Positions 1 to 64,000 of a DNA stretch of 64,000 nucleotides are shown here, in pieces (position 1 is the stretch's first letter; the number at the start of each line of letters is the position of its first letter). Where the stretch lies: assembly GCF_000177235.2 (NCBI RefSeq), contig NC_014829.1, positions 3,534,001-3,598,000 on the forward strand, written 5' to 3'. The notes below the pieces were generated by a model. The model searched no databases, was not told the DNA's origin, and saw nothing but the letters and a program-made list of their open reading frames with translations. A program made the position numbers and the translations under genes. The stretch is from Evansella cellulosilytica DSM 2522 (lineage in GTDB: Bacteria; Bacillota; Bacilli; Bacillales; Salisediminibacteriaceae).

Positions 1-473
1 CGATAAAAGAATATGCAGCTTACGCTAATTCGATTCAGTTTTGTTTATCAAAAGGGCTAGGTGCTCCAGTAGGATCCGTTTTAGTAGGAGATAAGGCCTT
101 TATCGACCGTGCTCGAAAAAAACGTAAAATGCTCGGTGGCGGATTAAGACAGGCAGGTGTGATAGCAGCCCCTGGATTATTAGCATTAAAATCAAATGTC
201 GATCGCCTTACCGAAGACCATGAAAATGCAAAAAGGCTCGCTAAAGCAATTGAACAATATACGGCACTAAAAGTCGTTAACAAAGTGGAAACAAATATTA
301 TTTTAGTTGAAACTTCTGCTTCTGAAAATTCTTCTCAAGAATGGTTACAAATTTTCAAAGCAAAAGGTATTTTGGCCGTTGCCTTTGCTCCAACAGTAAT
401 TAGATTTACTACCCACCTCGATATTTCAAAGGAAGATATCGATGAAGTTATTTCAACATTAAAGAATCTTTAA
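1..473 (+). CDS. Low-specificity L-threonine aldolase (3' part only)
   Basis: The frame is open from base 3, so the gene starts upstream of the window. The visible 156 residues are the C-terminal part of a fold-type I PLP enzyme. The FCLSKGLGAPVGS segment near the start carries the lysine that binds PLP in threonine/allo-threonine aldolases, and it is followed by the RKMLGGGLRQAG segment typical of that family. These enzymes cleave L-threonine or allo-threonine to glycine and acetaldehyde in the cytosol. The stop lies 27 bases before ytqA. The family call is fairly sure; the stereospecificity cannot be read from this fragment. Confidence 0.88.
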   Translation, partial: IKEYAAYANSIQFCLSKGLGAPVGSVLVGDKAFIDRARKKRKMLGGGLRQAGVIAAPGLLALKSNVDRLTEDHENAKRLAKAIEQYTALKVVNKVETNIILVETSASENSSQEWLQIFKAKGILAVAFAPTVIRFTTHLDISKEDIDEVISTLKNL

Positions 474-500
474 ATACACTTTTGAAAGGTTGTTATCATA

Positions 501-1457
501 ATGAACGAACAAGCACCTGCTTTTTTCGGCGATAAAAAGTATTATACGTGGAATGCACATTTACGAGCTGAATTTGGTGAAAAAATATTCAAGGTTCCCC
601 TTGATGGTGGTTTTGATTGTCCAAACCGTGACGGTAAAGTAGCTCATGGTGGATGCACGTTTTGTAGCGAGCGTGGGTCAGGTGATTTTGCCGGCGATCG
701 AAAGGACGACCTTGTCACACAATTTAAGACGATTAAGGAAAAACTACATCAAAAATGGAAAGCTGGTAAATATATCGGTTATTTCCAAGCATATACTAAT
801 ACGTATGCACCAGTCGAAGAGTTAAGAGAAATGTTTGAAGTCATTCTTGAACAAGATGATGTTGTCGGTTTGTCGATAGCTACTCGCCCAGATTGCCTTC
901 CAGACGATGTTGTTGAATATTTAGCCGAGTTAAATAAACGAACATATTTATGGGTTGAATTAGGTTTACAAACAGTTCACGAGCGAACTGCTGATCTTAT
1001 CAATAGAGCGCACGATTACGAATGCTATAAAGAAGGCGTAGACAAGCTAAGAAAGCACAATATTCGTGTTTGTTCGCATATTATAAACGGTTTACCTCTA
1101 GAAACAAAAGATATGATGTTGGAAACAGCACAGGAAGTTGCAAAGCTCGATGTCCAAGGCATAAAAATTCATTTACTACATTTATTAAAGAAAACACCTA
1201 TGGTAAAGCAATACGAAAAAGGACTACTTGAGTTTATGAGTAGTGAAGAATATATTCAACTCGTATGTGACCAATTAGAGGTACTCCCTCCTGAAATGAT
1301 CATTCACCGTCTTACCGGAGATGGTCCAGCTGATTTGATGATTGGCCCTATGTGGAGCTTAAACAAATGGGAAGTTCTAAATGGAATTGATGCTGAACTG
1401 AAGCGCCGCAATAGCTGGCAAGGAAAACATTATGTTCGTAATAAGGAGTACATTTAA
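501..1457 (+). CDS. ytqA: Radical SAM protein, YtqA/TIGR01212 family
   Basis: This 318-residue protein has the cysteines expected of a radical SAM [4Fe-4S] cluster at C40, C52 and C55 (CX11CX2C, ending GGCTFC), a spacing seen in the YhcC/YtqA branch related to Elp3. The GLQTVHERTADLINR stretch is also typical of that branch. It is translationally coupled to ytqB, because the TAA stop shares its last base with the next ATG. The same pair is found in B. subtilis. A role in tRNA modification has been proposed for this pair; that is family knowledge and is not shown here. Confidence 0.9.
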   Translation: MNEQAPAFFGDKKYYTWNAHLRAEFGEKIFKVPLDGGFDCPNRDGKVAHGGCTFCSERGSGDFAGDRKDDLVTQFKTIKEKLHQKWKAGKYIGYFQAYTNTYAPVEELREMFEVILEQDDVVGLSIATRPDCLPDDVVEYLAELNKRTYLWVELGLQTVHERTADLINRAHDYECYKEGVDKLRKHNIRVCSHIINGLPLETKDMMLETAQEVAKLDVQGIKIHLLHLLKKTPMVKQYEKGLLEFMSSEEYIQLVCDQLEVLPPEMIIHRLTGDGPADLMIGPMWSLNKWEVLNGIDAELKRRNSWQGKHYVRNKEYI

Positions 1458-2035
1458 TGATGAAGCTTTTAGGCGTTTTACCATTTGCAAGAGAACTATT
1501 GATGAAAGCAGTTACTGAAGGAGATGTTGTTATTGACGCCACAGCTGGAAAAGGTAATGACACGCTATTTTTATCGAAGCTCGTTAGTAACACCGGAAAA
1601 GTATATAGCTTTGATATACAAGAAGCTGCCATTACAGCAACGCGAAAAAAACTAGCTGAAAATAATCAAGATAGCAATGTACAATTGATTCATGATGGCC
1701 ACGAAAAGTTGTTAAACTATTTAGATCAAGATGATTATGAGAACATAGCAGGGGCAATCTTCAACTTAGGCTATTTACCTGGAAGCGATAAAACAGTAGT
1801 CACTACTCCGGAGACTACGATAAAAGCGATAGAACATATTATAAAGCATTTAAAGGTAGAAGGCATATTAGTACTCGTCGTTTACCACGGCCATGCTGAA
1901 GGTAAAGTGGAGAAAGATGCGCTCATCCCCTTCATCAGAGCCTTACCACAAGAGCATTTCCATGTTCTTGAATATCAATTTACAAACCAAATTAACAATC
2001 CACCATTTATTATAGCGATTGAGAAAAGAGGTTGA
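1457..2035 (+). CDS. ytqB: Class I SAM-dependent methyltransferase, YtqB family
   Basis: A 192-residue Rossmann-type methyltransferase. Motif I is VVIDATAGKGNDT at residues 25-36, and the motif IV region is FNLGYLPGSDK. The pattern matches the YtqB/rRNA-methylase-like family (PF06962), whose members have been linked to tRNA modification together with YtqA. The start overlaps the ytqA stop by one base, so the two genes form one operon. The stop codon (2033-2035) lies inside the left arm of a long perfect hairpin (2029-2070), so gene end and terminator overlap. Confidence 0.88.
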   Translation: MMKLLGVLPFARELLMKAVTEGDVVIDATAGKGNDTLFLSKLVSNTGKVYSFDIQEAAITATRKKLAENNQDSNVQLIHDGHEKLLNYLDQDDYENIAGAIFNLGYLPGSDKTVVTTPETTIKAIEHIIKHLKVEGILVLVVYHGHAEGKVEKDALIPFIRALPQEHFHVLEYQFTNQINNPPFIIAIEKRG

Positions 2036-2070
2036 CTTAAAAAGTTGCTTTTAACTTTTTAAGTCAACCT
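2029..2070 (+). terminator. Perfect 18-bp hairpin at ytqB stop (repeat-family member)
   Basis: Left arm 2029-2046, loop GCTTTT, right arm 2053-2070; the arms are exactly complementary and begin AGGTTGACTT. The left arm contains the ytqB stop codon. The outer stem matches the family of GGTTGACTC-type hairpins found at other gene ends in this window. Confidence 0.75.
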
Positions 2071-2281
2071 TTATTCAAGGTTCTGAGCCTGTGAAATGAT
2101 CAGTTTATCATGCTTATTAAGTAACCAAAACCAATACAATTTTTATATAGAAGTTGATATGACAGGAATCTAGGAGTTATCTTCCTCTACTAGTTAATCT
2201 GTCGAGACAATCCGAAAGCATTGGCGAATAAGCTTTGCTCGTTCCTACGGGAGGTAATAATCACCTCACGAATAAACTATA

Positions 2282-3148
2282 TCAGTCCAGACCACACTCA
2301 CTTATCCAGGCATTATAAAACGCCTCAACTGATGTGTACCGATTATGTTTTTCCTGTTCAACTGCCTTTTTTGCTATAGCATATAACGCTTTACTTCCTT
2401 CCCACTTAGAATAGGAACGATCAAGCTCTCCCCCTAATAATGCAAATGCTACAGCACCCATGTTAAATACATTCGTTTTCTCATCAATGGCCGCTCCCAA
2501 TTGAAATTCTTCAGGCGACATAAACCTTTTTGATCCCCAAAGCCTCCCCATTTCATTGACATAAGGCTTCTTTTCATAAAAATCAATGTCACATATTTTT
2601 GTCTGGTTATTTTTAAAATCATAAAGGATACTACCGTCGTAAAAATCAATTGCAACATATTTGTTTTTTTCAACATGAATATGAAATTGAAAAATCGTAT
2701 TTAGTGACTTTAATCGTAATTTAACAGGCATTTGCTTAAAACGATAGTATGGAGAATCTGGATGTTTATATTTATGTGGTGGTGGAAAATCCCCAGGAGA
2801 ATGGAGACTTTCTCCTTCAAACCAATCAAAAACGAGCGCATATCCATTTTCAACCTCAAAGTGATCTATTAAATTGACTAAACTATCATGCTTTAATTGC
2901 TCGTATATAGGAATACATTTTTTAAGTCTTGCGATAGCATCCTCTCTTTTCCCTTCATAATTGACGGTTTTTGCTCCTGCATACTTAACAAACTTTTTCA
3001 CTCCACCATCCATAACACCAAAGCATAAATTTCCTGAATCTTGTTCTGAAAAAACGCGAAACACTTTACCTACACCTTTTAACCAATCGAAAGACTCTAC
3101 TTCCTTTAATGAAAAAATAACATCATCTACTTTTACGGTTCTTATCAT
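2282..3148 (-). CDS. Protein-kinase-like protein (degenerate Ser/Thr kinase fold)
   Basis: 288 residues from an ATG placed 5 bases after GGAGG; an upstream in-frame ATG would include that site. The order of elements resembles a eukaryotic-type kinase: a KKFVK segment in the N-lobe, hinge-like VFDWFEGESL, a catalytic-loop-like AIDFYDGSILYD, and CDIDFYE where DFG is expected, followed by WGSKRFMSPEE resembling the activation-loop APE region. The canonical HRD and DFG triplets are absent. It may be an atypical kinase or a pseudokinase. No membrane segment is present. It stands alone between ytqB and ytpB, convergent with ytqB. Substrate unknown. Confidence 0.65.
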   Translation of the reverse strand: MIRTVKVDDVIFSLKEVESFDWLKGVGKVFRVFSEQDSGNLCFGVMDGGVKKFVKYAGAKTVNYEGKREDAIARLKKCIPIYEQLKHDSLVNLIDHFEVENGYALVFDWFEGESLHSPGDFPPPHKYKHPDSPYYRFKQMPVKLRLKSLNTIFQFHIHVEKNKYVAIDFYDGSILYDFKNNQTKICDIDFYEKKPYVNEMGRLWGSKRFMSPEEFQLGAAIDEKTNVFNMGAVAFALLGGELDRSYSKWEGSKALYAIAKKAVEQEKHNRYTSVEAFYNAWISECGLD

Positions 3149-3242
3149 TAAAACCTCCATTACAGTGATAAGTATAATTTCCATATCAACAAGAAAAATC
3201 CTCTTTCTTTATTACGTTGTATAATACGGTCTTTTCTTTGGA

Positions 3243-3322
3243 GCAGTGGAATTTCGCTGTAGCTCTTAAAGTACTAGTGAGTGATCTTCTCGCTAGTACG
3301 CACGGCGAAAAAATTCCACTGC
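3243..3322. repeat. 80-bp palindromic dispersed repeat, copy A
   Basis: An outer inverted repeat (GCAGTGGAATTT and AAATTCCACTGC) encloses an inner one (GTACTAGTGAG and CTCGCTAGTAC). It is almost identical to 24856-24937 and related to sequences at 6033, 8174, 17342 and 56461. Confidence 0.8.
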
Positions 3323-3349
3323 CAATTATACTTTCGTATCTTTTAAAAA

Positions 3350-3373
3350 AAGAACTGCCACTTTGCAGTTCTT
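3350..3373 (-). terminator. Terminator of ytpA-ytpB
   Basis: The 9-bp arms AAGAACTGC and GCAGTTCTT lie just downstream of the ytpB stop. On the minus strand they are followed by a run of T. Confidence 0.7.
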
Positions 3374-3382
3374 CTCACTTTA

Positions 3383-4444
3383 TTACGTACCACTAGCTCT
3401 TCGATAAAGCCAACCGTTCACATAGAAGAACATCGTTGGTGCTCCTCCACTGCGGATAAAGCGATGCCCTTGTTTACGAAGATGCGGATCTTGTTTTACC
3501 TTTTCGTCTGCTAAATAGATGGCTAGTAAGCCATTATTGATCAATCTATGAAATTTCCAATCTGGCAAGTCGCGAATACTCTTATCTGCTTGACGGAAAA
3601 AGTGAACGAGCCTGTCCATCATTTCCTCTTCATCTTTATAATAAAAACAAAAGTTTAAATCTCCACCAAGTCGGTCCTCTTCTTGATCTATAAAATAATC
3701 CATTAAAATATGTAAGCCTTGTACCCAAGGAAAATATCCTTCCTTCACTTTCAAAGCCTTTTCTTCTGTAAAGTTTTCATATGTAGAGTAAGCGGTTAAG
3801 CAGAAAATACCTAGCGTTGACCCTGTGCTAGCCGAAAACTCATACCACGTCATTGGTGGGACTTCCTTTTCAAATTCTGCAAACCATTTTTCTAATCGTG
3901 GAACACGTTCTTCCTTTTTCACATGCTTATGTACTTGGAGATCACTATATAAATTGGCTAAATGTATATTCGCCTCTTTTACGACTTTGTAGCTTGGAAA
4001 TTTACTAATACATTTTTGACAAGTTTTCACAAGACTTTCTAAATAGCCGCCGTCATCTTTTTCTTCACGGAAACGATAGTAATCCTTCACTTCTGCTCCA
4101 GGAGTCAGTGCATCTGGCATCGACTCATGTAATGCACGAAAATCATTTGGATCAAGAGACGTACTTCGGTCACATAAGTTATCTAAATAATCACTTATCG
4201 TTTGATATGCTACTACAAATTCAATTACTTCATCTCTTCTTTCTTTTGCCAATATTCCGTAAATAGAGCCACCCTCACAGTGAAAGGTTTTTGATTCAAT
4301 GCTAGCTAACGCCTGCTTCCTTAATTCTTCATTAGGAATTTCCTGTGCTTTCTTTTTCCAGAATTGTAAATATTCATGGACTTTTGGTAAAACAAATTTA
4401 TACACATGGAACATTAATGTCCATGAGGAGGTTGGAATTTTCAT
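3383..4444 (-). CDS. ytpB: Tetraprenyl-beta-curcumene synthase (DUF2600)
   Basis: A 353-residue protein of the YtpB family. In B. subtilis, YtpB cyclises all-trans tetraprenyl diphosphate (C35) to tetraprenyl-beta-curcumene, the first step to sesquarterpenes. The SIESKTFHCEGGSIYG segment near residue 50, the SDYLDNLCDR segment near residue 100 and the FIRSGGAPTMFFYVN tail are characteristic. There is no signal peptide. The start follows GGAAGGAG. The gene lies 37 bases after ytpA in the same operon, as in B. subtilis. The assignment rests on family resemblance plus synteny. Confidence 0.87.
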   Translation of the reverse strand: MKIPTSSWTLMFHVYKFVLPKVHEYLQFWKKKAQEIPNEELRKQALASIESKTFHCEGGSIYGILAKERRDEVIEFVVAYQTISDYLDNLCDRSTSLDPNDFRALHESMPDALTPGAEVKDYYRFREEKDDGGYLESLVKTCQKCISKFPSYKVVKEANIHLANLYSDLQVHKHVKKEERVPRLEKWFAEFEKEVPPMTWYEFSASTGSTLGIFCLTAYSTYENFTEEKALKVKEGYFPWVQGLHILMDYFIDQEEDRLGGDLNFCFYYKDEEEMMDRLVHFFRQADKSIRDLPDWKFHRLINNGLLAIYLADEKVKQDPHLRKQGHRFIRSGGAPTMFFYVNGWLYRRASGT

Positions 4445-4481
4445 ACTTCGTCTCCTTCCTTCAACATTGCCTTTTACTTTA

Positions 4482-5267
4482 TCATGATCGCTGTAATGTT
4501 ACAAACCCTATCAAGTGAGCTAATACTTTATGGCGCTCAGGCTCGTTTAATACTTCGTGATATAAATGATCCCATTCTTTATAGTATTTATTTGATATAG
4601 GTAAACGGTCGAACCATTCCTTCGCCTTATGTTTATTCGTAATTAAGTCTCCTCCAGCTTGTGTTACTAAAAGAGGTACATCCGGAAATTCATTTACATT
4701 CTCAATCGCATTTGTCATCGCCTTGTCTAATTCTCGGTACCAGCGAACACTCACCTTTTTGATTAGCTTATCGTCATGCTTATCACGACTTCGCATCCAC
4801 TCATCTCTAGTGCCTGATCCTGGTACTAATCCAGATGGAAACCGAAAGCTTGGATAAACAACATTTAAAATATGAGCAGCAACTTTTTTATTAAAGTCAG
4901 GTTCATTCACTAATCCTAAGCACGGGGATGATAATACTACAGCATGTGGCAAAGCAGCTTTTTGTAACGACATCAACGTGTGAATAGAAATCAGTGATCC
5001 CATACTATGTCCAAGTAATATGATTGGCACATCATACTTTGTTGCTTCATTTAACCATTTTTTTACGACTTGGATGTAGTCATGAAAGGAGTTAATATGG
5101 CCTCTTGGTCCAGTTGTCGTCCCTTGGCCAGGCAAATCTCCTTGTATGACATTGTATTGGAGCTTGTTCAATTGTTCTCTCACCCATTTATAGCGTACAT
5201 GATATTCACCAGCTCCATGCACGATAACAAAAACACCTTTAGGCTTTTCAACTTCCCATTTCCACAT
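4482..5267 (-). CDS. ytpA: Alpha/beta hydrolase, YtpA-type lysophospholipase
   Basis: 261 residues with an alpha/beta-hydrolase core: an oxyanion-loop-like VHGAGEYHVRY, nucleophile elbow GHSMGS (Ser88), and a C-terminal WDHLYHEVLNE segment carrying the probable catalytic histidine. That arrangement is typical of monoacylglycerol lipase/lysophospholipase proteins. In B. subtilis, YtpA is reported to make the phospholipid antibiotic bacilysocin. It is the first gene of the ytpA-ytpB pair. The start follows GGAAGGGAG. There is no signal peptide, so it is probably cytosolic or peripheral at the membrane. Confidence 0.82.
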   Translation of the reverse strand: MWKWEVEKPKGVFVIVHGAGEYHVRYKWVREQLNKLQYNVIQGDLPGQGTTTGPRGHINSFHDYIQVVKKWLNEATKYDVPIILLGHSMGSLISIHTLMSLQKAALPHAVVLSSPCLGLVNEPDFNKKVAAHILNVVYPSFRFPSGLVPGSGTRDEWMRSRDKHDDKLIKKVSVRWYRELDKAMTNAIENVNEFPDVPLLVTQAGGDLITNKHKAKEWFDRLPISNKYYKEWDHLYHEVLNEPERHKVLAHLIGFVTLQRS

Positions 5268-5423
5268 CGCAAAAACTCCCTTCCTTCATATCTTCTCTTT
5301 CTCATACTTATTCGTCAAGTGACATACTATTGACATTTCCCTGAACAATAACATTTTGGTAATATGTTATTAACTGATAAAAGTTATCCATAAAATGTTA
5401 TATGGAAAAGGAGGCGTAAGTCA

Positions 5424-5936
5424 ATGATTTACCCATATAGAGATAAATCTCCAGAAATAGATGACTCTGTATTTATTGCTGATGGAGCAGTAGTTACTGG
5501 GGATGTATCAATCGGAGAAAAATCAAGCGTTTGGTTTAATACTGTAATCCGAGGAGATGTGGCACCCACAATTATTGGTAAGAACGTGAACATACAAGAT
5601 AATAGCGTATTGCATCAAAGTCCAAATAACCCACTTATTCTTGAAGATGGTGTTACTATTGGACATCAATGCACGTTACATAGTAGCGTCATAAGAAAGC
5701 ATGCACTAATCGGAATGGGTTCAATCATTTTAGATGGCGCGGAAATTGGAGAAGGTGCTTTTATAGGGGCTGGAAGTCTCGTCCCACAAGGGAAAAAAAT
5801 CCCTCCTCGATCACTAGCATTTGGCCGCCCAGCAAAAGTGGTCAGAAAATTATCAGACAACGACATGATGGATATGGACAGAATTAGAAGAGAATACGTA
5901 GAAAAAGGACAATATTATAAAGGACTCAAAGACTAA
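5424..5936 (+). CDS. ytoA: Gamma-carbonic-anhydrase-like hexapeptide protein
   Basis: A 170-residue left-handed beta-helix protein with repeated hexapeptide turns. His64, His81 and His86 (NSVLH, GHQCTLH) occupy the zinc-ligand positions of gamma-class carbonic anhydrases such as Cam/CamH and YrdA. It is divergent from ytpA and preceded by AAAAGGAGG. B. subtilis YtoA is the syntenic equivalent. Whether it has carbonic anhydrase activity is not settled for this group. Confidence 0.87.
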   Translation: MIYPYRDKSPEIDDSVFIADGAVVTGDVSIGEKSSVWFNTVIRGDVAPTIIGKNVNIQDNSVLHQSPNNPLILEDGVTIGHQCTLHSSVIRKHALIGMGSIILDGAEIGEGAFIGAGSLVPQGKKIPPRSLAFGRPAKVVRKLSDNDMMDMDRIRREYVEKGQYYKGLKD

Positions 5937-6032
5937 TCATTGTCCCAAAAGTGAATAGGAGTCCTGCCAATGGCTACATTCGCTGCGCACATATTACAAA
6001 AAACGTTATAACTGCTATTAACTTATCTTTAA

Positions 6033-6090
6033 AGCAGAGGAATTCCTCCGCATCTTTAAGTACTAGTTAGTGATTTTCAGTGGTCACTAA
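6033..6090. repeat. Degraded 80-bp palindromic repeat, copy B
   Basis: GCAGAGGAATT...TTTAAGTACTAGTTAGTGA aligns with the left half of the element at 3243-3322. The right half is degraded. Confidence 0.55.
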
Positions 6091-6125
6091 AAAATACAGA
6101 GCACTTTTACAGGGCATTTATTTGT

Positions 6126-6201
6126 ATTGCAGTCGCTCGCCTGATAGGAGAAACCGAATCCTATCAGGCTTTTTAACGATTGCGATGACTTCGCACATTG
6201 C
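6126..6201. repeat. ATTGC-bounded inverted repeat
   Basis: Outer arms ATTGCAGTCGCTCG and CGATGACTTCGCACATTGC surround a perfect inner stem GCCTGATAGGA/TCCTATCAGGC. It has the same architecture as 17437-17521 and 53084-53174. Confidence 0.6.
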
Positions 6202-6205
6202 TTAG

Positions 6206-6248
6206 AGGTGGACTCAAAAGGTAAAAAATCGATCTTTTGAGTCCACCT
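6206..6248. terminator. Covarying hairpin family, GGTGGACTC type
   Basis: 15-bp arms 6206-6220 and 6234-6248 are fully complementary. The loop (GTAAAAAATCGAT) matches other family members. The position fits a terminator in either direction. Confidence 0.7.
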
Positions 6249-6355
6249 TTATCTATATTTTTAAATTTCTTAGCAAAAGCTTCACATTTACATTATATTT
6301 CCTTAAAACTTTTTTATTAGAATTTTAAGTAGAACAATAAGGGAGGTTTAAAAAA

Positions 6356-6886
6356 GTGGAAAAAGCCCGTTACTGGTTTTACGAACAAGATTGTTCAATC
6401 TTTCGTCTTATTAACCGTGCAGAACAAGAGTCCTTTTACCATCGAATCATGGGAATGATTACTCATTTAGGTGGTGCACGATTTACAATACTTTTTTGCG
6501 TTATTACACTTATCTTCTTTCAAAACGAATTAAAAGCTATTGCCATTATTTCATCTTTATCTTTAGCTTGTAGCCATGCCCTGGCAATCATGATTAAAAA
6601 AATTGTCCCAAGACTTCGCCCATACCTAGCTATAAATTATTCTTATGTTGCGAAAAACCCTTTAAAGGATTCATCTTTTCCATCTGGGCATACGACAGCT
6701 ATTTTTTCATTACTCTTACCTTACATGTTTTTTGCTAACATCTTAATACCTATATTACTCCCTATTGCAATACTAGTTGCCATTTCAAGAATTACGATCG
6801 GATTACATTATCCATCTGATGTTATTGCTGGTGCATTTCTAGGTTTTATTACCGTTATTAGCATCATGTATGTTTACCCTTTTTAA
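6356..6886 (+). CDS. PAP2-family phosphatase (undecaprenyl-diphosphatase-like)
   Basis: A 176-residue integral membrane protein with about five hydrophobic segments. It has the three phosphatidic-acid-phosphatase type 2 motifs: KKIVPRLRPY near residues 81-90, PSGHTTA, and SRITIGLHYPSDV. Size and motifs fit small BcrC/YbjG-type enzymes that hydrolyse undecaprenyl pyrophosphate or other lipid phosphates on the outer face of the membrane. The start is GTG, 9 bases after GGGAGG. It forms a two-gene operon with the glycosyltransferase 18 bases downstream. The lipid substrate cannot be told from sequence. Confidence 0.85.
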   Translation: MEKARYWFYEQDCSIFRLINRAEQESFYHRIMGMITHLGGARFTILFCVITLIFFQNELKAIAIISSLSLACSHALAIMIKKIVPRLRPYLAINYSYVAKNPLKDSSFPSGHTTAIFSLLLPYMFFANILIPILLPIAILVAISRITIGLHYPSDVIAGAFLGFITVISIMYVYPF

Positions 6887-6904
6887 CAATAAGGAGGAAA
6901 AAAA

Positions 6905-8059
6905 ATGCGTATTGCTTTATTCTCTGATACTTTCACTCCTCAAGTAAATGGCGTTTCTAAAACAATGAATCGATTAGTTCATTATTTAGGAAAGGAAAAG
7001 ATTGATTATGATATTTTTGTTCCTGAACTAAATGACGATGAATCGCTATTTAACGGAAATGTACACCGATTTGCCAGTTTACCTTTTATCCTCTACCCAG
7101 AATGCAGAATAGCACTCCCTAACGTATTAACAATTCGACAACGGCTACATGCTTTACAGCCAGAGCTTATCCATATTGCTACTCCATTTAATATGGGGCT
7201 ATGTGGTTTACACTATTCCAACAAATATCACGTACCTTTTGTTGCTTCCTACCATACACATTTTGATCATTACCTACACTACTATAAATTGGGCTTTATG
7301 CTCCCCTGGATTTGGAAATATCAGCAATGGTTTCATCGTGATGCAAAAAGAGTTTTTGTTCCTTCTAAAGAAACAATGTCTCATTTAGAAAAAAAGGGAT
7401 TTCAACATTTATCACTGTGGCAAAGAGGTGTTGATTGCGATTTATTTCATCCTAATTACGATCCTAAATATTTCCGGCAGAAGTACAGTATTAACAAAAA
7501 ATATATACTACTTTACGTTGGGAGACTTGCACCTGAAAAGGATCTTCACATTCTTTCTGAAGTCATTTCAAATATGCCATCACATCAAAAAGAACTGATT
7601 CAATGGGTATTCGTTGGAGAGGGTCCGATGAAGGATGAATTAAAAGAAAAGCATAGGGATGATGTTATATTTACTGGCTATTTAGATGGAGAAGAACTTG
7701 CAAGTGCGTATTCGTCTGCCGATTTATTTGTTTTCCCTTCGACATCAGAAACATTTGGGAATGTCGTATTAGAATCTCTTGCTTCAGGTACACCAGCCAT
7801 CGTTTCTAATAGCGGTGGAGTAAAAGAGATCGTGACAAACGGAGAAACTGGAATGATATGTCCTGGGAAAAAAGCAGATGCATTTCTAAAAAGCATTACG
7901 ACTATATTATTTACGCAGGATTTAAATAAAAAAATGAGTTTGAAAGCAAGAGCGTACGCTAAAACACAATCATGGAATCATATATTTTCTAACTTAGTGA
8001 GTGAGTACGAGCAAGTTATATATGAAAACGAACAGAGGTCTAATCGTATTGCACAATAA
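6905..8059 (+). CDS. GT4-family glycosyltransferase
   Basis: A 384-residue GT-B protein. The N-terminus MRIALFSDTFTPQVNGVSKT matches group 1 (GT4) transferases of the MgtA/PimB branch. The C-terminal half has GRLAPEKD and the EX7E region ETFGNVVLESLASGTPAIVS, which bind the nucleotide sugar. Bacterial homologues transfer mannose or glucose to lipid acceptors. The neighbouring PAP2 phosphatase suggests membrane glycolipid metabolism, which is inference. It has a strong RBS, AAGGAGGA. Confidence 0.85.
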   Translation: MRIALFSDTFTPQVNGVSKTMNRLVHYLGKEKIDYDIFVPELNDDESLFNGNVHRFASLPFILYPECRIALPNVLTIRQRLHALQPELIHIATPFNMGLCGLHYSNKYHVPFVASYHTHFDHYLHYYKLGFMLPWIWKYQQWFHRDAKRVFVPSKETMSHLEKKGFQHLSLWQRGVDCDLFHPNYDPKYFRQKYSINKKYILLYVGRLAPEKDLHILSEVISNMPSHQKELIQWVFVGEGPMKDELKEKHRDDVIFTGYLDGEELASAYSSADLFVFPSTSETFGNVVLESLASGTPAIVSNSGGVKEIVTNGETGMICPGKKADAFLKSITTILFTQDLNKKMSLKARAYAKTQSWNHIFSNLVSEYEQVIYENEQRSNRIAQ

Positions 8060-8105
8060 GAAAAACTAAAAACGAGCTTCAAGCTCGTTTTTAGTCTTTT
8101 CTTTT
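8059..8105 (+). terminator. Terminator of PAP2-GT operon
   Basis: The 14-bp arms CTAAAAACGAGCTT and AAGCTCGTTTTTAG lie directly after the stop, followed by TCTTTTCTTTT. Near-identical stems occur at 17291, 24804 and 56411. Confidence 0.85.
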
Positions 8106-8140
8106 AAAAGGTCGAATTTTTACCTTTTGAGTCAACCTCT
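8106..8140. repeat. Truncated, inverted copy of covarying hairpin family
   Basis: It reads AAAAGGTCGAATTTTTACCTTTTGAGTCAACCTC, the loop and one arm of the family in inverse orientation. The other outer arm is missing. Confidence 0.6.
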
Positions 8141-8173
8141 AGCTTTTGAGACAGTCGCGTCTTTTCTATTATT

Positions 8174-8245
8174 AGTGGTGGAATTGCGTTGCGTGTATCT
8201 AATAAAGAACTAATGAGTACTCTTATCCTTAGCGTGCACGGTGTC
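8174..8245. repeat. 80-bp palindromic repeat, diverged copy C
   Basis: GTGGTGGAATTGCGTTGCG...AGCGTGCACGGTG aligns along the length of the element at 3243-3322, with many substitutions. Confidence 0.55.
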
Positions 8246-8350
8246 TCAGTACCATTAAAGTATGCAACATCGAATTCCGATATAATCAGTTTTATTTTAC
8301 TGGAGGTTGTCCAATTTCCTTATCGAAAAGACTGGGCGGTCACACATTTC

Positions 8351-9562
8351 TTATTTTGCAGCACTATTTAATGCTTGTTCTTTTAAAGAAGCAGCTTTAT
8401 CCGTTTTTTCCCAAGGTAGATCTACATCTGTTCTTCCAAAGTGGCCGTAAGCTGCCGTTTGCTTATAAATTGGACGGCGTAAATCTAACATATTGATGAT
8501 GCCGGCAGGACGCAAATCAAAGTTGTTGCGGACAACTTCTACTAGTACTTCTTCCGAAACAGAACCAGTACCAAACGTATCAATTGCAATAGAAACTGGT
8601 TGCGCTACACCAATCGCGTATGCAAGTTGTACTTCACATCGATCTGCTAGACCAGCAGCAACAATATTCTTTGCTACATAACGAGCTGCATAGGCAGCAG
8701 AGCGGTCAACCTTTGTTGCGTCTTTACCAGAGAATGCTCCACCTCCATGGCGAGCATAGCCGCCATAAGTATCAACAATAATTTTTCTTCCAGTTAACCC
8801 TGCATCTCCCTGTGGTCCACCAATGACAAATCTGCCTGTTGGATTAATAAAATATTTTGTTTTCTCATCTATTAATTGAGCTGGCACAATCGGTTTAATG
8901 ACATGCTCTTTTAGATCAGCAACAATTTGTTCATTTGTTATTTCAGGGTGGTGTTGTGTTGAAATGACGATTGTATCGATATGAACTGGCTGATCGTTCT
9001 CATCATACTCAACTGTTACTTGGGTTTTTCCGTCAGGGCGTAAATAGCCAACTGTACCGTCTTTCCTTACTTCACTAAGTCGTCTCGCTAATTTATGCGA
9101 AAGAGAAATAGGCAGTGGCATTAATTCAGGCGTTTGGTTATCAGCATAACCAAACATTAAACCTTGGTCTCCAGCTCCGATCGCTTCAATTTCACTATCA
9201 CTCATTTGGCCTTCACGAGCTTCTAACGCTTGATCAACACCTTGTGCAATATCCGGTGATTGCTCATCAATAGAAGTTAATACAGCACAAGTTTCGTAAT
9301 CGAAACCATATTTCGCTCTTGTGTACCCAATACCTTTCACTGTTTCTCTTACAATCTTAGGTATATCTACATAAGTTGATGTACTAATTTCCCCCGCTAC
9401 TAATACTAGCCCCGTGTTTACAGATGTTTCACACGCTACCCTTGCGTTTGGGTCATTTTTCATAATTTCGTCTAGGATGGCATCAGAAATTTGGTCACAA
9501 ATCTTATCAGGATGCCCTTCTGTTACAGATTCAGATGTAAATAAACGACGTTTTACTGACAC
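8351..9562 (-). CDS. metK: S-adenosylmethionine synthetase
   Basis: A 403-residue cytosolic enzyme that makes AdoMet from ATP and methionine. All landmarks are present: [16 protein letters not shown] near residue 16, [12 protein letters not shown], and the phosphate loop GGGAFSGKD. The start is GTG behind a GGAGG site. A SAM-I riboswitch with its own terminator lies upstream, so AdoMet represses the gene. Length and sequence are ordinary for Bacillus. Confidence 0.98.
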
Positions 9563-9716
9563 AGTACGTACCTCCTTAATTCTGTTCCCTATGGATAGGA
9601 TATGTTAAATGAATCAACGGTACTCGTTCTCCTACTAAATGGTACAAATCGACAAATGCCGATTTGGACGAATGATAGTTGTTATTGTTTGCACTTTTTT
9701 GCTAAATCTCCAATAA

Positions 9717-9746
9717 AAAAACCTTTCCTATAGAGGAAAGGTTATC
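9717..9746 (-). terminator. Riboswitch-controlled terminator of metK leader
   Basis: AACCTTTCC and GGAAAGGTT arms are followed on the minus strand by TTTTTTT, immediately downstream of the SAM-I aptamer. Confidence 0.85.
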
Positions 9747-9763
9747 ATTGCATTCGCCTTTCA

Positions 9764-9884
9764 CCTCTTATCGGTCAAGACACGCAAAATACATGTCCTG
9801 CAGGTTAGCACCGTTCACCTTGTCAACACGGTGATGGTTGCTGGGCTTCTTTGGGCCTGTCCCTCCGCCATCTCAGGATAAGAG
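9764..9884 (-). promoter_or_regulatory. SAM-I riboswitch (S-box) of metK
   Basis: Read on the minus strand, the aptamer opens with CTCTTATCCTGAG and continues through GGCGGAGGGACAGGCCC and AGCCCAGCAACC, the conserved S-box core. It closes with GATAAGAG at 9765-9772, which pairs with the 5' end as P1. When AdoMet binds, the downstream terminator forms. Confidence 0.95.
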
Positions 9885-9899
9885 TATCCGTTCGCAAAA

Positions 9900-9928
9900 A
9901 GGATAACTGATTTTCTACTCACTGTCAA
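9900..9928 (-). promoter_or_regulatory. SigmaA promoter of metK
   Basis: On the minus strand there is a consensus -35 TTGACA (9923-9928), a 17-bp spacer, and -10 TATCCT (9900-9905). Transcription would begin at the 5' edge of the riboswitch. Confidence 0.8.
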
Positions 9929-10117
9929 CTAATATACGGCTACATATCCACATTTTTCTACATTCTTATAATTAAACACGGTTTTGCCGTAACCATTTTA
10001 TCATCAATGAATATTTTATTTCATCAGTTTATTTATTTTTATATGCATGCACATTTTTCAACATATCATCATAATTTATCACATCAGCGTTCACCTATTA
10101 TAGGAGGTTATTTACAA

Positions 10118-11116
10118 ATGAAATTCATGAAATACGGGTTCCTTTCACTTATATTCCTTTTAGGAGTTTCTCTTTTCGTCGGTTGTAGTTCAGATGAAGA
10201 AACAACAGAAATTCGTTTAGCAGAGGTTACAAGGTCTATCTTTTATGCTCCCCTTTATGTAGCGATTTCAGAAGGGTTTTTTGAGGAAGAAGGCATTGAA
10301 ATTGATTTAACAACTACTTGGGGTGGAGACACGACAATGACAACATTATTGTCAGATGGTGCTGATGTTGCATTAGTTGGTGCAGAAACATCTATTTACG
10401 TGTATGCACAAGGTGCTAATGATCCAGCTATAAACTTCGCTCAGCTGACACAGACTGATGGTACTTTTTTAGTATCACGTGAGCCAGTAGAAGATTTTGA
10501 ATGGGATGATTTAAAAGGAAGTACTTTCTTAGGGCAACGCGCTGGTGGTATGCCACAAATGGTAGGTGAATACGTCCTTAAACAAAATGGTATTGAGCCA
10601 CATGAGGATTTAGAGCTTATTCAAAATATAGATTTTGGAAATATACCTTCAGCATTCGCTTCTGGAACGGGCGATTATGTACAATTGTTTGAACCACAAG
10701 CGACACAATTTGAAGAGGACGGTATAGGGTATATTATCGATTCTTTCGGTACACAATCCGGAAATGTTCCTTATACAGTGTTTATGTCAAAACAGAGCTA
10801 TTTAGAGGAAAATGAAGAAGCTTTAGAAAGCTTTACTAGAGCAATATATAAAGCACAGCAGTGGGTTCAAGAACAGCCAGAAGAGGTTGTTGCAGAGTCA
10901 ATAGTAGATTTCTTTGAAGACACTTCTTTAGAAACAATTGAACAAGTGATTGAACGTTATAGAGATCAGGGATCTTATGCAGAAACGCCAATTTTAGATG
11001 AAGATGGTTGGTATTTATTACAAGAAATGATGGATGAGTCTGGTGAGTTACCAATGGATGTACCATATGAGGATTTAGTCAATACAGATATACCAAATCA
11101 AATAGTGAATGAATAA
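10118..11116 (+). CDS. ytlA: ABC transporter substrate-binding lipoprotein (SsuA/NMT1 type)
   Basis: 332 residues from the ATG behind TAGGAGG; an upstream in-frame ATG at 10007 has no RBS. A lipoprotein signal peptide ends in LFVGC, making Cys23 the lipidated residue. The mature part resembles NMT1/SsuA-type binding proteins (LAEVTRSIFYAPLYVAISEGFFEEEGIEI). With the ATPase and permease downstream it forms a complete importer. The order ytlA-ytlC-ytlD next to ytkD matches B. subtilis. The ligand is unknown; sulfonate, taurine or thiamine-precursor-like compounds are typical for this class. Confidence 0.83.
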   Translation: MKFMKYGFLSLIFLLGVSLFVGCSSDEETTEIRLAEVTRSIFYAPLYVAISEGFFEEEGIEIDLTTTWGGDTTMTTLLSDGADVALVGAETSIYVYAQGANDPAINFAQLTQTDGTFLVSREPVEDFEWDDLKGSTFLGQRAGGMPQMVGEYVLKQNGIEPHEDLELIQNIDFGNIPSAFASGTGDYVQLFEPQATQFEEDGIGYIIDSFGTQSGNVPYTVFMSKQSYLEENEEALESFTRAIYKAQQWVQEQPEEVVAESIVDFFEDTSLETIEQVIERYRDQGSYAETPILDEDGWYLLQEMMDESGELPMDVPYEDLVNTDIPNQIVNE

Positions 11117-11141
11117 ATGCCTTCGATAGGAGGAGGTTAAC

Positions 11142-11912
11142 ATGTCATTTTTACAACTAGAGAAAGTGGAAAAAACATTTTTTTCAAAGGATTCAATGAC
11201 TGAAGCAATTAAGGATATAAATTTTGCGGTGAACGAAGGAGAGTTTATTTCTTTAATAGGTCCTAGTGGTTGTGGTAAATCAACAATACTTTCACTCATC
11301 TCTGGTTTAATTCGACCAACAAGCGGTAACGTTTTGCTTGATGGAAAAGAAATAAAAAAGCCTACACCGGAAACTGGATATATGCTTCAGCAAGATTATT
11401 TGTTTCCTTGGCTAACAATAGAAGAAAATATTACGATTGGCCTCAAAACAATGGGGAAATTAACTGAAGACAAAAAAAAGCATGCCAAGTATTTATTAAA
11501 TGAAATGGGTTTAGCAGAAACTGCAAAACAATATCCTAGCGAGCTATCAGGTGGTATGCGGCAAAGAGTGGCTTTAGTAAGGATGTTATCTACTCAACCT
11601 AAGCTATTATTACTAGATGAGCCATTCTCTGCCTTAGATTATCAAACAAAGCTAAAGCTTGAGGACCTCGTGTTTTCCACGATAAAGGAGCACAAAAAGA
11701 CAGCAATTTTAGTCACTCACGATATAGGTGAAGCAATAGCAATGAGTGATAGAGTTATTTTAATAGGGCATAGTCCGGGACAAATCAAAAATGTTTTTAA
11801 GATTCCAAATCAATTGTCAACAAAGCTACCTTTTGACGTCCGTAATCATTCGTTATATAACGAATGGTTCCAAGAGGTTTGGAAGGAGTTGGAATCTCTT
11901 GAGCAAACGTAA
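11142..11912 (+). CDS. ytlC: ABC transporter ATP-binding protein
   Basis: 256 residues. Walker A is GPSGCGKST, the signature is LSGGMRQR, Walker B is LLLLDEP, and the H-loop histidine is in LVTHDIGEA. It belongs to the SsuB/TauB-like ATPases. The RBS AGGAGG is 7 bases from the ATG. The stop lies inside the next gene, whose start overlaps it by 14 bases. Confidence 0.9.
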
Positions 11913-12705
11913 TGAGCAACTACACAAAGAATACGTACAACGATTAACACGTGAAAAACGATATGTAAGGATGACTCAACTAAGTATTTTCATTTTCTTC
12001 TTTGCGTTTTGGGAAATTGGCACAAGGTTAGGATGGATTGATCCACTATTATTTAGTTCTCCCACACGAGTATGGGAGCTATTTGTTTCAAGAGTACAGG
12101 ACGGAAGTTTATTTATGCATACTTCCGTCACCCTTTTTGAAACGATTGCTGGTTTCTTATTAGGTACAGTGCTTGGAACGATGATGGCCGCAATACTGTG
12201 GTGGTCACCATTTCTTTCCAGAGTACTAGACCCGTATTTAGTCATTCTTAATTCTATGCCTAAAGTAGCTTTAGGACCTATCTTGATTGTAGCTTTCGGA
12301 ACTGGATTCACATCTATTATTGCGATGGGGGCGCTCATCTCTGTCGTCATTACAACATTAGTCGTTTATAACGCCTTTAAAGGTGTAGATGAAAACTATT
12401 TGAAAGTAATTCAATCTTTCGGGGCTACTAAAAAACAATCTTTTTTCTCTGTTATTTTCCCCGCTTCATATCCAACAATTATATCCACATTAAAAGTAAA
12501 TGTTGGTCTTGCATGGGTAGGTGTCATTGTTGGGGAATTTTTAGTATCAAAACAAGGGCTAGGTTATATGATTGTATACGGATTCCAAGTATTTAATTTC
12601 ACACTAGTGATGCTATCTCTTATTATCATTGCTATTCTCGCAACAATCATGTATCAGCTCGTTGAATTATTGGAGAAAAAACTTATAAAAAGGCATAACA
12701 CGTAA
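11899..12705 (+). CDS. ytlD: ABC transporter permease (SsuC/TauC type)
   Basis: A 268-residue binding-protein-dependent permease with about six membrane segments and an EAA-type loop ([30 protein letters not shown]). I place the start at a TTG (11899) because AAGGAG sits 10 bases upstream within ytlC. The longer ORF reading from 11791 would begin deep inside ytlC without an RBS. It overlaps ytlC by 14 bases, implying coupled translation. Confidence 0.85.
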
Positions 12706-12743
12706 GAATAATAGAAGCTGATCCAAAAGCTATTCATAGTATA

Positions 12744-12788
12744 AAGGTTGACTCATTAGGAAAAAAATTATCCTTTTGAGTCAACCTC
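12744..12788. terminator. Covarying hairpin shared by ytlD and ytkD ends
   Basis: Arms AAGGTTGACTCA and TGAGTCAACCTT-like sequences sit between two convergent genes. The right arm lies inside ytkD and encodes its last residues and stop codon. Confidence 0.75.
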
Positions 12789-13280
12789 TTTTCTTATTGG
12801 TTTTAGGTGTTGAAAATTAGTTCGAACTTCTCGCAAGCTTAACGGCAGCACATCATCTTTCATAATAAAACTATATTCATTGTTTGTACGAATATTATCA
12901 GGTAAGCTTTTTAACAGCTTCGGCCCTTTCGTTTCAAAGTAATTATTCTTCGATATTAACTCATCTATGATGGCGTAATAAACGTTTTTAATAACAGTAT
13001 CACTTTTACCTTCTACTTGATATTGACCTATATAATACAATTCAGAAACGATTCCACCTGTTTCTTCAAATACCTCTCTCTTTGCTGCCTCAACGGCTGT
13101 TTCACCAGGTTCTACTTTCCCCCCAGGAAACTCTAATCCTCTACTCGGGTGTAATGTAAGAAGCCAACTTCCTCGAAATTGACAAATGATCCATACGTGC
13201 TTCGGTTCTCTTGAAAAAGGGTGGTCATTTGTAGAGTAGGTAACTGCATTATTATAATAATCGTAAAATGTCTTATTCAT
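12768..13280 (-). CDS. ytkD: Nudix hydrolase, 8-oxo-dGTP diphosphatase type
   Basis: 170 residues from the ATG after AAGGAGGTGG; the upstream ATG at 13301 has no such site. The Nudix box is complete: GGKVEPGETAVEAAKREVFE followed by ETGG. B. subtilis YtkD (MutTA) hydrolyses oxidised nucleotides, and the gene sits in the same place next to ytlA-D. The C-terminal EVDSKG and the stop codon are encoded by an arm of a dispersed hairpin, so the tail has probably been replaced by that element. Confidence 0.88.
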   Translation of the reverse strand: MNKTFYDYYNNAVTYSTNDHPFSREPKHVWIICQFRGSWLLTLHPSRGLEFPGGKVEPGETAVEAAKREVFEETGGIVSELYYIGQYQVEGKSDTVIKNVYYAIIDELISKNNYFETKGPKLLKSLPDNIRTNNEYSFIMKDDVLPLSLREVRTNFQHLKPIRKEVDSKG

Positions 13281-13347
13281 TTTGACCACCTCCTTAATCA
13301 TATTGTCGGCAAATCATGTAAAGCATAAACACATGAATAGTCTTCAC

Positions 13348-13989
13348 TTATTTAAAGACTTCTAAAACTTTGCGGTAGTCACAAGGTTCATTCATGTTAA
13401 AAAAAATCCGGTCTAGTTCTTCCTCACTATATCCTTTCTCATATAGTGGTTTTTCAACCACTTCATGCACGTTTATTTTAGAGAGAAAGTTGGACATTTT
13501 TAATTCCTCTTTTTCTAAGCAGCTCTCTACTTTACGTAATGCACTCGTTTTATAAAAGGCACAAAGTGGATGTATTCTTCCCTTAACTCGTGGTACTATT
13601 GCATCGCATTGTGAATATTCTTTACTAATTTCATATAAGTCAAAAACGATAGATCTAGTGATTAAGGGCATATCATTAGCAATAAAGAAACACCATTCTG
13701 TATTTGCTGCCCTCAATCCCGCATGAATACCTGCTAAAGGACCTTTTCCAACATACATATCTTTCACTATCTTTTTATTTAAAAATTGGTATTTATCGAT
13801 GTCATTTGAAATGATTAACGTTTTTTGACACGTTTTCGTTACGATATTCGTAATGCGCTCAATCGTTGTTTTTCCTGAAACTTTTAGTAATGCTTTATCC
13901 TTGCCCATTCGTCTCGAACGGCCGCCTGCTAAAATCACTCCAGTTAAAGGGAGGAGATTTCTCTTCGTGGCATCATGATTATCTATCAT
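13348..13989 (-). CDS. mobA: Molybdenum cofactor guanylyltransferase
   Basis: About 213 residues of a nucleotidyltransferase with the signature LAGGRSRRMGKDKALL near the N-terminus. It attaches GMP to molybdopterin to make the MGD form of the cofactor. I prefer the ATG at 13989, spaced 8 bases from GAGGG; starts at 13995 or 14013 are possible. It overlaps the end of the fdhE-like gene, so the two are co-transcribed, suggesting service to an MGD-dependent formate dehydrogenase encoded elsewhere. Confidence 0.87.
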   Translation of the reverse strand: MIDNHDATKRNLLPLTGVILAGGRSRRMGKDKALLKVSGKTTIERITNIVTKTCQKTLIISNDIDKYQFLNKKIVKDMYVGKGPLAGIHAGLRAANTEWCFFIANDMPLITRSIVFDLYEISKEYSQCDAIVPRVKGRIHPLCAFYKTSALRKVESCLEKEELKMSNFLSKINVHEVVEKPLYEKGYSEEELDRIFFNMNEPCDYRKVLEVFK

Positions 13990-14773
13990 CCCCATAACCC
14001 TCTTCTTGAGCAATAAAGTCTAAATAAAGCGTTTCTATATCAACCATTGCAGCTACAACTTTCTTTGATTTCTCATCCTCATCGGGAGCAATTAGCTTTA
14101 AATAATTCCTACATGTTTTACAAACTTCCACCATGGATGCATCTTCTTCTTCAACTGAAATATAAAATAGCTTTCCTTCTCGATCTTCACCACAATGTAC
14201 ACATGCATGCTTTTTGAGATCATATACTGTTTCACATCTAGGACAGATGAGTTTTTTATCGCCATCTTTCTCCATTTCTGCAATTCTCGGAGGCTCACCA
14301 CAGCATGGACAAGTTCCCATGACATCCATATCATTAATAAAGCTTTTGCAAGCTTCTGAGACAATATGTAGAAACGGTCTAATCGCCTGTTCTGCTATAA
14401 AGTGTGGGACCCATTGTGCTACATCGTTTTGTTCCGAAACATTCTCAAAGAACTGAGTATCAAAGGTGATTGCAGCCTTTATCCATTTGACGATATTTTC
14501 ATCTGTTAATTGACTAATGATATTCATTAAATGCGTTAAGTCTGTTGTTTCATTATGTATTGTTTCTGCCACTGCCCTTAAAGCTTCTTTGTAGTATTGA
14601 GTCCGTATTGGTGACTTTTGAAGCTGTGGTAATATAGCAACATCCTTATTTATGTCATCACTATCAATCTGAAGCTGAAAATTTTCTTGAACATTCTCTC
14701 TCACCTTCGCTTGAACGTCGATAATTTCTAATTGTAATTGCACGTAATCTTCAGACACTGTGTTCGGATCCAT
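13979..14773 (-). CDS. fdhE: FdhE-like formate dehydrogenase accessory protein
   Basis: 264 residues. The C-terminal half has four CxxC zinc-ribbon-type motifs: CPCCGEPP, CPRC, CVHCG and CKTC, the rubredoxin-like pattern of FdhE. The N-terminal half is helical. FdhE proteins act in maturation of molybdenum formate dehydrogenases. The start follows GGGCGGTGAAGAA. It is the first gene of a pair with mobA; no dehydrogenase gene is in the window. Confidence 0.85.
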   Translation of the reverse strand: MDPNTVSEDYVQLQLEIIDVQAKVRENVQENFQLQIDSDDINKDVAILPQLQKSPIRTQYYKEALRAVAETIHNETTDLTHLMNIISQLTDENIVKWIKAAITFDTQFFENVSEQNDVAQWVPHFIAEQAIRPFLHIVSEACKSFINDMDVMGTCPCCGEPPRIAEMEKDGDKKLICPRCETVYDLKKHACVHCGEDREGKLFYISVEEEDASMVEVCKTCRNYLKLIAPDEDEKSKKVVAAMVDIETLYLDFIAQEEGYGDDR

Positions 14774-14917
14774 TTCTTCACCGCCCTATGTTTTAGGTTG
14801 GTTTCTATTATATCGTTCTAATCAGAATGTTGTCTATGATCGTCCACTTTTTCCTTGTCTCCGACTTCAAGTCATGTGAGAATAGAAGAAAAGTCTCGAA
14901 ATAGGTGGTATTAAGAC

Positions 14918-15826
14918 GTGCGTAATGTAATGATTATTAGCCTTTTATCTGTCGTGGTTATAGCCTCGATCATTTTTTTCCATTCTAAAGAAGATAAAGA
15001 GGTATCATCTTCTGCTTCGGTCATTGATCCTCACTCTTTCCTTTATAAAGAAAGAATGATACTCCCTGATGCACCTATTCAAGCCGATGAAGAAAAAGTC
15101 AATATTGATCCTATTATTGAAAAGTGGAACAATCAATCACTAAACGCCACTTTATGGGGAGAAAATGTCCCCGGTGTACATCATCAGCTAAATACCGAGG
15201 ATAATGTTATTGCGTTAACGTTTGATGCTTGTGGGGGCCCAACAGGTAACGGCTATGATGAGCAATTAATCTCCTTTTTAAGAGAAGAACAAATACGAGC
15301 AACACTGTTTTTCAATGCTAGGTGGATTGAGGAAAATAAAGAAATCTTCATGGATCTTAGCAGCGATCCTCTCTTTTCTATTCAAAATCATGGAACTGAG
15401 CACCGTCCTCTCTCAATTACTGGCCAATCTGCATGGAACATAAGCGGCACAGACAGCCCTGTGGATGTTGTAAATGAGGTCATGGTTAACCAACAATATA
15501 TTTACTCACTTACTGGCGAAAAACCTACTTATTTCCGTTCGGGTACCGCATTTTATGATGAGATTGCTGTTCAAATTGTTGAGGACTTAGGATTAAAAGT
15601 AGTCAATTATGATATTTTAGGTGATGCTGGTGCTACTTATTCCTCTGAGCAAGTAAAAGAGTCTTTACTACAAGCTAGACCTGGTTCGATAGCATTGTTG
15701 CATATGAATCATCCTTCTAGTGGAACAGCTGAAGGTGTTATGGCGGCTATCCCATTATTAAGAGAACAGGGCTTTGAGTTTGTGACAATTGATGACTATG
15801 AGTTACGGGAAAGTGAGGTTGAATGA
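14918..15826 (+). CDS. Polysaccharide deacetylase family protein, exported or membrane-anchored
   Basis: 302 residues with an N-terminal membrane segment (4-21) and no lipobox. The NodB-type domain has motif 1 as TFDACGG (Asp103) rather than TFDDG, and motif 2 as HGTEHRP (His158, His162). One of the usual metal-ligand aspartates is therefore alanine. The TFDACGG form is a recognisable subfamily rather than a lesion. These enzymes remove acetyl groups from glycans such as peptidoglycan; the substrate is unknown here. The start is GTG after AGGTGG. Confidence 0.82.
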   Translation: MRNVMIISLLSVVVIASIIFFHSKEDKEVSSSASVIDPHSFLYKERMILPDAPIQADEEKVNIDPIIEKWNNQSLNATLWGENVPGVHHQLNTEDNVIALTFDACGGPTGNGYDEQLISFLREEQIRATLFFNARWIEENKEIFMDLSSDPLFSIQNHGTEHRPLSITGQSAWNISGTDSPVDVVNEVMVNQQYIYSLTGEKPTYFRSGTAFYDEIAVQIVEDLGLKVVNYDILGDAGATYSSEQVKESLLQARPGSIALLHMNHPSSGTAEGVMAAIPLLREQGFEFVTIDDYELRESEVE

Positions 15827-15841
15827 ATAGGGAAAGATCGA

Positions 15842-15882
15842 GGACACTGAAAAAGTGAAAGAACACCACTTTTTCAGTGCCT
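15842..15882 (+). terminator. Terminator, GGACACTG hairpin
   Basis: Arms CACTGAAAAAGTG and CACTTTTTCAGTG around a GAAAGAACAC-like loop, 15 bases after the deacetylase stop. Near-identical copies occur at 17526 and 53200. Confidence 0.8.
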
Positions 15883-15938
15883 TCAGATGAAGCGCTAATG
15901 GGTTAACCCCTGTTACGTTTTAATAGCATATGAATAAT

Positions 15939-16187
15939 TTATTTAGGCATAACCCAAACAATTTCCTGTACTCGTATAAAAAACGTTGCTTCTTTTGTTT
16001 GTACAGACACATGATCAGGTTTGGCATCTGCTAGTTTTCCATGAACACTACCTTTACTAGTCTCAACAACAACCATTCTACCTAATAGTGATTGTAATGT
16101 TTGCATAAGGAATGGATCATACAAGGAAACATATTTTACTTCTCCACCACGGTTGTCTTCCTGATAAGCATAATTTTGTTCGTACAT
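15939..16187 (-). CDS. DUF2642 (YuzF-like) protein
   Basis: 82 residues from the ATG after AAAGGAGGGAG; a longer reading from 16232 ignores this site. The body (LYDPFLMQTLQSLLGRMVVVETSKGSVHGKLADAKPDHVSV) resembles short DUF2642 proteins of Bacillus, which look like one small Sm-like beta-barrel. Related domains occur in spore-associated proteins, but no function can be claimed. Confidence 0.72.
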   Translation of the reverse strand: MYEQNYAYQEDNRGGEVKYVSLYDPFLMQTLQSLLGRMVVVETSKGSVHGKLADAKPDHVSVQTKEATFFIRVQEIVWVMPK

Positions 16188-16509
16188 GTTGCTCCCTCCT
16201 TTATCATAGACCAATGTCATTGTATGCGACAAAAGCCTATTTGTGTGGGCCTTTACCTATATACGAATTTTTTCATTGCTCAAAAAAGATATACAGAGCT
16301 TTATTGCGCTCTATATGAACCGAGTATGGTTAGTTTTTGTAAAAATAAAACAACATGTATCTTCCACTCGATATACGTAAAAAATAAATGTAATATCTTT
16401 CAATCCATCTACTCAATATCAACGTTATATTACTATTTCGTTTATTGAATATATCTATTATAATTAATTTTAGTATTAAAATTTTGATACACTCACTTGA
16501 GGTGACATT
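16188..16509. other. AT-rich gene-free stretch
   Basis: No convincing ORF. A TATAAT at 16459-16464 could be the -10 of the gene starting at 16510, but the -35 (TTTCGT) is poor. The RBS GAGGTG ends the stretch. I see no repeat here. Confidence 0.45.
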
Positions 16510-17289
16510 ATGAAGCATAGTAAAACCATATTTTATGGGATAGGTGGCGTTTTATTTATCGTATTATCAGGCCTTATGTTCTTTTTAAGTGCCGATGACC
16601 CACAACCAAAAACGCTAGAAATGAACGAAGCAACCGGATCTAATAATGAAGGAAGTGATTCCACTTCAATAAATATGGATTCTATAAATAACCCTAACGC
16701 TCAAGAGGACGTTGAAGCAATTGGGGATTACGAAGAGGAATTAGAGGAACGTGAACAAGTTGCTATCGAAGCTGCACAAGAAGCAATTAGTAAAGTTAGC
16801 TTATCCATATCCTTAACAGAGCCTGGAGAGCAAGCATTTTTAGAGCACGCTAGACTGAATCAAATATATATGGGCTTGATAGGCGAACGCTTATCAGAGG
16901 ATGAAGATGTAGATGCTGAAGCAGAATGGATGGCAAAAGAATTATCTACATGGATGCACATTGCTAAGGAAACGGGAGATTTTGAATATAACGAGGAAGC
17001 GTTTTTAAACTATGTCTCATCTGAAGCGCTTATTGAAAATGACGACCTTGCTACTACGACAATGCTTCATGAGCTAAAAGAAGAGAGCGAAGTCGTTTAT
17101 CACCGTCATCTTGAGTATCATTATTTAAAATCATTCATCTGGCATTCGATTAAAGATGTATATAGCGCGGAAGAATCTCAGCAAGTTGGCGAAACAGACG
17201 AGGAATATTCATTTAGATTATATTTAAGATTTGAACAGAAAATTATTGAATACATGATTGACACGTATCCAGAGTTATTAAATGATTAA
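16510..17289 (+). CDS. Uncharacterised membrane-anchored acidic protein
   Basis: 259 residues. An N-terminal hydrophobic segment (about 8-27) is followed by an acidic, Asn/Ser-rich linker (30-80) and a helical C-terminal domain rich in Glu and aromatic residues. No lipobox and no family I recognise. The exposed part is strongly acidic, as in alkaliphile or halophile exported proteins. The RBS GAGGTG is 6 bases from the ATG. It ends in a strong terminator. Confidence 0.7.
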   Translation: MKHSKTIFYGIGGVLFIVLSGLMFFLSADDPQPKTLEMNEATGSNNEGSDSTSINMDSINNPNAQEDVEAIGDYEEELEEREQVAIEAAQEAISKVSLSISLTEPGEQAFLEHARLNQIYMGLIGERLSEDEDVDAEAEWMAKELSTWMHIAKETGDFEYNEEAFLNYVSSEALIENDDLATTTMLHELKEESEVVYHRHLEYHYLKSFIWHSIKDVYSAEESQQVGETDEEYSFRLYLRFEQKIIEYMIDTYPELLND

Positions 17290-17290
17290 T

Positions 17291-17339
17291 AAGAAAAACT
17301 AAAAAACGAGCTGTTTAAGCTCGTTTTTGGTTTTTCTTA
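17291..17339 (+). terminator. Terminator, first part of composite repeat
   Basis: AAAAAACGAGCT and AGCTCGTTTTT arms begin just after the stop and are followed by TTTTTCTT. The sequence is nearly that of 8059-8105 and 24804-24852. Confidence 0.85.
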
Positions 17340-17341
17340 GA

Positions 17342-17400
17342 AGCGGTGAAGAAATATGCCACATGTCTTTAAAGTAGTAGTGAGTTTTACTTCTTTTTCT
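17342..17400. repeat. 80-bp repeat, half copy D
   Basis: GCGGTGAAGAAATATGCCACATGTCTTTAAAGTAGTAGTGAG matches 56463-56510 closely. The right half is missing or replaced. Confidence 0.55.
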
Positions 17401-17436
17401 ATGAAGAGGTTGTCTCATAAATGGTAGAAAGTACTG

Positions 17437-17521
17437 GCAATGGCTTCGTTCGTTGCACGACTACTATGAGCAACCCACTCATAGTAGTCTTTCAAAAGAT
17501 TGCAACGACTACGCTCATTGC
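17437..17521. repeat. GCAATGG...CATTGC inverted repeat
   Basis: The outer arms are related to GCAATGGCTTCGTTCGTTGC and its complement near 17500-17521. The inner stem CTACTATGAG/CTCATAGTAG is perfect. Related elements are at 6126 and 53084. Confidence 0.65.
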
Positions 17522-17525
17522 TTAG

Positions 17526-17566
17526 GGCCACTGAAAAAGTGAAAGAACACCACTTTTTCAGTGGCC
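17526..17566 (-). terminator. Terminator, GGCCACTG hairpin
   Basis: 16-bp perfect arms GGCCACTGAAAAAGTG and CACTTTTTCAGTGGCC lie downstream of the minus-strand gene ending at 17591. The loop is identical to that at 15842. Confidence 0.75.
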
Positions 17567-17590
17567 TATTCAACATTAGTCACCCCAGTT

Positions 17591-18205
17591 TTATTCATAA
17601 CTAGAAAAGTCAATTGTAAAAGCTTTATCCTTATTTTCACCTAGTAGTTTTAATGTTGCTTCTCTTGCAACGTTAATGTCATCTACTGAAAAGAATATAG
17701 TAATAAAGTTCCCGTTATTTTTCACTACTTTTCTTTTTGGCTGAATAACTTCATCATCTTGAATCAATATACTTTCATAGTCATTTTCAGCATTATTTTT
17801 AAACCTAATACTGAATGGGATATATTGATCGGTAACATTATTTTTTGCCTCTGATACGCTTATGACTCTTCCAAACTTATAGTAGGTCATACGGGCTAAG
17901 CTTTCTATTTGATACTTTGGCGTCTCAATATACGCAAAGAAAATGTCACTCTCTTGGTTACTAACAGGGAGTAAATAGTCCATTAATGGATCATTTGTAG
18001 TAGAAACAGCCTGCTTAATTACCGATTCAATAGTTGTGTCATCTAAAAAAAATATATAGTCTTCATTTTCAAAGGTATGTGGTTTGTTCACTTCATCCAT
18101 TTGATGTCCAAATGTAAAACTCATATCATTTCGAAATAGCATAACGACGATCACACATATGCTACAACAAGTAATAAGAGTACTCCAAATCATCTTTTTA
18201 ATCAT
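17591..18205 (-). CDS. Uncharacterised single-pass membrane protein
   Basis: 204 residues. A short cytoplasmic N-terminus and one membrane segment (about 5-23) are followed by a mixed alpha/beta extracellular domain without cysteines. I do not recognise a family. RBS GAGGGG. It is monocistronic, upstream of a GGCCACTG hairpin and downstream of the GDPD gene on the same strand. Confidence 0.65.
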   Translation of the reverse strand: MIKKMIWSTLITCCSICVIVVMLFRNDMSFTFGHQMDEVNKPHTFENEDYIFFLDDTTIESVIKQAVSTTNDPLMDYLLPVSNQESDIFFAYIETPKYQIESLARMTYYKFGRVISVSEAKNNVTDQYIPFSIRFKNNAENDYESILIQDDEVIQPKRKVVKNNGNFITIFFSVDDINVAREATLKLLGENKDKAFTIDFSSYE

Positions 18206-18268
18206 ATAATCCCCTCTTCCTTCCCATTATATATTGGAAAGCGATTTTTGCCTATGAGGGGAAAACAT

Positions 18269-19210
18269 CTATTCTCCTAAAAGATCAAGTGCTATATCAG
18301 GACGATCAGTAATAATGCCATCTGCCCCAAGTTCAATAATCTTTTCCATCGTTGTTCGGTCATTAATCGTCCAATAATGAACATCCATACCTCTTGCATG
18401 TGCACCCCGAATTAACTTTTTATCTTTTAAATTAAAATTACCTTCTTGTATAGGAATTTGGATAGCATCCACTTTCGGTGAATATAAACTGTTTAAAAGC
18501 AGTTTATGAAAAATAACGAAACGTTTAATTTCGGATCTTCCCCCGCTAATGGCCACTTCATCTCCTGCTTTATCGATAAACATCTCGATGATGTCTTGGT
18601 TAAAGGAAGCAACTAAAACATTATCCTGTACATCATACTGATTAATTTTTGTCCACAACTCGTCGACTATAGATTCGTATAATTCAGGACGATTACTATC
18701 CTTTATCTCAATGACCATCCTTGTATTAGAAAAATGAGTAAATATTTCATCAATAGTCGGTATCCGTATCCCCAACCCTCTGAAACTATATTCTCCGTTT
18801 AAATCGTTAAAATAATATCCCGCATCTAATGCTATTACTTCCTCTAACGTCATGTCATTTACTTTACCTTTACCGTCTGTCGTTCGGTCAACAGTAGGAT
18901 CATGAATTGCGACTAAATGACCGTCCTTTGTCATATGTATATCAAATTCTATTGCATCAACACCTAAATTAACTGCTTGATCAAATGCGACGAGGGTATT
19001 AGATGGCGCTAAATGTTCTCCTCCTTGATGAGCAATTACCATCGGCCTATCATCCTCTAATTGAAAGAAAGACTTTTCAGGTCTCTCAGATACAGGAAAA
19101 AAGAAAATGGCAGCCCATATAATAGCAATGACGCTTATACCGATTCCGAAAAGCATAAATAACTTTGACTTTTTTTTCGTATTTACTTTATAATAAGCAA
19201 TCTTCAACAT
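18269..19210 (-). CDS. Membrane-anchored glycerophosphodiester phosphodiesterase
   Basis: 313 residues. An N-terminal membrane segment (17-39) precedes a GDPD TIM barrel. Catalytic landmarks are His61 (IAHQGGEHLAPSNT), Glu88 and Asp90 (AIEFDIHMTKDG) and His103 (AIHDPTVDRT). The enzyme would hydrolyse glycerophosphodiesters or wall/lipoteichoic polymers outside the membrane to glycerol-3-phosphate and an alcohol. The anchor suggests an extracytoplasmic site. The start ATG is close to GGGGGAG. Confidence 0.88.
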   Translation of the reverse strand: MLKIAYYKVNTKKKSKLFMLFGIGISVIAIIWAAIFFFPVSERPEKSFFQLEDDRPMVIAHQGGEHLAPSNTLVAFDQAVNLGVDAIEFDIHMTKDGHLVAIHDPTVDRTTDGKGKVNDMTLEEVIALDAGYYFNDLNGEYSFRGLGIRIPTIDEIFTHFSNTRMVIEIKDSNRPELYESIVDELWTKINQYDVQDNVLVASFNQDIIEMFIDKAGDEVAISGGRSEIKRFVIFHKLLLNSLYSPKVDAIQIPIQEGNFNLKDKKLIRGAHARGMDVHYWTINDRTTMEKIIELGADGIITDRPDIALDLLGE

Positions 19211-19355
19211 ATCTCCCCCATTTTTCTTGTATTAAGATGTATGTACTTTATGTAAGGACAACCTATTCAACTATATGAATATCATAATAAATCATGACAT
19301 TTTCTTCTAGAAAATATAGCAGATTACCGTTGAACGTTTTGTTCGAGTAAGAAAA

Positions 19356-19401
19356 AGGGTGCCACAAAAGGATATCGATAAACATCCCTATATGACACCC
19401 T
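19356..19401 (-). terminator. Terminator of hydrolase-MurF-Ddl operon
   Basis: Outer arms AGGGTG and CACCCT and an inner GGATAT-type stem are followed on the minus strand by TTTTTC. Confidence 0.7.
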
Positions 19402-19415
19402 CATTTATTCTTTTA

Positions 19416-20609
19416 TCAGTTTTTAGATCCCTTTCCACCGCTTAGCTTCCCTAAAGAAAACAAATTAGAATCAATTGAAAACATTAACTGCTCTCTCTCA
19501 CGCGTTCTTTTAAGCGCTAGTTGGATCAAATCATTCGTTAACTCCTTATAAGGCTTTCCTGTTGGCTCCCATAAATAAAACGATAAGGAGCCAGGAATAG
19601 TATTAATTTCATTTATAAATACGTTGTTTGTATCATTATCTATGAGGAAGTCAATTCTGGAAACCCCGCTGCAACCTAATACTTGGAATGCAGCGACTGC
19701 AAGTTCCTGAATTTCCTTAGTCTTTTCCTCGCTAATGTCAGCTGGAATGATGCGATTCGTTGATTCCATCCCTTTACTCGCACCACCGCCTTTAGAGCCT
19801 CCACCTGCATATTTATCTTCATAAGACAGAATTTCATCATTACCTAGTACTTGCTCACATACTGATGCTTCCGCTGCCTCGTAATCTCCCAATACGGAAC
19901 AGTTTATTTCGGTCATATTTTGGACCATTTTTTCTATGACGATTTTGTTGGCAAACTGTGAAGCAAGTTCCACTGCTTCTTCAAGTTCGTCAACGTTTGC
20001 CGCTTTACTAATTCCGACACTTGATCCTAAATTAGCAGGCTTTACAATAACAGGATATTGTAATTTTCCCTCTACTTTTTTCACTAGTTCATCTTGATCC
20101 TCATTCCATTTCGTTGAGTAAAACCATACGTAATCAAGAATTGGTAATCCTGAATCTCTATACACATTTTTCATGATGACTTTATCCATACCTGTACTTG
20201 AAGAGACTACATCACAGCCTACATAAGGTAATCCTAACAACTCTAAGTAGCCTTGGAGTACTCCATCTTCTGCAAACGTTCCGTGAACGATTGGAAATGC
20301 TACATCAATTTCATTGATGTATGCTTTCCCAAATTTTGGCTTAGGCTCCTTATTAATAATAACGCGATTATCACCTTCACGAAGTAGTTGTATTCGCTGT
20401 GATTTTGCAAGTAGACCTTTTAAATTTTTATATTCTTCAATGTCTAGTAATGTATCTCCTGTATACCAAGCACCTTCTTTAGAGATATATACAGGGATAA
20501 TTTCATATCTACTTTCATCCATATTTTGAATTGCTTGTAATGCCGAAATAACAGAAACTTCATGCTCTACAGACATGCCACCAAAGATAACAGCAACTCT
20601 TGTTCTCAT
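19416..20609 (-). CDS. D-alanine--D-alanine ligase family protein with glycine-rich insert
   Basis: 397 residues from the ATG after AAGGAAGGTG. ATP-grasp ligase features: FGGMSVEHEVS at the N-terminus, HGTFAEDGVLQG, VKPANLGSSVGIS and the metal-binding FINEINTIPGS. It is longer than the usual 350-365 residues. In the omega-loop region a glycine/serine/lysine-rich stretch (about 269-280, GGGSKGGGASKG) is inserted after SYEDKY, and there is a C-terminal extension. The family makes D-Ala-D-Ala or D-Ala-D-X. Its neighbour is an unusual membrane MurF-like ligase, so this may not be the housekeeping Ddl. Confidence 0.85.
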   Translation of the reverse strand: MRTRVAVIFGGMSVEHEVSVISALQAIQNMDESRYEIIPVYISKEGAWYTGDTLLDIEEYKNLKGLLAKSQRIQLLREGDNRVIINKEPKPKFGKAYINEIDVAFPIVHGTFAEDGVLQGYLELLGLPYVGCDVVSSSTGMDKVIMKNVYRDSGLPILDYVWFYSTKWNEDQDELVKKVEGKLQYPVIVKPANLGSSVGISKAANVDELEEAVELASQFANKIVIEKMVQNMTEINCSVLGDYEAAEASVCEQVLGNDEILSYEDKYAGGGSKGGGASKGMESTNRIIPADISEEKTKEIQELAVAAFQVLGCSGVSRIDFLIDNDTNNVFINEINTIPGSLSFYLWEPTGKPYKELTNDLIQLALKRTREREQLMFSIDSNLFSLGKLSGGKGSKN

Positions 20610-20622
20610 ACGAACACCTTCC

Positions 20623-22203
20623 TTATTCATTAAATGTATCCGGTAAATCATTTTCTAATAGGACGATCGTTTTTTCCTTAGCCACTTTGTGCATTTGTTG
20701 GATCGCATCCTGTAAGTTTTCCGCAATATACAGTTGTGCCTCTGGGTAATTGGCTTCCTTTAAACCGTCTTGTAACGGCTTTGTCTGCTTTTTCCCGACT
20801 AAAATAATATAATCACATTTATTAGCAGCGTATGTTGCCCATTCTTTATTTAATTCATACTCTTTTTCGCCAAGCTCAATCATTCCTGGTGTAACAAGCA
20901 TTCTGTATCCTTCCATACTTCCAAGGACGTCCACAGCCATTTTTGAACCAACAGGGTTCGAGTTAAAGCTATCATCAATAATTGTAATATTACCCGTTGA
21001 TCGTTTTAATTCTAACCTATGTGGAACAGCGTCCAAGCTACGGATCGGCTTTACCATTTCTGAAAGCTTCATTCCTAGTTGTAAGCCAATCGCAATTGCG
21101 GCTAATATATTATAAACGTTATGCTTACCTAGTAGCTTCGTTCTAAATGTCTGTGTTTCTCCGTTTTTCAACACAACAGTAAAGTCCATCCCTTTACTGC
21201 TATAGGAAATATCCTTTGCCCGAATATCAACGTCTGGTGCGTCGATACCGTAATAAATGACATCACGCTTTTGATACGGTGCATAAGACATAATGTTTTC
21301 GTCATCTTTGTTTAAAACACCAACACCATTATCTGGGAGTGTCTCAATAATCTCGTACTTCGTTTTTTTAATATTATCTAACGATTTAAACGTTTCTAAA
21401 TGTTGTTCTCCAATAGCTGTTAATACACCATATTGCTGGTCTACGAGTTCGCATATTTCCTCAACATCTCCGCCTTGCTTTGCCCCCATTTCAGCTATGA
21501 AAACCTCATGATAAGGCTTTAACTTCTCACGAATAGTTCTAGTGACACCAAGCTTCGTGTTAAAGCTTTCAGGTGTCATGAGTACGTTAAATTTCGCTGA
21601 TAACACTGCGTGCATAAAGTGTTTTACACTTGTTTTACCGAAGCTCCCAGTAATCCCAATCACTTTCAAATGTTGGGCAGACTTAATGCGTTGCTTTGCA
21701 TCATTAAAATAATACTCATTAATCCTCTTTTCAATTGGTAAATTAATTGTATTCGCCGCCAGTAAGAAATAATAAGAGAGAGCGATGCTTAATACTAATA
21801 CGGAAATTTTAAGAAACTCACCATAAAAGTGCTGTAACACATAAGCACCAACAATGACGAGCACGTATAATATCGAAGTAGTAGTTAAAAGACGCTTCAC
21901 TCTTGGCGTATATACAAGCTTCTTTTTCTCCACTGCCTTCGTTCTAATGAAGAATAAGAAAAGAAGCACGATCGCTGCTGCTATCGTATTAACGAGATAG
22001 CTAGTGAAAAAAGTCAAAATTAATGGAATGAGTAATAAATACTCCCTTAATTGAAATACCTTATCTTTGTTTCTTGATATCCAAAGTAAATATCGCTCAT
22101 TACGATAAGAGTTAAGCTGTAGCATATGCACACTTTTGATTACTTTAAATGCGATAACTAAAAGCCAGGAGGCAATGAGCAGCATTTCCAAATATACATT
22201 CAT
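20623..22203 (-). CDS. Membrane-anchored MurF-like Mur ligase
   Basis: 526 residues. About five membrane segments occupy residues 1-155, an unusual feature for MurF. The rest is a Mur ligase: P-loop GITGSFGKTS (183-192), EMGAKQGGDVEEI, and DDSFNSNPVGS, all MurF-like. MurF adds the D-Ala-D-Ala dipeptide to the UDP-MurNAc-tripeptide. It sits between an alpha/beta hydrolase (gap 2 bases) and a Ddl-family ligase, so the three genes are one operon. It may make a modified precursor or act on a membrane-bound acceptor; both are inference. Confidence 0.8.
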   Translation of the reverse strand: MNVYLEMLLIASWLLVIAFKVIKSVHMLQLNSYRNERYLLWISRNKDKVFQLREYLLLIPLILTFFTSYLVNTIAAAIVLLFLFFIRTKAVEKKKLVYTPRVKRLLTTTSILYVLVIVGAYVLQHFYGEFLKISVLVLSIALSYYFLLAANTINLPIEKRINEYYFNDAKQRIKSAQHLKVIGITGSFGKTSVKHFMHAVLSAKFNVLMTPESFNTKLGVTRTIREKLKPYHEVFIAEMGAKQGGDVEEICELVDQQYGVLTAIGEQHLETFKSLDNIKKTKYEIIETLPDNGVGVLNKDDENIMSYAPYQKRDVIYYGIDAPDVDIRAKDISYSSKGMDFTVVLKNGETQTFRTKLLGKHNVYNILAAIAIGLQLGMKLSEMVKPIRSLDAVPHRLELKRSTGNITIIDDSFNSNPVGSKMAVDVLGSMEGYRMLVTPGMIELGEKEYELNKEWATYAANKCDYIILVGKKQTKPLQDGLKEANYPEAQLYIAENLQDAIQQMHKVAKEKTIVLLENDLPDTFNE

Positions 22204-22205
22204 TT

Positions 22206-22976
22206 TTATCCCTCTCTATCTTTTTCTAGGAATTTATCTACAATAACTAAAAACTGATGTAGCTGGTCTAGATACGCAAAGTGACCAGCATTTTTTAATA
22301 CAACTAAACCCGCATCAGGTATTAACTCTTCCATCCGCTTCCCATCTGAAACAGGTGTGGCCGTATCATTTTCCCCAAAAATTAAGAGAACAGGAATATT
22401 CATTTTCGGCATTAAATGTTGCAAATCTTCATTAACTACCTTTACCATCGTTTGCTGCATAACGCCAGATGCATTTTTATAATCAGTTGAACCAGTTTTA
22501 GATTTTACTTTCGCTAATATATCTTCTTTATATTTTTTTAAAATAGGTAAGCTTAATATGTGCTTTAACGTCTTAAATGTATATACTTTCAAGTAATAAT
22601 TTAATTTCCTTTTTGGCTTTATCCCCGCACTATCCACAAGGATAACCTTTTTTACTCCTCCATATTTAACGGAATAAAAAATGGAGATTCTTCCACCGTT
22701 AGAGTGACCAATAAGAATCGGGTTATTAATCTTTAATTGTTGGATAAAAGCATGAAGGAAATCTGTATAATCCTCTGTCCCCCACTGTTCTGGTGGCTCT
22801 TCGCTTTCTCCGAATCCGGGTAAATCTAACGTATATACTTTATGATGCTTTGCTAAATGTTGATGAACGGGACTAAATGCTTGAATATTGGCACCCCACC
22901 CATGCAATAAAATCACAGGCGATCCTTCTCCATCAACTTTATAGTTTAATTTCATGTTATTAATAGTAATGAACAT
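22206..22976 (-). CDS. Alpha/beta hydrolase, first gene of MurF-Ddl operon
   Basis: 256 residues with VILLHGWGAN (oxyanion region), nucleophile elbow GHSNGG (Ser92), IFGENDTATP (acid) and NAGHFAYLD (His). There is no signal peptide. Two bases separate it from the MurF-like gene, so it is co-translated with a wall ligase. An ester- or amide-hydrolysing role in wall precursor editing is a guess from context only. Its substrate is unknown. Confidence 0.8.
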   Translation of the reverse strand: MFITINNMKLNYKVDGEGSPVILLHGWGANIQAFSPVHQHLAKHHKVYTLDLPGFGESEEPPEQWGTEDYTDFLHAFIQQLKINNPILIGHSNGGRISIFYSVKYGGVKKVILVDSAGIKPKRKLNYYLKVYTFKTLKHILSLPILKKYKEDILAKVKSKTGSTDYKNASGVMQQTMVKVVNEDLQHLMPKMNIPVLLIFGENDTATPVSDGKRMEELIPDAGLVVLKNAGHFAYLDQLHQFLVIVDKFLEKDREG

Positions 22977-23308
22977 AGACGATACGCTCCTTAAAGCTGA
23001 ATAAAAGTATGAACCATTCTTTTCATATCCTTTTTCATTTTACATGACAAAGAAGAAATTGGATAGGATGTATTGTAGTTAGATTACTGCCTATATTTAT
23101 GTATTCATTTTTCATTTTTAATGTGAATTAATTGTTATTGACACTAATCTTCATCTTACCATATTTTATTATAACAATACTAAGTTATATGTATTAATCT
23201 GTTCCCTTTTTACTCTACAAGTTTAACAAGTTTATTTATACATATATTCTCTCCTTTTTGCAAAAAATGCTGTTATAAAGGCTAATTGAACATAAAGGGG
23301 AATTTAAC
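22977..23308. other. AT-rich divergent intergenic region
   Basis: 332 bp between divergent genes. No ORF of note and no inverted repeat I can support. It must hold the promoters of the hydrolase operon and the alcohol dehydrogenase, but I could not identify convincing -35/-10 pairs. Confidence 0.4.
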
Positions 23309-24445
23309 GTGAAAGCTGTTACTTATCAAGGAATAAAAGACGTTAAGGTGAAAGAAGTACCAAATGCAAAGTTAGAAAAAAAAGACGATGTTCTCGTAAG
23401 AGTAACGAGTACTGCTATTTGCGGCTCTGATTTACATTTAGTACATGGCATGGTGCCGAACTTCCCAGAAGGATATATTATTGGTCATGAACCGATGGGT
23501 ATAGTCGAAGAAGTAGGACCAGAAGTAACAAAGGTGAAAAAAGGAGATCGCGTCATCATTCCATTTAACATCGCCTGTGGAGAATGCTTCTTTTGCAAAC
23601 ATGACCTAGAAAGTCAGTGCGACAATTCTAACGCAAATGGAGAAGCTGGTGCATACTTCGGTTACTCTGGAACCTTTGGCGGTTACCCAGGCGGACAGGC
23701 AGAATTATTAAGAGTTCCATATGGGAATTTCACACCGTTTGTAGTACCTGAAGAATGTGAATTAGAAGACGAAAAGTTGCTATTTTTATCCGATATTATT
23801 CCTACAGCTTATTGGGGCATTGAACAAGCTGAAGTAAAAAGTGGGGATACTGTCGTGGTGCTTGGTTGTGGACCTGTTGGTTTATTAGCTCAGAAGTTTG
23901 CATGGCAAAAAGGGGCGAAGCGAGTAATTGCCATTGATTATGTACAATATCGCTTAGAGCATGCTAAACGTACAAATAATGTTGAAGTGTTTGATTTTTC
24001 CAAGCATGCTGACCTTGGAGGACATATAAAGGAAATAACGAAAGGCGGCGCAGATGCCGTTATCGATTGTGTTGGAATGGATGGTAAAAAGAATGCTATT
24101 GAATCAATTGAAACTATGCTTAAGTTACAAGGTGGAACATTAGGACCATTAGTTCTAGCAAGTAGAATTGTTCGTAAAGGTGGAACTGTTAGTATTGTTG
24201 GTGTTTACGGTACAAGATATAACATGTTCCCACTTGGTGATTTCTTTGCACGAAACATAACACTTAAAATGGGCCAAGCACCTGTCATTCACTTTATGCC
24301 GGAGTTATATAAACAAATTGTTGACGATAAATTTGACCCTACTGATATCATCACACACCGTTTACCTTTAGAGAAAGCAGAATACGGCTATGATGTTTTT
24401 GATGAGAAACACGATGACTGTATTAAAGTAGTATTAAAACCCTAA
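23309..24445 (+). CDS. Zinc-dependent alcohol dehydrogenase (MDR family)
   Basis: 378 residues. Catalytic zinc ligands are Cys38, His60 and Glu61 (CGSDLH, GHE). The structural zinc site is Cys90, Cys93, Cys96 and Cys104. The Rossmann motif is VLGCGPVGLLA. The long form with the GTFGGYPGGQAE loop resembles glutathione-independent formaldehyde/alcohol dehydrogenases. It probably oxidises an alcohol or aldehyde with NAD(P). The start is GTG after AAAGGGG. It is monocistronic, and the natural substrate is unknown. Confidence 0.85.
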   Translation: MKAVTYQGIKDVKVKEVPNAKLEKKDDVLVRVTSTAICGSDLHLVHGMVPNFPEGYIIGHEPMGIVEEVGPEVTKVKKGDRVIIPFNIACGECFFCKHDLESQCDNSNANGEAGAYFGYSGTFGGYPGGQAELLRVPYGNFTPFVVPEECELEDEKLLFLSDIIPTAYWGIEQAEVKSGDTVVVLGCGPVGLLAQKFAWQKGAKRVIAIDYVQYRLEHAKRTNNVEVFDFSKHADLGGHIKEITKGGADAVIDCVGMDGKKNAIESIETMLKLQGGTLGPLVLASRIVRKGGTVSIVGVYGTRYNMFPLGDFFARNITLKMGQAPVIHFMPELYKQIVDDKFDPTDIITHRLPLEKAEYGYDVFDEKHDDCIKVVLKP

Positions 24446-24664
24446 TATAATAAGGGTCAAAGGCTAATTTTTCATGTTGAACGTCTCTTTAACCATGTGT
24501 GCAGCACAGCTTTATACAAAATTCTCTACCGAAATAAAAGATATACCATGTTTTCCATCCATACTATATTATCCTTTAGCACATTTACGTACACCCTATT
24601 TAATAACGGTTGGCGTTATAGTTCAACTTGTTAACACAGTCAATTTAATATAGGGGGATTATAT

Positions 24665-24805
24665 ATGGATGACTTTTGCTTTTATTGCGATAATGAAGTT
24701 GGAGAATATGTCCGCTATGGAGCATTTGTCCAAGAAGACGATCATATAGAAAAAGCACTTTGTCCCGATTGCTATCATGAATGGCTTCAAGGAATAAAAG
24801 GATAA
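24665..24805 (+). CDS. 46-residue protein with two CxxC motifs
   Basis: A short ORF with ATG at 24665, preceded by AGGGGG. The protein contains CFYC near the start and CPDC near residue 33, so it can form one four-cysteine zinc site, followed by a conserved-looking YHEWLQGIKG end. Size, strong RBS and an immediate terminator argue that it is real. Small CPxC proteins of this kind are common in Bacillus and mostly unstudied. Confidence 0.7.
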   Translation: MDDFCFYCDNEVGEYVRYGAFVQEDDHIEKALCPDCYHEWLQGIKG

Positions 24806-24937
24806 GAAAAACTAAATACGAGCTTGGTGAAGCTCGTTTTAGTCTTTTCTTAGAAGCAGTGGAATTTCGCTGTAGCTCTTATAAAGTACTAGTGAGTGCT
24901 CTTCTCGCTAGTACGCAAGGCGATAAAATTCCACTGC
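24804..24937. repeat. Composite repeat: terminator plus 80-bp palindrome (copy E)
   Basis: A CGAGCTT/AAGCTCG terminator hairpin (24804-24852) is joined directly to the palindrome 24856-24937. The same two-part order occurs at 17291-17400 and 56411-56543, so the pair behaves as one unit. The palindrome is almost identical to 3243-3322. Confidence 0.8.
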
Positions 24938-24956
24938 AAATATATACTTATCTTTT

Positions 24957-24989
24957 AAAAAAGGGCAGACGGCAACGCCATCTGTCCTT
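24957..24989 (-). terminator. Terminator of the CPA2 antiporter gene
   Basis: Arms AAGGGCAGACGGC and GCCATCTGTCCTT have one mismatch and are followed on the minus strand by TTTTTT. The GGGCAGA(C/T)GGC core resembles the tandem repeats at 28353 and 52763. Confidence 0.75.
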
Positions 24990-25053
24990 CCTTTTACATA
25001 TGTTATCTTAAAGTTTTTACCCTGAAGTTTTCCCTTGCTCTGTATAATAGAAA

Positions 25054-27120
25054 TTATTTTTCATCCTGCTTACTAAATAAAGATTCTCTAGGGAGGTACG
25101 TACCTCTCGTTCCTCTTACGTCTACTTCTTCTTCTTCAGCTGGATAGTATACGATAAAGTTTTTTAAATTATTTTTTGCCAACTTTTTAGGGAAGTGTTC
25201 TAACGGTATATTCCATGCAATCGTTCCTTTTCTCGCACTAAGAATAATAATTAAGTCATCATTCGTTACTTGAGGAACAAATTTAGCATATAGGTAATTC
25301 CAGCTTTCTATATAAATTAACGTCGTTGGTGGGTTAGGCTTTACATCCTTCACATGCTTCACATAATGATTTGTATCGTCATTGACGACAAAAATAACAA
25401 GTGGAACATTTAGTTTGCTTGCTATCAACTTTATTTTTTGGAAAGCATCAATAAACCCAGGTTTTCGATTTGAGCCTCTTGATACTACCAAGACCACTCT
25501 TTTTGCTGTATTTAATGGATCTGAGATTTTTGATACAAGTACTGTTTGTGTTGTCTTATCGATAACTCTATCGATTACACCGCCAAATAGCTGTTTTTGT
25601 TTCATTTTAGCATCCCAACCAGCTACGATAATGTTAATCCTTTCTTCCGTAACTGCCCTTGCGATCCCATTTGACACATTTAGATCGACTCTCGTTAAAA
25701 GTCTTACTGGCATATCAGCACCAGATGCATACATAACTGCATGACCTAACATTTTTTCCGCCTTCGCTACACCAATTTCAGCAGCATTTTCTTCTTTTTG
25801 GACTACAGTTAATGGATACAATGGTTGGTCTTGACTCTGTGACTCTTTAATCATAAAGGAGAGGTCTAGTAAAGACTCCATCGTTTTTGGGTCAGACAGT
25901 GGAATTAAAATTCTTTCAGGACCTTCGTTTCTCTTATACGGCTTCTCTTCCTCACTAAAAGCTAATTGTCGGCCAAATTTATCGACAAACGACGGACCAA
26001 TTATACAAGAGAGTAATATCATAATGATTACCCCGTTGACGGTAGATTGGTCTAGCAAACCTACATTGTAACCGACTAACGTTGCTGCTAAAGTAGCAGC
26101 AGCCTGCGGTATTGTTAAACCAAACATCACTTTAACTTCGGTACTAGAATATCCATAAATTTTTCCAATAATATAAGGGGGTAGCGCCTTTCCCGAAAAG
26201 AGAGCTAGCAATATTAAAGCGATTAATATAGAAGCACTAGGATCGCTAAATAGTACACGTAAATCCATTAACATCCCGACTGATAGTAAGAAAAATGGAA
26301 TGAACAATGCATTACCGAAAAAGCGTATTCTATTCATTAGTGGTCCGTAATCTAATACAAGTCGGTTCAGCGCTAATCCTGCCAAAAATGCACCTATAAT
26401 CGGTTCCACACCAGCTAATAATGCTAAAAACCCAGATAAAAATAATATGACCATCACATACGTAAAGTCTTTTATTCCTTCACTGTTTACATTTTTAAAG
26501 TACCATCTTGAAAGCCTCGGGACTCCTAATAATACTAATAGAACAAAGACAGTCAATGACACACATAACGAAATCCAAAAATTTACCGAAATTTCACCGT
26601 GAACTGCTCCAGTAATCACTGCTAAAACAAGTAATGCTAACGTGTCAGTTACTAACGTTCCACCCACAGCGGTCGTTACTGCTTTATTTTTAGAAATGCC
26701 TAACCTACTTGCAATCGGATAACCTAAAAGTGTATGAGAGCCTAGGATAGAACCAATAAGTATTGAGGCCATCATGGAATACCCCATAAATAAACAAACG
26801 ATCATGCCAAGACTAAATGGAATACTAAATGAGAGGGTGCCAAAAAGAATACTTCTATGCTTATATTTTTTAAAACCATCTATATCCAGTTCTAAACCAG
26901 CAATAAAAATAATGAACAGAAGGCCTACAGTTCCAAGTAAAATTAGCGTTTGATCTCTTTCTAATATATTTAATCCGTTAGGGCCTATGATAATTCCAGC
27001 AATAATTGGTCCGATTATGCCAGGAATTCGAAATTTACTCATAATCATTGGTGTTAAGAAGAAGATGAGCATCGTTAAAGCAAATATTTTAACAGGGTCT
27101 TGAATAGGTAATTCAACCAA
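25054..27120 (-). CDS. CPA2-family cation:proton antiporter with C-terminal UspA-like domain
   Basis: 688 residues. The N-terminal 390 or so contain about 12-13 membrane segments with GIIGPIIAGIIIGPNGLN, typical of KefB/GerN-like Na+(K+)/H+ antiporters. The cytosolic remainder resembles universal stress protein domains (ERILIPLSDP; TQTVLVSKISDP) and may regulate transport. Na+ or K+ extrusion in exchange for H+ would suit an alkaliphile. The start is TTG behind GGAGGGG. It is monocistronic; the ion is not known. Confidence 0.87.
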   Translation of the reverse strand: MVELPIQDPVKIFALTMLIFFLTPMIMSKFRIPGIIGPIIAGIIIGPNGLNILERDQTLILLGTVGLLFIIFIAGLELDIDGFKKYKHRSILFGTLSFSIPFSLGMIVCLFMGYSMMASILIGSILGSHTLLGYPIASRLGISKNKAVTTAVGGTLVTDTLALLVLAVITGAVHGEISVNFWISLCVSLTVFVLLVLLGVPRLSRWYFKNVNSEGIKDFTYVMVILFLSGFLALLAGVEPIIGAFLAGLALNRLVLDYGPLMNRIRFFGNALFIPFFLLSVGMLMDLRVLFSDPSASILIALILLALFSGKALPPYIIGKIYGYSSTEVKVMFGLTIPQAAATLAATLVGYNVGLLDQSTVNGVIIMILLSCIIGPSFVDKFGRQLAFSEEEKPYKRNEGPERILIPLSDPKTMESLLDLSFMIKESQSQDQPLYPLTVVQKEENAAEIGVAKAEKMLGHAVMYASGADMPVRLLTRVDLNVSNGIARAVTEERINIIVAGWDAKMKQKQLFGGVIDRVIDKTTQTVLVSKISDPLNTAKRVVLVVSRGSNRKPGFIDAFQKIKLIASKLNVPLVIFVVNDDTNHYVKHVKDVKPNPPTTLIYIESWNYLYAKFVPQVTNDDLIIILSARKGTIAWNIPLEHFPKKLAKNNLKNFIVYYPAEEEEVDVRGTRGTYLPRESLFSKQDEK

Positions 27121-27416
27121 TTACACCCCTCCTTTACGCTACAGATGCATCACATTTTATATAGAAAACATGATTTCAGTATCTCTTATATAAACGATTC
27201 ATATGTAATACTTTTATATTTAAGGCACAAAAAAATATTTTAACAGAGATAACCCTATAAAAACAGTATTAATTATATGATTACATAGCTTGCTAATATT
27301 CAACATAGCTGGAACTTTTCATTGATGAGGAAGTAAAAGATGAATTTACCAGCAACTAATACGATGTATTAAAATATAATTTTGTTATAATAGAATACAG
27401 GTTTAAGAGAGGAGAA

Positions 27417-28289
27417 ATGTCTCATATGAAAAATAAAGTAATGCTCGTTGATGGAATGGCCTTATTGTTCCGTGCTTTCTACGCAACAGCGATGAGTGGG
27501 TACTTTATGGTTAACAGTAAAGGTGTACCTACAAATGCAATACACGGTTTTATCAAGCATCTATTTACCGCAGTGAACACATATAAACCAACACACGTGA
27601 TTTGCTGTTGGGATATGGGTAGTAAAACTTTTAGAACAGAGTTGTTTCCAGATTATAAAGGGAACCGTGGCGAACCACCTGTAGAGTTAATACCGCAATT
27701 TGATCTCGTGAAAGATGTAGTCGATGCGCTTGACATTCCGAATGTTGGTCTAGCAGGATTTGAGGCTGACGACTGTATCGGAACACTCGCTCAACAATTT
27801 AAAGAGGAATCAGAAGTATTAATACTTACTGGTGATCAAGACATCTTGCAGCTTATAGATGAAAATGTGCATGTCGTTCTCTTAAAAAAGGGATATGGAA
27901 ATTACGCTTTATATAAAGAGGACGTTTTTTTAGAGGAGAAAGGAATTACACCACCACAAATGGTAGACTTGAAGGCTTTGATGGGAGACAGCAGTGACAA
28001 CTACCCTGGAGTTAAAGGAATTGGGGAAAAAACTGCACTTCAACTATTAAAAAAATACGGTACGATCGAAGGTATATTAGAGAATTTACCTAGCTTAACG
28101 AAAGCACAGCGCAATAAAATTGAAACAGATTTAGACATGCTGCACTTATCAAGAAAGCTAGCTAAAATCCACTGTGAAGTGGAAGTATCGTGCCCATTAA
28201 ATACAGCAGCCTTTAACGTCAATCGGACTAAAATGATAGAGAAATTCACAGAGCTAGAGTTTAAGAACATAGATTCTATGATAAGTTAG
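27417..28289 (+). CDS. ypcP: 5'-3' exonuclease, YpcP family
   Basis: 290 residues forming a stand-alone version of the Pol I 5'-nuclease domain. Conserved acidic sites are VDGMALLFRAF, GFEADDCIGT, LTGDQDILQL and GDSSDNYPGVKGIGEKTA (metal ligands and the H3TH turn). It removes RNA primers or flaps in DNA replication and repair. Two starts are possible: the ATG at 27417 lies only 2 bases after GGAG, while 27426 is better spaced. A -10-like TATAAT lies at 27386-27391 without a clear -35. Confidence 0.9.
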   Translation: MSHMKNKVMLVDGMALLFRAFYATAMSGYFMVNSKGVPTNAIHGFIKHLFTAVNTYKPTHVICCWDMGSKTFRTELFPDYKGNRGEPPVELIPQFDLVKDVVDALDIPNVGLAGFEADDCIGTLAQQFKEESEVLILTGDQDILQLIDENVHVVLLKKGYGNYALYKEDVFLEEKGITPPQMVDLKALMGDSSDNYPGVKGIGEKTALQLLKKYGTIEGILENLPSLTKAQRNKIETDLDMLHLSRKLAKIHCEVEVSCPLNTAAFNVNRTKMIEKFTELEFKNIDSMIS

Positions 28290-28352
28290 TTAATGAAAAT
28301 GATGTACTGACAGTAAGGTTTGTGCCATTTGTCTTTCTGCTATCTTTTTGGT

Positions 28353-28420
28353 TGCTCAAGGGCGGATGGAGGCGCATTACCTTACTTTTTTCTTTGCTCA
28401 AGGGCAGATGGCTGCGCACT
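28353..28420. repeat. Two GCTCAAGGGC(G/A)GATGG repeat units
   Basis: Units begin at 28353 and 28396, each GCTCAAGGGCNGATGG followed by T-rich sequence. They match the tandem units at 52763-52935. Confidence 0.7.
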
Positions 28421-28469
28421 AAAAAGGGCGACTTAATGGGTACAAAAACCCTTGTAGTCACCCTTTTAG
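28419..28469. terminator. Bidirectional terminator between ypcP and metH
   Basis: CTAAAAAGGGCGACT and AGTCACCCTTTTAG arms with an inner GGGT...ACCC stem. T-rich sequence follows on both sides. Confidence 0.75.
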
Positions 28470-28477
28470 TTATATTT

Positions 28478-31400
28478 TTACACACTAAAATATCTGCCTT
28501 CAGGATGAGCAAATACCATTGCTGTAACAGATGCTTCTGGTTCCATCATAAATCCATCCGTTAGCTCAATGCCTATTTCACCTGGTTTGATTAAGTTGAA
28601 CAATTTAGCTTGATCCTCTAGATTAGGACATGCCGGGTATCCGTACGACACACGCACTCCTTCGTATTTAGCACTGAAGCGCTGTTGCATTGTAAAGTCA
28701 GCAGGATCAGGGATACCCCATTGATCTCGCATTAAATGATGGACATACTCTGCAAAACCTTCGGCGAGTTCTAATGCTAATGCTTGAATCGCGTGACTCT
28801 TTAAATAATCTCCTTGTTCTTTCCATACACGAGCTTGCTCTCTAATGCCACCACCTGCTGTGACGGCTAAAAATCCTACATAATCCATTTCCCCACTATC
28901 TACCGAACGAAGGAAGTCAGCCAGACATAAATAAGGGCTTTTTGTTTGCCGTGGAAAGGTAAACCTTTCAAGCACTTTCCCTTTTTCATTCGGATCGTAG
29001 ACGATAATATCATCACCGTCGGATTGTGCAGGGAAGAATTGATACATGCCATTTACAGAGATGCTACCTTCTTTGTCACCTTGAACAAGCAGTTCCTCTA
29101 CTAGACCTTTAAGTTCCAGTGTTTTCGGATCCTTTTTTTCTAGCCTTCTTTTTATATTTCCTTGTACACCTAAGTGACTACACAATAAAGTTTGCCAATT
29201 TAGATACGGTGTTAAATGCGGTAAAGAAAAGTTCCTTAAAATATGCTTGTCTAAGTCAGGTGGTGTGTGTATTGGTGCTGTACGGGAGACGTTTGATCTC
29301 ACCTTTACAGCTACTTCTGGCTCAGCCTTTTTTGTTTCCTTCGCTTTGCTAATAGCAATGTTTTCAAGTTTTTCTTTATGAGCGGTTACGAGCTTTTCCC
29401 TCTCCTCTGGCTTTTGTAGCTGGTTGGCAATGTGTAAACCATCCATTGCATCCTTTGCATACATGACAAGCCCCTCATATTCTGGAGAAATTTTATTATC
29501 TGTAAATTTACGTGAAAGTGCTGCACCACCTACTAGAATCGGGATCGAAACCTCTGATTGCTTTAAGTCCTGTGCTGTTAGCATCATTTGTTGAGCTGAT
29601 TTTACAAGTAGTCCTGATAGACCAATCATGTCTGGTTTTTCTTTACGAACTGCATCAATTAGCGTTTGTGAAGTGACTTTAATTCCTAGGTCAACGACTC
29701 TAAAACCATTATTGCTCAGTATAATTTCTACTAAGTTTTTTCCTATGTCATGTACGTCACCTTTCACTGTCGCTAGAATTACTTTTCCTTTTCCACTATC
29801 GTCCTTCACTTCCATAAAGTCTTCAAGATATGCAACTGCCGCTTTCATGACTTCTGCGCTTTGAAGTACTTCTGCAACGATTAATTGGTTTTTATCAAAT
29901 AATTCCCCTACCTTTGCCATTCCAGTCATGAGTGGACCATTAATAATTTCAAGTGGGTCGGAAAACTTCTCTAATGCCTTTTCTAAATCAGGAATGAGTC
30001 CTTCCTTCGTTCCTTCTACGACGTAATGAGCTAGTCTTTCTTCTAAAGGAAGGTTATTTACTTCTTTTTTGACAGTCGATTTTTTTCCTCGGTAAAACTC
30101 TACAAGCTTCGCTAACGTTTCGCTGCTCGTTTTAAATAAAAGTGTTTCTGCCATTTCTATCTCTTCAGGCGCAATTGAGGCAAAACGCTCTAGCTTTTCT
30201 GTATTTACAATGGCATAGTCAAGTCCAGCCTTCGTACAGTGGTATAAATACACCGCATTTACAATTTCTCTTCCTACAGGCGGAAGACCAAAGGACACGT
30301 TACTTACACCAAGGATCGTTAAACAATCAGGTAGTGCTTCTTTGATTAACTTAATACCATCGACAGTTTCCTTTGCCGCCCCAATGTATTGTTCATCACC
30401 AGTACCTACTGGGAAAACTAATGGGTCAAAAATGATATCCTTTGGGTTTAAACCATATTTATTAACAAGTAAATCATAGCTTCTTTTCGCAACTTCTAGT
30501 TTTCTATCCGCTGTCGTTGCCATTCCAATTTCATCTATCGTCCCTACTACTACCGCAGCACCGTACTGACGGATTAAGGGAGCAACCTTTTCAAAGCGTT
30601 CTTCTCCATCCTCTAGGTTAATAGAGTTAATGATCGCTTTTCCTTGCGAATACGTAAGGGCTTTTTCGATGACTGCATCATCTGTAGAATCAATCATTAA
30701 AGGAACCTTTACTTTATTAATGACTTGCTGTAAAAAATGCTCCATGTCCTCTAATTCTTCGCGGTCAGGATCGGCTAAACAAATGTCAATAATGTGTGCA
30801 CCGTTTTTCACTTGTGCCCTTGCAATTTCTGATGCCTCTTCGTACTTTCCATCAGCGATGAGGTTTTTGAATTTTCGTGAACCGATGACATTTGTTCTTT
30901 CCCCTACCATAAGAGGTCTCATATCTTCATCATAAATAAGCGGTTCTATACCAGAAACAGCATGTGGGTGGTCCTCTGGAACCTTTCTTGGACTAAATGG
31001 TTTAATTGCGTCCGCTAAAGCTTTAATGTGAGCTGGTGTTGTACCGCAGCAGCCACCGACCATATTAAGCCAACCTTTTTCTGCGAAGCCTGCAATCTTC
31101 TTCGCTAACGATTCAGGTGATTCGTGATAATTTCCTTCTTCATCTGGTAGACCTGCATTCGGATAACAGCTTACAGCTGTTGTTGCTAAATTGGATAAGG
31201 AGCGAATGTGCTCTCTCATAAATTCAGGCCCAGTCGCACAGTTTAAACCGACCATTACTGGATTCATATGCTCTAAAGATAAGTAGAATGCTTCGATACT
31301 TTGACCAGCTAATGTTGTTCCCATCGGTTCAATCGTACCTGAAACGATTAGCGGTAATGTTTTACCTAGTTTTTCAGATGCACGCTGAATTCCTAAAAAG

Positions 31401-31918
31401 GCAGCCTTCACATTTCTCATATCTTGAGACGTTTCCAAAAGTAGCACATCAACTTCACCACGAATTAAGCCTCTCGCTTGTTCCTCATATGTGTCAATGA
31501 GCTGTTCGAATGTAACGCCCCCGGTGACTGAAATAGCCTTTGTCGTCGGTCCCATAGCACCAGCAACGAATCTTGGCCACTCAGACGTAGACCATTCATC
31601 AGCTGCTCTTCTTGCAAGCTGAGCCGACTTAAAATTAACTTCTTCTGCTATATGACCTAAGTCATAATCATCTAAAACAATACTTGTTGCACCAAAAGTA
31701 TTTGTTTCAATGATATCTGAACCTGCTTTAAAATACTCATGGTGAATGCGTTCTACAACATGGGGCGATACAATGTTTAAATATTCATTACACCCTTCAT
31801 ACTCTTCGCCCCCAAAGTCTTCTGCGGTTAAATTTGCTTGCTGGAACATCGTACCTGTAGCACCGTCAAAAATTAAGATTTTCTTTCTTAGCTGTTGTTC
31901 AAATAATGTTGCCATCAT
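28478..31918 (-). CDS. metH: Cobalamin-dependent methionine synthase
   Basis: 1146 residues with the four-module layout in order: homocysteine-binding barrel with zinc cysteines ([13 protein letters not shown]), pterin-binding barrel ([14 protein letters not shown]), cobalamin cap and binding domains (GDVHDIGKN with the cobalt-ligating histidine), and the AdoMet-dependent reactivation domain at the C-terminus. It methylates homocysteine using methyl-tetrahydrofolate. It is the last gene of the met operon and overlaps yitJ by 20 bases. RBS AAGGAAGG. Confidence 0.96.
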
Positions 31919-33815
31919 ACACCTTCCTTATTGGCCCTGCTTGTCGATCTGTTGCTGCACTCGTTTTTTCCTTAATGTAATTCGTCAACTCTACCGTAAT
32001 TTCGTATTTAGTAAATGGCGTAATTAAATAGATGCCATTAAAATAATGAAGTGCCGTATCAATTAAGTTCTTCGCAATGGCGATCCCCTCTTGCTGTGAT
32101 CTTGCTTTATCCTCTTTATGAAGCGCCATTGCCTGGCGAATATCATCGGTTAGCTTTATTCCAGGTACCTCGTGGTGTAAAAACTCTGCATTCCGATAAC
32201 TAGTCAGTGGCATAATCCCTAAATATATTGGGGCCTTAATATGCTTCGTATGTTCATATATATTTTCAATTTGTTTTTCCGAATATACAGGCTGTGTCAT
32301 AAAGTAATCAGCGCCACAATCTATTTTTTTCTGTAGCCGTTCTACTGCTTTATCTAAATGGCGCACATTCGGATTAAATGCAGCTGCGACTGTAAAGTTC
32401 GTTTTTTTACCTAGCGGCTTCCCTGTAAATGACAGTCCTTCATTACATTGCTTAATCATTTGAATGAGCTCAAACGAAGATAAATCATATACAGATGTAG
32501 CCCCAGGAAAATCGCCAACCTTTGCTGGGTCGCCTGTTATTGCTAACACGTTATCAATTCCTAGCGTTGACAGCCCCATCAAGTGAGATTGTAATCCAAT
32601 TAAATTTCGATCGCGACAAGTAATATGAGCGAGTGGGGTTACTTGTAATTTTTCTTTCAATATTGTCGACATACTTAAATTACAAATACGAGGATTCGCC
32701 AAAGAATTATCTGCTAAAGTAACAGCATCTACCCCTGCCTCTTTTAAAGCTTTTGCGCCTTCAAGAAACTTCGTCGTTACTAAATCTTTAGGTGTATCGA
32801 GCTCCACGATAATAGAACTTCTCGTTTTTACAACTTCATTTAGCTTTTCTACTTTCGGTGGCTCTGGCGTCTCAATATGAACAACCGATTTCTGATTAAC
32901 CGTTATTTCTTTTTCTGTAATAGGCGCCTTTCCTTTTACAGCATCTGCAATTGCTTTAATATGTTCAGGCGTTGTACCACAGCATCCACCTATAAGACTT
33001 ACTCCTTGCTCCCAAAGTAAATTTGCCGATTGTTGAAAATACTCAGAATTAGATGAGTAATGATATCTACCATTAGAATAGCTCGGTAAGCTTGCATTAG
33101 GATACGCTGATAAATAAGCATTTTCAGGAATGGATACTTGTTCAAGTGAACGAATCATATGATGTGGCCCCATTCGACAATTGAGACCAACAATATTTGC
33201 ACCTAAGTCGTCTAGCGTTTTCATTGCATCATCTACAGAAATCCCACCTTGAACGATTCCTATATCGTGTAATGATACTTGTGCGATTATAGGTAATTGT
33301 GTTTCTTTCCTAGCAATCTGTAAAACTGTCTTTAACTCTTCGAAGTCATAGTAGGTCTCAAGTAAAATACCGTCTACTTCTTCCATAAGGAGACAGTATA
33401 GCTGCTCTCTAAAACTTCGCTTTATTTCCGTTAATGAAATAGGTTTTCCTGGGACAGCCCTCACGCCACCTAATGTTCCAAGTATATATTTGTTCTCTTC
33501 TGAACTAAATGACGACAAGTCGCTTCGATGCTCTTCCAAAGCTGCTTTTGCAAGCCTTACTGCCTTCGTATTGATGTTCTTCACTTGATCTTCTAAACCG
33601 TAGCGCAGTAATTTTTCATAATTTGCTCCGTAAGTGTTCGTTTGAATTACTTGGGAGCCAGCAGCTAAATATGCTCCGTGAATCTCTTTAATTTGATCGG
33701 GATGGGACAGATTCATTTCTTCAAAACAATTCCCTACACCATAAGAGTAAAGTAGTGTTCCCATTGCTCCATCTGCAACAATGACTTGTTTTTTTAAATC
33801 GTCTAAAAGCCCCAT
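31899..33815 (-). CDS. yitJ: Bifunctional homocysteine S-methyltransferase / methylenetetrahydrofolate reductase
   Basis: 638 residues. The N-terminal 300 or so form a homocysteine S-methyltransferase barrel with GLNCRMGP and [10 protein letters not shown] zinc cysteines. The C-terminal half is a MetF-type reductase ([36 protein letters not shown]). It supplies 5-methyl-THF for MetH next door. Its start ATG overlaps the metC TAA (TAATG) and lies 7 bases after AGGGGAG. Confidence 0.94.
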
Positions 33816-35023
33816 TACAAAGCTCCCCTATCTACCGCTAAGTTAGTTTCCTTCTTTTTAGTTGCTTTTCTTATATGTTGAAAGGCTTGATTAAAGTCTT
33901 TAATTAAATCTTCTGTATTTTCCAAGCCTGCAGATAGTCTTAGTAAGCCGTCTTCAATTCCTCTTTTATAACGTTCTTCCTCCGGCATTGCCGCGTGTGA
34001 CATTTTAGTTGGATAAGAGAGGATCGATTCTACAGCTCCTAGACTTACCGCAAAAACAGGTATTTCTACAGCATTTACAAACTCTCTCACAGCATCTACA
34101 TCCTCTAACACAAACGATAATACAGCTCCCGCTCCGCTTGATTGACTAAAATGTATCTCTCTGCCTTCATGATTATCTAGGCCAGGATAATAAACCTTCT
34201 TTACTTCTGGGATTTCCTCTAAGTATTTTGCTAATTCAAATGCAGTTTGCTGTGACTCTTTCATTCGTACATGAAGCGTTTTTAAACCTCTTAGAACGAG
34301 CCAGCAATCTTGTACACCAAGCACTGCTCCGAACGTATTTTGTAAAAAAGCTAGCTGGTCGCCAAGCTCTTTATCCTTCGCAACAGCCAAGCCTGCTACA
34401 ACATCACTGTGCCCTGAAATAAATTTAGTGGCACTATGTAATACGACATCTGCCCCTAATTCTAGCGGTTTTTGTAAGCTTGGTGTTAAAAATGTATTAT
34501 CAACAAAAGTGTAACAATTGTTTTCCTTTGCTATTTCGCAAACTGCTTTGATGTCTGTAATTTTTAATACTGGATTTGACGGTGTTTCTATATAAATCAC
34601 TTTCGTATTCGGACGTAGCTTTTGTTTTACTTCTTCTAAATTTGTCGTATCTACAAAGTCATAATCGACACCAAAACGTTGTAACACTTGGGAAACTAAC
34701 CGGAATGTACCCCCATATACATCCTCAGCGATGAGAACGTGGTCTCCTTTGGAAAGAAGCATAAATGCAGTAGAAATAGCAGCCATTCCTGAAGAAAATG
34801 CTAACCCTCTCACTCCTCCCTCAAGCTCGGCAATTGTTTCCTCTAACACATCTCGTGTCGGATTCCCAGAACGAGCATAATCGTATTTGCCGAATTCGTC
34901 TAGATCAAATTGATGAAATGTAGACGTATGATGAATCGGTGTACTAACTGCACCTGTCTCCTTATCGACAGAATGTTGGTTATGAATCAGCTTCGTTTCG
35001 AAGTGAAATTGTTCTTTACTCAT
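33815..35023 (-). CDS. metC: Cystathionine beta-lyase
   Basis: 402 residues; a trans-sulfuration PLP enzyme with the cofactor lysine in [13 protein letters not shown] and the [10 protein letters not shown] region near residue 55. By position after metI and resemblance to B. subtilis MetC (YjcJ) it should cleave cystathionine to homocysteine, pyruvate and ammonia. It overlaps metI by 8 bases. Members of this family are hard to separate by sequence, so gamma-lyase activity cannot be excluded. Confidence 0.9.
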
Positions 35024-36155
35024 TTGTCTCCGCCTCCTCTAAAGCAATTGCTAGCGCATGATCTAAATCATTTAACAAGTCTTCCGCCTCTTCAATGCCT
35101 ACAGAAAACCTTAATAAGTGGTTACATACTCCATTTTTAATGCGAACTTCTTCTGGAATATCCATGTGTGTTTGTGTAGCTGGATATGTGATGAAGCTTT
35201 CTACTCCGCCTAAGCTTTCTGCAAATGTAATAAGCTTTAAATTTTTCAAGATCGTATTAATCCATTGATCATTTTTTACACGGAATGATACCATCCCACC
35301 TTTTCCTGGATATAACACATCTGATATTCCGTCGTGTTTTTGTAAAAACTGTACTACTTTTTTCGCATTCTCTTCATGCTTTTTTAACCTTAAGCTTAAT
35401 GTTTTCATTCCTCTAATTAATAGCCAACTATCCAATGGTCCTAATGTAGCACCTATAGCATTATGGAGAGTAAAAAGCTTTTCACTAAGCTCCTCACCTT
35501 TAGCTACGATTAATCCTGCAAGCACATCATTGTGGCCGCCTAAATACTTCGTTGCACTGTGAATAACGATATGTGCGCCAGCATCGATTGGTTGCTGTAG
35601 CAGAGGGGTATAGAAAGTATTGTCAACGATATATAATAAATTGTATTTTTCTGCAATATCACCGAATGCTTCAAGGTCAGCCTCCTGCATGAGCGGGTTC
35701 GTAGGTGACTCAATAAACAGTGCTTTCGTACGCTCTGTAATGAGGTTTTCAAATGATTTAGGACTTCTTATATCAGCATAGAAAAACTTCAATCCATATT
35801 GATTTAAAAGCTGCTCAAATAGTCGATACGTTCCTCCATAAAGATCTTGGGATACGATGATTTCATCCCCTTGCTTAAATAATCCAAAAATAGTGTGGAT
35901 AGCTGCCATTCCTGAGCTACAAGCATATCCTCTATCACCTTTTTCTAGTGAAGCAATCGCTTCTTCTAGTATTTTTCTCGTAGGGTTAGCGGTTCTTGTA
36001 TAATCAAACCCTGTTGACTCACCAATTCCTGTATGCTGATAAGCTGTTGAAAAATATACAGGTGGATTTACAGCACCAGTTACAGGATCTTTTTTATTTC
36101 CTATTTGAACAAGTTTTGTTTCTATACAACAATCTTCACCTTGATTTCTTTTCAT
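35016..36155 (-). CDS. metI: Cystathionine gamma-synthase / O-acetylhomoserine thiolyase
   Basis: 379 residues of the same PLP family, with HSATKYLGGHNDV carrying the PLP lysine. It is the first gene of an S-box operon metI-metC-yitJ-metH. B. subtilis MetI joins O-acetylhomoserine with cysteine or sulfide. A GGGAGG site precedes the ATG. Expression should rise when AdoMet is scarce, given the riboswitch directly upstream. Confidence 0.92.
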   Translation of the reverse strand: MKRNQGEDCCIETKLVQIGNKKDPVTGAVNPPVYFSTAYQHTGIGESTGFDYTRTANPTRKILEEAIASLEKGDRGYACSSGMAAIHTIFGLFKQGDEIIVSQDLYGGTYRLFEQLLNQYGLKFFYADIRSPKSFENLITERTKALFIESPTNPLMQEADLEAFGDIAEKYNLLYIVDNTFYTPLLQQPIDAGAHIVIHSATKYLGGHNDVLAGLIVAKGEELSEKLFTLHNAIGATLGPLDSWLLIRGMKTLSLRLKKHEENAKKVVQFLQKHDGISDVLYPGKGGMVSFRVKNDQWINTILKNLKLITFAESLGGVESFITYPATQTHMDIPEEVRIKNGVCNHLLRFSVGIEEAEDLLNDLDHALAIALEEAETNE

Positions 36156-36226
36156 TAATTGTTCCTCCCTAACTTGATGACTCTTTAAATAGATGTTTGA
36201 TTATGAAGCTAGTGCGTAAACTAAAA

Positions 36227-36254
36227 AGTCGACCTCTGCTAGAAGAGGTCGACA
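36227..36254 (-). terminator. Riboswitch terminator of met operon
   Basis: Perfect 10-bp arms GTCGACCTCT and AGAGGTCGAC, followed on the minus strand by TTTTTAG. Confidence 0.9.
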
Positions 36255-36288
36255 GTAGAATAGTTGAGAATGGTTAGTAATCCACGTC

Positions 36289-36408
36289 GGACCCCTCATC
36301 TTTCAGAACGTATTGTTCTGCTGGATTTGGCACCTGTTGAACAATTAAGTTCAATGGTTGCCGAGGCGTCAAAGGGCCAGATCCCTCAACCTCTCTTGAT
36401 AAGAGTCC
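36289..36408 (-). promoter_or_regulatory. SAM-I riboswitch of metI-metC-yitJ-metH
   Basis: On the minus strand it opens GGACTCTTATCAAGAGAGG, continues with GAGGGATCTGGCCC and CTCGGCAACC, and closes with GATGAGGGGTCC, which pairs with the 5' end. All S-box landmarks are present. Confidence 0.96.
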
Positions 36409-36429
36409 ATCAATATTTATTTATAGGTG

Positions 36430-36458
36430 ATTATATACTCCGAAAAACTTGAAGTCAA
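36430..36458 (-). promoter_or_regulatory. SigmaA promoter of met operon
   Basis: Minus strand: TTGACT (36453-36458), 17-bp spacer, perfect TATAAT (36430-36435), 22 bases before the riboswitch. Confidence 0.85.
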
Positions 36459-36517
36459 TGAAAAACGAATATTTTGTGAAAATAATTAAAAGTTGGAGTA
36501 TCTTCAGCACACACCTT

Positions 36518-36564
36518 AGAGGTTGACTCAAAAAGTAAAAATTCGACCTTTTGAGTCAACCTCT
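36518..36564 (-). terminator. Covarying hairpin after cysK
   Basis: Arms AGAGGTTGACTCAAAA and TTTTGAGTCAACCTCT enclose the family loop GTAAAAATTCGACC. It starts 3 bases after the cysK stop. Confidence 0.8.
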
Positions 36565-36567
36565 ATT

Positions 36568-37515
36568 TTAGTCTTCTTGAAATAATGCTGTCGATAAGTA
36601 TCTCTCACCTGTATCTGGTAGTATAACAACAATCGTTTTCCCTTTATTCTCTGGTCGCTCTGCAACTTCCTTTGCTGCTTGAATGGCAGCACCAGAAGAA
36701 ATCCCTACTAATAGTCCTTCCTCTTTTCCAATTTGACGAGACGCCTTAAAAGAAGCTTCGTTACTTACTTTTACAACTTCATCAAACACTTCCGTATTTA
36801 GAACGTCAGGTACAAAACCAGGTCCAATCCCTTGAATTTTGTGCGGTCCTGGTGTTCCACCACTTAATATAGGAGAATCAGTAGGCTCTACAGCAACTGC
36901 TTTAAATGATGGTTTTCTTTCCTTAATGACTTCAGATACGCCAGTGATTGTCCCTCCAGTTCCGATACCACTTACGAGAAAATCTACACTACCTTCCGTA
37001 TCTTCCCAAATTTCTTCAGCTGTCGTATTACGATGTACTTCTGGATTCGCTGCATTTGAGAATTGCTGTGGCATAAATGCATGAGGAGTAGATTGCACTA
37101 GCTCGTTCGCTTTTGCGATCGCTCCTTTCATCCCTTTGGCACCTTCAGATAAAACGAGATTTGCTCCTAATGCTTTTAGTAGATTTCTTCGCTCGATACT
37201 CATCGTATCCGGCATTACTAGCGTTAGTTTGTATCCTTTTGCTGCACATACAAATGCAAGTGCAATCCCTGTGTTGCCACTAGTCGGTTCAATAATTTCT
37301 GTATCCTTCGTAATGAGACCCTCTGTTTCTGCCGCTTCGATCATTGCATTCCCAATACGGTCCTTTACGCTTCCAAGTGGATTAAAATACTCTAGCTTTG
37401 CAAGAACTTCAACACCTGTAGCATCACTAATCGCATTTAATCTTAAAAGTGGTGTTCTTCCAATCAATTCAGTTAGTTTTCTAGCAATTTTAGGTCTTTG
37501 TAGTACAGATGACAT
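36568..37515 (-). CDS. cysK: Cysteine synthase A
   Basis: 315 residues of O-acetylserine sulfhydrylase. PLP lysine in [11 protein letters not shown], asparagine loop [10 protein letters not shown], and the phosphate-binding GIGTGGT. It makes cysteine from O-acetylserine and the sulfide delivered by the cys operon next door. It has its own terminator and a strong RBS AAAGGAGG. No riboswitch or CymR box was recognised upstream, although only about 90 bases separate it from the SUMT gene. Confidence 0.93.
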
Positions 37516-37608
37516 GTCAAATTCCTCCTTTTAGTATGTAGCTTGTTAACTCAAGTTTACAAAATCAATGATACTTTTGTACGCTAATCTAGCCCTATAC
37601 GATTCATA

Positions 37609-38403
37609 TTACATATGAACGACTTCGGAAAAGTATTGATGAGTTTCTATCTCATTAAACCAAGCTATTTTTTCACGCATTTTCACGACTTCACCTACAA
37701 CAATAATGGCTGGTGATTGAAAACCTGCTTCTTGAACACGGTCAACGATATTATAAAGCTCCCCCGTTAGCGTTTCTTGATTGTCACAAGTACCCCACCT
37801 TACTAAAGCAACTGGTGTTTCTGGTGGCTTACCAAACTGAATTAGCTTCTTTTGAATTAAAGCTATATTATGAACCCCCATGTAAAAAACAAGTGTATCG
37901 ATTCCTCTAGCTAGGCTCTTCCAATTAATGTCTTGTTCCTTCCCATCTTCTCGCTGATGTCCCGTGACAATTGCGACAGAGGAACTTAAATCTCGGTGAG
38001 TAAGAGGGATGCCAGCATAAGCTGGTGCAGCAACACCAGATGTTATTCCTGGAACGATTTCAAATGGGATATGATTTTCTACACAGCATTCCGCTTCTTC
38101 TCCAACTCTACCAAAAATACAAGGATCTCCACCTTTTAATCTCACAACCCTTTTACCAAGCTTCGCATGATCAACAAGTATTTGATTGATAGACTCCTGT
38201 GGAATTGCATGATATTTCGGGAGCTTCCCACAGTAAATAAGTTCTACATTTTTTTTACCATAGACGAGTAACTCTTGATTTACTAATCTATCATAAACGA
38301 TCACATCCGCTTCCTTTAACAGTTCAGCACCTTTCACTGTAATCAGCTTCGGATCGCCTGGTCCTGCGCCAACAAAAAACACTTTTCCCCTATGCTGGTT
38401 CAC
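37609..38403 (-). CDS. Uroporphyrinogen-III C-methyltransferase (SUMT)
   Basis: 264 residues from a GTG 7 bases after AGGGGTGG; the ATG six codons upstream lacks an RBS. Signatures are VGAGPGDPKLITVKG, YDRLV and RLKGGDPCIFGRVGEEAE. It makes precorrin-2, the first step to siroheme, which the sulfite reductase in this operon needs. It corresponds to B. subtilis YlnD. The ylnE and ylnF partners are not in the window. It is the last gene of the cys operon. Confidence 0.92.
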   Translation of the reverse strand: MNQHRGKVFFVGAGPGDPKLITVKGAELLKEADVIVYDRLVNQELLVYGKKNVELIYCGKLPKYHAIPQESINQILVDHAKLGKRVVRLKGGDPCIFGRVGEEAECCVENHIPFEIVPGITSGVAAPAYAGIPLTHRDLSSSVAIVTGHQREDGKEQDINWKSLARGIDTLVFYMGVHNIALIQKKLIQFGKPPETPVALVRWGTCDNQETLTGELYNIVDRVQEAGFQSPAIIVVGEVVKMREKIAWFNEIETHQYFSEVVHM

Positions 38404-38427
38404 TTCATCCACCCCTCTCATGTTGTT

Positions 38428-38640
38428 TTACTCCACCCCTTGGTTCAGTACGTAAGCTGCTCCATTTCCTACTTTTTTCTTCTCAAATAACGTTAGCTCT
38501 TCTATTTGAGGGATTTTCATATATGATTTTTCAAGCTCAATTTCAGCCAATTGAAATGCCTTTTCTTCGTCATTAGCGACAACAATAATATTAGCTGTAT
38601 GGTCTCTATTGATTAACGCTTCAAAACGATATATATTCAT
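38428..38640 (-). CDS. DUF3906 family small protein
   Basis: 70 residues from the ATG at 38640 (NIYRFEALINRD...), with GGAAGAGG upstream; a longer reading overlapping the sulfite reductase gene is unlikely. The sequence resembles DUF3906, small Bacillus proteins. It lies between sulfite reductase and SUMT, so a role in siroheme or sulfite reduction is possible but untested. Confidence 0.72.
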   Translation of the reverse strand: MNIYRFEALINRDHTANIIVVANDEEKAFQLAEIELEKSYMKIPQIEELTLFEKKKVGNGAAYVLNQGVE

Positions 38641-38659
38641 GGTATTATGATCCTCTTCC

Positions 38660-40285
38660 TTAACTATTGACAAAGCTTTCACTGTTTAAAATCGTATTCA
38701 ACTTCTCCTGTAAGCTTTCAACCCCAATTCGCTTGTAAAAATCATGGAATGTTTCCCCTAATAATTTTTCGTCAGCGAAGTAAGTTACAAACTGGCGTAG
38801 TACTTCATTTAGATCTTCAGCCAATATTTTCCCTTTTAATTTTTCATTGAATTGTGCGTTAGTCGTAAGCGTTCCACCTACGTATATTTCAAAAGCCTCT
38901 ACCATCTTTTTCTCTTTATTTTTCATCAATATTCCCTGTAAACCAATGTCAGCAATTTGTCTCTGACCACAGGAATTCGGGCATCCAACCATATGAATTC
39001 GTACAGGTACGTCTAGGGAGACTTTTTCATCTAAATAGTTAGCAATATCTCTCATTCTTTCCTTCGTTTCTACTAATGCCAAATTACAATATTCAATACC
39101 TGTACATGAAACAGAATAGCCAATAAATTTAGGTGGATTTAGCGTAATTCTATTAAAAATAGATTCTTGTAATAGCGACTCTACATCTTCATCTTTTACA
39201 TTAGGAATGACAATATTTTGTGAGTTACACGTTCTGAGCTCTCCATTTCCATAATGCTTCGAGATACGAGCAAGCTCTAATAATTCATTTGCATCCATTC
39301 TACCAACAGGAACGTTAAAACCGATGTAGCTCAAGCCATTTTGCTTTTGTTGGTGAACACCGTAAAAATAGCCGGCGTTCCAGTTCCCAAGTTTGTTTTC
39401 ACCTTTATCTAATAAAGATACATATTCTAAAAGCTTTTCCTTGAACTTTTCTGTTCCCCAATCTGCAATTAAAAACTTAAGTCTTGCACGATGTCTTTTC
39501 TCACGGTAACCAAAATCTCTATAAATAGTCGTAATAGCAGTTGTTACTTCCTTTACCTGCTCTGGTCGAACGAAAACATCTACCTCTTCTGCTAAATATG
39601 GCTTAGAGGATAGACCACCACCAACGTATACATGGAATCCATTTACTTCTACTCCATCAATTACTTTAGTAGCAGGAACGAAGGACAGACAGTTAATTTC
39701 TGCATTTTGAGCATTTTGAACGTTTCCTGATATCGAAATTTTAAATTTACGTGGCAAGTTTGAGAACTGCTCATTTTTTTGAAATGACCAATATACGTCC
39801 TCGACAATATTTCTTGTGTCTACCGTTTCATTTGGATCAATACCGGCTAAAGGATTACCGACGATCGTTCTCATAATATCTCCACATGCCCCTACAGAGG
39901 ATAAACCTACTTTTTCTAGGCGACTAAATATATCTGGGATTTGCTCAATCGTTAGCCAATGGAATTGAATGGCTTGGCGAGTCGTAATGTCGACAACGCT
40001 GCGACCATAGTCTTTTGCAATTTCCGCTAACGCAACAGTCTGCTCATTTGTTAAGATCCCGGATGGTACATTGACTCGCATCATGAAATAGCCGTCTTCC
40101 TTTGGCTTTTGTAAGTAGAGACCTGCCCATTTAAATAGATTCCACTGATCTTTAGGGATTGATTCAAAACCATCTTTTGCATATTGAGGAATATCATTTA
40201 GTATTTCTAGTCCATCTTTCTCTAGCTTTAACTTTTCTTCTTTACTTAGTTTTTCATTATCAGCCCAAACTTTTGTATAACTCAT
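38660..40285 (-). CDS. Ferredoxin-type siroheme sulfite/nitrite reductase
   Basis: 541 residues from the ATG 6 bases after GGAGG. Two ferrodoxin-like halves and the siroheme-[4Fe-4S] ligands Cys394, Cys400 (SVSCTGIEYC), Cys435 and Cys439 (GCPNSCG). It reduces sulfite to sulfide with six electrons. The single-subunit form with no flavoprotein (cysJ) gene next to it suggests ferredoxin as donor. Its place after cysC favours sulfite over nitrite. Codon use and length are normal for the family. Confidence 0.9.
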   Translation of the reverse strand: MSYTKVWADNEKLSKEEKLKLEKDGLEILNDIPQYAKDGFESIPKDQWNLFKWAGLYLQKPKEDGYFMMRVNVPSGILTNEQTVALAEIAKDYGRSVVDITTRQAIQFHWLTIEQIPDIFSRLEKVGLSSVGACGDIMRTIVGNPLAGIDPNETVDTRNIVEDVYWSFQKNEQFSNLPRKFKISISGNVQNAQNAEINCLSFVPATKVIDGVEVNGFHVYVGGGLSSKPYLAEEVDVFVRPEQVKEVTTAITTIYRDFGYREKRHRARLKFLIADWGTEKFKEKLLEYVSLLDKGENKLGNWNAGYFYGVHQQKQNGLSYIGFNVPVGRMDANELLELARISKHYGNGELRTCNSQNIVIPNVKDEDVESLLQESIFNRITLNPPKFIGYSVSCTGIEYCNLALVETKERMRDIANYLDEKVSLDVPVRIHMVGCPNSCGQRQIADIGLQGILMKNKEKKMVEAFEIYVGGTLTTNAQFNEKLKGKILAEDLNEVLRQFVTYFADEKLLGETFHDFYKRIGVESLQEKLNTILNSESFVNS

Positions 40286-40297
40286 CGTCACCCTCCA

Positions 40298-40906
40298 TTA
40301 AATCACTTTTAATTCTTTCAAATGTGCTACAACTTTATTAACTGAATCATCTATCAGTTCCTTGTCTGTTTCAATTACAACCTCAGCATTTTCTGGTTCC
40401 TCATACGGTGCACTAATTCCCGTGAATGCTGGAATTTCCCCATCACGCGCTTTCTTATAAAGGCCTTTCGGGTCACGACGCTCGCATTCATCTAACGCAC
40501 ATTTTGTATAGACTTCATGAAACTCGCCGCTCTCTAGAAGGCTTCTCACTAATTGGCGGTCTTCTCGATAAGGAGAAATAAAAGCAGTTAATACAACAAT
40601 ACCTGCATCAACGAATAGCTTAGATACCTCTCCAATTCTTCGAATATTTTCTTTTCGATCGTCAGGTTGAAAACCGAGCCCTTTATTTAAACCATGGCGA
40701 ATGTTATCCCCATCAAGGACATACGTTCTAATACCCTGATCATGCAGCTTTTTCTCCACTGCGTTCGCCAATGTTGATTTTCCTGAACCCGATAGTCCAG
40801 TAAACCATACGACACTTCCTTTATGATTATTGAGCGATTGGCGATCTTCCTTTGAAACCGTCGTGTTATGCCAATGAATGTTTTCAACTTTTTCCTGTTG
40901 GCTCAT
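40298..40906 (-). CDS. cysC: Adenylylsulfate kinase
   Basis: 202 residues with P-loop GLSGSGKS and the family motifs [10 protein letters not shown] and FISPYREDR. It phosphorylates APS to PAPS. The start ATG overlaps the sat stop (ATGA). The CysH in this operon looks like an APS reductase, so PAPS may serve other sulfation or be a bypass. Confidence 0.94.
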
Positions 40907-42042
40907 ACCGTCACCTTCATTCCACGTATCAACACTTGAACAACCTCATGTCGACTAAACTCTGGTGGTGGTGTTTCTCCATTTTTGAGCATTTCTCTCA
41001 CTTTTGTTCCAGATAAGATGACACGATCTTCTTTACTATGTGGACACGTTTTCGTCGATGTCATATTACCGCATTTTTTACAGAAGAAGCTATGCTCAAA
41101 GAACAACGGTGTTATACCTAACTCTTCCTGTGTGAAATGATTAAATATGAGCTGCGCATCGTAAGTACCGTAATAATCACCTACACCTGCATGATCTCTA
41201 CCTACAATAAAATGCGTGCAACCGTAATTTTTTCTGACTAGTGAATGAAATATCGCCTCTCTAGGCCCTGCGTACCTCATCGATGCTGGGAAAACTGCTA
41301 AAAATACTCTATCAGCTGGGTAGTAGTTTTCTAGTAACACTTCGTAACTTTCCATCCGTACATCTGCAGGAATATCATCCGCCTTCGTTTCACCTACTAG
41401 TGGGTTTAAAAATAACCCATCTACAATTTCTAAAGCCGTTTTTTGAATATACTCATGTGCACGATGAACTGGATTACGTGTTTGAAATCCAACAACTGTT
41501 TTCCAACCACGATTTTCGAATGTTTTACGCGTCTCTATTGGTGTTAAGTAATATGTCGCAAACGACTCCTTCTTCGGAACCTTTACCAACGTTATTTGCC
41601 CAGCTGCATAAACATTACCTCTATCATAGAGCTTCTTTACACCTGGATGTGCCGTTTCTGTTGTTTTATACACATGGTCGGCTTCTTCCAATTTATTCGG
41701 GGTAAAAAGCTCAGATAACTCTATTATGCCATAAATAGTACCCTCATAGGATAACTTTGTTTTTTGACCAACTTTCAAACTATTTGCCGTTTCTTCTGAG
41801 ATTGGTAAAGTAATAGGAATACTCCACACGGTCCCATCCGCCAACCTCATATTTTGAACAACGGATGTATAATCTGCTTCACTCATAAATCCTTTTAGAG
41901 GACTGTATGCCCCATTGGCGATTAGTTCCAAATCTGAAAGTGCTGTTCTATCAATCTCTATCGTTTGAAAAACATCTGAATAATCATATTGCTCATTTAT
42001 GCGATGAATAAGTGTTCCTCCGTGCGGTTGACTCAAAGTCAT
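40903..42042 (-). CDS. sat: Sulfate adenylyltransferase
   Basis: 379 residues from the ATG after GAGGGG; a longer start at 42081 overlaps cysH. Motifs: [15 protein letters not shown] (the HxxH-type site), [12 protein letters not shown], and a CX2C/CX8-type cysteine cluster near [16 protein letters not shown], as in dissimilatory-like Sat. It activates sulfate with ATP to APS. It lies between cysH and cysC. Confidence 0.95.
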
Positions 42043-42061
42043 GCTTATTTCCCCTCTCATG

Positions 42062-42781
42062 TTATTTTGTGTGTAATCCACATTCGGTTTTATTACTCCC
42101 GGACCACCTTCCAGCCCTTAAGTCCTCACCTTCCTCTACTGGGAAAGTGCATTTGCTACAGCCAATACTTGGGTAGCCTTGATCATGTAGCTTATTGTAC
42201 GGCAAGTTAAACAAATGAATATACTCCCAGATTTCATCCCATGTCCAATGGATAAGTGGACATATTTTGATAGATTGAAACTTATCATCCTTATTTACAA
42301 ATTGCGTATTTGCTCTCGTCGGTGATTGTTCTCGTCTTAACCCCGACAACCATGCTTTACTCCCTGACAATACAGACTTTAGCGGAGTATTTTTTCGGAG
42401 CTTACAGCAAAGGTCAGGATTTTTTATCCATAATTCATTACCATATTGATCTGCTTGTTCCTCTAAAGTTATTTCTGGCTGTTTCAACTCAATACGAAGA
42501 CTCGGATACTTTTTCTTCATCTGTTCAATTAATTCATACGTTTCATCGAAATGTACGTTCGTATCAAGAAATACGACCTTTGCATCCTTCTTTACTTTAC
42601 TAATGAGATCTATGAGAACGATCCCTTCTGCACCAAAGCTACACGCATAGACTAAATCATCGTTAAATTGCTCATATGCCCATTTGATAACATGCAACGC
42701 GTCATTTTTCATTTTCGCGTTAAGATCAGCGTAATCCTGATCTTTCAAATTTTCATAGAGTAATACTTGATTACTCATCAT
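42062..42781 (-). CDS. cysH: APS (phospho)adenylylsulfate reductase
   Basis: 239 residues. Cys125-Cys126, Cys208 and Cys211 (CCKLRK, CSKC) are the [4Fe-4S] ligands of APS-reducing CysH proteins, and ECGLH (Cys234) is the active-site tail. It reduces APS/PAPS to sulfite with thioredoxin. Its ATG overlaps the cysP stop, so the two are coupled. Confidence 0.93.
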
Positions 42782-43863
42782 TAAATTCCTCCTCCTTCGT
42801 TATGCACCGACCTTTTTTCTTCCTTCGTTGACCTGTATAAACTAATTGAGCCAAAGGTTGTGACAAAAATACTTATTACGATAATCATCATATACGGATT
42901 AGGCATTAATAGTGTATGTATTAAGCTAAAAGAGACAACGAGTGACATCACAGGTGAGACAATCCACACTTTTATGATTTTTTGAATAACTGATTTCTGC
43001 CATAATTGAAATCCAGTTTCTGCTGTACCGACCCCAACAATAGCGGAAGTAGTTGCTTGCGTTAACGGTACTGGGATTCCAAAAATGGATGCAACAATGA
43101 CTAAAGCTCCACCTGTTCCTGAGACCGCAATACCTTGTAGCTTTGATAATTTTGTGATTTTCTTTCCATTTGTTTCTAACACTGCCCCACCTAGTAAGAG
43201 AGCACCAAGTGCTACAAACAGTGCACCTAACCATATTCCTAAAGTTTCTTCCATGATGCCAGCCCCTATTAATGGGCCAATTGCATTTGCTACATTGTTC
43301 ATCCCTGCTGAAAAAGCTTCCACAAATCCAGTAAGTATAAGTAGTATAGAAAGAATTTTCTTCCACTTTGCTCCTTTCAGTCTTCCTGGATATTTTTTTT
43401 CGAAGTAACTAATCATTTTCTGAATGCAATAAGCTATTACAAATGCTGCGATTGGAACAATAAGCCAAAAGGAGACAATAAATAGAACATTATTAACAAA
43501 TAAAGATTGGAAAGCTACGCCAACTCCTACAATAGATCCGATTGTCACTTCACTAGTCGATAGGGGAATCCCGATCATATTTGCGATAAATAAAGTAAGG
43601 GTTGCTGAGAATAAAATAATGAGCACTACCTCAACGGACAAGATATTTGCTGGGATTATTCCTTCCCCTACTGTTTTTACCACTTGCCCACTTCCAATAA
43701 CAGCACCTAAAAAAGCACCTAATCCAACTAATAGTAGCGCTAATCTTTTCTTTTTTATTGCTCCTGCCCCATATGCAGGACCCATCGTCGCAGCCGCTCC
43801 GCTAGCACCAATATTCATAGCAAAAAATAACGCAATAATGATCGCAACGTATGTCAAAAACAT
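42781..43863 (-). CDS. cysP: Sulfate permease, PiT family
   Basis: 360 residues from the ATG at 43863, which gives the N-terminus seen in B. subtilis CysP (MFLTYVAII...FFAMNIGASGAA). The TTG at 43884 has a poor RBS spacing. About ten membrane segments, two PiT-type signature halves (SGAAATMGPAYGAGAIKKK near the start and NNVANAIGPLIGAG in the middle). It takes up sulfate. It is the first gene of the S-box cys operon. Confidence 0.92.
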   Translation of the reverse strand: MFLTYVAIIIALFFAMNIGASGAAATMGPAYGAGAIKKKRLALLLVGLGAFLGAVIGSGQVVKTVGEGIIPANILSVEVVLIILFSATLTLFIANMIGIPLSTSEVTIGSIVGVGVAFQSLFVNNVLFIVSFWLIVPIAAFVIAYCIQKMISYFEKKYPGRLKGAKWKKILSILLILTGFVEAFSAGMNNVANAIGPLIGAGIMEETLGIWLGALFVALGALLLGGAVLETNGKKITKLSKLQGIAVSGTGGALVIVASIFGIPVPLTQATTSAIVGVGTAETGFQLWQKSVIQKIIKVWIVSPVMSLVVSFSLIHTLLMPNPYMMIIVISIFVTTFGSISLYRSTKEEKRSVHNEGGGI

Positions 43864-43946
43864 TTCCCACAACCCTTTCTTCAAACCACCAACCTACAAA
43901 ACCTATAATTCTTGTAATTCCTACATGTTTACTATGAATTAAACGA

Positions 43947-43975
43947 AATAAAAAAGACCTCTTATGCAGAGGTCG
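43947..43975 (-). terminator. Riboswitch terminator of cys operon
   Basis: GACCTCT and AGAGGTC arms, followed on the minus strand by TTTTTTATTT. Confidence 0.88.
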
Positions 43976-43998
43976 ATATTCTCGTTAACTGAGCAAAT

Positions 43999-44106
43999 CG
44001 TCCCCTCATCTATCAGAAAATCATCTGCTGGAGTTAGCACCTTTGAATTCAATGGTTGCCGAGGTCTCTATGGGCCAGTTCCCTAAACCTCTCTTGATAA
44101 GGTTCA
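43999..44106 (-). promoter_or_regulatory. SAM-I riboswitch of cysP operon
   Basis: Minus strand: GAACCTTATCAAGAGAGG, AGGGAACTGGCCC, CTCGGCAACC and closing GATGAGGGGAC. This is the third S-box of the window; AdoMet would stop sulfate uptake and reduction. Confidence 0.95.
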
Positions 44107-44128
44107 TATTATAAAAATTCTTTGTTAC

Positions 44129-44158
44129 ATCATGCCATACATAAAGATATATAGTCAA
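44129..44158 (-). promoter_or_regulatory. SigmaA promoter of cys operon
   Basis: Minus strand: TTGACT (44153-44158), 18-bp spacer, CATGAT (44129-44134), 23 bases before the riboswitch. Confidence 0.72.
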
Positions 44159-44210
44159 TAGGAATTTCAAAATTTTTAATTCATATACATTAAATTGTGT
44201 AAAAGAGGCG

Positions 44211-44252
44211 AGGATGACTCAAAAGGTTGCATTTTTCCTTTTCAGTCATCCT
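44211..44252 (-). terminator. Covarying hairpin after catabolic operon
   Basis: Arms AGGATGACTCAAAAGG and CCTTTTCAGTCATCCTT (one-base offset). It is the GGATGACT member of the family, 44 bases after the aldehyde dehydrogenase stop. Confidence 0.75.
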
Positions 44253-44295
44253 TACTATTACTTTTTCGAGACATCCACGTCTACACGTTGAGGCA

Positions 44296-45741
44296 CTATA
44301 GCCATTTTTGTAATTGAAAGCAGACTACCTTTGGCTCTGTCATCGCTTCAATTGCCGATCTTACACCTTCTCTTCCTAGGCCAGATCCTTTAATACCTCC
44401 AAATGGCATTGCATCAATACGATAATCGCTGCTATCATTTACCATAATGCCCCCTACTGCCATGTTTTGAATCGTATAGTAGGCGTTGTCAATATTATTA
44501 GTAAATACCCCTGCCTGCAACCCATAGTTTACGCTGTTAGAACGTGCTACGGCCTCCTCTACATTATTAACAGGAAATACAAGAACGACTGGTCCAAATA
44601 TTTCTTCCTTTGCTATTTTCGCACCTTCTGGAACATCCGTTAATATTGTAGGTTCATAAAATGCACCTGTTCTTTTTCCCCCTGTGTGGAGCTTTGCTCC
44701 TCTGTACAGTGCATCATTCACCCACGCTTCTACTCGCTTTGCTTCACGTTCATTTATAAGCGGCCCCATATCCGTAGACTCTAGTAGTTTATCACCGACT
44801 TTTAGTTTCGTCGTTTCTTCTACTAGTGCCGTTAAAAATTGATTATAGCTTTCTTTTTCTACATAGATTCGTTGAACGCCGATACAATTTTGCCCTACTG
44901 CAGAAAATGCCCCTGAGACACATGCTGCAACTGCTTCAGATTGATTCGCATCATTTAGAACGATGACGGGCGAATTTGATCCTAGTTCCATATTCACTTT
45001 CTTTAAGCCAGCTTGCTTTGCAATTTTCTCTCCTGTTTCAAGTCCGCCAGTAAAAGATATCATTTTTACATTTGGATGAGTGATGAGTGTTTCACCTATG
45101 TCCTTACCAGAACCGGTGAGGACCGATAAATACCCTTTAGGTAAGCCTGATTTTACAAATGCTTCCGCTAACAATAGTGCACTCAAAGGTGTAACAGAAG
45201 CAGGCTTTACAACAATCGGATTTCCTGCTGCAATAGCGGGACCAATTTTGTGTGCAACTAAATTTAATGGGTCGTTAAAGGGCGTTATCGCACCTATCAC
45301 ACCAATTGGAAAACGATAATGATAACCCACTCGGTTTTCGCTACCTTCCATTTGATCAAAATTAATCGTTTCGCCATTCACTCTTCTTGCTTCTTCTGCA
45401 CTTATTTTAATCGTCTGGATTGTGCGCTTTACTTCTCCTCTTGCCTCCTTGATTGTTTTACTGCCTTCCGTAGCAATTGTCCTCGCGTATTTTTCTTTAT
45501 TTTCTTCAATGTAGTTAGCAACATTATTAAGAATGCGAATTCTTTCGTGCGTGGGCCAAGCTGCATGATTTTTCAAGACAGAATGCCCTTTATCAATTGC
45601 CAATAGCATTTGTTTATTAGAGGCTAAAGGAACTTTTGCAATGATCTCGTTGTTTTCTGGATTATAAACATGAAAGAATTCCTCAGCATCCACCCAGTCT
45701 CCAGCAATGAGCATCTTTTCCACCAATACATCTGTATGCAT
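44296..45741 (-). CDS. NAD(P)-dependent aldehyde dehydrogenase
   Basis: 481 residues. Catalytic cysteine in VGQNC, general-base glutamate in NMELGSNSP, cofactor motif FTGGLETGEKIA. It oxidises an aldehyde to an acid. It is the last gene of the operon with an ectoine-hydrolase-like protein, so a semialdehyde such as aspartate semialdehyde, the role of DoeC in Halomonas, is a plausible substrate (inference). AAGGAGGG precedes the ATG. Confidence 0.85.
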   Translation of the reverse strand: MHTDVLVEKMLIAGDWVDAEEFFHVYNPENNEIIAKVPLASNKQMLLAIDKGHSVLKNHAAWPTHERIRILNNVANYIEENKEKYARTIATEGSKTIKEARGEVKRTIQTIKISAEEARRVNGETINFDQMEGSENRVGYHYRFPIGVIGAITPFNDPLNLVAHKIGPAIAAGNPIVVKPASVTPLSALLLAEAFVKSGLPKGYLSVLTGSGKDIGETLITHPNVKMISFTGGLETGEKIAKQAGLKKVNMELGSNSPVIVLNDANQSEAVAACVSGAFSAVGQNCIGVQRIYVEKESYNQFLTALVEETTKLKVGDKLLESTDMGPLINEREAKRVEAWVNDALYRGAKLHTGGKRTGAFYEPTILTDVPEGAKIAKEEIFGPVVLVFPVNNVEEAVARSNSVNYGLQAGVFTNNIDNAYYTIQNMAVGGIMVNDSSDYRIDAMPFGGIKGSGLGREGVRSAIEAMTEPKVVCFQLQKWL

Positions 45742-45773
45742 CTTGCACCACCCTCCTTAAATTTCCTAATCCA

Positions 45774-46811
45774 TTATTGATTTTTAAAATGAAGTAAATC
45801 AATCAATAATGAATAGGCTGTTTCAGTTAAGCCAGCTCCAGGCCCCGTTAGCATAATTGAACCCGCTAAATCGCATTCATATACAATCGCATTTGTTGCT
45901 CCAGAAACACCAGCAAGTGGGTCGTTAATTTCGATTAATTCAGGTTGTACTGATGCCTTTACTTGCCCATTCTCATCACCTTTTATTTTGGCAATTAATC
46001 GCCACACTTTGTTTTCTCGTAACGCCTCACTCACCTTCTCATTCGTAATATTACGGATGCCAACACACGGGATATCATTTGCTTTTAACTCCGTATTCAT
46101 CACGTAGTTAGCCAAAATTGTCGCCTTGTACCTGGCATCAAAACCATCTACATCACTTGTTGGATCTGCTTCTGCATAACCAAGGTTTTGTGCCTTTTTT
46201 AAAGCTTCCTCATAAGAACAACCTTTTTCCATTTCTGTAATCATATAATTTGTAGTTCCATTTAGAATACCTCTTATTTCCTTAATTTTATTGCCAGCAA
46301 GTGTGACTAACGGTAACCTTAAAGCTGGTGTTCCACTCATCACAGTTCCTTCAAATCCCCAGTACGCATTATTTTCTTTTGCCAATTTGCTCAGTTCTCT
46401 GTATGCTAATGCTACTGGCCCCTTATTTGTGGTAACAACACTTTTTCCCTCTTTAAATGCAGCTTTGCAGTGGTCAATTGCTGGTTGCCCCGTTTCCACG
46501 TCAGTAAAGGTTACTTCTACAATTACATCTGCATTACTCTTCTTGATCGTCTCTAGACTATCCATCCCCCTTACAAGACCACTCTCATCTGAATACGCTT
46601 TCAAGTTTCCTGTCTTATTTATGGTTTCAATCAATCTTGATACATTAAGACCATTAGGGTTGTAGAGAGAACCTTTCATTACATCCGAAACCGCGACTAC
46701 TTCAAAATCCAAATCATATTTTTTAAAGAATTCATCTTTCTTCTCATACAGTAATTTTGCTAAAGTTTGACCGACTCCACCAAAACCAATAAAGGCAATT
46801 TTAGTTGTCAT
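45774..46811 (-). CDS. Homoserine-dehydrogenase-like protein without ACT domain
   Basis: 345 residues. Rossmann motif IAFIGFGGVGQTLA, catalytic region EGTVMSGTPALR, NGTTNYM and AEADPTSDVDGFDARYK. It lacks the C-terminal ACT regulatory domain of the biosynthetic enzyme, which fits a catabolic or paralogous role: interconversion of aspartate semialdehyde and homoserine. It overlaps the M20 gene by 11 bases, so it is co-translated in the operon. Confidence 0.85.
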   Translation of the reverse strand: MTTKIAFIGFGGVGQTLAKLLYEKKDEFFKKYDLDFEVVAVSDVMKGSLYNPNGLNVSRLIETINKTGNLKAYSDESGLVRGMDSLETIKKSNADVIVEVTFTDVETGQPAIDHCKAAFKEGKSVVTTNKGPVALAYRELSKLAKENNAYWGFEGTVMSGTPALRLPLVTLAGNKIKEIRGILNGTTNYMITEMEKGCSYEEALKKAQNLGYAEADPTSDVDGFDARYKATILANYVMNTELKANDIPCVGIRNITNEKVSEALRENKVWRLIAKIKGDENGQVKASVQPELIEINDPLAGVSGATNAIVYECDLAGSIMLTGPGAGLTETAYSLLIDLLHFKNQ

Positions 46812-48009
46812 CCGCTTCCCTCCTTACCTCAGTATTTATTAAATCGCAAGCACACGCTGTCAATACTGCCACGCCTATCGGAAGTGCTTTTTCATTTAAT
46901 TGAAATTGAGGTGTATGCAGCTGAAATTCTTTCTCCTCAAATGCACTACCTAAGAAAAACATAGATCCAGGAACAACAGCTGTCATATGTCCGAAATCTT
47001 CACCACCCATACCAAACGGTTCCTCAATTATCTTCATGTCAGGATACAACCTTTTTGCATTTTTCTTCATGAGTCTTGTAATAGCAGCATCATTATATAG
47101 GGCTGGTTCCCCTCGTTGAATGGTCAAATCAAAGGTTCCACCAAAAGCTTCACAAATTTTCGCTACCGCTTCTAATTCCTTGATGAGTTGAGATCGAATA
47201 GTAGATTTATAGGATCTGATCGTACCACCAATGGTTACTTTTTCAGGTATAACATTTTTAGATCCTTCTGCCTTTAACTCCCCGACACTAATCGTTCCAA
47301 CGTGTAATGGGTCTATTTTTCTGCTTATCAAACTATATATCCCTTGTAAAACAAAGCTACTAATCCATATTGGATCCACTGTTTGATGCGGATAGCCACC
47401 ATGACCACCCTTTCCTGAAATCGTTAATTCAAAATTATCGATATTCGCCATGCTAGGACCTTCATTTACTTGTATTTCCCCTACTTTTCTCCAAGGACAA
47501 ACATGCACGCTAATTATTGCATCAACTTCATCCAATATTCCGTTCTTGATAAAGTAAGGTGCTCCTGTTAGCCCTTCATCGTTTGCACTTTCTTCTGCAG
47601 GCTGGAAAATAAATTTTATCGTGCCTTTCAAATTGTCATCCTTCATCTCTTCGTTTAATAACTTCGATGCTCCTAGTAGCATCGACATATGTGCATCATG
47701 CCCACAAGCATGCATCACGTTCAAATTTTTAGAAGCATATTTCAAATTTGTTTTCTCTTGTATAGGAAGGGCATCCATATCTGCACGAAGAGCAATAACA
47801 CGCCCAGGACCATTTGATATCGTAGCTACTATTCCATGTTCTGCAATATTTGTTTCAATGTCAGTGATGCCAAAAGATTTTAGCACTCGCACAATATAGT
47901 CGCTCGTGTTAGACTCTTCAAAACTTAATTCGGGATATTGGTGAAAATAACGACGCCATTCTATTAATTCTTGCTTTAAATTTTCTGCGCACTTTGCAAT
48001 AGTTTTCAA
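46801..48009 (-). CDS. M20-family amidohydrolase (N-acyl amino acid deacylase type)
   Basis: 402 residues with the M20D landmarks RADMDALPIQE, MHACGHDAHM (metal ligands), PAEE and GGEDFG. The family removes acyl groups from N-acyl amino acids. In this operon it is a good candidate to deacetylate N-acetyl-2,4-diaminobutyrate from ectoine opening; Proteobacteria use the unrelated DoeB/EutE (aspartoacylase fold). The start is TTG after GGGAGGG. Substrate assignment is inference. Confidence 0.83.
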   Translation of the reverse strand: MKTIAKCAENLKQELIEWRRYFHQYPELSFEESNTSDYIVRVLKSFGITDIETNIAEHGIVATISNGPGRVIALRADMDALPIQEKTNLKYASKNLNVMHACGHDAHMSMLLGASKLLNEEMKDDNLKGTIKFIFQPAEESANDEGLTGAPYFIKNGILDEVDAIISVHVCPWRKVGEIQVNEGPSMANIDNFELTISGKGGHGGYPHQTVDPIWISSFVLQGIYSLISRKIDPLHVGTISVGELKAEGSKNVIPEKVTIGGTIRSYKSTIRSQLIKELEAVAKICEAFGGTFDLTIQRGEPALYNDAAITRLMKKNAKRLYPDMKIIEEPFGMGGEDFGHMTAVVPGSMFFLGSAFEEKEFQLHTPQFQLNEKALPIGVAVLTACACDLINTEVRREADDN

Positions 48010-48034
48010 CAGATACCCTCCCGTTCTATTATTT

Positions 48035-49222
48035 TCATAATTTGGATGGTAAAGATTGAAAGGCTTGATCTAAATCACCAATTAAGTCTTCAATATCTTC
48101 TATCCCAGCTGAGTAACGAATTAAGCCTTCTGGAATCCCCATTGCCGCTCTCTCTTCAGGTGTACATTCCACATGACTCGTCGTTCGTGCTGGACCAACG
48201 ATTGTCTCCACTGCACCTAGATTTGCAGCTCTGTTGGCGAACTGTAGCTTCGGTAAGAAATGACGAACTGTATCCATGCCACCTTTGACCGAAAAACTTA
48301 ACATGCCTCCAAATCCGCGCATCTGTTTCTTTGCAATATCATGCCCTATATGCTCCTCTAAACCCGGATAAAATACATCTTCAACGACATCTACAGTTTT
48401 TAAATATTTTGCAATGGCAAGTGCATTTTCATTTTGTTTATCAATTCTAAGCTTCAATGTTTTCATTCCTCTTAACAGTAAATAAGCAGCCATCGGATCC
48501 ATTGTGGCGCCATTTATTTCACGATAATGATAGATAGCTTCAACTAAATCCTTTGAGCCGCAGACAGCTCCACCTAATGCATCTGCATGCCCTCCGAGAA
48601 ATTTCGTTGCACTATGAATGACGAGATCTGCACCTAATGCAAGTGGGTTTTGATTAATTGGTGTTGCAAACGTGTTATCTACAATGACAGTCGCTCCTAC
48701 TTTTTTTCCTGCCTTCGCCATTCTTTCAATATCAGTAATTTTAACAGTAGGGTTTGTTGGAGTTTCCAAATAGAGCACTTTGCACCCCTTCTCAACTTCT
48801 TTTTCAAGCGCTTCGTGATCACCTGTGTCACATAAAACGACTTCTACCTTTTTCTTTGGTAAAAATTCAGTAAAAATTTTATTCGTTCCCCCATACGTAT
48901 CTTTTATTGAAACAATTCGATCTCCAGGGAATAACAATGTATCTAAAGTGTTACTAATCGCTGCCATTCCTGTTGAAAAGCTTGTAACAGCATCTGCATC
49001 CTCTAGATTTCTTATTTTTTCCTCAAAAGCCTCAACAGTGGGATTTGTATTTCGCCCATAAATATGCCCCTTTTTATTTCCGATTGCTACTTCATACCAT
49101 TCATCCATGTCTTCATACCCATAGGAAACGCTGTGCACAACTGGCACTTGTGTTGCACCAAAAGCTAGATAGTCTCTCTCGCCAGCCCAAATAGATCGAG
49201 TACCCATTTTGGAATCTCTCAT
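48035..49222 (-). CDS. Trans-sulfuration-type PLP enzyme (third copy in window)
   Basis: 395 residues from the ATG after AAAGGAGG. PLP lysine in HSATKFLGGHADAL, with RNTNPTVEAFE and NRAANLGAVETIVGPA. It is related to cystathionine gamma-synthase and methionine gamma-lyase, but lies in the ectoine-type operon, away from the met genes. It may act on a gamma-substituted C4 amino acid such as a diaminobutyrate or homoserine derivative. No transaminase of the DoeD type is visible nearby. Exact reaction unknown. Confidence 0.82.
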   Translation of the reverse strand: MRDSKMGTRSIWAGERDYLAFGATQVPVVHSVSYGYEDMDEWYEVAIGNKKGHIYGRNTNPTVEAFEEKIRNLEDADAVTSFSTGMAAISNTLDTLLFPGDRIVSIKDTYGGTNKIFTEFLPKKKVEVVLCDTGDHEALEKEVEKGCKVLYLETPTNPTVKITDIERMAKAGKKVGATVIVDNTFATPINQNPLALGADLVIHSATKFLGGHADALGGAVCGSKDLVEAIYHYREINGATMDPMAAYLLLRGMKTLKLRIDKQNENALAIAKYLKTVDVVEDVFYPGLEEHIGHDIAKKQMRGFGGMLSFSVKGGMDTVRHFLPKLQFANRAANLGAVETIVGPARTTSHVECTPEERAAMGIPEGLIRYSAGIEDIEDLIGDLDQAFQSLPSKL

Positions 49223-49307
49223 ATTCTCTACTCCTCCTTTAATGATCATCATTCATTATGCTTGAAGGCCAAAAAGCTCTTCACCACACTTTTTGGCACC
49301 TTCAAAG

Positions 49308-50516
49308 CTAACTTATTTTTCCGTCATGCTGATTCATCATAAATGGTGGATGGATAATCATATCCCTCGGGAAATTTGTAAACGTCTCGCACCCATTTTC
49401 TGTGACTCTAAATGATTCACTTATTTCAATGCCATAATTGTTAAACCATAACGCAGGAATTAAATGAAAAGTCATGTTCGGCTCTAACACTGTATTGTCA
49501 CCTTTTCGAATACTTGCAGTATGCTCTCCCCAATCTGGTGGATAATTTAAACCTATTGAATAACCTAATCTTGCTTCTTTTTCATATCCACGTTTTGAGA
49601 TACTGTTTCTCCAAACATTTTCTAGCTCCCCACAAGTTACACCTGGCTTAACCGCATTTAATACTTCATTTACTCCTTCAACAACTACTGGACTAATATT
49701 TTTTAGCTGTTCAGAAGTAGAACCTACAGAAATAGTACGTGCAATCGGTACATGATACCGTTTATAGCATCCTGCCAACTCAATAATAACTGTGTCACCC
49801 TCCTGGTAAGCTCTATCAGACCATGTTAAATGTGGTATAGAAGTATTCCTTCCTGAAGGTAACAGAGGTACGATCGCTGGATAATCACCTCCATACTCAT
49901 CGGTACCCGATATCAGTTGAGAGTATATTTGCGCTGCTGTATCACATTCTCTTACTCCCGGCTTAACACTTTGTACCGCCTTATACATTGTTTCTTCCGC
50001 TATTTTGCCAGCTTTTTTCATATATTCTATTTCTTGATCTGATTTTACGAGGCGAACATAATTAACTAGAAGTCCTGCATCTTTAAATGTCGCGTCTGGT
50101 AGATTCGTTTTTAATACGTCGTAAGCTTTTGCGGAGAAATAGTAATTATCCATTTCTACACCTATATATTTCTTCCTATGTCCCATTTGCTCTAACTTGT
50201 GAGCGATATACTCCATTGGGTGATAAAAGGATGATTGTACGTAATAATCAGGATAGGAAATCACATTATCATCGTGTATCCAAGTCGTAGCTCTTGCCCC
50301 ATTAGCATCTTGATATCTTCCAATCCATACCGGCTGGAGATCCTCCAGCGAAACGACAAGCATTTGATGCACATAAAACGACCAAGCGTCATAACCTGAA
50401 AGATAATTTATATTAGCAGGATCTGTTACTAGTAAAACCTCAACCCCCGATTTAACCATTCTCTCTTTCGTTTTCCGTAACCGATCTTGATATTCCGCCA
50501 TCTCAAACGGTAGCAA
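49308..50516 (-). CDS. doeA: M24-fold ectoine hydrolase (DoeA/EutD-like)
   Basis: 402 residues from a TTG 5 bases after GGAGGAG, which gives a family-typical length and an N-terminus LPFEMAEYQDRL; the ATG at 50567 lacks an RBS. TDPANINYLSGYDAWSFYVHQ and FHLIPALWFNNYGIEISES resemble DoeA/EutD. Where metal-dependent prolidases have two aspartates, this protein has IELAGCYKRYHVPIARTI, keeping the glutamate that EutD is reported to use and lacking metal ligands. It would open the ectoine ring to N-acetyl-diaminobutyrate. Creatinase-like or prolidase activity is the alternative. Confidence 0.75.
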   Translation of the reverse strand: MLPFEMAEYQDRLRKTKERMVKSGVEVLLVTDPANINYLSGYDAWSFYVHQMLVVSLEDLQPVWIGRYQDANGARATTWIHDDNVISYPDYYVQSSFYHPMEYIAHKLEQMGHRKKYIGVEMDNYYFSAKAYDVLKTNLPDATFKDAGLLVNYVRLVKSDQEIEYMKKAGKIAEETMYKAVQSVKPGVRECDTAAQIYSQLISGTDEYGGDYPAIVPLLPSGRNTSIPHLTWSDRAYQEGDTVIIELAGCYKRYHVPIARTISVGSTSEQLKNISPVVVEGVNEVLNAVKPGVTCGELENVWRNSISKRGYEKEARLGYSIGLNYPPDWGEHTASIRKGDNTVLEPNMTFHLIPALWFNNYGIEISESFRVTENGCETFTNFPRDMIIHPPFMMNQHDGKIS

Positions 50517-50673
50517 TGAGGCTCCTCCTCCCTTTATTAAACTTATATCTTTTGTTACTATTACCATATTAAAAAATCACGTTATTCGTAATGTTCATTT
50601 TGTATGAACTTTTCAAATGTACTTTTATACAATTTTTAGACAGAAGTGTGTAAAATCGCTTAAAATAAGTAAC

Positions 50674-50716
50674 GAAGCGCTATAAAATGTAGAAAATCTA
50701 CCTTTTATAGCGCTTC
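50674..50716 (-). terminator. Terminator of the pucR-like gene
   Basis: Perfect 14-bp arms GAAGCGCTATAAAA and TTTTATAGCGCTTC, 15 bases after the PucR-like stop. Confidence 0.7.
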
Positions 50717-50731
50717 ACATTGTTAGATTTT

Positions 50732-52411
50732 TTAACTGAATTTTTTTAACATCCATAACCTGACACTTAACTCCAATAAAAATAAGTCATCAGAATCGAC
50801 TAGGGACAAGCCTGTCAGTGATTCAATATTTCTTAATCGATGAAGCAATGATTGCCTGTGTAAATTTAATGCTCGTGCGGTTTGACTCACATTCCCCTTA
50901 TACTTATTGTAAATAATAAACGTGTATATTAAATCTGTTTGTCTTTTTTCATCATAATCTAATAATGGTTGTAGCGTATCTTTTACAATTGTTGCTATTG
51001 CATCTTCTTGAGAAATTGCCATGAGCAAACGATTTATTCTCGTATCGCTAAAAAATGTTCTCTCCCCTAACCCTTTCTGCTGCTTACCAATTTTTAACGC
51101 TGTCTTTGCCTCTTCATAACTATTATGAAAAGCATAATGTCCGTCTTTATGGGTAGCAATGCCCCAAGAAAAAGTGATATGAGATAATAACTCATATAAC
51201 CTTTCTTCAATGTTGTCTAAAAATTGATTCGCTGTTTCCATGTATGGTTGGTTATCGGCTTCTAAAAATATAATAACTTCATCCTCATCAAAAGTCGTCA
51301 TCGTCCTTCTTCTAAGATTTTTACCGGCTCGCGTGATTTCTTTTTGTAAATAATAGTTCCTACTTTGTAGTGAAGAACTACCTAGACTCTCCCCCTGCAC
51401 TTTAAGCGTTTTTTTTCGATCGTTATGGGTCATTTCTCCAACTAAGCAAAGATACGGCCTTGCTAAATCATAGCCTAATAACTGAGCCTTTGATATCAAC
51501 TGCGTTGTCACCTCAGAATATTTTTGTGCTAGCTCTAAAATGAAATTATCTTTCAAACGAACTTCTGTTAGCTCGACTGCATTTTCCTTTACAAAATAAA
51601 GTGCACAAGCTGTTAAACTATGATCGAGTACATTCATCACAAAAGTCGTGAGCTTTTCACGGTCGACCGGGTGAAAGAGCAAGCTCCCTTGATTGTGATG
51701 ATTATTAACAATTGGAAGTAGAAAAAAAATGTGATTATGAACTAAGTATTCTTTCATTTGATGAAATAGTGGATGCTCGCTATATAATACATCCGAAGAC
51801 GGTATTTGTTGAACGGTACCTTTTTTCTCCCCATTAAAAACTGCTAGCAATTCTTCGTTGAATTTTTTGTTTGCCCTCAATTGCCCAGAGTGATCAATGA
51901 TCGCTATAGGCATGTTTATATGCTTATATAGGATGCTTGATATATCTTCAAGCCCTTTCTCATGGAGTACACAATTAATGAGTTCTTGTCTCACGTCTTC
52001 TGCTTGCTGCCGTTCGCCCTGCTTTTCTTTATGGATCTCTTCAAGAACGATTTGGAGTATTTCACCAAACCTTACTTCCCAAGGGATTTCAATTAACACA
52101 AGGTGATGTTTATTTGCGAGCTCTATGACACGATCTGGAATATCATTAATGTACCTACCGGTTGCAAATGCAAGTACAGATGCTCCTGAATCGATAATGT
52201 CGTTCACGAACTTCTCGAGTAGTAAATTGTCCCCTTCACAACCAATCCCTGTACTTAGCACAAATTCATTCTTTCTCACAAAGTTTTCCACAGGCACTTC
52301 AATGACAGAAATCCATTCAACCATTCTACTTTTTAACCATTCTTTGCCGGTTCTTACTTTTGACGTCTTCATAATTGGCAGCTGGACGATATCCTTTACA
52401 GATAAACTCAT
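50732..52411 (-). CDS. PucR-family transcriptional regulator
   Basis: 559 residues. An N-terminal PucR-type domain (VKDIVQLPIMKTSKVRTG ...FVLSTGIG), a middle sensory part, a GGDEF-like segment, and a C-terminal helix-turn-helix (GNVSQTARALNLHRQSLLHRL). These regulators usually activate catabolic genes in response to a nitrogen compound. It lies directly upstream of, and on the same strand as, the doeA-like operon, separated by a terminator. It is the likely regulator; the ligand may be an ectoine breakdown product. Confidence 0.87.
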   Translation of the reverse strand: MSLSVKDIVQLPIMKTSKVRTGKEWLKSRMVEWISVIEVPVENFVRKNEFVLSTGIGCEGDNLLLEKFVNDIIDSGASVLAFATGRYINDIPDRVIELANKHHLVLIEIPWEVRFGEILQIVLEEIHKEKQGERQQAEDVRQELINCVLHEKGLEDISSILYKHINMPIAIIDHSGQLRANKKFNEELLAVFNGEKKGTVQQIPSSDVLYSEHPLFHQMKEYLVHNHIFFLLPIVNNHHNQGSLLFHPVDREKLTTFVMNVLDHSLTACALYFVKENAVELTEVRLKDNFILELAQKYSEVTTQLISKAQLLGYDLARPYLCLVGEMTHNDRKKTLKVQGESLGSSSLQSRNYYLQKEITRAGKNLRRRTMTTFDEDEVIIFLEADNQPYMETANQFLDNIEERLYELLSHITFSWGIATHKDGHYAFHNSYEEAKTALKIGKQQKGLGERTFFSDTRINRLLMAISQEDAIATIVKDTLQPLLDYDEKRQTDLIYTFIIYNKYKGNVSQTARALNLHRQSLLHRLRNIESLTGLSLVDSDDLFLLELSVRLWMLKKFS

Positions 52412-52719
52412 TGAATCCCCCCCATTAAAGCACCTTTAGCTTTTTGTCTACAGGTTGTGATTACTCATATATTCCTCACATAAGACTTCTAGTAAACTTA
52501 ATTATATGTATTCATTAACAACCTGTTTTCATGTTTACTTTATATTGAGCAGGGTGAGGGAGTGGTTAACTCAATGGTTGAATGCTAGTTTTTGAATTCA
52601 CTTCTCAGTGCGTAGCTTTTACTAAAAGTGGGGTGCTAGTAAGGGGATTATGTGGGCACGGTGAGTGTACCATTGCCAGGTCTTCACATATTTGATGGGA
52701 CAGTTTATTAAAGCATTGC

Positions 52720-52935
52720 GGATGGTGACCTTGCTATCTTAGCTTCGGCTATTCTTTTTGGAGATCAAGGGAGGATGGCTGCTCCATCTTACCTTCTGCT
52801 TCTATTTTTTATGCTCAGGGGCAGATGGCGCTGCTCCATCTTACCTTCGGCTCCTAATTTTTTTGCTCAAGGGCAGATGGCAGCCCCCCCATCTTATCTT
52901 CACACACTTTCTATTTGATCAAAGGCAGATGACCC
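52720..52935. repeat. Tandem repeat, period about 50-52 bp
   Basis: Units begin near 52763, 52813, 52865 and 52917, with a partial one before. Consensus GCTCAAGGGCAGATGGC...GCTCCATCTTACCTTCGGCT then a T-run. Two more units are at 28353. Confidence 0.78.
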
Positions 52936-53083
52936 GCCTAACAGATGACACTCACCCAATTCCTTCCTTTAATCTAACAAAAAAAGATGAGGCTAAGGTA
53001 AGCCTCACCTCAGAATCTCATCATGTCTAATCCTCATACACTGATAAAGTATGAGCAACTATTTCAGCACCAATAAATTCAAT

Positions 53084-53174
53084 GACAATGTCTCCTTTCG
53101 TTGCTCGACTACCATCAGATACCAACTCATAGTAGCGTTTCAAAAGATTGCATCGACTCCGCTTCACTGCATTG
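53084..53174. repeat. ACAATG...CATTG inverted repeat, third copy
   Basis: TTTCGTTGCTCGACTACC...CTCATAGTAG...TTTCAAAAGATTGCATCGACT aligns with 17437-17521. Confidence 0.6.
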
Positions 53175-53199
53175 AAGGACTAAAAAAGGTAAATATCTA

Positions 53200-53267
53200 G
53201 GACACTGAAAAAGTGAAAGAACATAAGGCCACTGAAAAAGTAAATGAACATCACTTTTTCAGTGTCC
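53200..53267 (-). terminator. Hairpin with duplicated left arm after SGNH gene
   Basis: GGACACTGAAAAAGTG at 53200 and again, with GGCC, at 53227; one right arm CACTTTTTCAGTGTCC at 53252-53267. It pairs fully with the outer arm. Confidence 0.75.
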
Positions 53268-53281
53268 TTTTTATATAAGTA

Positions 53282-53896
53282 CTAACGAATTGATTTTAAC
53301 CATGTATGTGCTATTAATTTATCTCCTTCTGGCGTCATGTGAACACCGTCCGTCGTTAAAGCTCCATGTGATTTTGTTCTTAATGCTTCGATAAAAACAT
53401 AATGCGTTGGAACGATAATACAATCATATTTTTCAACTAACCGATGAACTGCATGTACATAAGGCTTTAGAAGCTCATTTCCTTTTGACATTACATCTTC
53501 CTCTATAATAGTCGGTTCCATTAAAATAATCTTTGCAGCTGTTTTATTTTTCACTTGATCCAAGAGGTCTTCATATATGTTTGTAAATGCCTCAGGATAT
53601 ATTTGAGAAATACTTGGTTGGTCTAGCTGTCTCCACACATCATTGATTCCAATTGAAACGGAAACCCAATCTGGTTGGATGTCGATAACATCTTCTTGCC
53701 AACGATCGGCTAAATCTATTACACGGTCACCATTCTCCCCTTTGTTTACTATTTTGATATGCATGCCAGCTTTTATTAATTCATCGCTGATCATTTTAAC
53801 GTATCCAAAACCTAGACCATTAGGATCTTCATTTCTTCCGGCATGTGTTATACTATCTCCGATAAAAACTATACGATCACCTTGTTTTAGCTTCAT
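53282..53896 (-). CDS. SGNH/GDSL hydrolase
   Basis: 204 residues, all four SGNH blocks present: GDSIT (nucleophile Ser), ENGDR (Gly), GINDVW (Asn), DGVHMTPEG (Asp/His). No signal peptide, so probably cytosolic. Relatives are acyl- or acetyl-esterases, including sugar acetylesterases. It lies 22 bases downstream of the AEC transporter on the same strand, so the two may be co-transcribed. Substrate unknown. Confidence 0.85.
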   Translation of the reverse strand: MKLKQGDRIVFIGDSITHAGRNEDPNGLGFGYVKMISDELIKAGMHIKIVNKGENGDRVIDLADRWQEDVIDIQPDWVSVSIGINDVWRQLDQPSISQIYPEAFTNIYEDLLDQVKNKTAAKIILMEPTIIEEDVMSKGNELLKPYVHAVHRLVEKYDCIIVPTHYVFIEALRTKSHGALTTDGVHMTPEGDKLIAHTWLKSIR

Positions 53897-53918
53897 TCAT
53901 GTAACCTCCTAAAGTGTA

Positions 53919-54815
53919 TTATTGCAACAATAACAGTAAAATTGTGATGGTTAAGATACTTAATAAAGTCGAAATTAAAGTTACACTTGATACAAGCTTA
54001 GGTTTGGCGTTAAACTCTATCGCATACATCACAATCGTTGCCGCTGAAGGCATTGCTGCCGAAACAATTAACACTTTTGCTAATAATGGATCCATTGGCA
54101 AAACTAACGTGATAAAAAAAGCGATAAGTGGAGAAATAAATAACCTAACAGTAACAGCATAGGAAATGTGCCCCCACTGAAACTGCCCTAACTTAATTTT
54201 AGCCAGCTGCATTCCTAAAATGATCATTACGGTTGGAATAGTTGCTTCTGCAATAATGTCTATAGTTAAAAATAAGTTTCCTGGTAATTGAAAAGGTACG
54301 TATCTTAATAGTAAAGCAAGTAGCACAGCATAAGTAGCGGGCATGTGTAATACAGCCATAACGGAGCTCTTCATTCCTGCGCTTCCTTTCGATGCGTAGT
54401 ACACACCAAAAACGTTCATGATGATTGATTGCAAAACCATATAAGATACTGCAAAGGCAAAGCCTACTTCTCCATAAGCAAATAAAATGATAGGGGCTCC
54501 ATAGTTACCTGCATTTTTAAATGCAGTTGATAAGATTAACCCACTCTCTAGTTCTACAGGGTACTTCATCAAGCGACAATATACCTTATTAATGAGAATA
54601 AGTGAAAATAATAAAACCAATGCAAAAATAATCATATAAACATATTGAATGTTTAATTCGGCAGTATAAAAAGTCCGAAAAACAAGTGCTGGTACCATTA
54701 AATAAATAGCTACCGTTGATATCGGTTTAATCTCAACCTTCTTCCACTTTTGAACTACGAATCCGAGTAAAAATACGAGCAAAACTGGTAATACAACTGA
54801 TGTAAAAATATTCAT
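53919..54815 (-). CDS. AEC-family transporter
   Basis: 298 residues, about ten membrane segments, from an ATG 6 bases after AGGAG (the ATG two codons upstream is too close). The sequence (LGFVVQKWKKVEIKPIS; VLIVSAAMPSAATIVMYA) matches the auxin efflux carrier/malate permease family, which moves organic acids or related solutes. First gene of a possible pair with the SGNH hydrolase. Confidence 0.85.
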   Translation of the reverse strand: MNIFTSVVLPVLLVFLLGFVVQKWKKVEIKPISTVAIYLMVPALVFRTFYTAELNIQYVYMIIFALVLLFSLILINKVYCRLMKYPVELESGLILSTAFKNAGNYGAPIILFAYGEVGFAFAVSYMVLQSIIMNVFGVYYASKGSAGMKSSVMAVLHMPATYAVLLALLLRYVPFQLPGNLFLTIDIIAEATIPTVMIILGMQLAKIKLGQFQWGHISYAVTVRLFISPLIAFFITLVLPMDPLLAKVLIVSAAMPSAATIVMYAIEFNAKPKLVSSVTLISTLLSILTITILLLLLQ

Positions 54816-54947
54816 ATGCATCTCCTAAATTACAAAACTTAAACAAATAGTTTAGTAGCTTCCTTACATATGAAGTATAGCGAATGTAGTTCGCTTGCAC
54901 AATCTAGAAACTTATTACAATAGCATGGCTTTTTTCTAAAAAAACAA

Positions 54948-54969
54948 CAACTGCCACAGTGGGCAGTTG
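54948..54969 (-). terminator. Terminator of glycosyltransferase gene
   Basis: CAACTGCC and GGCAGTTG arms followed on the minus strand by TTGTTTTTTT. Confidence 0.8.
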
Positions 54970-54973
54970 CAAA

Positions 54974-56224
54974 TTAATTAAGTATTTTTTCACTATCATC
55001 CTTCTTTGGATGAATGACTGTGTCATCACTCTCTTCCACTAGTTCTTTATAAGTAGCAATTAGCTGCATCATCGAATAATCTTTTTTATAAATGTTTTTT
55101 ACGTAGCGCTCTGTTCGTTGTGCAAACCGTTTCCCGAGTGATTGGTTTTCTAATAGTTCTATTATACTTTTTATAAATTGATCGTCTGTTTCACATATGA
55201 ATGCATCCTTTTCGTCAGTTAAACCAATGCTCTCGTTAACAACATGCGTTGTCACGATTGGGCACTTGTGAACGGCTGCATGCAAAGCCGCATATTGGTA
55301 ACCACTTCCAAAATCCGCGGGGTTAACATACGCGAAAGCATCAGAATAAAATTGATGGGAGTCTTTTACATTGTTGTTTATCTTTACCCCCTCTATTTTT
55401 TCAAGTGTTTCTATTTTTTTTGGTAAATGAGTACCAACAATCCAACATTCAAGATCTTCTATATTCCGTTTTAATGGTGTAAATATATTTTTTACTAACC
55501 GATTCGCTGCTTCCATTTCTGCTTGATTATTCATCATACATGAGAATACAATTACTTTTCTATTGCTAGTATGCTCTTCACACTCGGTCTCTTCCAAATA
55601 TGTAGGAATGACTTTAATTTTTCCATAGTCTACTTTTTTAAGAATTTGTTCTTTATCTTTATTGGAATGAACCATTCCTGCTTTAAAATTCGAATAGACA
55701 CTATTTTCTATGTTACAAACTCTCCTAAATTGCTCCTTGTAATAAAGCAATTTCAATTTGTTTTGTGTTTTCTCGATATGCTGCTTATAATATGTGCTAT
55801 CTACATCGATATAATCTACTAAAACAGGGATATCGATTTGTAAGTCGATAATGTTATGTGCAAGTCTCCCTTGGATTTGTATCAAATCATAGTTAGCTTC
55901 ATCAATAAGTTCTTTTATGACTGTTTTGAGCTCTGGTATATGGAATGCGGAAAAACGAAAGGGGGTGCCATTAAACAAACTCATTATTTTTTGTCGGATT
56001 CTTTTTTTATTTAGAGATGTGCTCCACACGTTTCCTGTACTCGTATTGAATAGTTTTGCTAGCACTTTGTCACTTGTTAGCTTATATAGGTGTTGTTCAT
56101 GACAAAAAAGACAATCGACTTCTATACCTGCTTGTACTAAGCCTTCGATTTGCTGAACTGCTCGAATTTGATCTGCCGTTCCGGGAGTGTACGGCACCTT
56201 TTCCGTTATGTATAACACTTTCAT
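54974..56224 (-). CDS. Glycosyltransferase (GT4-like)
   Basis: 416 residues from the ATG in MKVLYITEKVPYTPGTADQIR, with GGTGATGGGGTGAG upstream; the ORF opens earlier without an RBS. It has a GT-B layout, with HAAVHKCPIVTTHVVNESIGL as the C-terminal nucleotide-sugar region and no clear EX7E. It is monocistronic and not in a recognisable polysaccharide cluster. Acceptor and sugar unknown. Confidence 0.72.
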   Translation of the reverse strand: MKVLYITEKVPYTPGTADQIRAVQQIEGLVQAGIEVDCLFCHEQHLYKLTSDKVLAKLFNTSTGNVWSTSLNKKRIRQKIMSLFNGTPFRFSAFHIPELKTVIKELIDEANYDLIQIQGRLAHNIIDLQIDIPVLVDYIDVDSTYYKQHIEKTQNKLKLLYYKEQFRRVCNIENSVYSNFKAGMVHSNKDKEQILKKVDYGKIKVIPTYLEETECEEHTSNRKVIVFSCMMNNQAEMEAANRLVKNIFTPLKRNIEDLECWIVGTHLPKKIETLEKIEGVKINNNVKDSHQFYSDAFAYVNPADFGSGYQYAALHAAVHKCPIVTTHVVNESIGLTDEKDAFICETDDQFIKSIIELLENQSLGKRFAQRTERYVKNIYKKDYSMMQLIATYKELVEESDDTVIHPKKDDSEKILN

Positions 56225-56410
56225 AATTAGACTCACCCCATCACCTATTTTTGTTCCATATAAAGAACACATGATGAGTATATATGTTATTATCGCATAT
56301 TGTAAACGATTATATATTACTGTTTAACGATGTTAATCAACACTTATCTCCTTAAAACTCCATAAATCTCCACATATCTCTTAATTAACTTATATATAGA
56401 ACGATAGATA

Positions 56411-56543
56411 ATAAGAAAAACTTAAAACAAGCTTGGAGGAATTCGTTTTAAGTCTCTTAGAGGCGGTGAAGAAATAATGCCACATGTCTTTAAAGTTGGA
56501 GTGATTACTCTTCTCACTACTACGCGTGCCATCTTTTCCACCT
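56411..56543. repeat. Composite repeat (terminator plus 80-bp palindrome), copy F
   Basis: A degenerate AAAACTTAAAACAAGCTT hairpin (56411-56460) is followed by GCGGTGAAGAAATAATGCC...CACTACTACGCGTGCCATCTTTTCCACC, a diverged palindrome. It lies in the 364-bp gap 56225-56588, which has no gene. Confidence 0.6.
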
Positions 56544-56588
56544 CAAATTTCTTTCTTGTCTTCTAAAAAAAAACACTTAATACTAGCG

Positions 56589-57221
56589 TCAAGAACCTAG
56601 TTTTAAGTGTTTCTTAATATTTTCTAACCCGTACCTATCTATAAACTTTGACATTCTCTCTCTTTTTCTACCGTTTTGTCTATATAATTCTAATACAGCA
56701 TCTGTTAAGCTATACAATTGAGTAGGCTCTAAATTATCTTGTAATAAGACTGCTGTACGTGCATCTTCACCCTTTGCCTGACCACCTATATATAATTCAT
56801 AATGTTCATTCCTTTTTATCACACCAATGTCATTAATTAGTGGTTCTCCACATGCATTTGGACACCCAGTATAGGCAGGGCGTAATGTAAAAGGAACTTC
56901 TTGTCCCGCTATTCTTCTGTTAAGTTCTATTGCTACTGGCATCCCTTCTTCTTCTGCTCCTTTACAGAAATTACACGTTCTTAAGCTTTTGACGTAGGAG
57001 CCAACTTTGTATACGCTAAATCCTTCTTTTTCTAATGAGTGTGTTACTTCATCCACATGACTCTCTTTCACATGAATGATAAGCTGTTGAAATGTCGTCA
57101 TTTCCACTTCAGAATTTGAATCTAAATATGAACCTAAAGCGACTAATTGCTGAGGTGTCAACTTTGCGCCAAACCCAATACCTCCATTAACCGCTAGTGG
57201 TATCGTCTTTTCTTCAGACAT
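56589..57221 (-). CDS. Short nitrite/sulfite-reductase-like siroheme protein
   Basis: 210 residues, less than half a sulfite reductase. It has one ferrodoxin-like half (residues 1-75) and one siroheme/4Fe-4S half with cysteines C83, C86 (CNFCKG) and C120, C124 (GCPNACG). The CX2C first pair differs from the CX5C of true reductases such as 38660-40285. Proteins of this kind are annotated as NirB/CobZ-like, function unclear. It stands alone behind a good promoter with a dyad in its spacer. Confidence 0.72.
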   Translation of the reverse strand: MSEEKTIPLAVNGGIGFGAKLTPQQLVALGSYLDSNSEVEMTTFQQLIIHVKESHVDEVTHSLEKEGFSVYKVGSYVKSLRTCNFCKGAEEEGMPVAIELNRRIAGQEVPFTLRPAYTGCPNACGEPLINDIGVIKRNEHYELYIGGQAKGEDARTAVLLQDNLEPTQLYSLTDAVLELYRQNGRKRERMSKFIDRYGLENIKKHLKLGS

Positions 57222-57257
57222 ATCGTTTCCCCCAAATTTTTACGTCATACAGATACT

Positions 57258-57286
57258 ATTATACGATACCTCACTACGGTATACAA
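57258..57286 (-). promoter_or_regulatory. Promoter with dyad in spacer, siroheme-like gene
   Basis: Minus strand: TTGTAT (57281-57286), 17-bp spacer, TATAAT (57258-57263). The spacer holds ATACC...GGTAT arms, a possible operator for an unidentified regulator. Confidence 0.6.
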
Positions 57287-57298
57287 CGTAGAAAATAA

Positions 57299-57331
57299 CA
57301 TGCTAAATGATGGAAGAAACCATTTAGCATG
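57299..57331 (-). terminator. Terminator of LacI-family gene
   Basis: Perfect 11-bp arms CATGCTAAATG and CATTTAGCATG. Confidence 0.7.
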
Positions 57332-57345
57332 CTCATTACTTTTCT

Positions 57346-58371
57346 TTATTTTGAGGCTACAGATCGCCTTATTATTATTTCTCCTCTTATTAAAATCTTT
57401 TCGATTGGGAAATCAGCATGATTAAAACGCCAAAACAATTTTTCCACAGCTCTCTTTCCAATTGCTTCCTTCAACACTTGAACGGTAGATAACGGTGGCT
57501 CTGTATACAAACTAATATCTAAATTATCAAAGCCTGTAACTGAGCACTCCTCTGGAACACGGATATGATGTTGATGTAACGTTTCCAAAACTCTTTGTGC
57601 GATATCATCATTAGCACAAACGAAGGCAGTAGGGAAATCCTGATTCCCTTTCTCCTCTTCAATCCAATTAGAAAACTGCTCTGCAAATTGATCCGTATAG
57701 GCGATTTTTAACGGTTCTTGAACGGAACTTTGAAGACCAGCTTGCTCTAATGCTGTTCGATAGCCTAAAAATCTATCATAAAAACTTGAAGCAAATCCAA
57801 TGTCACCAACAAAAAGTACATTTTCATGTCCAATAGTGACGAGGTGTTTCGTAAGCTTATATGTACCGTCATAGTTATCAATAAATACAGAGTCTGCTGC
57901 AATCAATGGGTCCTCATGGTCCACTAAAACCATCGGAACGTGTAACTGCTGCAAATCTAGCATCATCTCAGTAGAAATATGTCCTACGCAAATAATCCCC
58001 TTGACCCCTTTAGTATTAATCATGTCCTTAAAAGGCTGCTCCTCAGTAACAATGACAAGTCCCCAATTTTTGTCATGAACACCATCTGATAATCCTTCAA
58101 TAATCTTCCCCCAATAGGAGGATTGGTTTTCATAATGACGATTTGGAATAACCCCTAAAACAAAGGATGTATGATCATTCGGTTCGCTATCGGGTTGCAT
58201 TGGGACATTCTCATTATTTTTAAAGTAACCTAGCTGTTTCGCAACGAATAATATCTTTTGTCTCGTTTTATCACTTACGCCTGGCTTCCCATTTAATGTT
58301 TTAGAAACTACATATTTTGAAACACCTGCAGTGTGGGCAATTTGCTGCATCGTTACTTTTCTTCTTGACAC
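57346..58371 (-). CDS. LacI-family transcriptional regulator
   Basis: 341 residues from a GTG after GAGGTG. N-terminal helix-turn-helix (TMQQIAHTAGVSKYVVSKTLNGKPGVS), then a periplasmic-binding-like ligand domain with the C-terminal VTGFDNLDISLYTEPPLSTV pattern. It probably senses a sugar or derivative. No obvious target operon touches it; the cellulase 3 kb away is one possibility. A perfect 7-bp dyad (58382-58401) just upstream may be an autoregulatory operator. Confidence 0.87.
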   Translation of the reverse strand: MSRRKVTMQQIAHTAGVSKYVVSKTLNGKPGVSDKTRQKILFVAKQLGYFKNNENVPMQPDSEPNDHTSFVLGVIPNRHYENQSSYWGKIIEGLSDGVHDKNWGLVIVTEEQPFKDMINTKGVKGIICVGHISTEMMLDLQQLHVPMVLVDHEDPLIAADSVFIDNYDGTYKLTKHLVTIGHENVLFVGDIGFASSFYDRFLGYRTALEQAGLQSSVQEPLKIAYTDQFAEQFSNWIEEEKGNQDFPTAFVCANDDIAQRVLETLHQHHIRVPEECSVTGFDNLDISLYTEPPLSTVQVLKEAIGKRAVEKLFWRFNHADFPIEKILIRGEIIIRRSVASK

Positions 58372-58381
58372 ATTGTTCACC

Positions 58382-58401
58382 TCAATAAGTTAATTTATTG
58401 A
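58382..58401. promoter_or_regulatory. Possible operator dyad upstream of LacI gene
   Basis: TCAATAA and TTATTGA separated by 6 bases, 11 bases from the start codon. It lacks the central CG usual in LacI operators, so this is tentative. Confidence 0.3.
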
Positions 58402-58445
58402 TATAATTTAAAGCTGTTTTCGTAAACTTTGTTGTTTTTTTAGGC

Positions 58446-58665
58446 TTGGTGAAACGAAAGGTGGCGACTCCAGCGACGAGCGTTACATCACGATTAAGCT
58501 TCGAGTTGTCTCGACGGATACAACTCCAGAGCATTGCATGTAGAGGAAGAGACAGGTTGAGAGCTGAAGATCCGTCGGGGCGGGGAGGGATTGGAAAAGG
58601 TAAATATCGACCTTTTCCAGTCCCACTTGAAGCATTGCCCGCGGAAAGCGTCCACCTGTAGTGGA
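58446..58665. repeat. GC-richer structured intergenic element
   Basis: Flanking GGTGGCGACTCC and GGAAAGCGTCCACC arms are partly complementary. A GGGATTGGAAAAGG hairpin (58587-58624) lies inside. It is visibly richer in G and C than its surroundings and resembles the GACTCC...CCCGCGGAAAGCGTCC sequences found dispersed in many Bacillaceae. ORFs across it are not credible. Confidence 0.6.
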
Positions 58666-58801
58666 GCCAAGCAAATAAATATTCTTAAAAACAACAATCT
58701 ATGCGAAATGAGCCTACTTTAAAGTACCTAGTCTACAAAAAAACGGGAGTTATTTTTGTTATTACCTCTGTTATCATTGTAGCATACTCCGCCAGAAAAA
58801 A

Positions 58802-58851
58802 GAAAGAGCATGTCTATTCATGTCAAATGACATTTATGACACACTCTTTCT
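58802..58851 (-). terminator. Terminator of the exchanger gene
   Basis: Outer AAAGAG/CTCTTT arms and inner ATGTCAAATGACAT stem, then TTTTTTC on the minus strand. Confidence 0.8.
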
Positions 58852-58854
58852 TTA

Positions 58855-60450
58855 CTACAATATTAGCGCCAATACTTGCGCTGCTAATGCTACAAAAAAT
58901 AAAGCAAACGGATAAGCTGCCGCGTATGCAATAGCAGGATCATCTGTGTCGATGAGATTGTTACAAGCACCGAGACCAGGTGTACTAGTCATCCCACCAC
59001 ATAGTGCTCCTAGTGAATGGATAATACTGAGTTTAAATAGCTTTTTCGCAATAAAATAGCCGAGAAATATCGGAACAATTGTAATAATCGCGCCGCCAAT
59101 GATTAACCGGAACCCTTCATTTATCACGACCTCTACTAAGCCGCTCCCTGCATTCGTCCCAGCACCAGCTAAAAATAAAACGAGTCCTAAATCTCGAATG
59201 ACGCGATTAGAAGGCTGATAAAAACGTGCATGAATCGGACCTAATTTCCCGAAGTGACCAATCAAAATTGCGACGAAAAGAGGGCCACCAGCAACTCCTA
59301 ATGTCATACTTCCAATCCCTGGAATAGTAATTGGGATCATACCTACAAAAATACCTAAAAGTAAAATAAGACTGAGCGACAATATATGGACATTCGTTTC
59401 TGAATGCTGTCTTTTACCAAAGAGATTTTCAACAAGCTTTAACCTTCGTTCACTACCAACGACAGTCAAAATATCTCCACGCTCAAATCTCCAAGAAGGA
59501 TTTTGATTAAATTCGAACCCTCCTCTTTCCATTCGTGTTACATTCACACCGTAATTTGCTCGAAGCTTTATTTCGCGTAAGTTTTTACCGATTAACTCTT
59601 CAGATTCTACCGGTATTTTTTTTATCTTTAAATTATCTTTATACTCTATTCTAGTACGTACTTCAGATCCGACTTTTTCCTTTAAGGTGTCTAGATCTTC
59701 AGAAAATCCAACAGCAATTAGTTCGTCTCCTTTTAAAATCACAGTATCATTACGTCCTAAAAAGCTACGATCACCACGGATCACCTTACTAATGACGACA
59801 GAACTATTTTGATTTAGCTTTAGCTCCTTTAAAGTTTTCTTATGCAGTTGTTCATTTTCAACTTTAAACATCTTTGATTTCGGTGATCCTTTATGCTTTA
59901 CAGGACCAGTCGTACGTTTTAAATCCTTTTTCAAATCAGTCTTTAACATTCGCGGCAACAACTGTATAAATAATACGACAGCGATAACACCAAATGGATA
60001 GGCAATTCCGTAACCAACTGACGCAATAGGATCATTCGTAGCTTCTAATGCTGCTGCAAGACCTGGGGTACTCGTTAGTGCACCTGTCATTAAGCCGATA
60101 CTTAATGGGGCTGACAATTGAAAAACTTGTGCGACGATAATCGTCGTAATGGAAGCAATCAATACGATAAGAAACCCTAAAATGCCAAAAACAATTCCTG
60201 TACTTTTTATCATCTTAAAAAAACGCGGTCCTGCTTGTAAGCCGACTGCAACAATAAAAAGACTAAGTCCTAAGTTTTGTACAGTGCTAGGAATAATATA
60301 GCCAAAATGGCCAAACACCATTGCGGCTAGTAACACGCCCGATGCACCTAAATTTAATCCTTTAATCGAAAGCTGTCCTAAAACTGAACCTAACAATAAA
60401 ATGACGAAAATCAGTACTAGTGGATCTTCTAGAAACGATAATACGTCCAT
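58855..60450 (-). CDS. AspT/YidE-type putative exchanger with two TrkA-C domains
   Basis: 531 residues. Two membrane halves, each with the duplicated AspT pattern ending in GALTSTPGLAAALEAT and GGMTSTPGLGACNNL, flank a cytosolic region of two TrkA-C (RCK_C) domains (about 195-345). The family includes the aspartate:alanine exchanger AspT and uncharacterised YidE/YbjL proteins. The substrate is unknown. RBS GGGAG. Confidence 0.87.
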   Translation of the reverse strand: MDVLSFLEDPLVLIFVILLLGSVLGQLSIKGLNLGASGVLLAAMVFGHFGYIIPSTVQNLGLSLFIVAVGLQAGPRFFKMIKSTGIVFGILGFLIVLIASITTIIVAQVFQLSAPLSIGLMTGALTSTPGLAAALEATNDPIASVGYGIAYPFGVIAVVLFIQLLPRMLKTDLKKDLKRTTGPVKHKGSPKSKMFKVENEQLHKKTLKELKLNQNSSVVISKVIRGDRSFLGRNDTVILKGDELIAVGFSEDLDTLKEKVGSEVRTRIEYKDNLKIKKIPVESEELIGKNLREIKLRANYGVNVTRMERGGFEFNQNPSWRFERGDILTVVGSERRLKLVENLFGKRQHSETNVHILSLSLILLLGIFVGMIPITIPGIGSMTLGVAGGPLFVAILIGHFGKLGPIHARFYQPSNRVIRDLGLVLFLAGAGTNAGSGLVEVVINEGFRLIIGGAIITIVPIFLGYFIAKKLFKLSIIHSLGALCGGMTSTPGLGACNNLIDTDDPAIAYAAAYPFALFFVALAAQVLALIL

Positions 60451-60634
60451 TACCCATCATCTCCCGAGATGTCTAAAATAAAGTGAAAGCCATCACTTTT
60501 ACTGTTAACTATTTACACATTATATAGCTATCAACTTATTCATGCATTATAAAAGTGTATTATTTCACATATTCATCATATTTATATTAGGAAATAAAAA
60601 AGCGATGGATATACTTTCATTACCTATCCAAGGT

Positions 60635-61357
60635 CTATAAAGAAATAGATAATCCGGAAGACGCTATCAAAATTTCACCATCAAAATATTTACTCGCCTC
60701 ATTCTTTAATTGCTGATGATCGCCATGGTGTGGTAAATGTGATAGCAGCAATTGTTTTACACCAGCTTTTTGTGCAAGCCTCCCAGCATCTCTACTATTC
60801 ATATGACCGAATTGTGAAACATCATTCTCTTCATATGCGCTGCACTCTGCAATCAGTACATCGCTATTTTTCGCAAAGTCAGCTAGTTCTTCCTGATAAC
60901 TAGTATCGGCTGTATATGTCATTATCTTCCCATTTCGTTCTATTCTCATAGCATAACAAGATGCGGGATGAACAGTTTTGTGAAAGTTGATATTGAATGG
61001 TCCTAATGTCAACACATGCTTCTCAGAAAAAGCTTTTGCTACTACTAGATCTTGAAAGTGTAGCTTTTGAAATTTTTCTTCATCCTCTGTATGTCCGTAA
61101 ATGATTTTTTTCTCTTTCGATTGTGTTAATATTTGCGAATAGTGGAATACGCCAATATCTGCCATATGGTCATGATGATAATGGGATAAAATGATTGCTT
61201 TTAAGTCATTTAGATTACAAAACTTTTGTACGTTGGAAATGACTCCACTACCACAATCAATTAATACGTTATACTCGTCTGCTTCTAACAAATAACCTGA
61301 AGTCGCTTCCCCTGCCTCTGGATAACCATGCCAAAACCCAACTACCGTCATCTTCAT
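60635..61357 (-). CDS. Metallo-beta-lactamase-fold hydrolase (YhfI/RNase Z-like)
   Basis: 240 residues from the ATG 8 bases after TAGGAG. Zinc motif SHYHHDH (His59, His61, Asp63, His64), then YTADTSYQEEL and LLSHLPHHGDH. It resembles B. subtilis YhfI, an uncharacterised relative of RNase Z and phosphodiesterases without the long exosite of RNase Z. Cytosolic. Function unknown beyond metal-dependent hydrolysis. Confidence 0.85.
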   Translation of the reverse strand: MKMTVVGFWHGYPEAGEATSGYLLEADEYNVLIDCGSGVISNVQKFCNLNDLKAIILSHYHHDHMADIGVFHYSQILTQSKEKKIIYGHTEDEEKFQKLHFQDLVVAKAFSEKHVLTLGPFNINFHKTVHPASCYAMRIERNGKIMTYTADTSYQEELADFAKNSDVLIAECSAYEENDVSQFGHMNSRDAGRLAQKAGVKQLLLSHLPHHGDHQQLKNEASKYFDGEILIASSGLSISL

Positions 61358-61608
61358 CTTTTTCACTCCTAAAAAGAATATTCTTTCTTGCTCCGTATAT
61401 TTTGGTTAAGTATATCAAAATGTGGACGATGTTAAAAACGACTATAAAGTGTGTATTTCTCGTTACTACAGTTTTGCAATTTTAACTATTTCATTGAAGA
61501 TTATAGTAGTACAATCGCCCTGTCAGATCGGTGCGGGGTGAAAAATTGAAATAACAGTATGAAGCTAAAAGGGATCTGAACTTCTATTACATTCCTTTAT
61601 GTAAAAAG
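61358..61608. other. Intergenic region, nothing recognised
   Basis: AT-rich stretch between the MBL gene and the cellulase terminator. It should contain the MBL promoter, but no convincing boxes were found. Confidence 0.4.
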
Positions 61609-61640
61609 AAGACTCTACTGTCTAATGACAGAGAGCCTCT
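61609..61640 (-). terminator. Terminator of cellulase gene
   Basis: GACTCTACTGTC and GACAGAGAGCC arms, with TTCTTTTT following on the minus strand. Confidence 0.8.
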
Positions 61641-61655
61641 TTTATCGAAAATATA

Positions 61656-64000
61656 TTAGTTTGTAGCTACTTTTCTTCTTTGAATAACAAAGAATGCAAC
61701 ACCGCTCATTAATAATAGCGCACCAATTATTAAGAAATTGAATGTGTTTGTAGCTGTATCTGGTAATCTGTCGCCTTCTTTTTCTTCTTCAGCAGCTTGC
61801 TTTTCTTCATCAGCCTCGGATGCTTCACTTCCTTCATCTTCAGCAGATTCTTCTGCAGAAGAATCAGATTGTGTAGACTCACCAGTTTCAGACTTTAGTT
61901 CATTAACTTGTGCTTCTAAATCATTTAATTGTGCTTCTAGACTAGCAATCACTTCTAGTAGGTCTGCAACAACAGACTCATCAGCAAGGTCTGATAGTTG
62001 TGCTTCTAGATCTGCAATTTGTGTTTCAAGCTGTGCGATTTGCTCTTCATTAGAAGCTTCTACTTCTACTAACTGTTCTTGCAATTCATTTATATTTCTT
62101 TCTAGTACTTCTACTTTTGTTTCTAAAGACATATCCATTCTTACATTATCAAGAAATACTCTTCCAGCAAAGTCACTTTCATCGTCTGCGAAAATAAGCA
62201 TTAGATTACGTAACTCAATATCATTTTCGATATCTTCAATATTAATCTCTACCTCATAATGATATAGGCCATCGTCTGTTACCGTAGCAGAATCTAGTTC
62301 TTCTAGATCAATTTCAAATGTTTCAGATGCTTGAGCCCAATATCCTGCCGCTGGCGGTTGAAAAATTAAGTTAATATCAATAGCACCTTCTGTAGCTCTA
62401 TCTTCAATTGGATCAATGTAAAAATCAAAGGCTACAAATTCATAATCGCCACGAACTAAATCATCTTTATATAATGTTAGTCTTGGCGCAGTAGCCCAAT
62501 CATCACTTGGCTTCACTTCTGGGTATGCATATTCCCATGAAAGAGCATTTGATCCGTTAGCCTCTTCAATTGTTAATGCTGTTCTAACTGCAGATTCACT
62601 ATCCCACTCCCAGCCTTGACGAGTACCATCTTCAAAATCAGACGGAAGTGCTGAATCTCCTTTAGTGTCATGTTCCACTGGTTCTGGTACTGATTCACGG
62701 TCTCCTGTAACAGTAATATTATCTAATGAAATCACATCAGCATTTTCTGTGCCCACAAAAAGAATAATGTTATTAAGCTCACTACCTTCCGGGTCTTCTG
62801 CTATGTTTGTAAGATTTGGTGCATCTTCACCCGTGATGGTTAAGAGTGCTTTGTATGTGCCATCTTCTTGTTCTTCAAAGTCATCTTCCGTTATTAAAAC
62901 GGAATTAGATGCGTTCGCCCATTCATGAGCACTACTTTGAGGAATTGCTGCAATGGCTACTGTAGTTGGATCATCAACTACAACGTCCATCGATAACTCC
63001 TCTGCACCTAGTATGTCAAATGTTTCTTCCCATTCATCTGCAGAAATTCGTACATTCGACCAGTAATCTTCTTCTTCTCCAGCAATAGCGTTACTTTCAT
63101 CTAAACCGGTGATTTGAAGTGCGTCATTTACATTTTCAATAGTTACATCTACAGGGCTATCACTATTTTGTACAAACCCTTGTGTAGTCCCGTCGTTAAA
63201 GTCCCAAATTACTTCAGAGAATTCCTCTCTTGGTGTACGATCAATTGGCTGATATTCTTCTCCCAATATACGTGAACGTACGTATTCACCAGATACACTT
63301 AATTCTTCCATAGACCATACTTGATCTTCACCTGGGTCAAGATCAGTTGCATCAGATTCATTTAAAATAAATGGTGTAAATGCACCAGAAGTTTCATTTT
63401 TATTTGTTAAAGACCAGTTAGTCCAGCTAATGTTGTTTTCATTTAGAAAATTAAGCCAGACATCTGCTTCATTTAAGTAAGGACCATTATTACCGTCAGC
63501 TTCACTTACGCCCCACTCTGTTGCAAAGATTGCTTTTCCTTTATCTAGTGCGTATTTTGCGTTAGCCATTACGTTACTGCGATCCTCGCTAGATATACCT
63601 TCTGGATAACTCTCATTTGTTCCTTCGTGAGTACCAGTATAGAAATGTAGTGTATACATTGTATGATGGTCATCAATTGGATTATCAGCAGCTAAATCCA
63701 TTCTTTGACTCCAGTTAGGGCTACCTACGATAATAATGTTATCTTCAGCATTTCCACTATCACGAAGTGCATCTACGATAGGTTGAGCATATTCTCTAAC
63801 TGCTTCCCATCCGTCCTCATCATTCGTTATCCCAGGGCCACCGCTACTATTTGAGCTTGGCTCGTTTGCAAGCTCATAAATTAGATGTGGGTCATTTGGG
63901 TACTTTTCAGCAATGTGTAAGAAGAAATCTTTAGCTCCTAAATATTCTTCTCCATCTTCATTAACGCCACCTTGGTAAATGTCAGCATTAGGGTCACCAG
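61656..64000 (-). CDS. Wall-anchored GH5 endoglucanase with CBM17, CBM28 and coiled coil (5' end outside window)
   Basis: The frame stays open to base 64000, so the N-terminus is missing; about 780 residues are visible. The GH5 part has YELANEPSSN (acid/base Glu) and FATEWGVSE (nucleophile Glu, about base 63518). Then come a CBM17-like domain (about 63212-62697), a CBM28-like domain (62651-62133), a heptad-rich coiled coil (62129-61893), an acidic Ser/Glu linker, LPDTATN (61766-61746), a hydrophobic segment and RRK. The last three make a sortase signal. It cleaves beta-1,4-glucan at the cell surface. GH5-CBM17-CBM28 enzymes are known from alkaliphilic Bacillus. Confidence 0.92.
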   Translation of the reverse strand, partial: GDPNADIYQGGVNEDGEEYLGAKDFFLHIAEKYPNDPHLIYELANEPSSNSSGGPGITNDEDGWEAVREYAQPIVDALRDSGNAEDNIIIVGSPNWSQRMDLAADNPIDDHHTMYTLHFYTGTHEGTNESYPEGISSEDRSNVMANAKYALDKGKAIFATEWGVSEADGNNGPYLNEADVWLNFLNENNISWTNWSLTNKNETSGAFTPFILNESDATDLDPGEDQVWSMEELSVSGEYVRSRILGEEYQPIDRTPREEFSEVIWDFNDGTTQGFVQNSDSPVDVTIENVNDALQITGLDESNAIAGEEEDYWSNVRISADEWEETFDILGAEELSMDVVVDDPTTVAIAAIPQSSAHEWANASNSVLITEDDFEEQEDGTYKALLTITGEDAPNLTNIAEDPEGSELNNIILFVGTENADVISLDNITVTGDRESVPEPVEHDTKGDSALPSDFEDGTRQGWEWDSESAVRTALTIEEANGSNALSWEYAYPEVKPSDDWATAPRLTLYKDDLVRGDYEFVAFDFYIDPIEDRATEGAIDINLIFQPPAAGYWAQASETFEIDLEELDSATVTDDGLYHYEVEINIEDIENDIELRNLMLIFADDESDFAGRVFLDNVRMDMSLETKVEVLERNINELQEQLVEVEASNEEQIAQLETQIADLEAQLSDLADESVVADLLEVIASLEAQLNDLEAQVNELKSETGESTQSDSSAEESAEDEGSEASEADEEKQAAEEEKEGDRLPDTATNTFNFLIIGALLLMSGVAFFVIQRRKVATN

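Follow-up and report, generated by a model that had tools for sequence, protein, structure and literature searches.

A predicted Cys/Met lyase-family enzyme where other bacteria use a transaminase in a probable ectoine-degradation operon of Evansella cellulosilytica

A window of 64,000 nucleotides from Evansella cellulosilytica DSM 2522 (NC_014829.1), the whole stretch of DNA analyzed here, contains an operon that is very probably a PucR-controlled ectoine-degradation operon. Its PLP-dependent enzyme is assigned by sequence to the Cys/Met lyase family, at the step where other bacteria use a transaminase. In the explanation that we favor overall, with somewhat better than even confidence, the operon is under PucR control and reaches aspartate by a lyase and a homoserine dehydrogenase (HSD). 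The M24 protein would convert ectoine to N-acetyl-2,4-diaminobutyrate, and the M20 amidohydrolase, or another amidohydrolase in relatives without M20, would strip the acetyl group to give diaminobutyrate. The PLP enzyme would then let the gamma-amino group leave as ammonia and add water to form homoserine, which the HSD would convert to aspartate semialdehyde and the aldehyde dehydrogenase (ALDH) to aspartate. Following from this homoserine route, the PLP enzyme and HSD would together replace the transaminase DoeD. The substrates, products and reaction directions in this scheme, and control by PucR, we infer from the gene identities, conservation, co-occurrence and displacement presented below. 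The sequence-only reading of the window had stated that the middle step has no standard enzyme and may involve new chemistry, and this stands in outline, with the lyase reaction above as our specific proposal for the step.

Ectoine is a nutrient of saline and soil habitats. If the lyase reading is true, the pathway's central step has a second solution, flagged by a single misnamed gene. A lyase would work without a 2-oxo-acid acceptor and probably in one direction only, and it would bypass the reversible transamination by EctB in an organism which, like this one, has ectB- and ectC-type genes. Part of the large group called "cystathionine gamma-synthase family" would also gain a function. Among the titles listed in searches of openly licensed PMC papers, none describes a lyase step in ectoine breakdown, and no biochemistry of it was found; the mentions of cystathionine in PMC7876524 refer to CBS domains.

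Results

Gene organization of the operon

The six genes lie where they had been placed from the letters of the window alone, with coordinates, strand and Pfam domains in agreement (Table 1), and all their listed Pfam domains score over cut-off. The intergenic spacing calculated from the coordinates, from pucR to the ALDH gene, is 164, 55, 25, -11 (an overlap) and 32 bases. The 13-base arm of the inverted repeat between pucR and the M24 gene occurs here once per strand and nowhere else in the genome, and the repeat is a candidate terminator or operator. Genes of the PucR cluster are present in 62 of 81 loci, and the PucR-type protein is a probable regulator of the operon. The upstream GDSL lipase and Mem_trans genes are not favored as operon parts: they are separated from pucR by ~870 bases, and fewer than 4 of the 81 loci have members of their clusters. 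No transporter gene was found among the genes of the window operon (open reading frame list and Pfam), and the sole match in an Rfam scan of 38000-57000 is a downstream SAM riboswitch. The organism also carries ectB- and ectC-type genes.

Table 1 Features of the operon in the window
Feature	Position	Strand	Domains, families and remarks
pucR, PucR-type regulator, 559 aa	52411-50732	-	Pfam PucR 108 bits, GGDEF_2, HTH_30
41-base inverted repeat, 13-base perfect outer arms	50675..50715	.	between pucR and M24
EutD/DoeA relative of M24 fold, ectoine-hydrolase-like, 419 aa	50567-49308	-	Creatinase_N+Peptidase_M24
PLP-dependent Cys/Met lyase-family enzyme, 405 aa	49252-48035	-	Pfam Cys_Met_Meta_PP; NF006097/PRK08249
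M20 amidohydrolase, 402 aa	48009-46801	-	Peptidase_M20+M20_dimer; TIGR01891
Homoserine dehydrogenase (HSD), 345 aa	46811-45774	-	NAD_binding_3+Homoserine_dh; NF004912
Aldehyde dehydrogenase (ALDH), 481 aa	45741-44296	-	Pfam Aldedh 526.6 bits

Linkage of the PLP enzyme with HSD and ALDH

In a set of 299 genomes from the order, this M24 protein is present in 85, and 83 of these also have this PLP enzyme. In the remaining two (G249, G292), the locus holds class-III aminotransferases, from different families; displacement of one enzyme type by the other rests on these two cases, and the loci are not independent. Gene content was counted in 81 loci (80 fetched and the window), which hold 84 of the 98 M24 matches, with the other 14 left out. 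M24 and the PLP enzyme occur together in 73 of these loci, 55 of which have HSD and ALDH too. The gene set, for which the sequence-only reading had suggested a search in relatives, is conserved, and the arrangement is not due to chance.

HSD occurs in 55 of the 81 loci, each time with the PLP enzyme and ALDH, and never without the PLP enzyme (0/55). The 26 loci that lack HSD weigh against the homoserine route; in twelve of them the set is reduced to M24 and the PLP enzyme, in some cases accompanied by pucR. ALDH without HSD is confined to the two aminotransferase loci. Two genomes contain a PLP-HSD-ALDH-permease arrangement in a stretch that holds neither M24 nor M20, and the PLP enzyme adjoins HSD in an Aminicenantes MAG. 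The constant company of HSD with the PLP enzyme and ALDH, the restriction of HSD-free ALDH to the aminotransferase loci, the permease arrangement and the Aminicenantes adjacency support homoserine as the product of the PLP enzyme in this lineage, which we consider slightly more probable than all other products together. The canavanine gamma-lyase, reported in PMC10018355 to give homoserine, is a precedent for the chemistry.

The operon HSD scores 440 bits against NF004912 (cut-off 373), shows no Pfam match to an ACT domain, and is shorter than the two further HSDs of the genome (463 and 430 aa). The beta-2 acidic residue gives no clear guide to the coenzyme preference of the operon HSD: D43 is shared by all 55 operon HSDs and by one of the two longer paralogues, and 53 of the 55 have K46. 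The ALDH reached no cut-off among the best 25 of 45 NCBIfam families; we propose it for the DoeC role, aspartate semialdehyde to aspartate.

The most serious alternative, unlikely in our estimate, is that gamma-elimination by the PLP enzyme turns diaminobutyrate into 2-oxobutyrate with release of two ammonia, the 2-oxobutyrate passing to propionyl-CoA or isoleucine and HSD and ALDH being employed elsewhere. Gamma-elimination to 2-oxobutyrate is ordinary for the Cys/Met lyase family, which counts for this alternative. It is a serious rival because a second pyruvate-dehydrogenase-type complex accompanies the clusters of Azoarcus (L143) and Denitromonas (L146): genes for lipoyl-E3, an AceE-type E1 and E2 adjoin doeA, doeB and the PLP enzyme gene, in arrangements that differ. 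(Open reading frame calls in GC-rich loci are partly spurious, and these two loci were re-read.) The locus-type E1 is a second copy in three genomes, 100, 97 and 87% identical, and 55-56% identical to the other copy; in G314 it sits on a different contig from the locus. A stand-alone PLP enzyme near a 2-oxoacid/acetoin-dehydrogenase-like cluster in three Bacillota genomes points the same way, more weakly because one of them has a butanediol-dehydrogenase-like gene, recognized by eye, that suggests simple use of acetoin. Formation of 2-oxobutyrate, however, gives no role to the HSD and ALDH pair found in 55 loci, and it fails to account for the absence of HSD from loci with an aminotransferase in place of the PLP enzyme.

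Beyond this lineage, we regard it as evenly poised whether an unnamed 2,4-diaminobutyrate gamma-lyase/hydrolase, PLP-dependent and of the Cys/Met family, opens a homoserine route of ectoine breakdown in Bacillota, Pseudomonadota and at least one actinobacterial MAG. In this reading the lineage would determine whether the shared intermediate becomes homoserine or 2-oxobutyrate, in keeping with the gene neighbors, HSD/ALDH in the one case and an additional 2-oxoacid dehydrogenase in the other.

Family and residues of the PLP enzyme

Against NF006097/PRK08249 (cystathionine gamma-synthase-like), the PLP enzyme scores 745.6 bits (cut-off 600). Residues K217, Y65, R67, Y120, D192 and R379 are kept in all 75 in-clade and all 11 outside rows, counts that exclude one in-locus paralogue (L103_13115). 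We take K217 to be the Schiff-base lysine and the remaining columns to be substrate or PLP residues. The cystathionine gamma-synthase tree includes 14 randomly picked Bacillales rows besides the window. G66 was rejected as a signature of ectoine-linked enzymes, with S in 9 of 37 M24/DoeA-linked rows and G in 3 of 54 unlinked ones. The function of the family may be wider, because 12 Bacteroidota genomes and one Comamonadaceae genome (20 searched) have the PLP enzyme with no EutD-like M24 at E 1e-50. In the operon, the enzyme likely acts on diaminobutyrate, free or acetylated.

It is improbable that the enzyme is transaminase-like and makes aspartate semialdehyde directly, with HSD diverting part of it to homoserine. 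The enzyme does occupy the place of the aminotransferase, and the label "atf" published in the cluster description of PMC13188858 implies such a role. Yet the family comprises Cys/Met lyases and synthases, not aminotransferases, the catalytic residues are kept in 75 of 75 rows, and HSD is absent from both aminotransferase loci.

The deacetylation step

The M20 protein scores 373.4 bits against TIGR01891 (cut-off 153.75) and 242.3 bits against the M20-type DoeB2 family NF038260, under its cut-off of 550; we propose it as the N-acetyl-diaminobutyrate deacetylase. No DoeB/EutE homologue was found in the window genome with TIGR02994 at E 0.001; in the control search with this model, 1 of 14 controls matched and none scored over cut-off. 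The earlier statement that known clusters use an aspartoacylase-type deacetylase is too narrow, because NCBIfam holds NF038260. In 31 genomes with the PLP enzyme and no full M20 in the locus (L076, which carries an M20 fragment, was scored as one without), deacetylation is not secured, because M20 relatives elsewhere are just 35-44% identical.

Equally improbable is a reaction in which the PLP enzyme takes N-gamma-acetyl-diaminobutyrate, analogous to O-acetylhomoserine, as its substrate and releases acetamide, with another task for M20. The absence of M20 from many loci, and of a close orthologue from those genomes, is consistent with this, as are L223 and L224, likewise without M20, where the substrate may be a different one. 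Against it, a dedicated deacetylase precedes the PLP enzyme in the doeA-doeB-PLP clusters, and N-alpha-acetyl-diaminobutyrate, a major product of a methanotroph ectoine hydrolase according to PMC7192451, has no free alpha-amino group.

Ectoine linkage of the M24 protein

The M24 protein is, by sequence comparison, a relative of the ectoine hydrolases EutD and DoeA. Its best match among solved structures is EutD (6twj/6twk, 407 bits), with a prolidase as runner-up at 123 bits. In alignment, its metal-ligand columns are changed as in DoeA, while D/D/H/E/E is kept in four of the genome's own five M24 paralogues and is lacking in the fifth (L006); which columns bind metal is our assumption. In the M24 tree, 41 EutD-like rows including the window and DoeA are split from the five paralogues, one of them on a very long branch, by a branch with support 99/98; 22 Bacillales rows in it were drawn at random, and four selected loci contributed a single row each. 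The grouping with prolidases that would have spoken against an ectoine hydrolase did not appear, creatinases being compared by score only.

In relatives' loci, sampled proteins score over curated cut-offs for EutB (L070) and EhuB (L103), and L050 holds an EutC-type cyclodeaminase (NF006141 over cut-off; TIGR02992 EutC 402.8, under 471.65). A Priestia plasmid copy has an annotated eutB. A Klebsiella variicola plasmid carries ehuABCD, a MocR-type regulator, doeA, doeB and the PLP enzyme gene, and a Pluralibacter plasmid has the same doeA-doeB-PLP core. DoeA and DoeB also neighbor the PLP enzyme in Azoarcus, a Thioglobus MAG, two Denitromonas and two Acetobacter. A close PLP enzyme is, however, missing from most plasmid records of the doeA type: at E 1e-60, 361 records match M24/DoeA, whereas 33 match the PLP enzyme at E 1e-90. 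Absence of a nearby transaminase proves little, because a Shinella doeA-doeB stretch shows neither a DoeD-type transaminase nor the PLP enzyme. The best EutB match (NF005680) in the window genome is 252.7 bits, under the cut-off of 413, and 14 of 14 controls likewise match below cut-off.

The tree, the active site and the presence of eutB, eutC and ehu genes beside the relatives' loci back ectoine catabolism, as first read from the window, and argue against degradation of another compound by an operon whose M24 protein is no ectoine hydrolase. We consider that alternative very improbable, even though the M24 protein scores 488.2 bits against TIGR02993 (DoeA/EutD; curated cut-off 613), the operon has no transporter gene, and PLP-HSD-ALDH occurs without M24. 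Canavanine degradation is not favored, with no B3/4 gene among the operon's open reading frames and a distant candidate lyase (L122, adjoining a B3/4 gene, ~34% identical, on a long branch among the outside rows of the tree).

Comparison with known systems

The cluster itself is not new: an operon of this type is already in print in PMC13188858 (April 2026), which gives pucR-eutBCD-atf + abgB-thrA-adh as tentative Bacillales ectoine clusters. Per that text, regulator type and gene order agree with the window operon, with an EutD homologue, PLP gene, amidohydrolase, HSD and ALDH in both; our PLP gene corresponds by position to "atf", and the window operon differs in having no eutB and eutC. The same description leaves the role of abgB-thrA-adh open, presents the clusters without biochemistry, and treats ectoine use by Gram-positive bacteria as lacking biochemical proof. 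New here are the co-occurrence of M24 and the PLP enzyme (83/85), the lack of any locus with HSD but no PLP enzyme, and the PLP enzyme after doeA-doeB in some Klebsiella-plasmid, Denitromonas and Azoarcus loci.

The NCBIfam pair DoeA_2/DoeB2 (NF038259, NF038260) combines an ectoine hydrolase with a deacetylase resembling the window M20, and the window proteins score under both cut-offs (M24 at 260 bits, 575 needed). The canavanine gamma-lyase pathway of Pseudomonas canavaninivorans and Rhizobium likewise uses a PLP enzyme that removes a gamma-substituent to give homoserine, with canavanine as the substrate. The doeABCD/eutDE pathway of Halomonas, Ruegeria and methylotrophs shares an ectoine hydrolase, deacetylation and an aldehyde dehydrogenase leading to aspartate, but it uses the transaminase DoeD and DoeB/EutE, whereas the window operon has a predicted Cys/Met lyase-family enzyme, HSD and M20.

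The operon and its flanks

Gene coordinates and NCBIfam and Pfam domain matches confirm the six minus-strand genes described in the sequence-only reading. They are tightly spaced in the order pucR, M24 protein (resembling the ectoine hydrolase DoeA/EutD), PLP enzyme of the Cys/Met lyase family, M20 protein, homoserine dehydrogenase (HSD) and aldehyde dehydrogenase (ALDH). A long inverted repeat, whose 13-base arm is absent elsewhere in the genome, separates pucR from the M24 gene. At the other end, 192 bases beyond the last operon gene, lies a SAM riboswitch (RF00162, 78.5 bits), which we assign to the following gene group; a permease gene and sulfate-assimilation-like genes, their roles read by eye, follow downstream of it.

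Positions of features in the window and in related loci
Sequence	Positions	Strand	Feature
Window	44296-52411	-	Six-gene operon
Window	49252-48035	-	PLP enzyme
Window	50675-50715		Inverted repeat
Window	44003-44103	-	SAM riboswitch
Window	33878-34999	-	Further Cys/Met PLP family match
Window	35052-36122	-	Further Cys/Met PLP family match
L118, Priestia plasmid ectoine operon	4541-5425		PLP synthase subunit pdxS
L120, haloarchaeal plasmid	7986-9167		EutD-like gene
L143, Azoarcus	3784-11729		Pyruvate-dehydrogenase-type E1/E2/E3 set with doeA-doeB-PLP enzyme
L146, Denitromonas	9216-16074		Pyruvate-dehydrogenase-type E1/E2/E3 set with doeA-doeB-PLP enzyme
L223/L224	about 6560-13320		PLP enzyme-HSD-ALDH-permease and divergent regulator-like gene; M24 and M20 absent

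The M24 protein and its substrate

The top solved relatives of the M24 protein are the DoeA entries 6twj and 6twk/6yo9 (407 bits), whereas prolidases reach 123 bits and creatinase only 58. At the columns that we take to bind metal, defined by four of the five other M24 proteins examined from this genome, the window protein and DoeA carry common replacements (E, P, a lost His, I/M or similar, and S/T). In a tree of 46 rows, 41 EutD-like rows separate from five paralogues of the same genome, and nine DoeA rows fall within the EutD-like part. Because its TIGR02993 score is 488 bits of the 613 required, we call the protein a DoeA relative rather than a curated DoeA.

Sampled proteins from the loci of relatives include EutB and EhuB above curated cut-offs, as well as a EutC-type cyclodeaminase, and in a Priestia plasmid copy the annotation reads PucR-eutB-pdxS-M24-cyclodeaminase-CGS-M20-HSD-ALDH-MFS, where CGS (cystathionine gamma-synthase) denotes the PLP enzyme. 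The window's genome encodes ectoine synthase, adjoining a 427-residue gene that resembles ectB by eye, and searches of this genome found neither EutE/DoeB nor EutB above cut-off; this combination would make ectoine a likelier substrate than hydroxyectoine.

The PLP enzyme and its gene partners

The PLP enzyme passes the cut-off of NF006097 (PRK08249, "cystathionine gamma-synthase family protein"; 745.6 bits, 600 required), and among solved structures it is closest to methionine gamma-lyases (304 bits) and a cystathionine gamma-synthase (289 bits). Lys217, Tyr65, Arg67, Tyr120, Asp192 and Arg379 are conserved in all 75 in-clade rows and all 11 others. The genome holds four other long matches to the same Pfam family, and the three compared are 30-39% identical to the PLP enzyme.

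Among 299 Bacillales genomes, the M24 protein occurs in 85 (E 1e-80) and the PLP enzyme in 87 (E 1e-120), with both in 83 (Fisher P ~3e-66, uncorrected for kinship). The operon is real and conserved. Both M24-only genomes (G249 and G292) carry an aminotransferase in the M24 locus, presumably of class III: a 440-residue protein in L071 (best match NF005682, 457 of 510 bits required) and a GABA-transaminase above cut-off in L091 (NF005376). Of the four genomes with only the PLP enzyme, G192 and G241 have it stand-alone; in G185 and G278, PLP enzyme, HSD, ALDH and permease (best match NF008484, 665 of 716 required) follow a divergent regulator-like gene with no NCBIfam match at 1e-20. The gene set of L223/L224 may be an independent module that handles some gamma-substituted amino acid.

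Gene content was counted over 81 loci, covering 84 of 98 M24 matches: HSD is present in 55, ALDH in 57 and M20 in 44. HSD never occurs without the PLP enzyme or without ALDH, and ALDH occurs without HSD only in the aminotransferase loci L071 and L091. Six further loci lack the PLP enzyme; each is a second M24 copy, and its genome encodes the PLP enzyme elsewhere. HSD is missing from 26 loci.

A full-length M20 member is missing from 37 of the 81 loci. In 31 genomes the locus carries the PLP enzyme without a full-length M20, and the only relatives elsewhere are 35-44% identical. There, deacetylation may fall to a general amidohydrolase, or an acetylated form may itself be a substrate of the PLP enzyme. 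In a Bdellovibrionales MAG (L148), acetate-CoA ligase (above cut-off), M20 protein and PLP enzyme are consecutive, which fits acetate release.

The PLP enzyme in other phyla

A contig scan yielded at least 582 confirmed loci, of which the best 80 were kept. Within ~8 kb, where the contig allows, and at identity thresholds of 38-45%, 21 of these 80 have M24/DoeA, six only other pathway genes, and 53 none. The neighbours of the PLP enzyme include DoeA and DoeB in Azoarcus, two Denitromonas, two Acetobacter and a Thioglobus MAG; in an actinobacterial MAG they include DoeA and EhuB. The neighbourless loci among the 80 are mostly from Bacteroidota or related groups; the M24 protein (E 1e-50) was found in none of 12 Bacteroidota genomes and not in the one Comamonadaceae genome searched, and in all seven remaining genomes searched. 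In five Bacteroidota loci (L156, L158, L160, L176, L185) an M20 protein directly precedes the PLP enzyme, and searches of three of the genomes (L156, L160, L176) gave no EutD-like M24.

Plasmids with the PLP enzyme (E 1e-90) include 27 Klebsiella records and one from Pluralibacter; ectoine uptake and degradation clusters were seen on plasmids of both genera (L119 and L126). A Klebsiella variicola plasmid has the order ehuABCD, MocR-type regulator, doeA, doeB, PLP enzyme, with no DoeD-type transaminase annotated in the cluster and an aldehyde dehydrogenase ~2.8 kb downstream on the opposite strand, past a transposase. Linkage to the PLP enzyme is a minority arrangement among proteobacterial doeA, since the M24 protein has matches in 361 plasmid records (E 1e-60), and neither the PLP enzyme nor a DoeD-type gene lies within 8 kb in a Shinella eutB-eutC-doeA-doeB-ehu stretch. 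The haloarchaeal EutD-like gene shares 54% identity with the window M24, more than proteobacterial DoeA among the matches listed, and has no such PLP enzyme directly adjacent.

Product of the PLP enzyme

Most likely, a Cys/Met-family PLP lyase, proposed to act on 2,4-diaminobutyrate, and HSD would perform the middle step in place of a transaminase. Homoserine as the product would fit both the presence and the absence patterns of HSD and ALDH, which come from related genomes with two displacement cases. A finding that counts against homoserine points to 2-oxobutyrate as an alternative product. In Denitromonas, genes for lipoyl-E3, AceE-type E1 and E2 come after doeA-doeB-PLP enzyme and share its strand; in Azoarcus, E3 comes next, with E1/E2 close by on the opposite strand. 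The E1 in both is a second genomic copy, and a dedicated 2-oxoacid dehydrogenase suits 2-oxobutyrate. With 2-oxobutyrate only, however, neither HSD nor ALDH would be needed; the window operon has both, so homoserine is favoured there. One gamma-elimination intermediate can yield either compound, and the product may therefore differ by lineage. Aspartate semialdehyde as the direct product would leave HSD unneeded.

Comparison with known systems

This operon type appeared in print earlier as a tentative ectoine cluster (PMC13188858). We infer from position that "atf" of that paper, whose main text lacks the word cystathionine, is the PLP enzyme studied here. As far as openly licensed PMC papers show, the proposal of lyase and HSD for the middle step is new. 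A precedent for the proposed chemistry is canavanine gamma-lyase, which according to PMC10018355 converts canavanine to homoserine and hydroxyguanidine.
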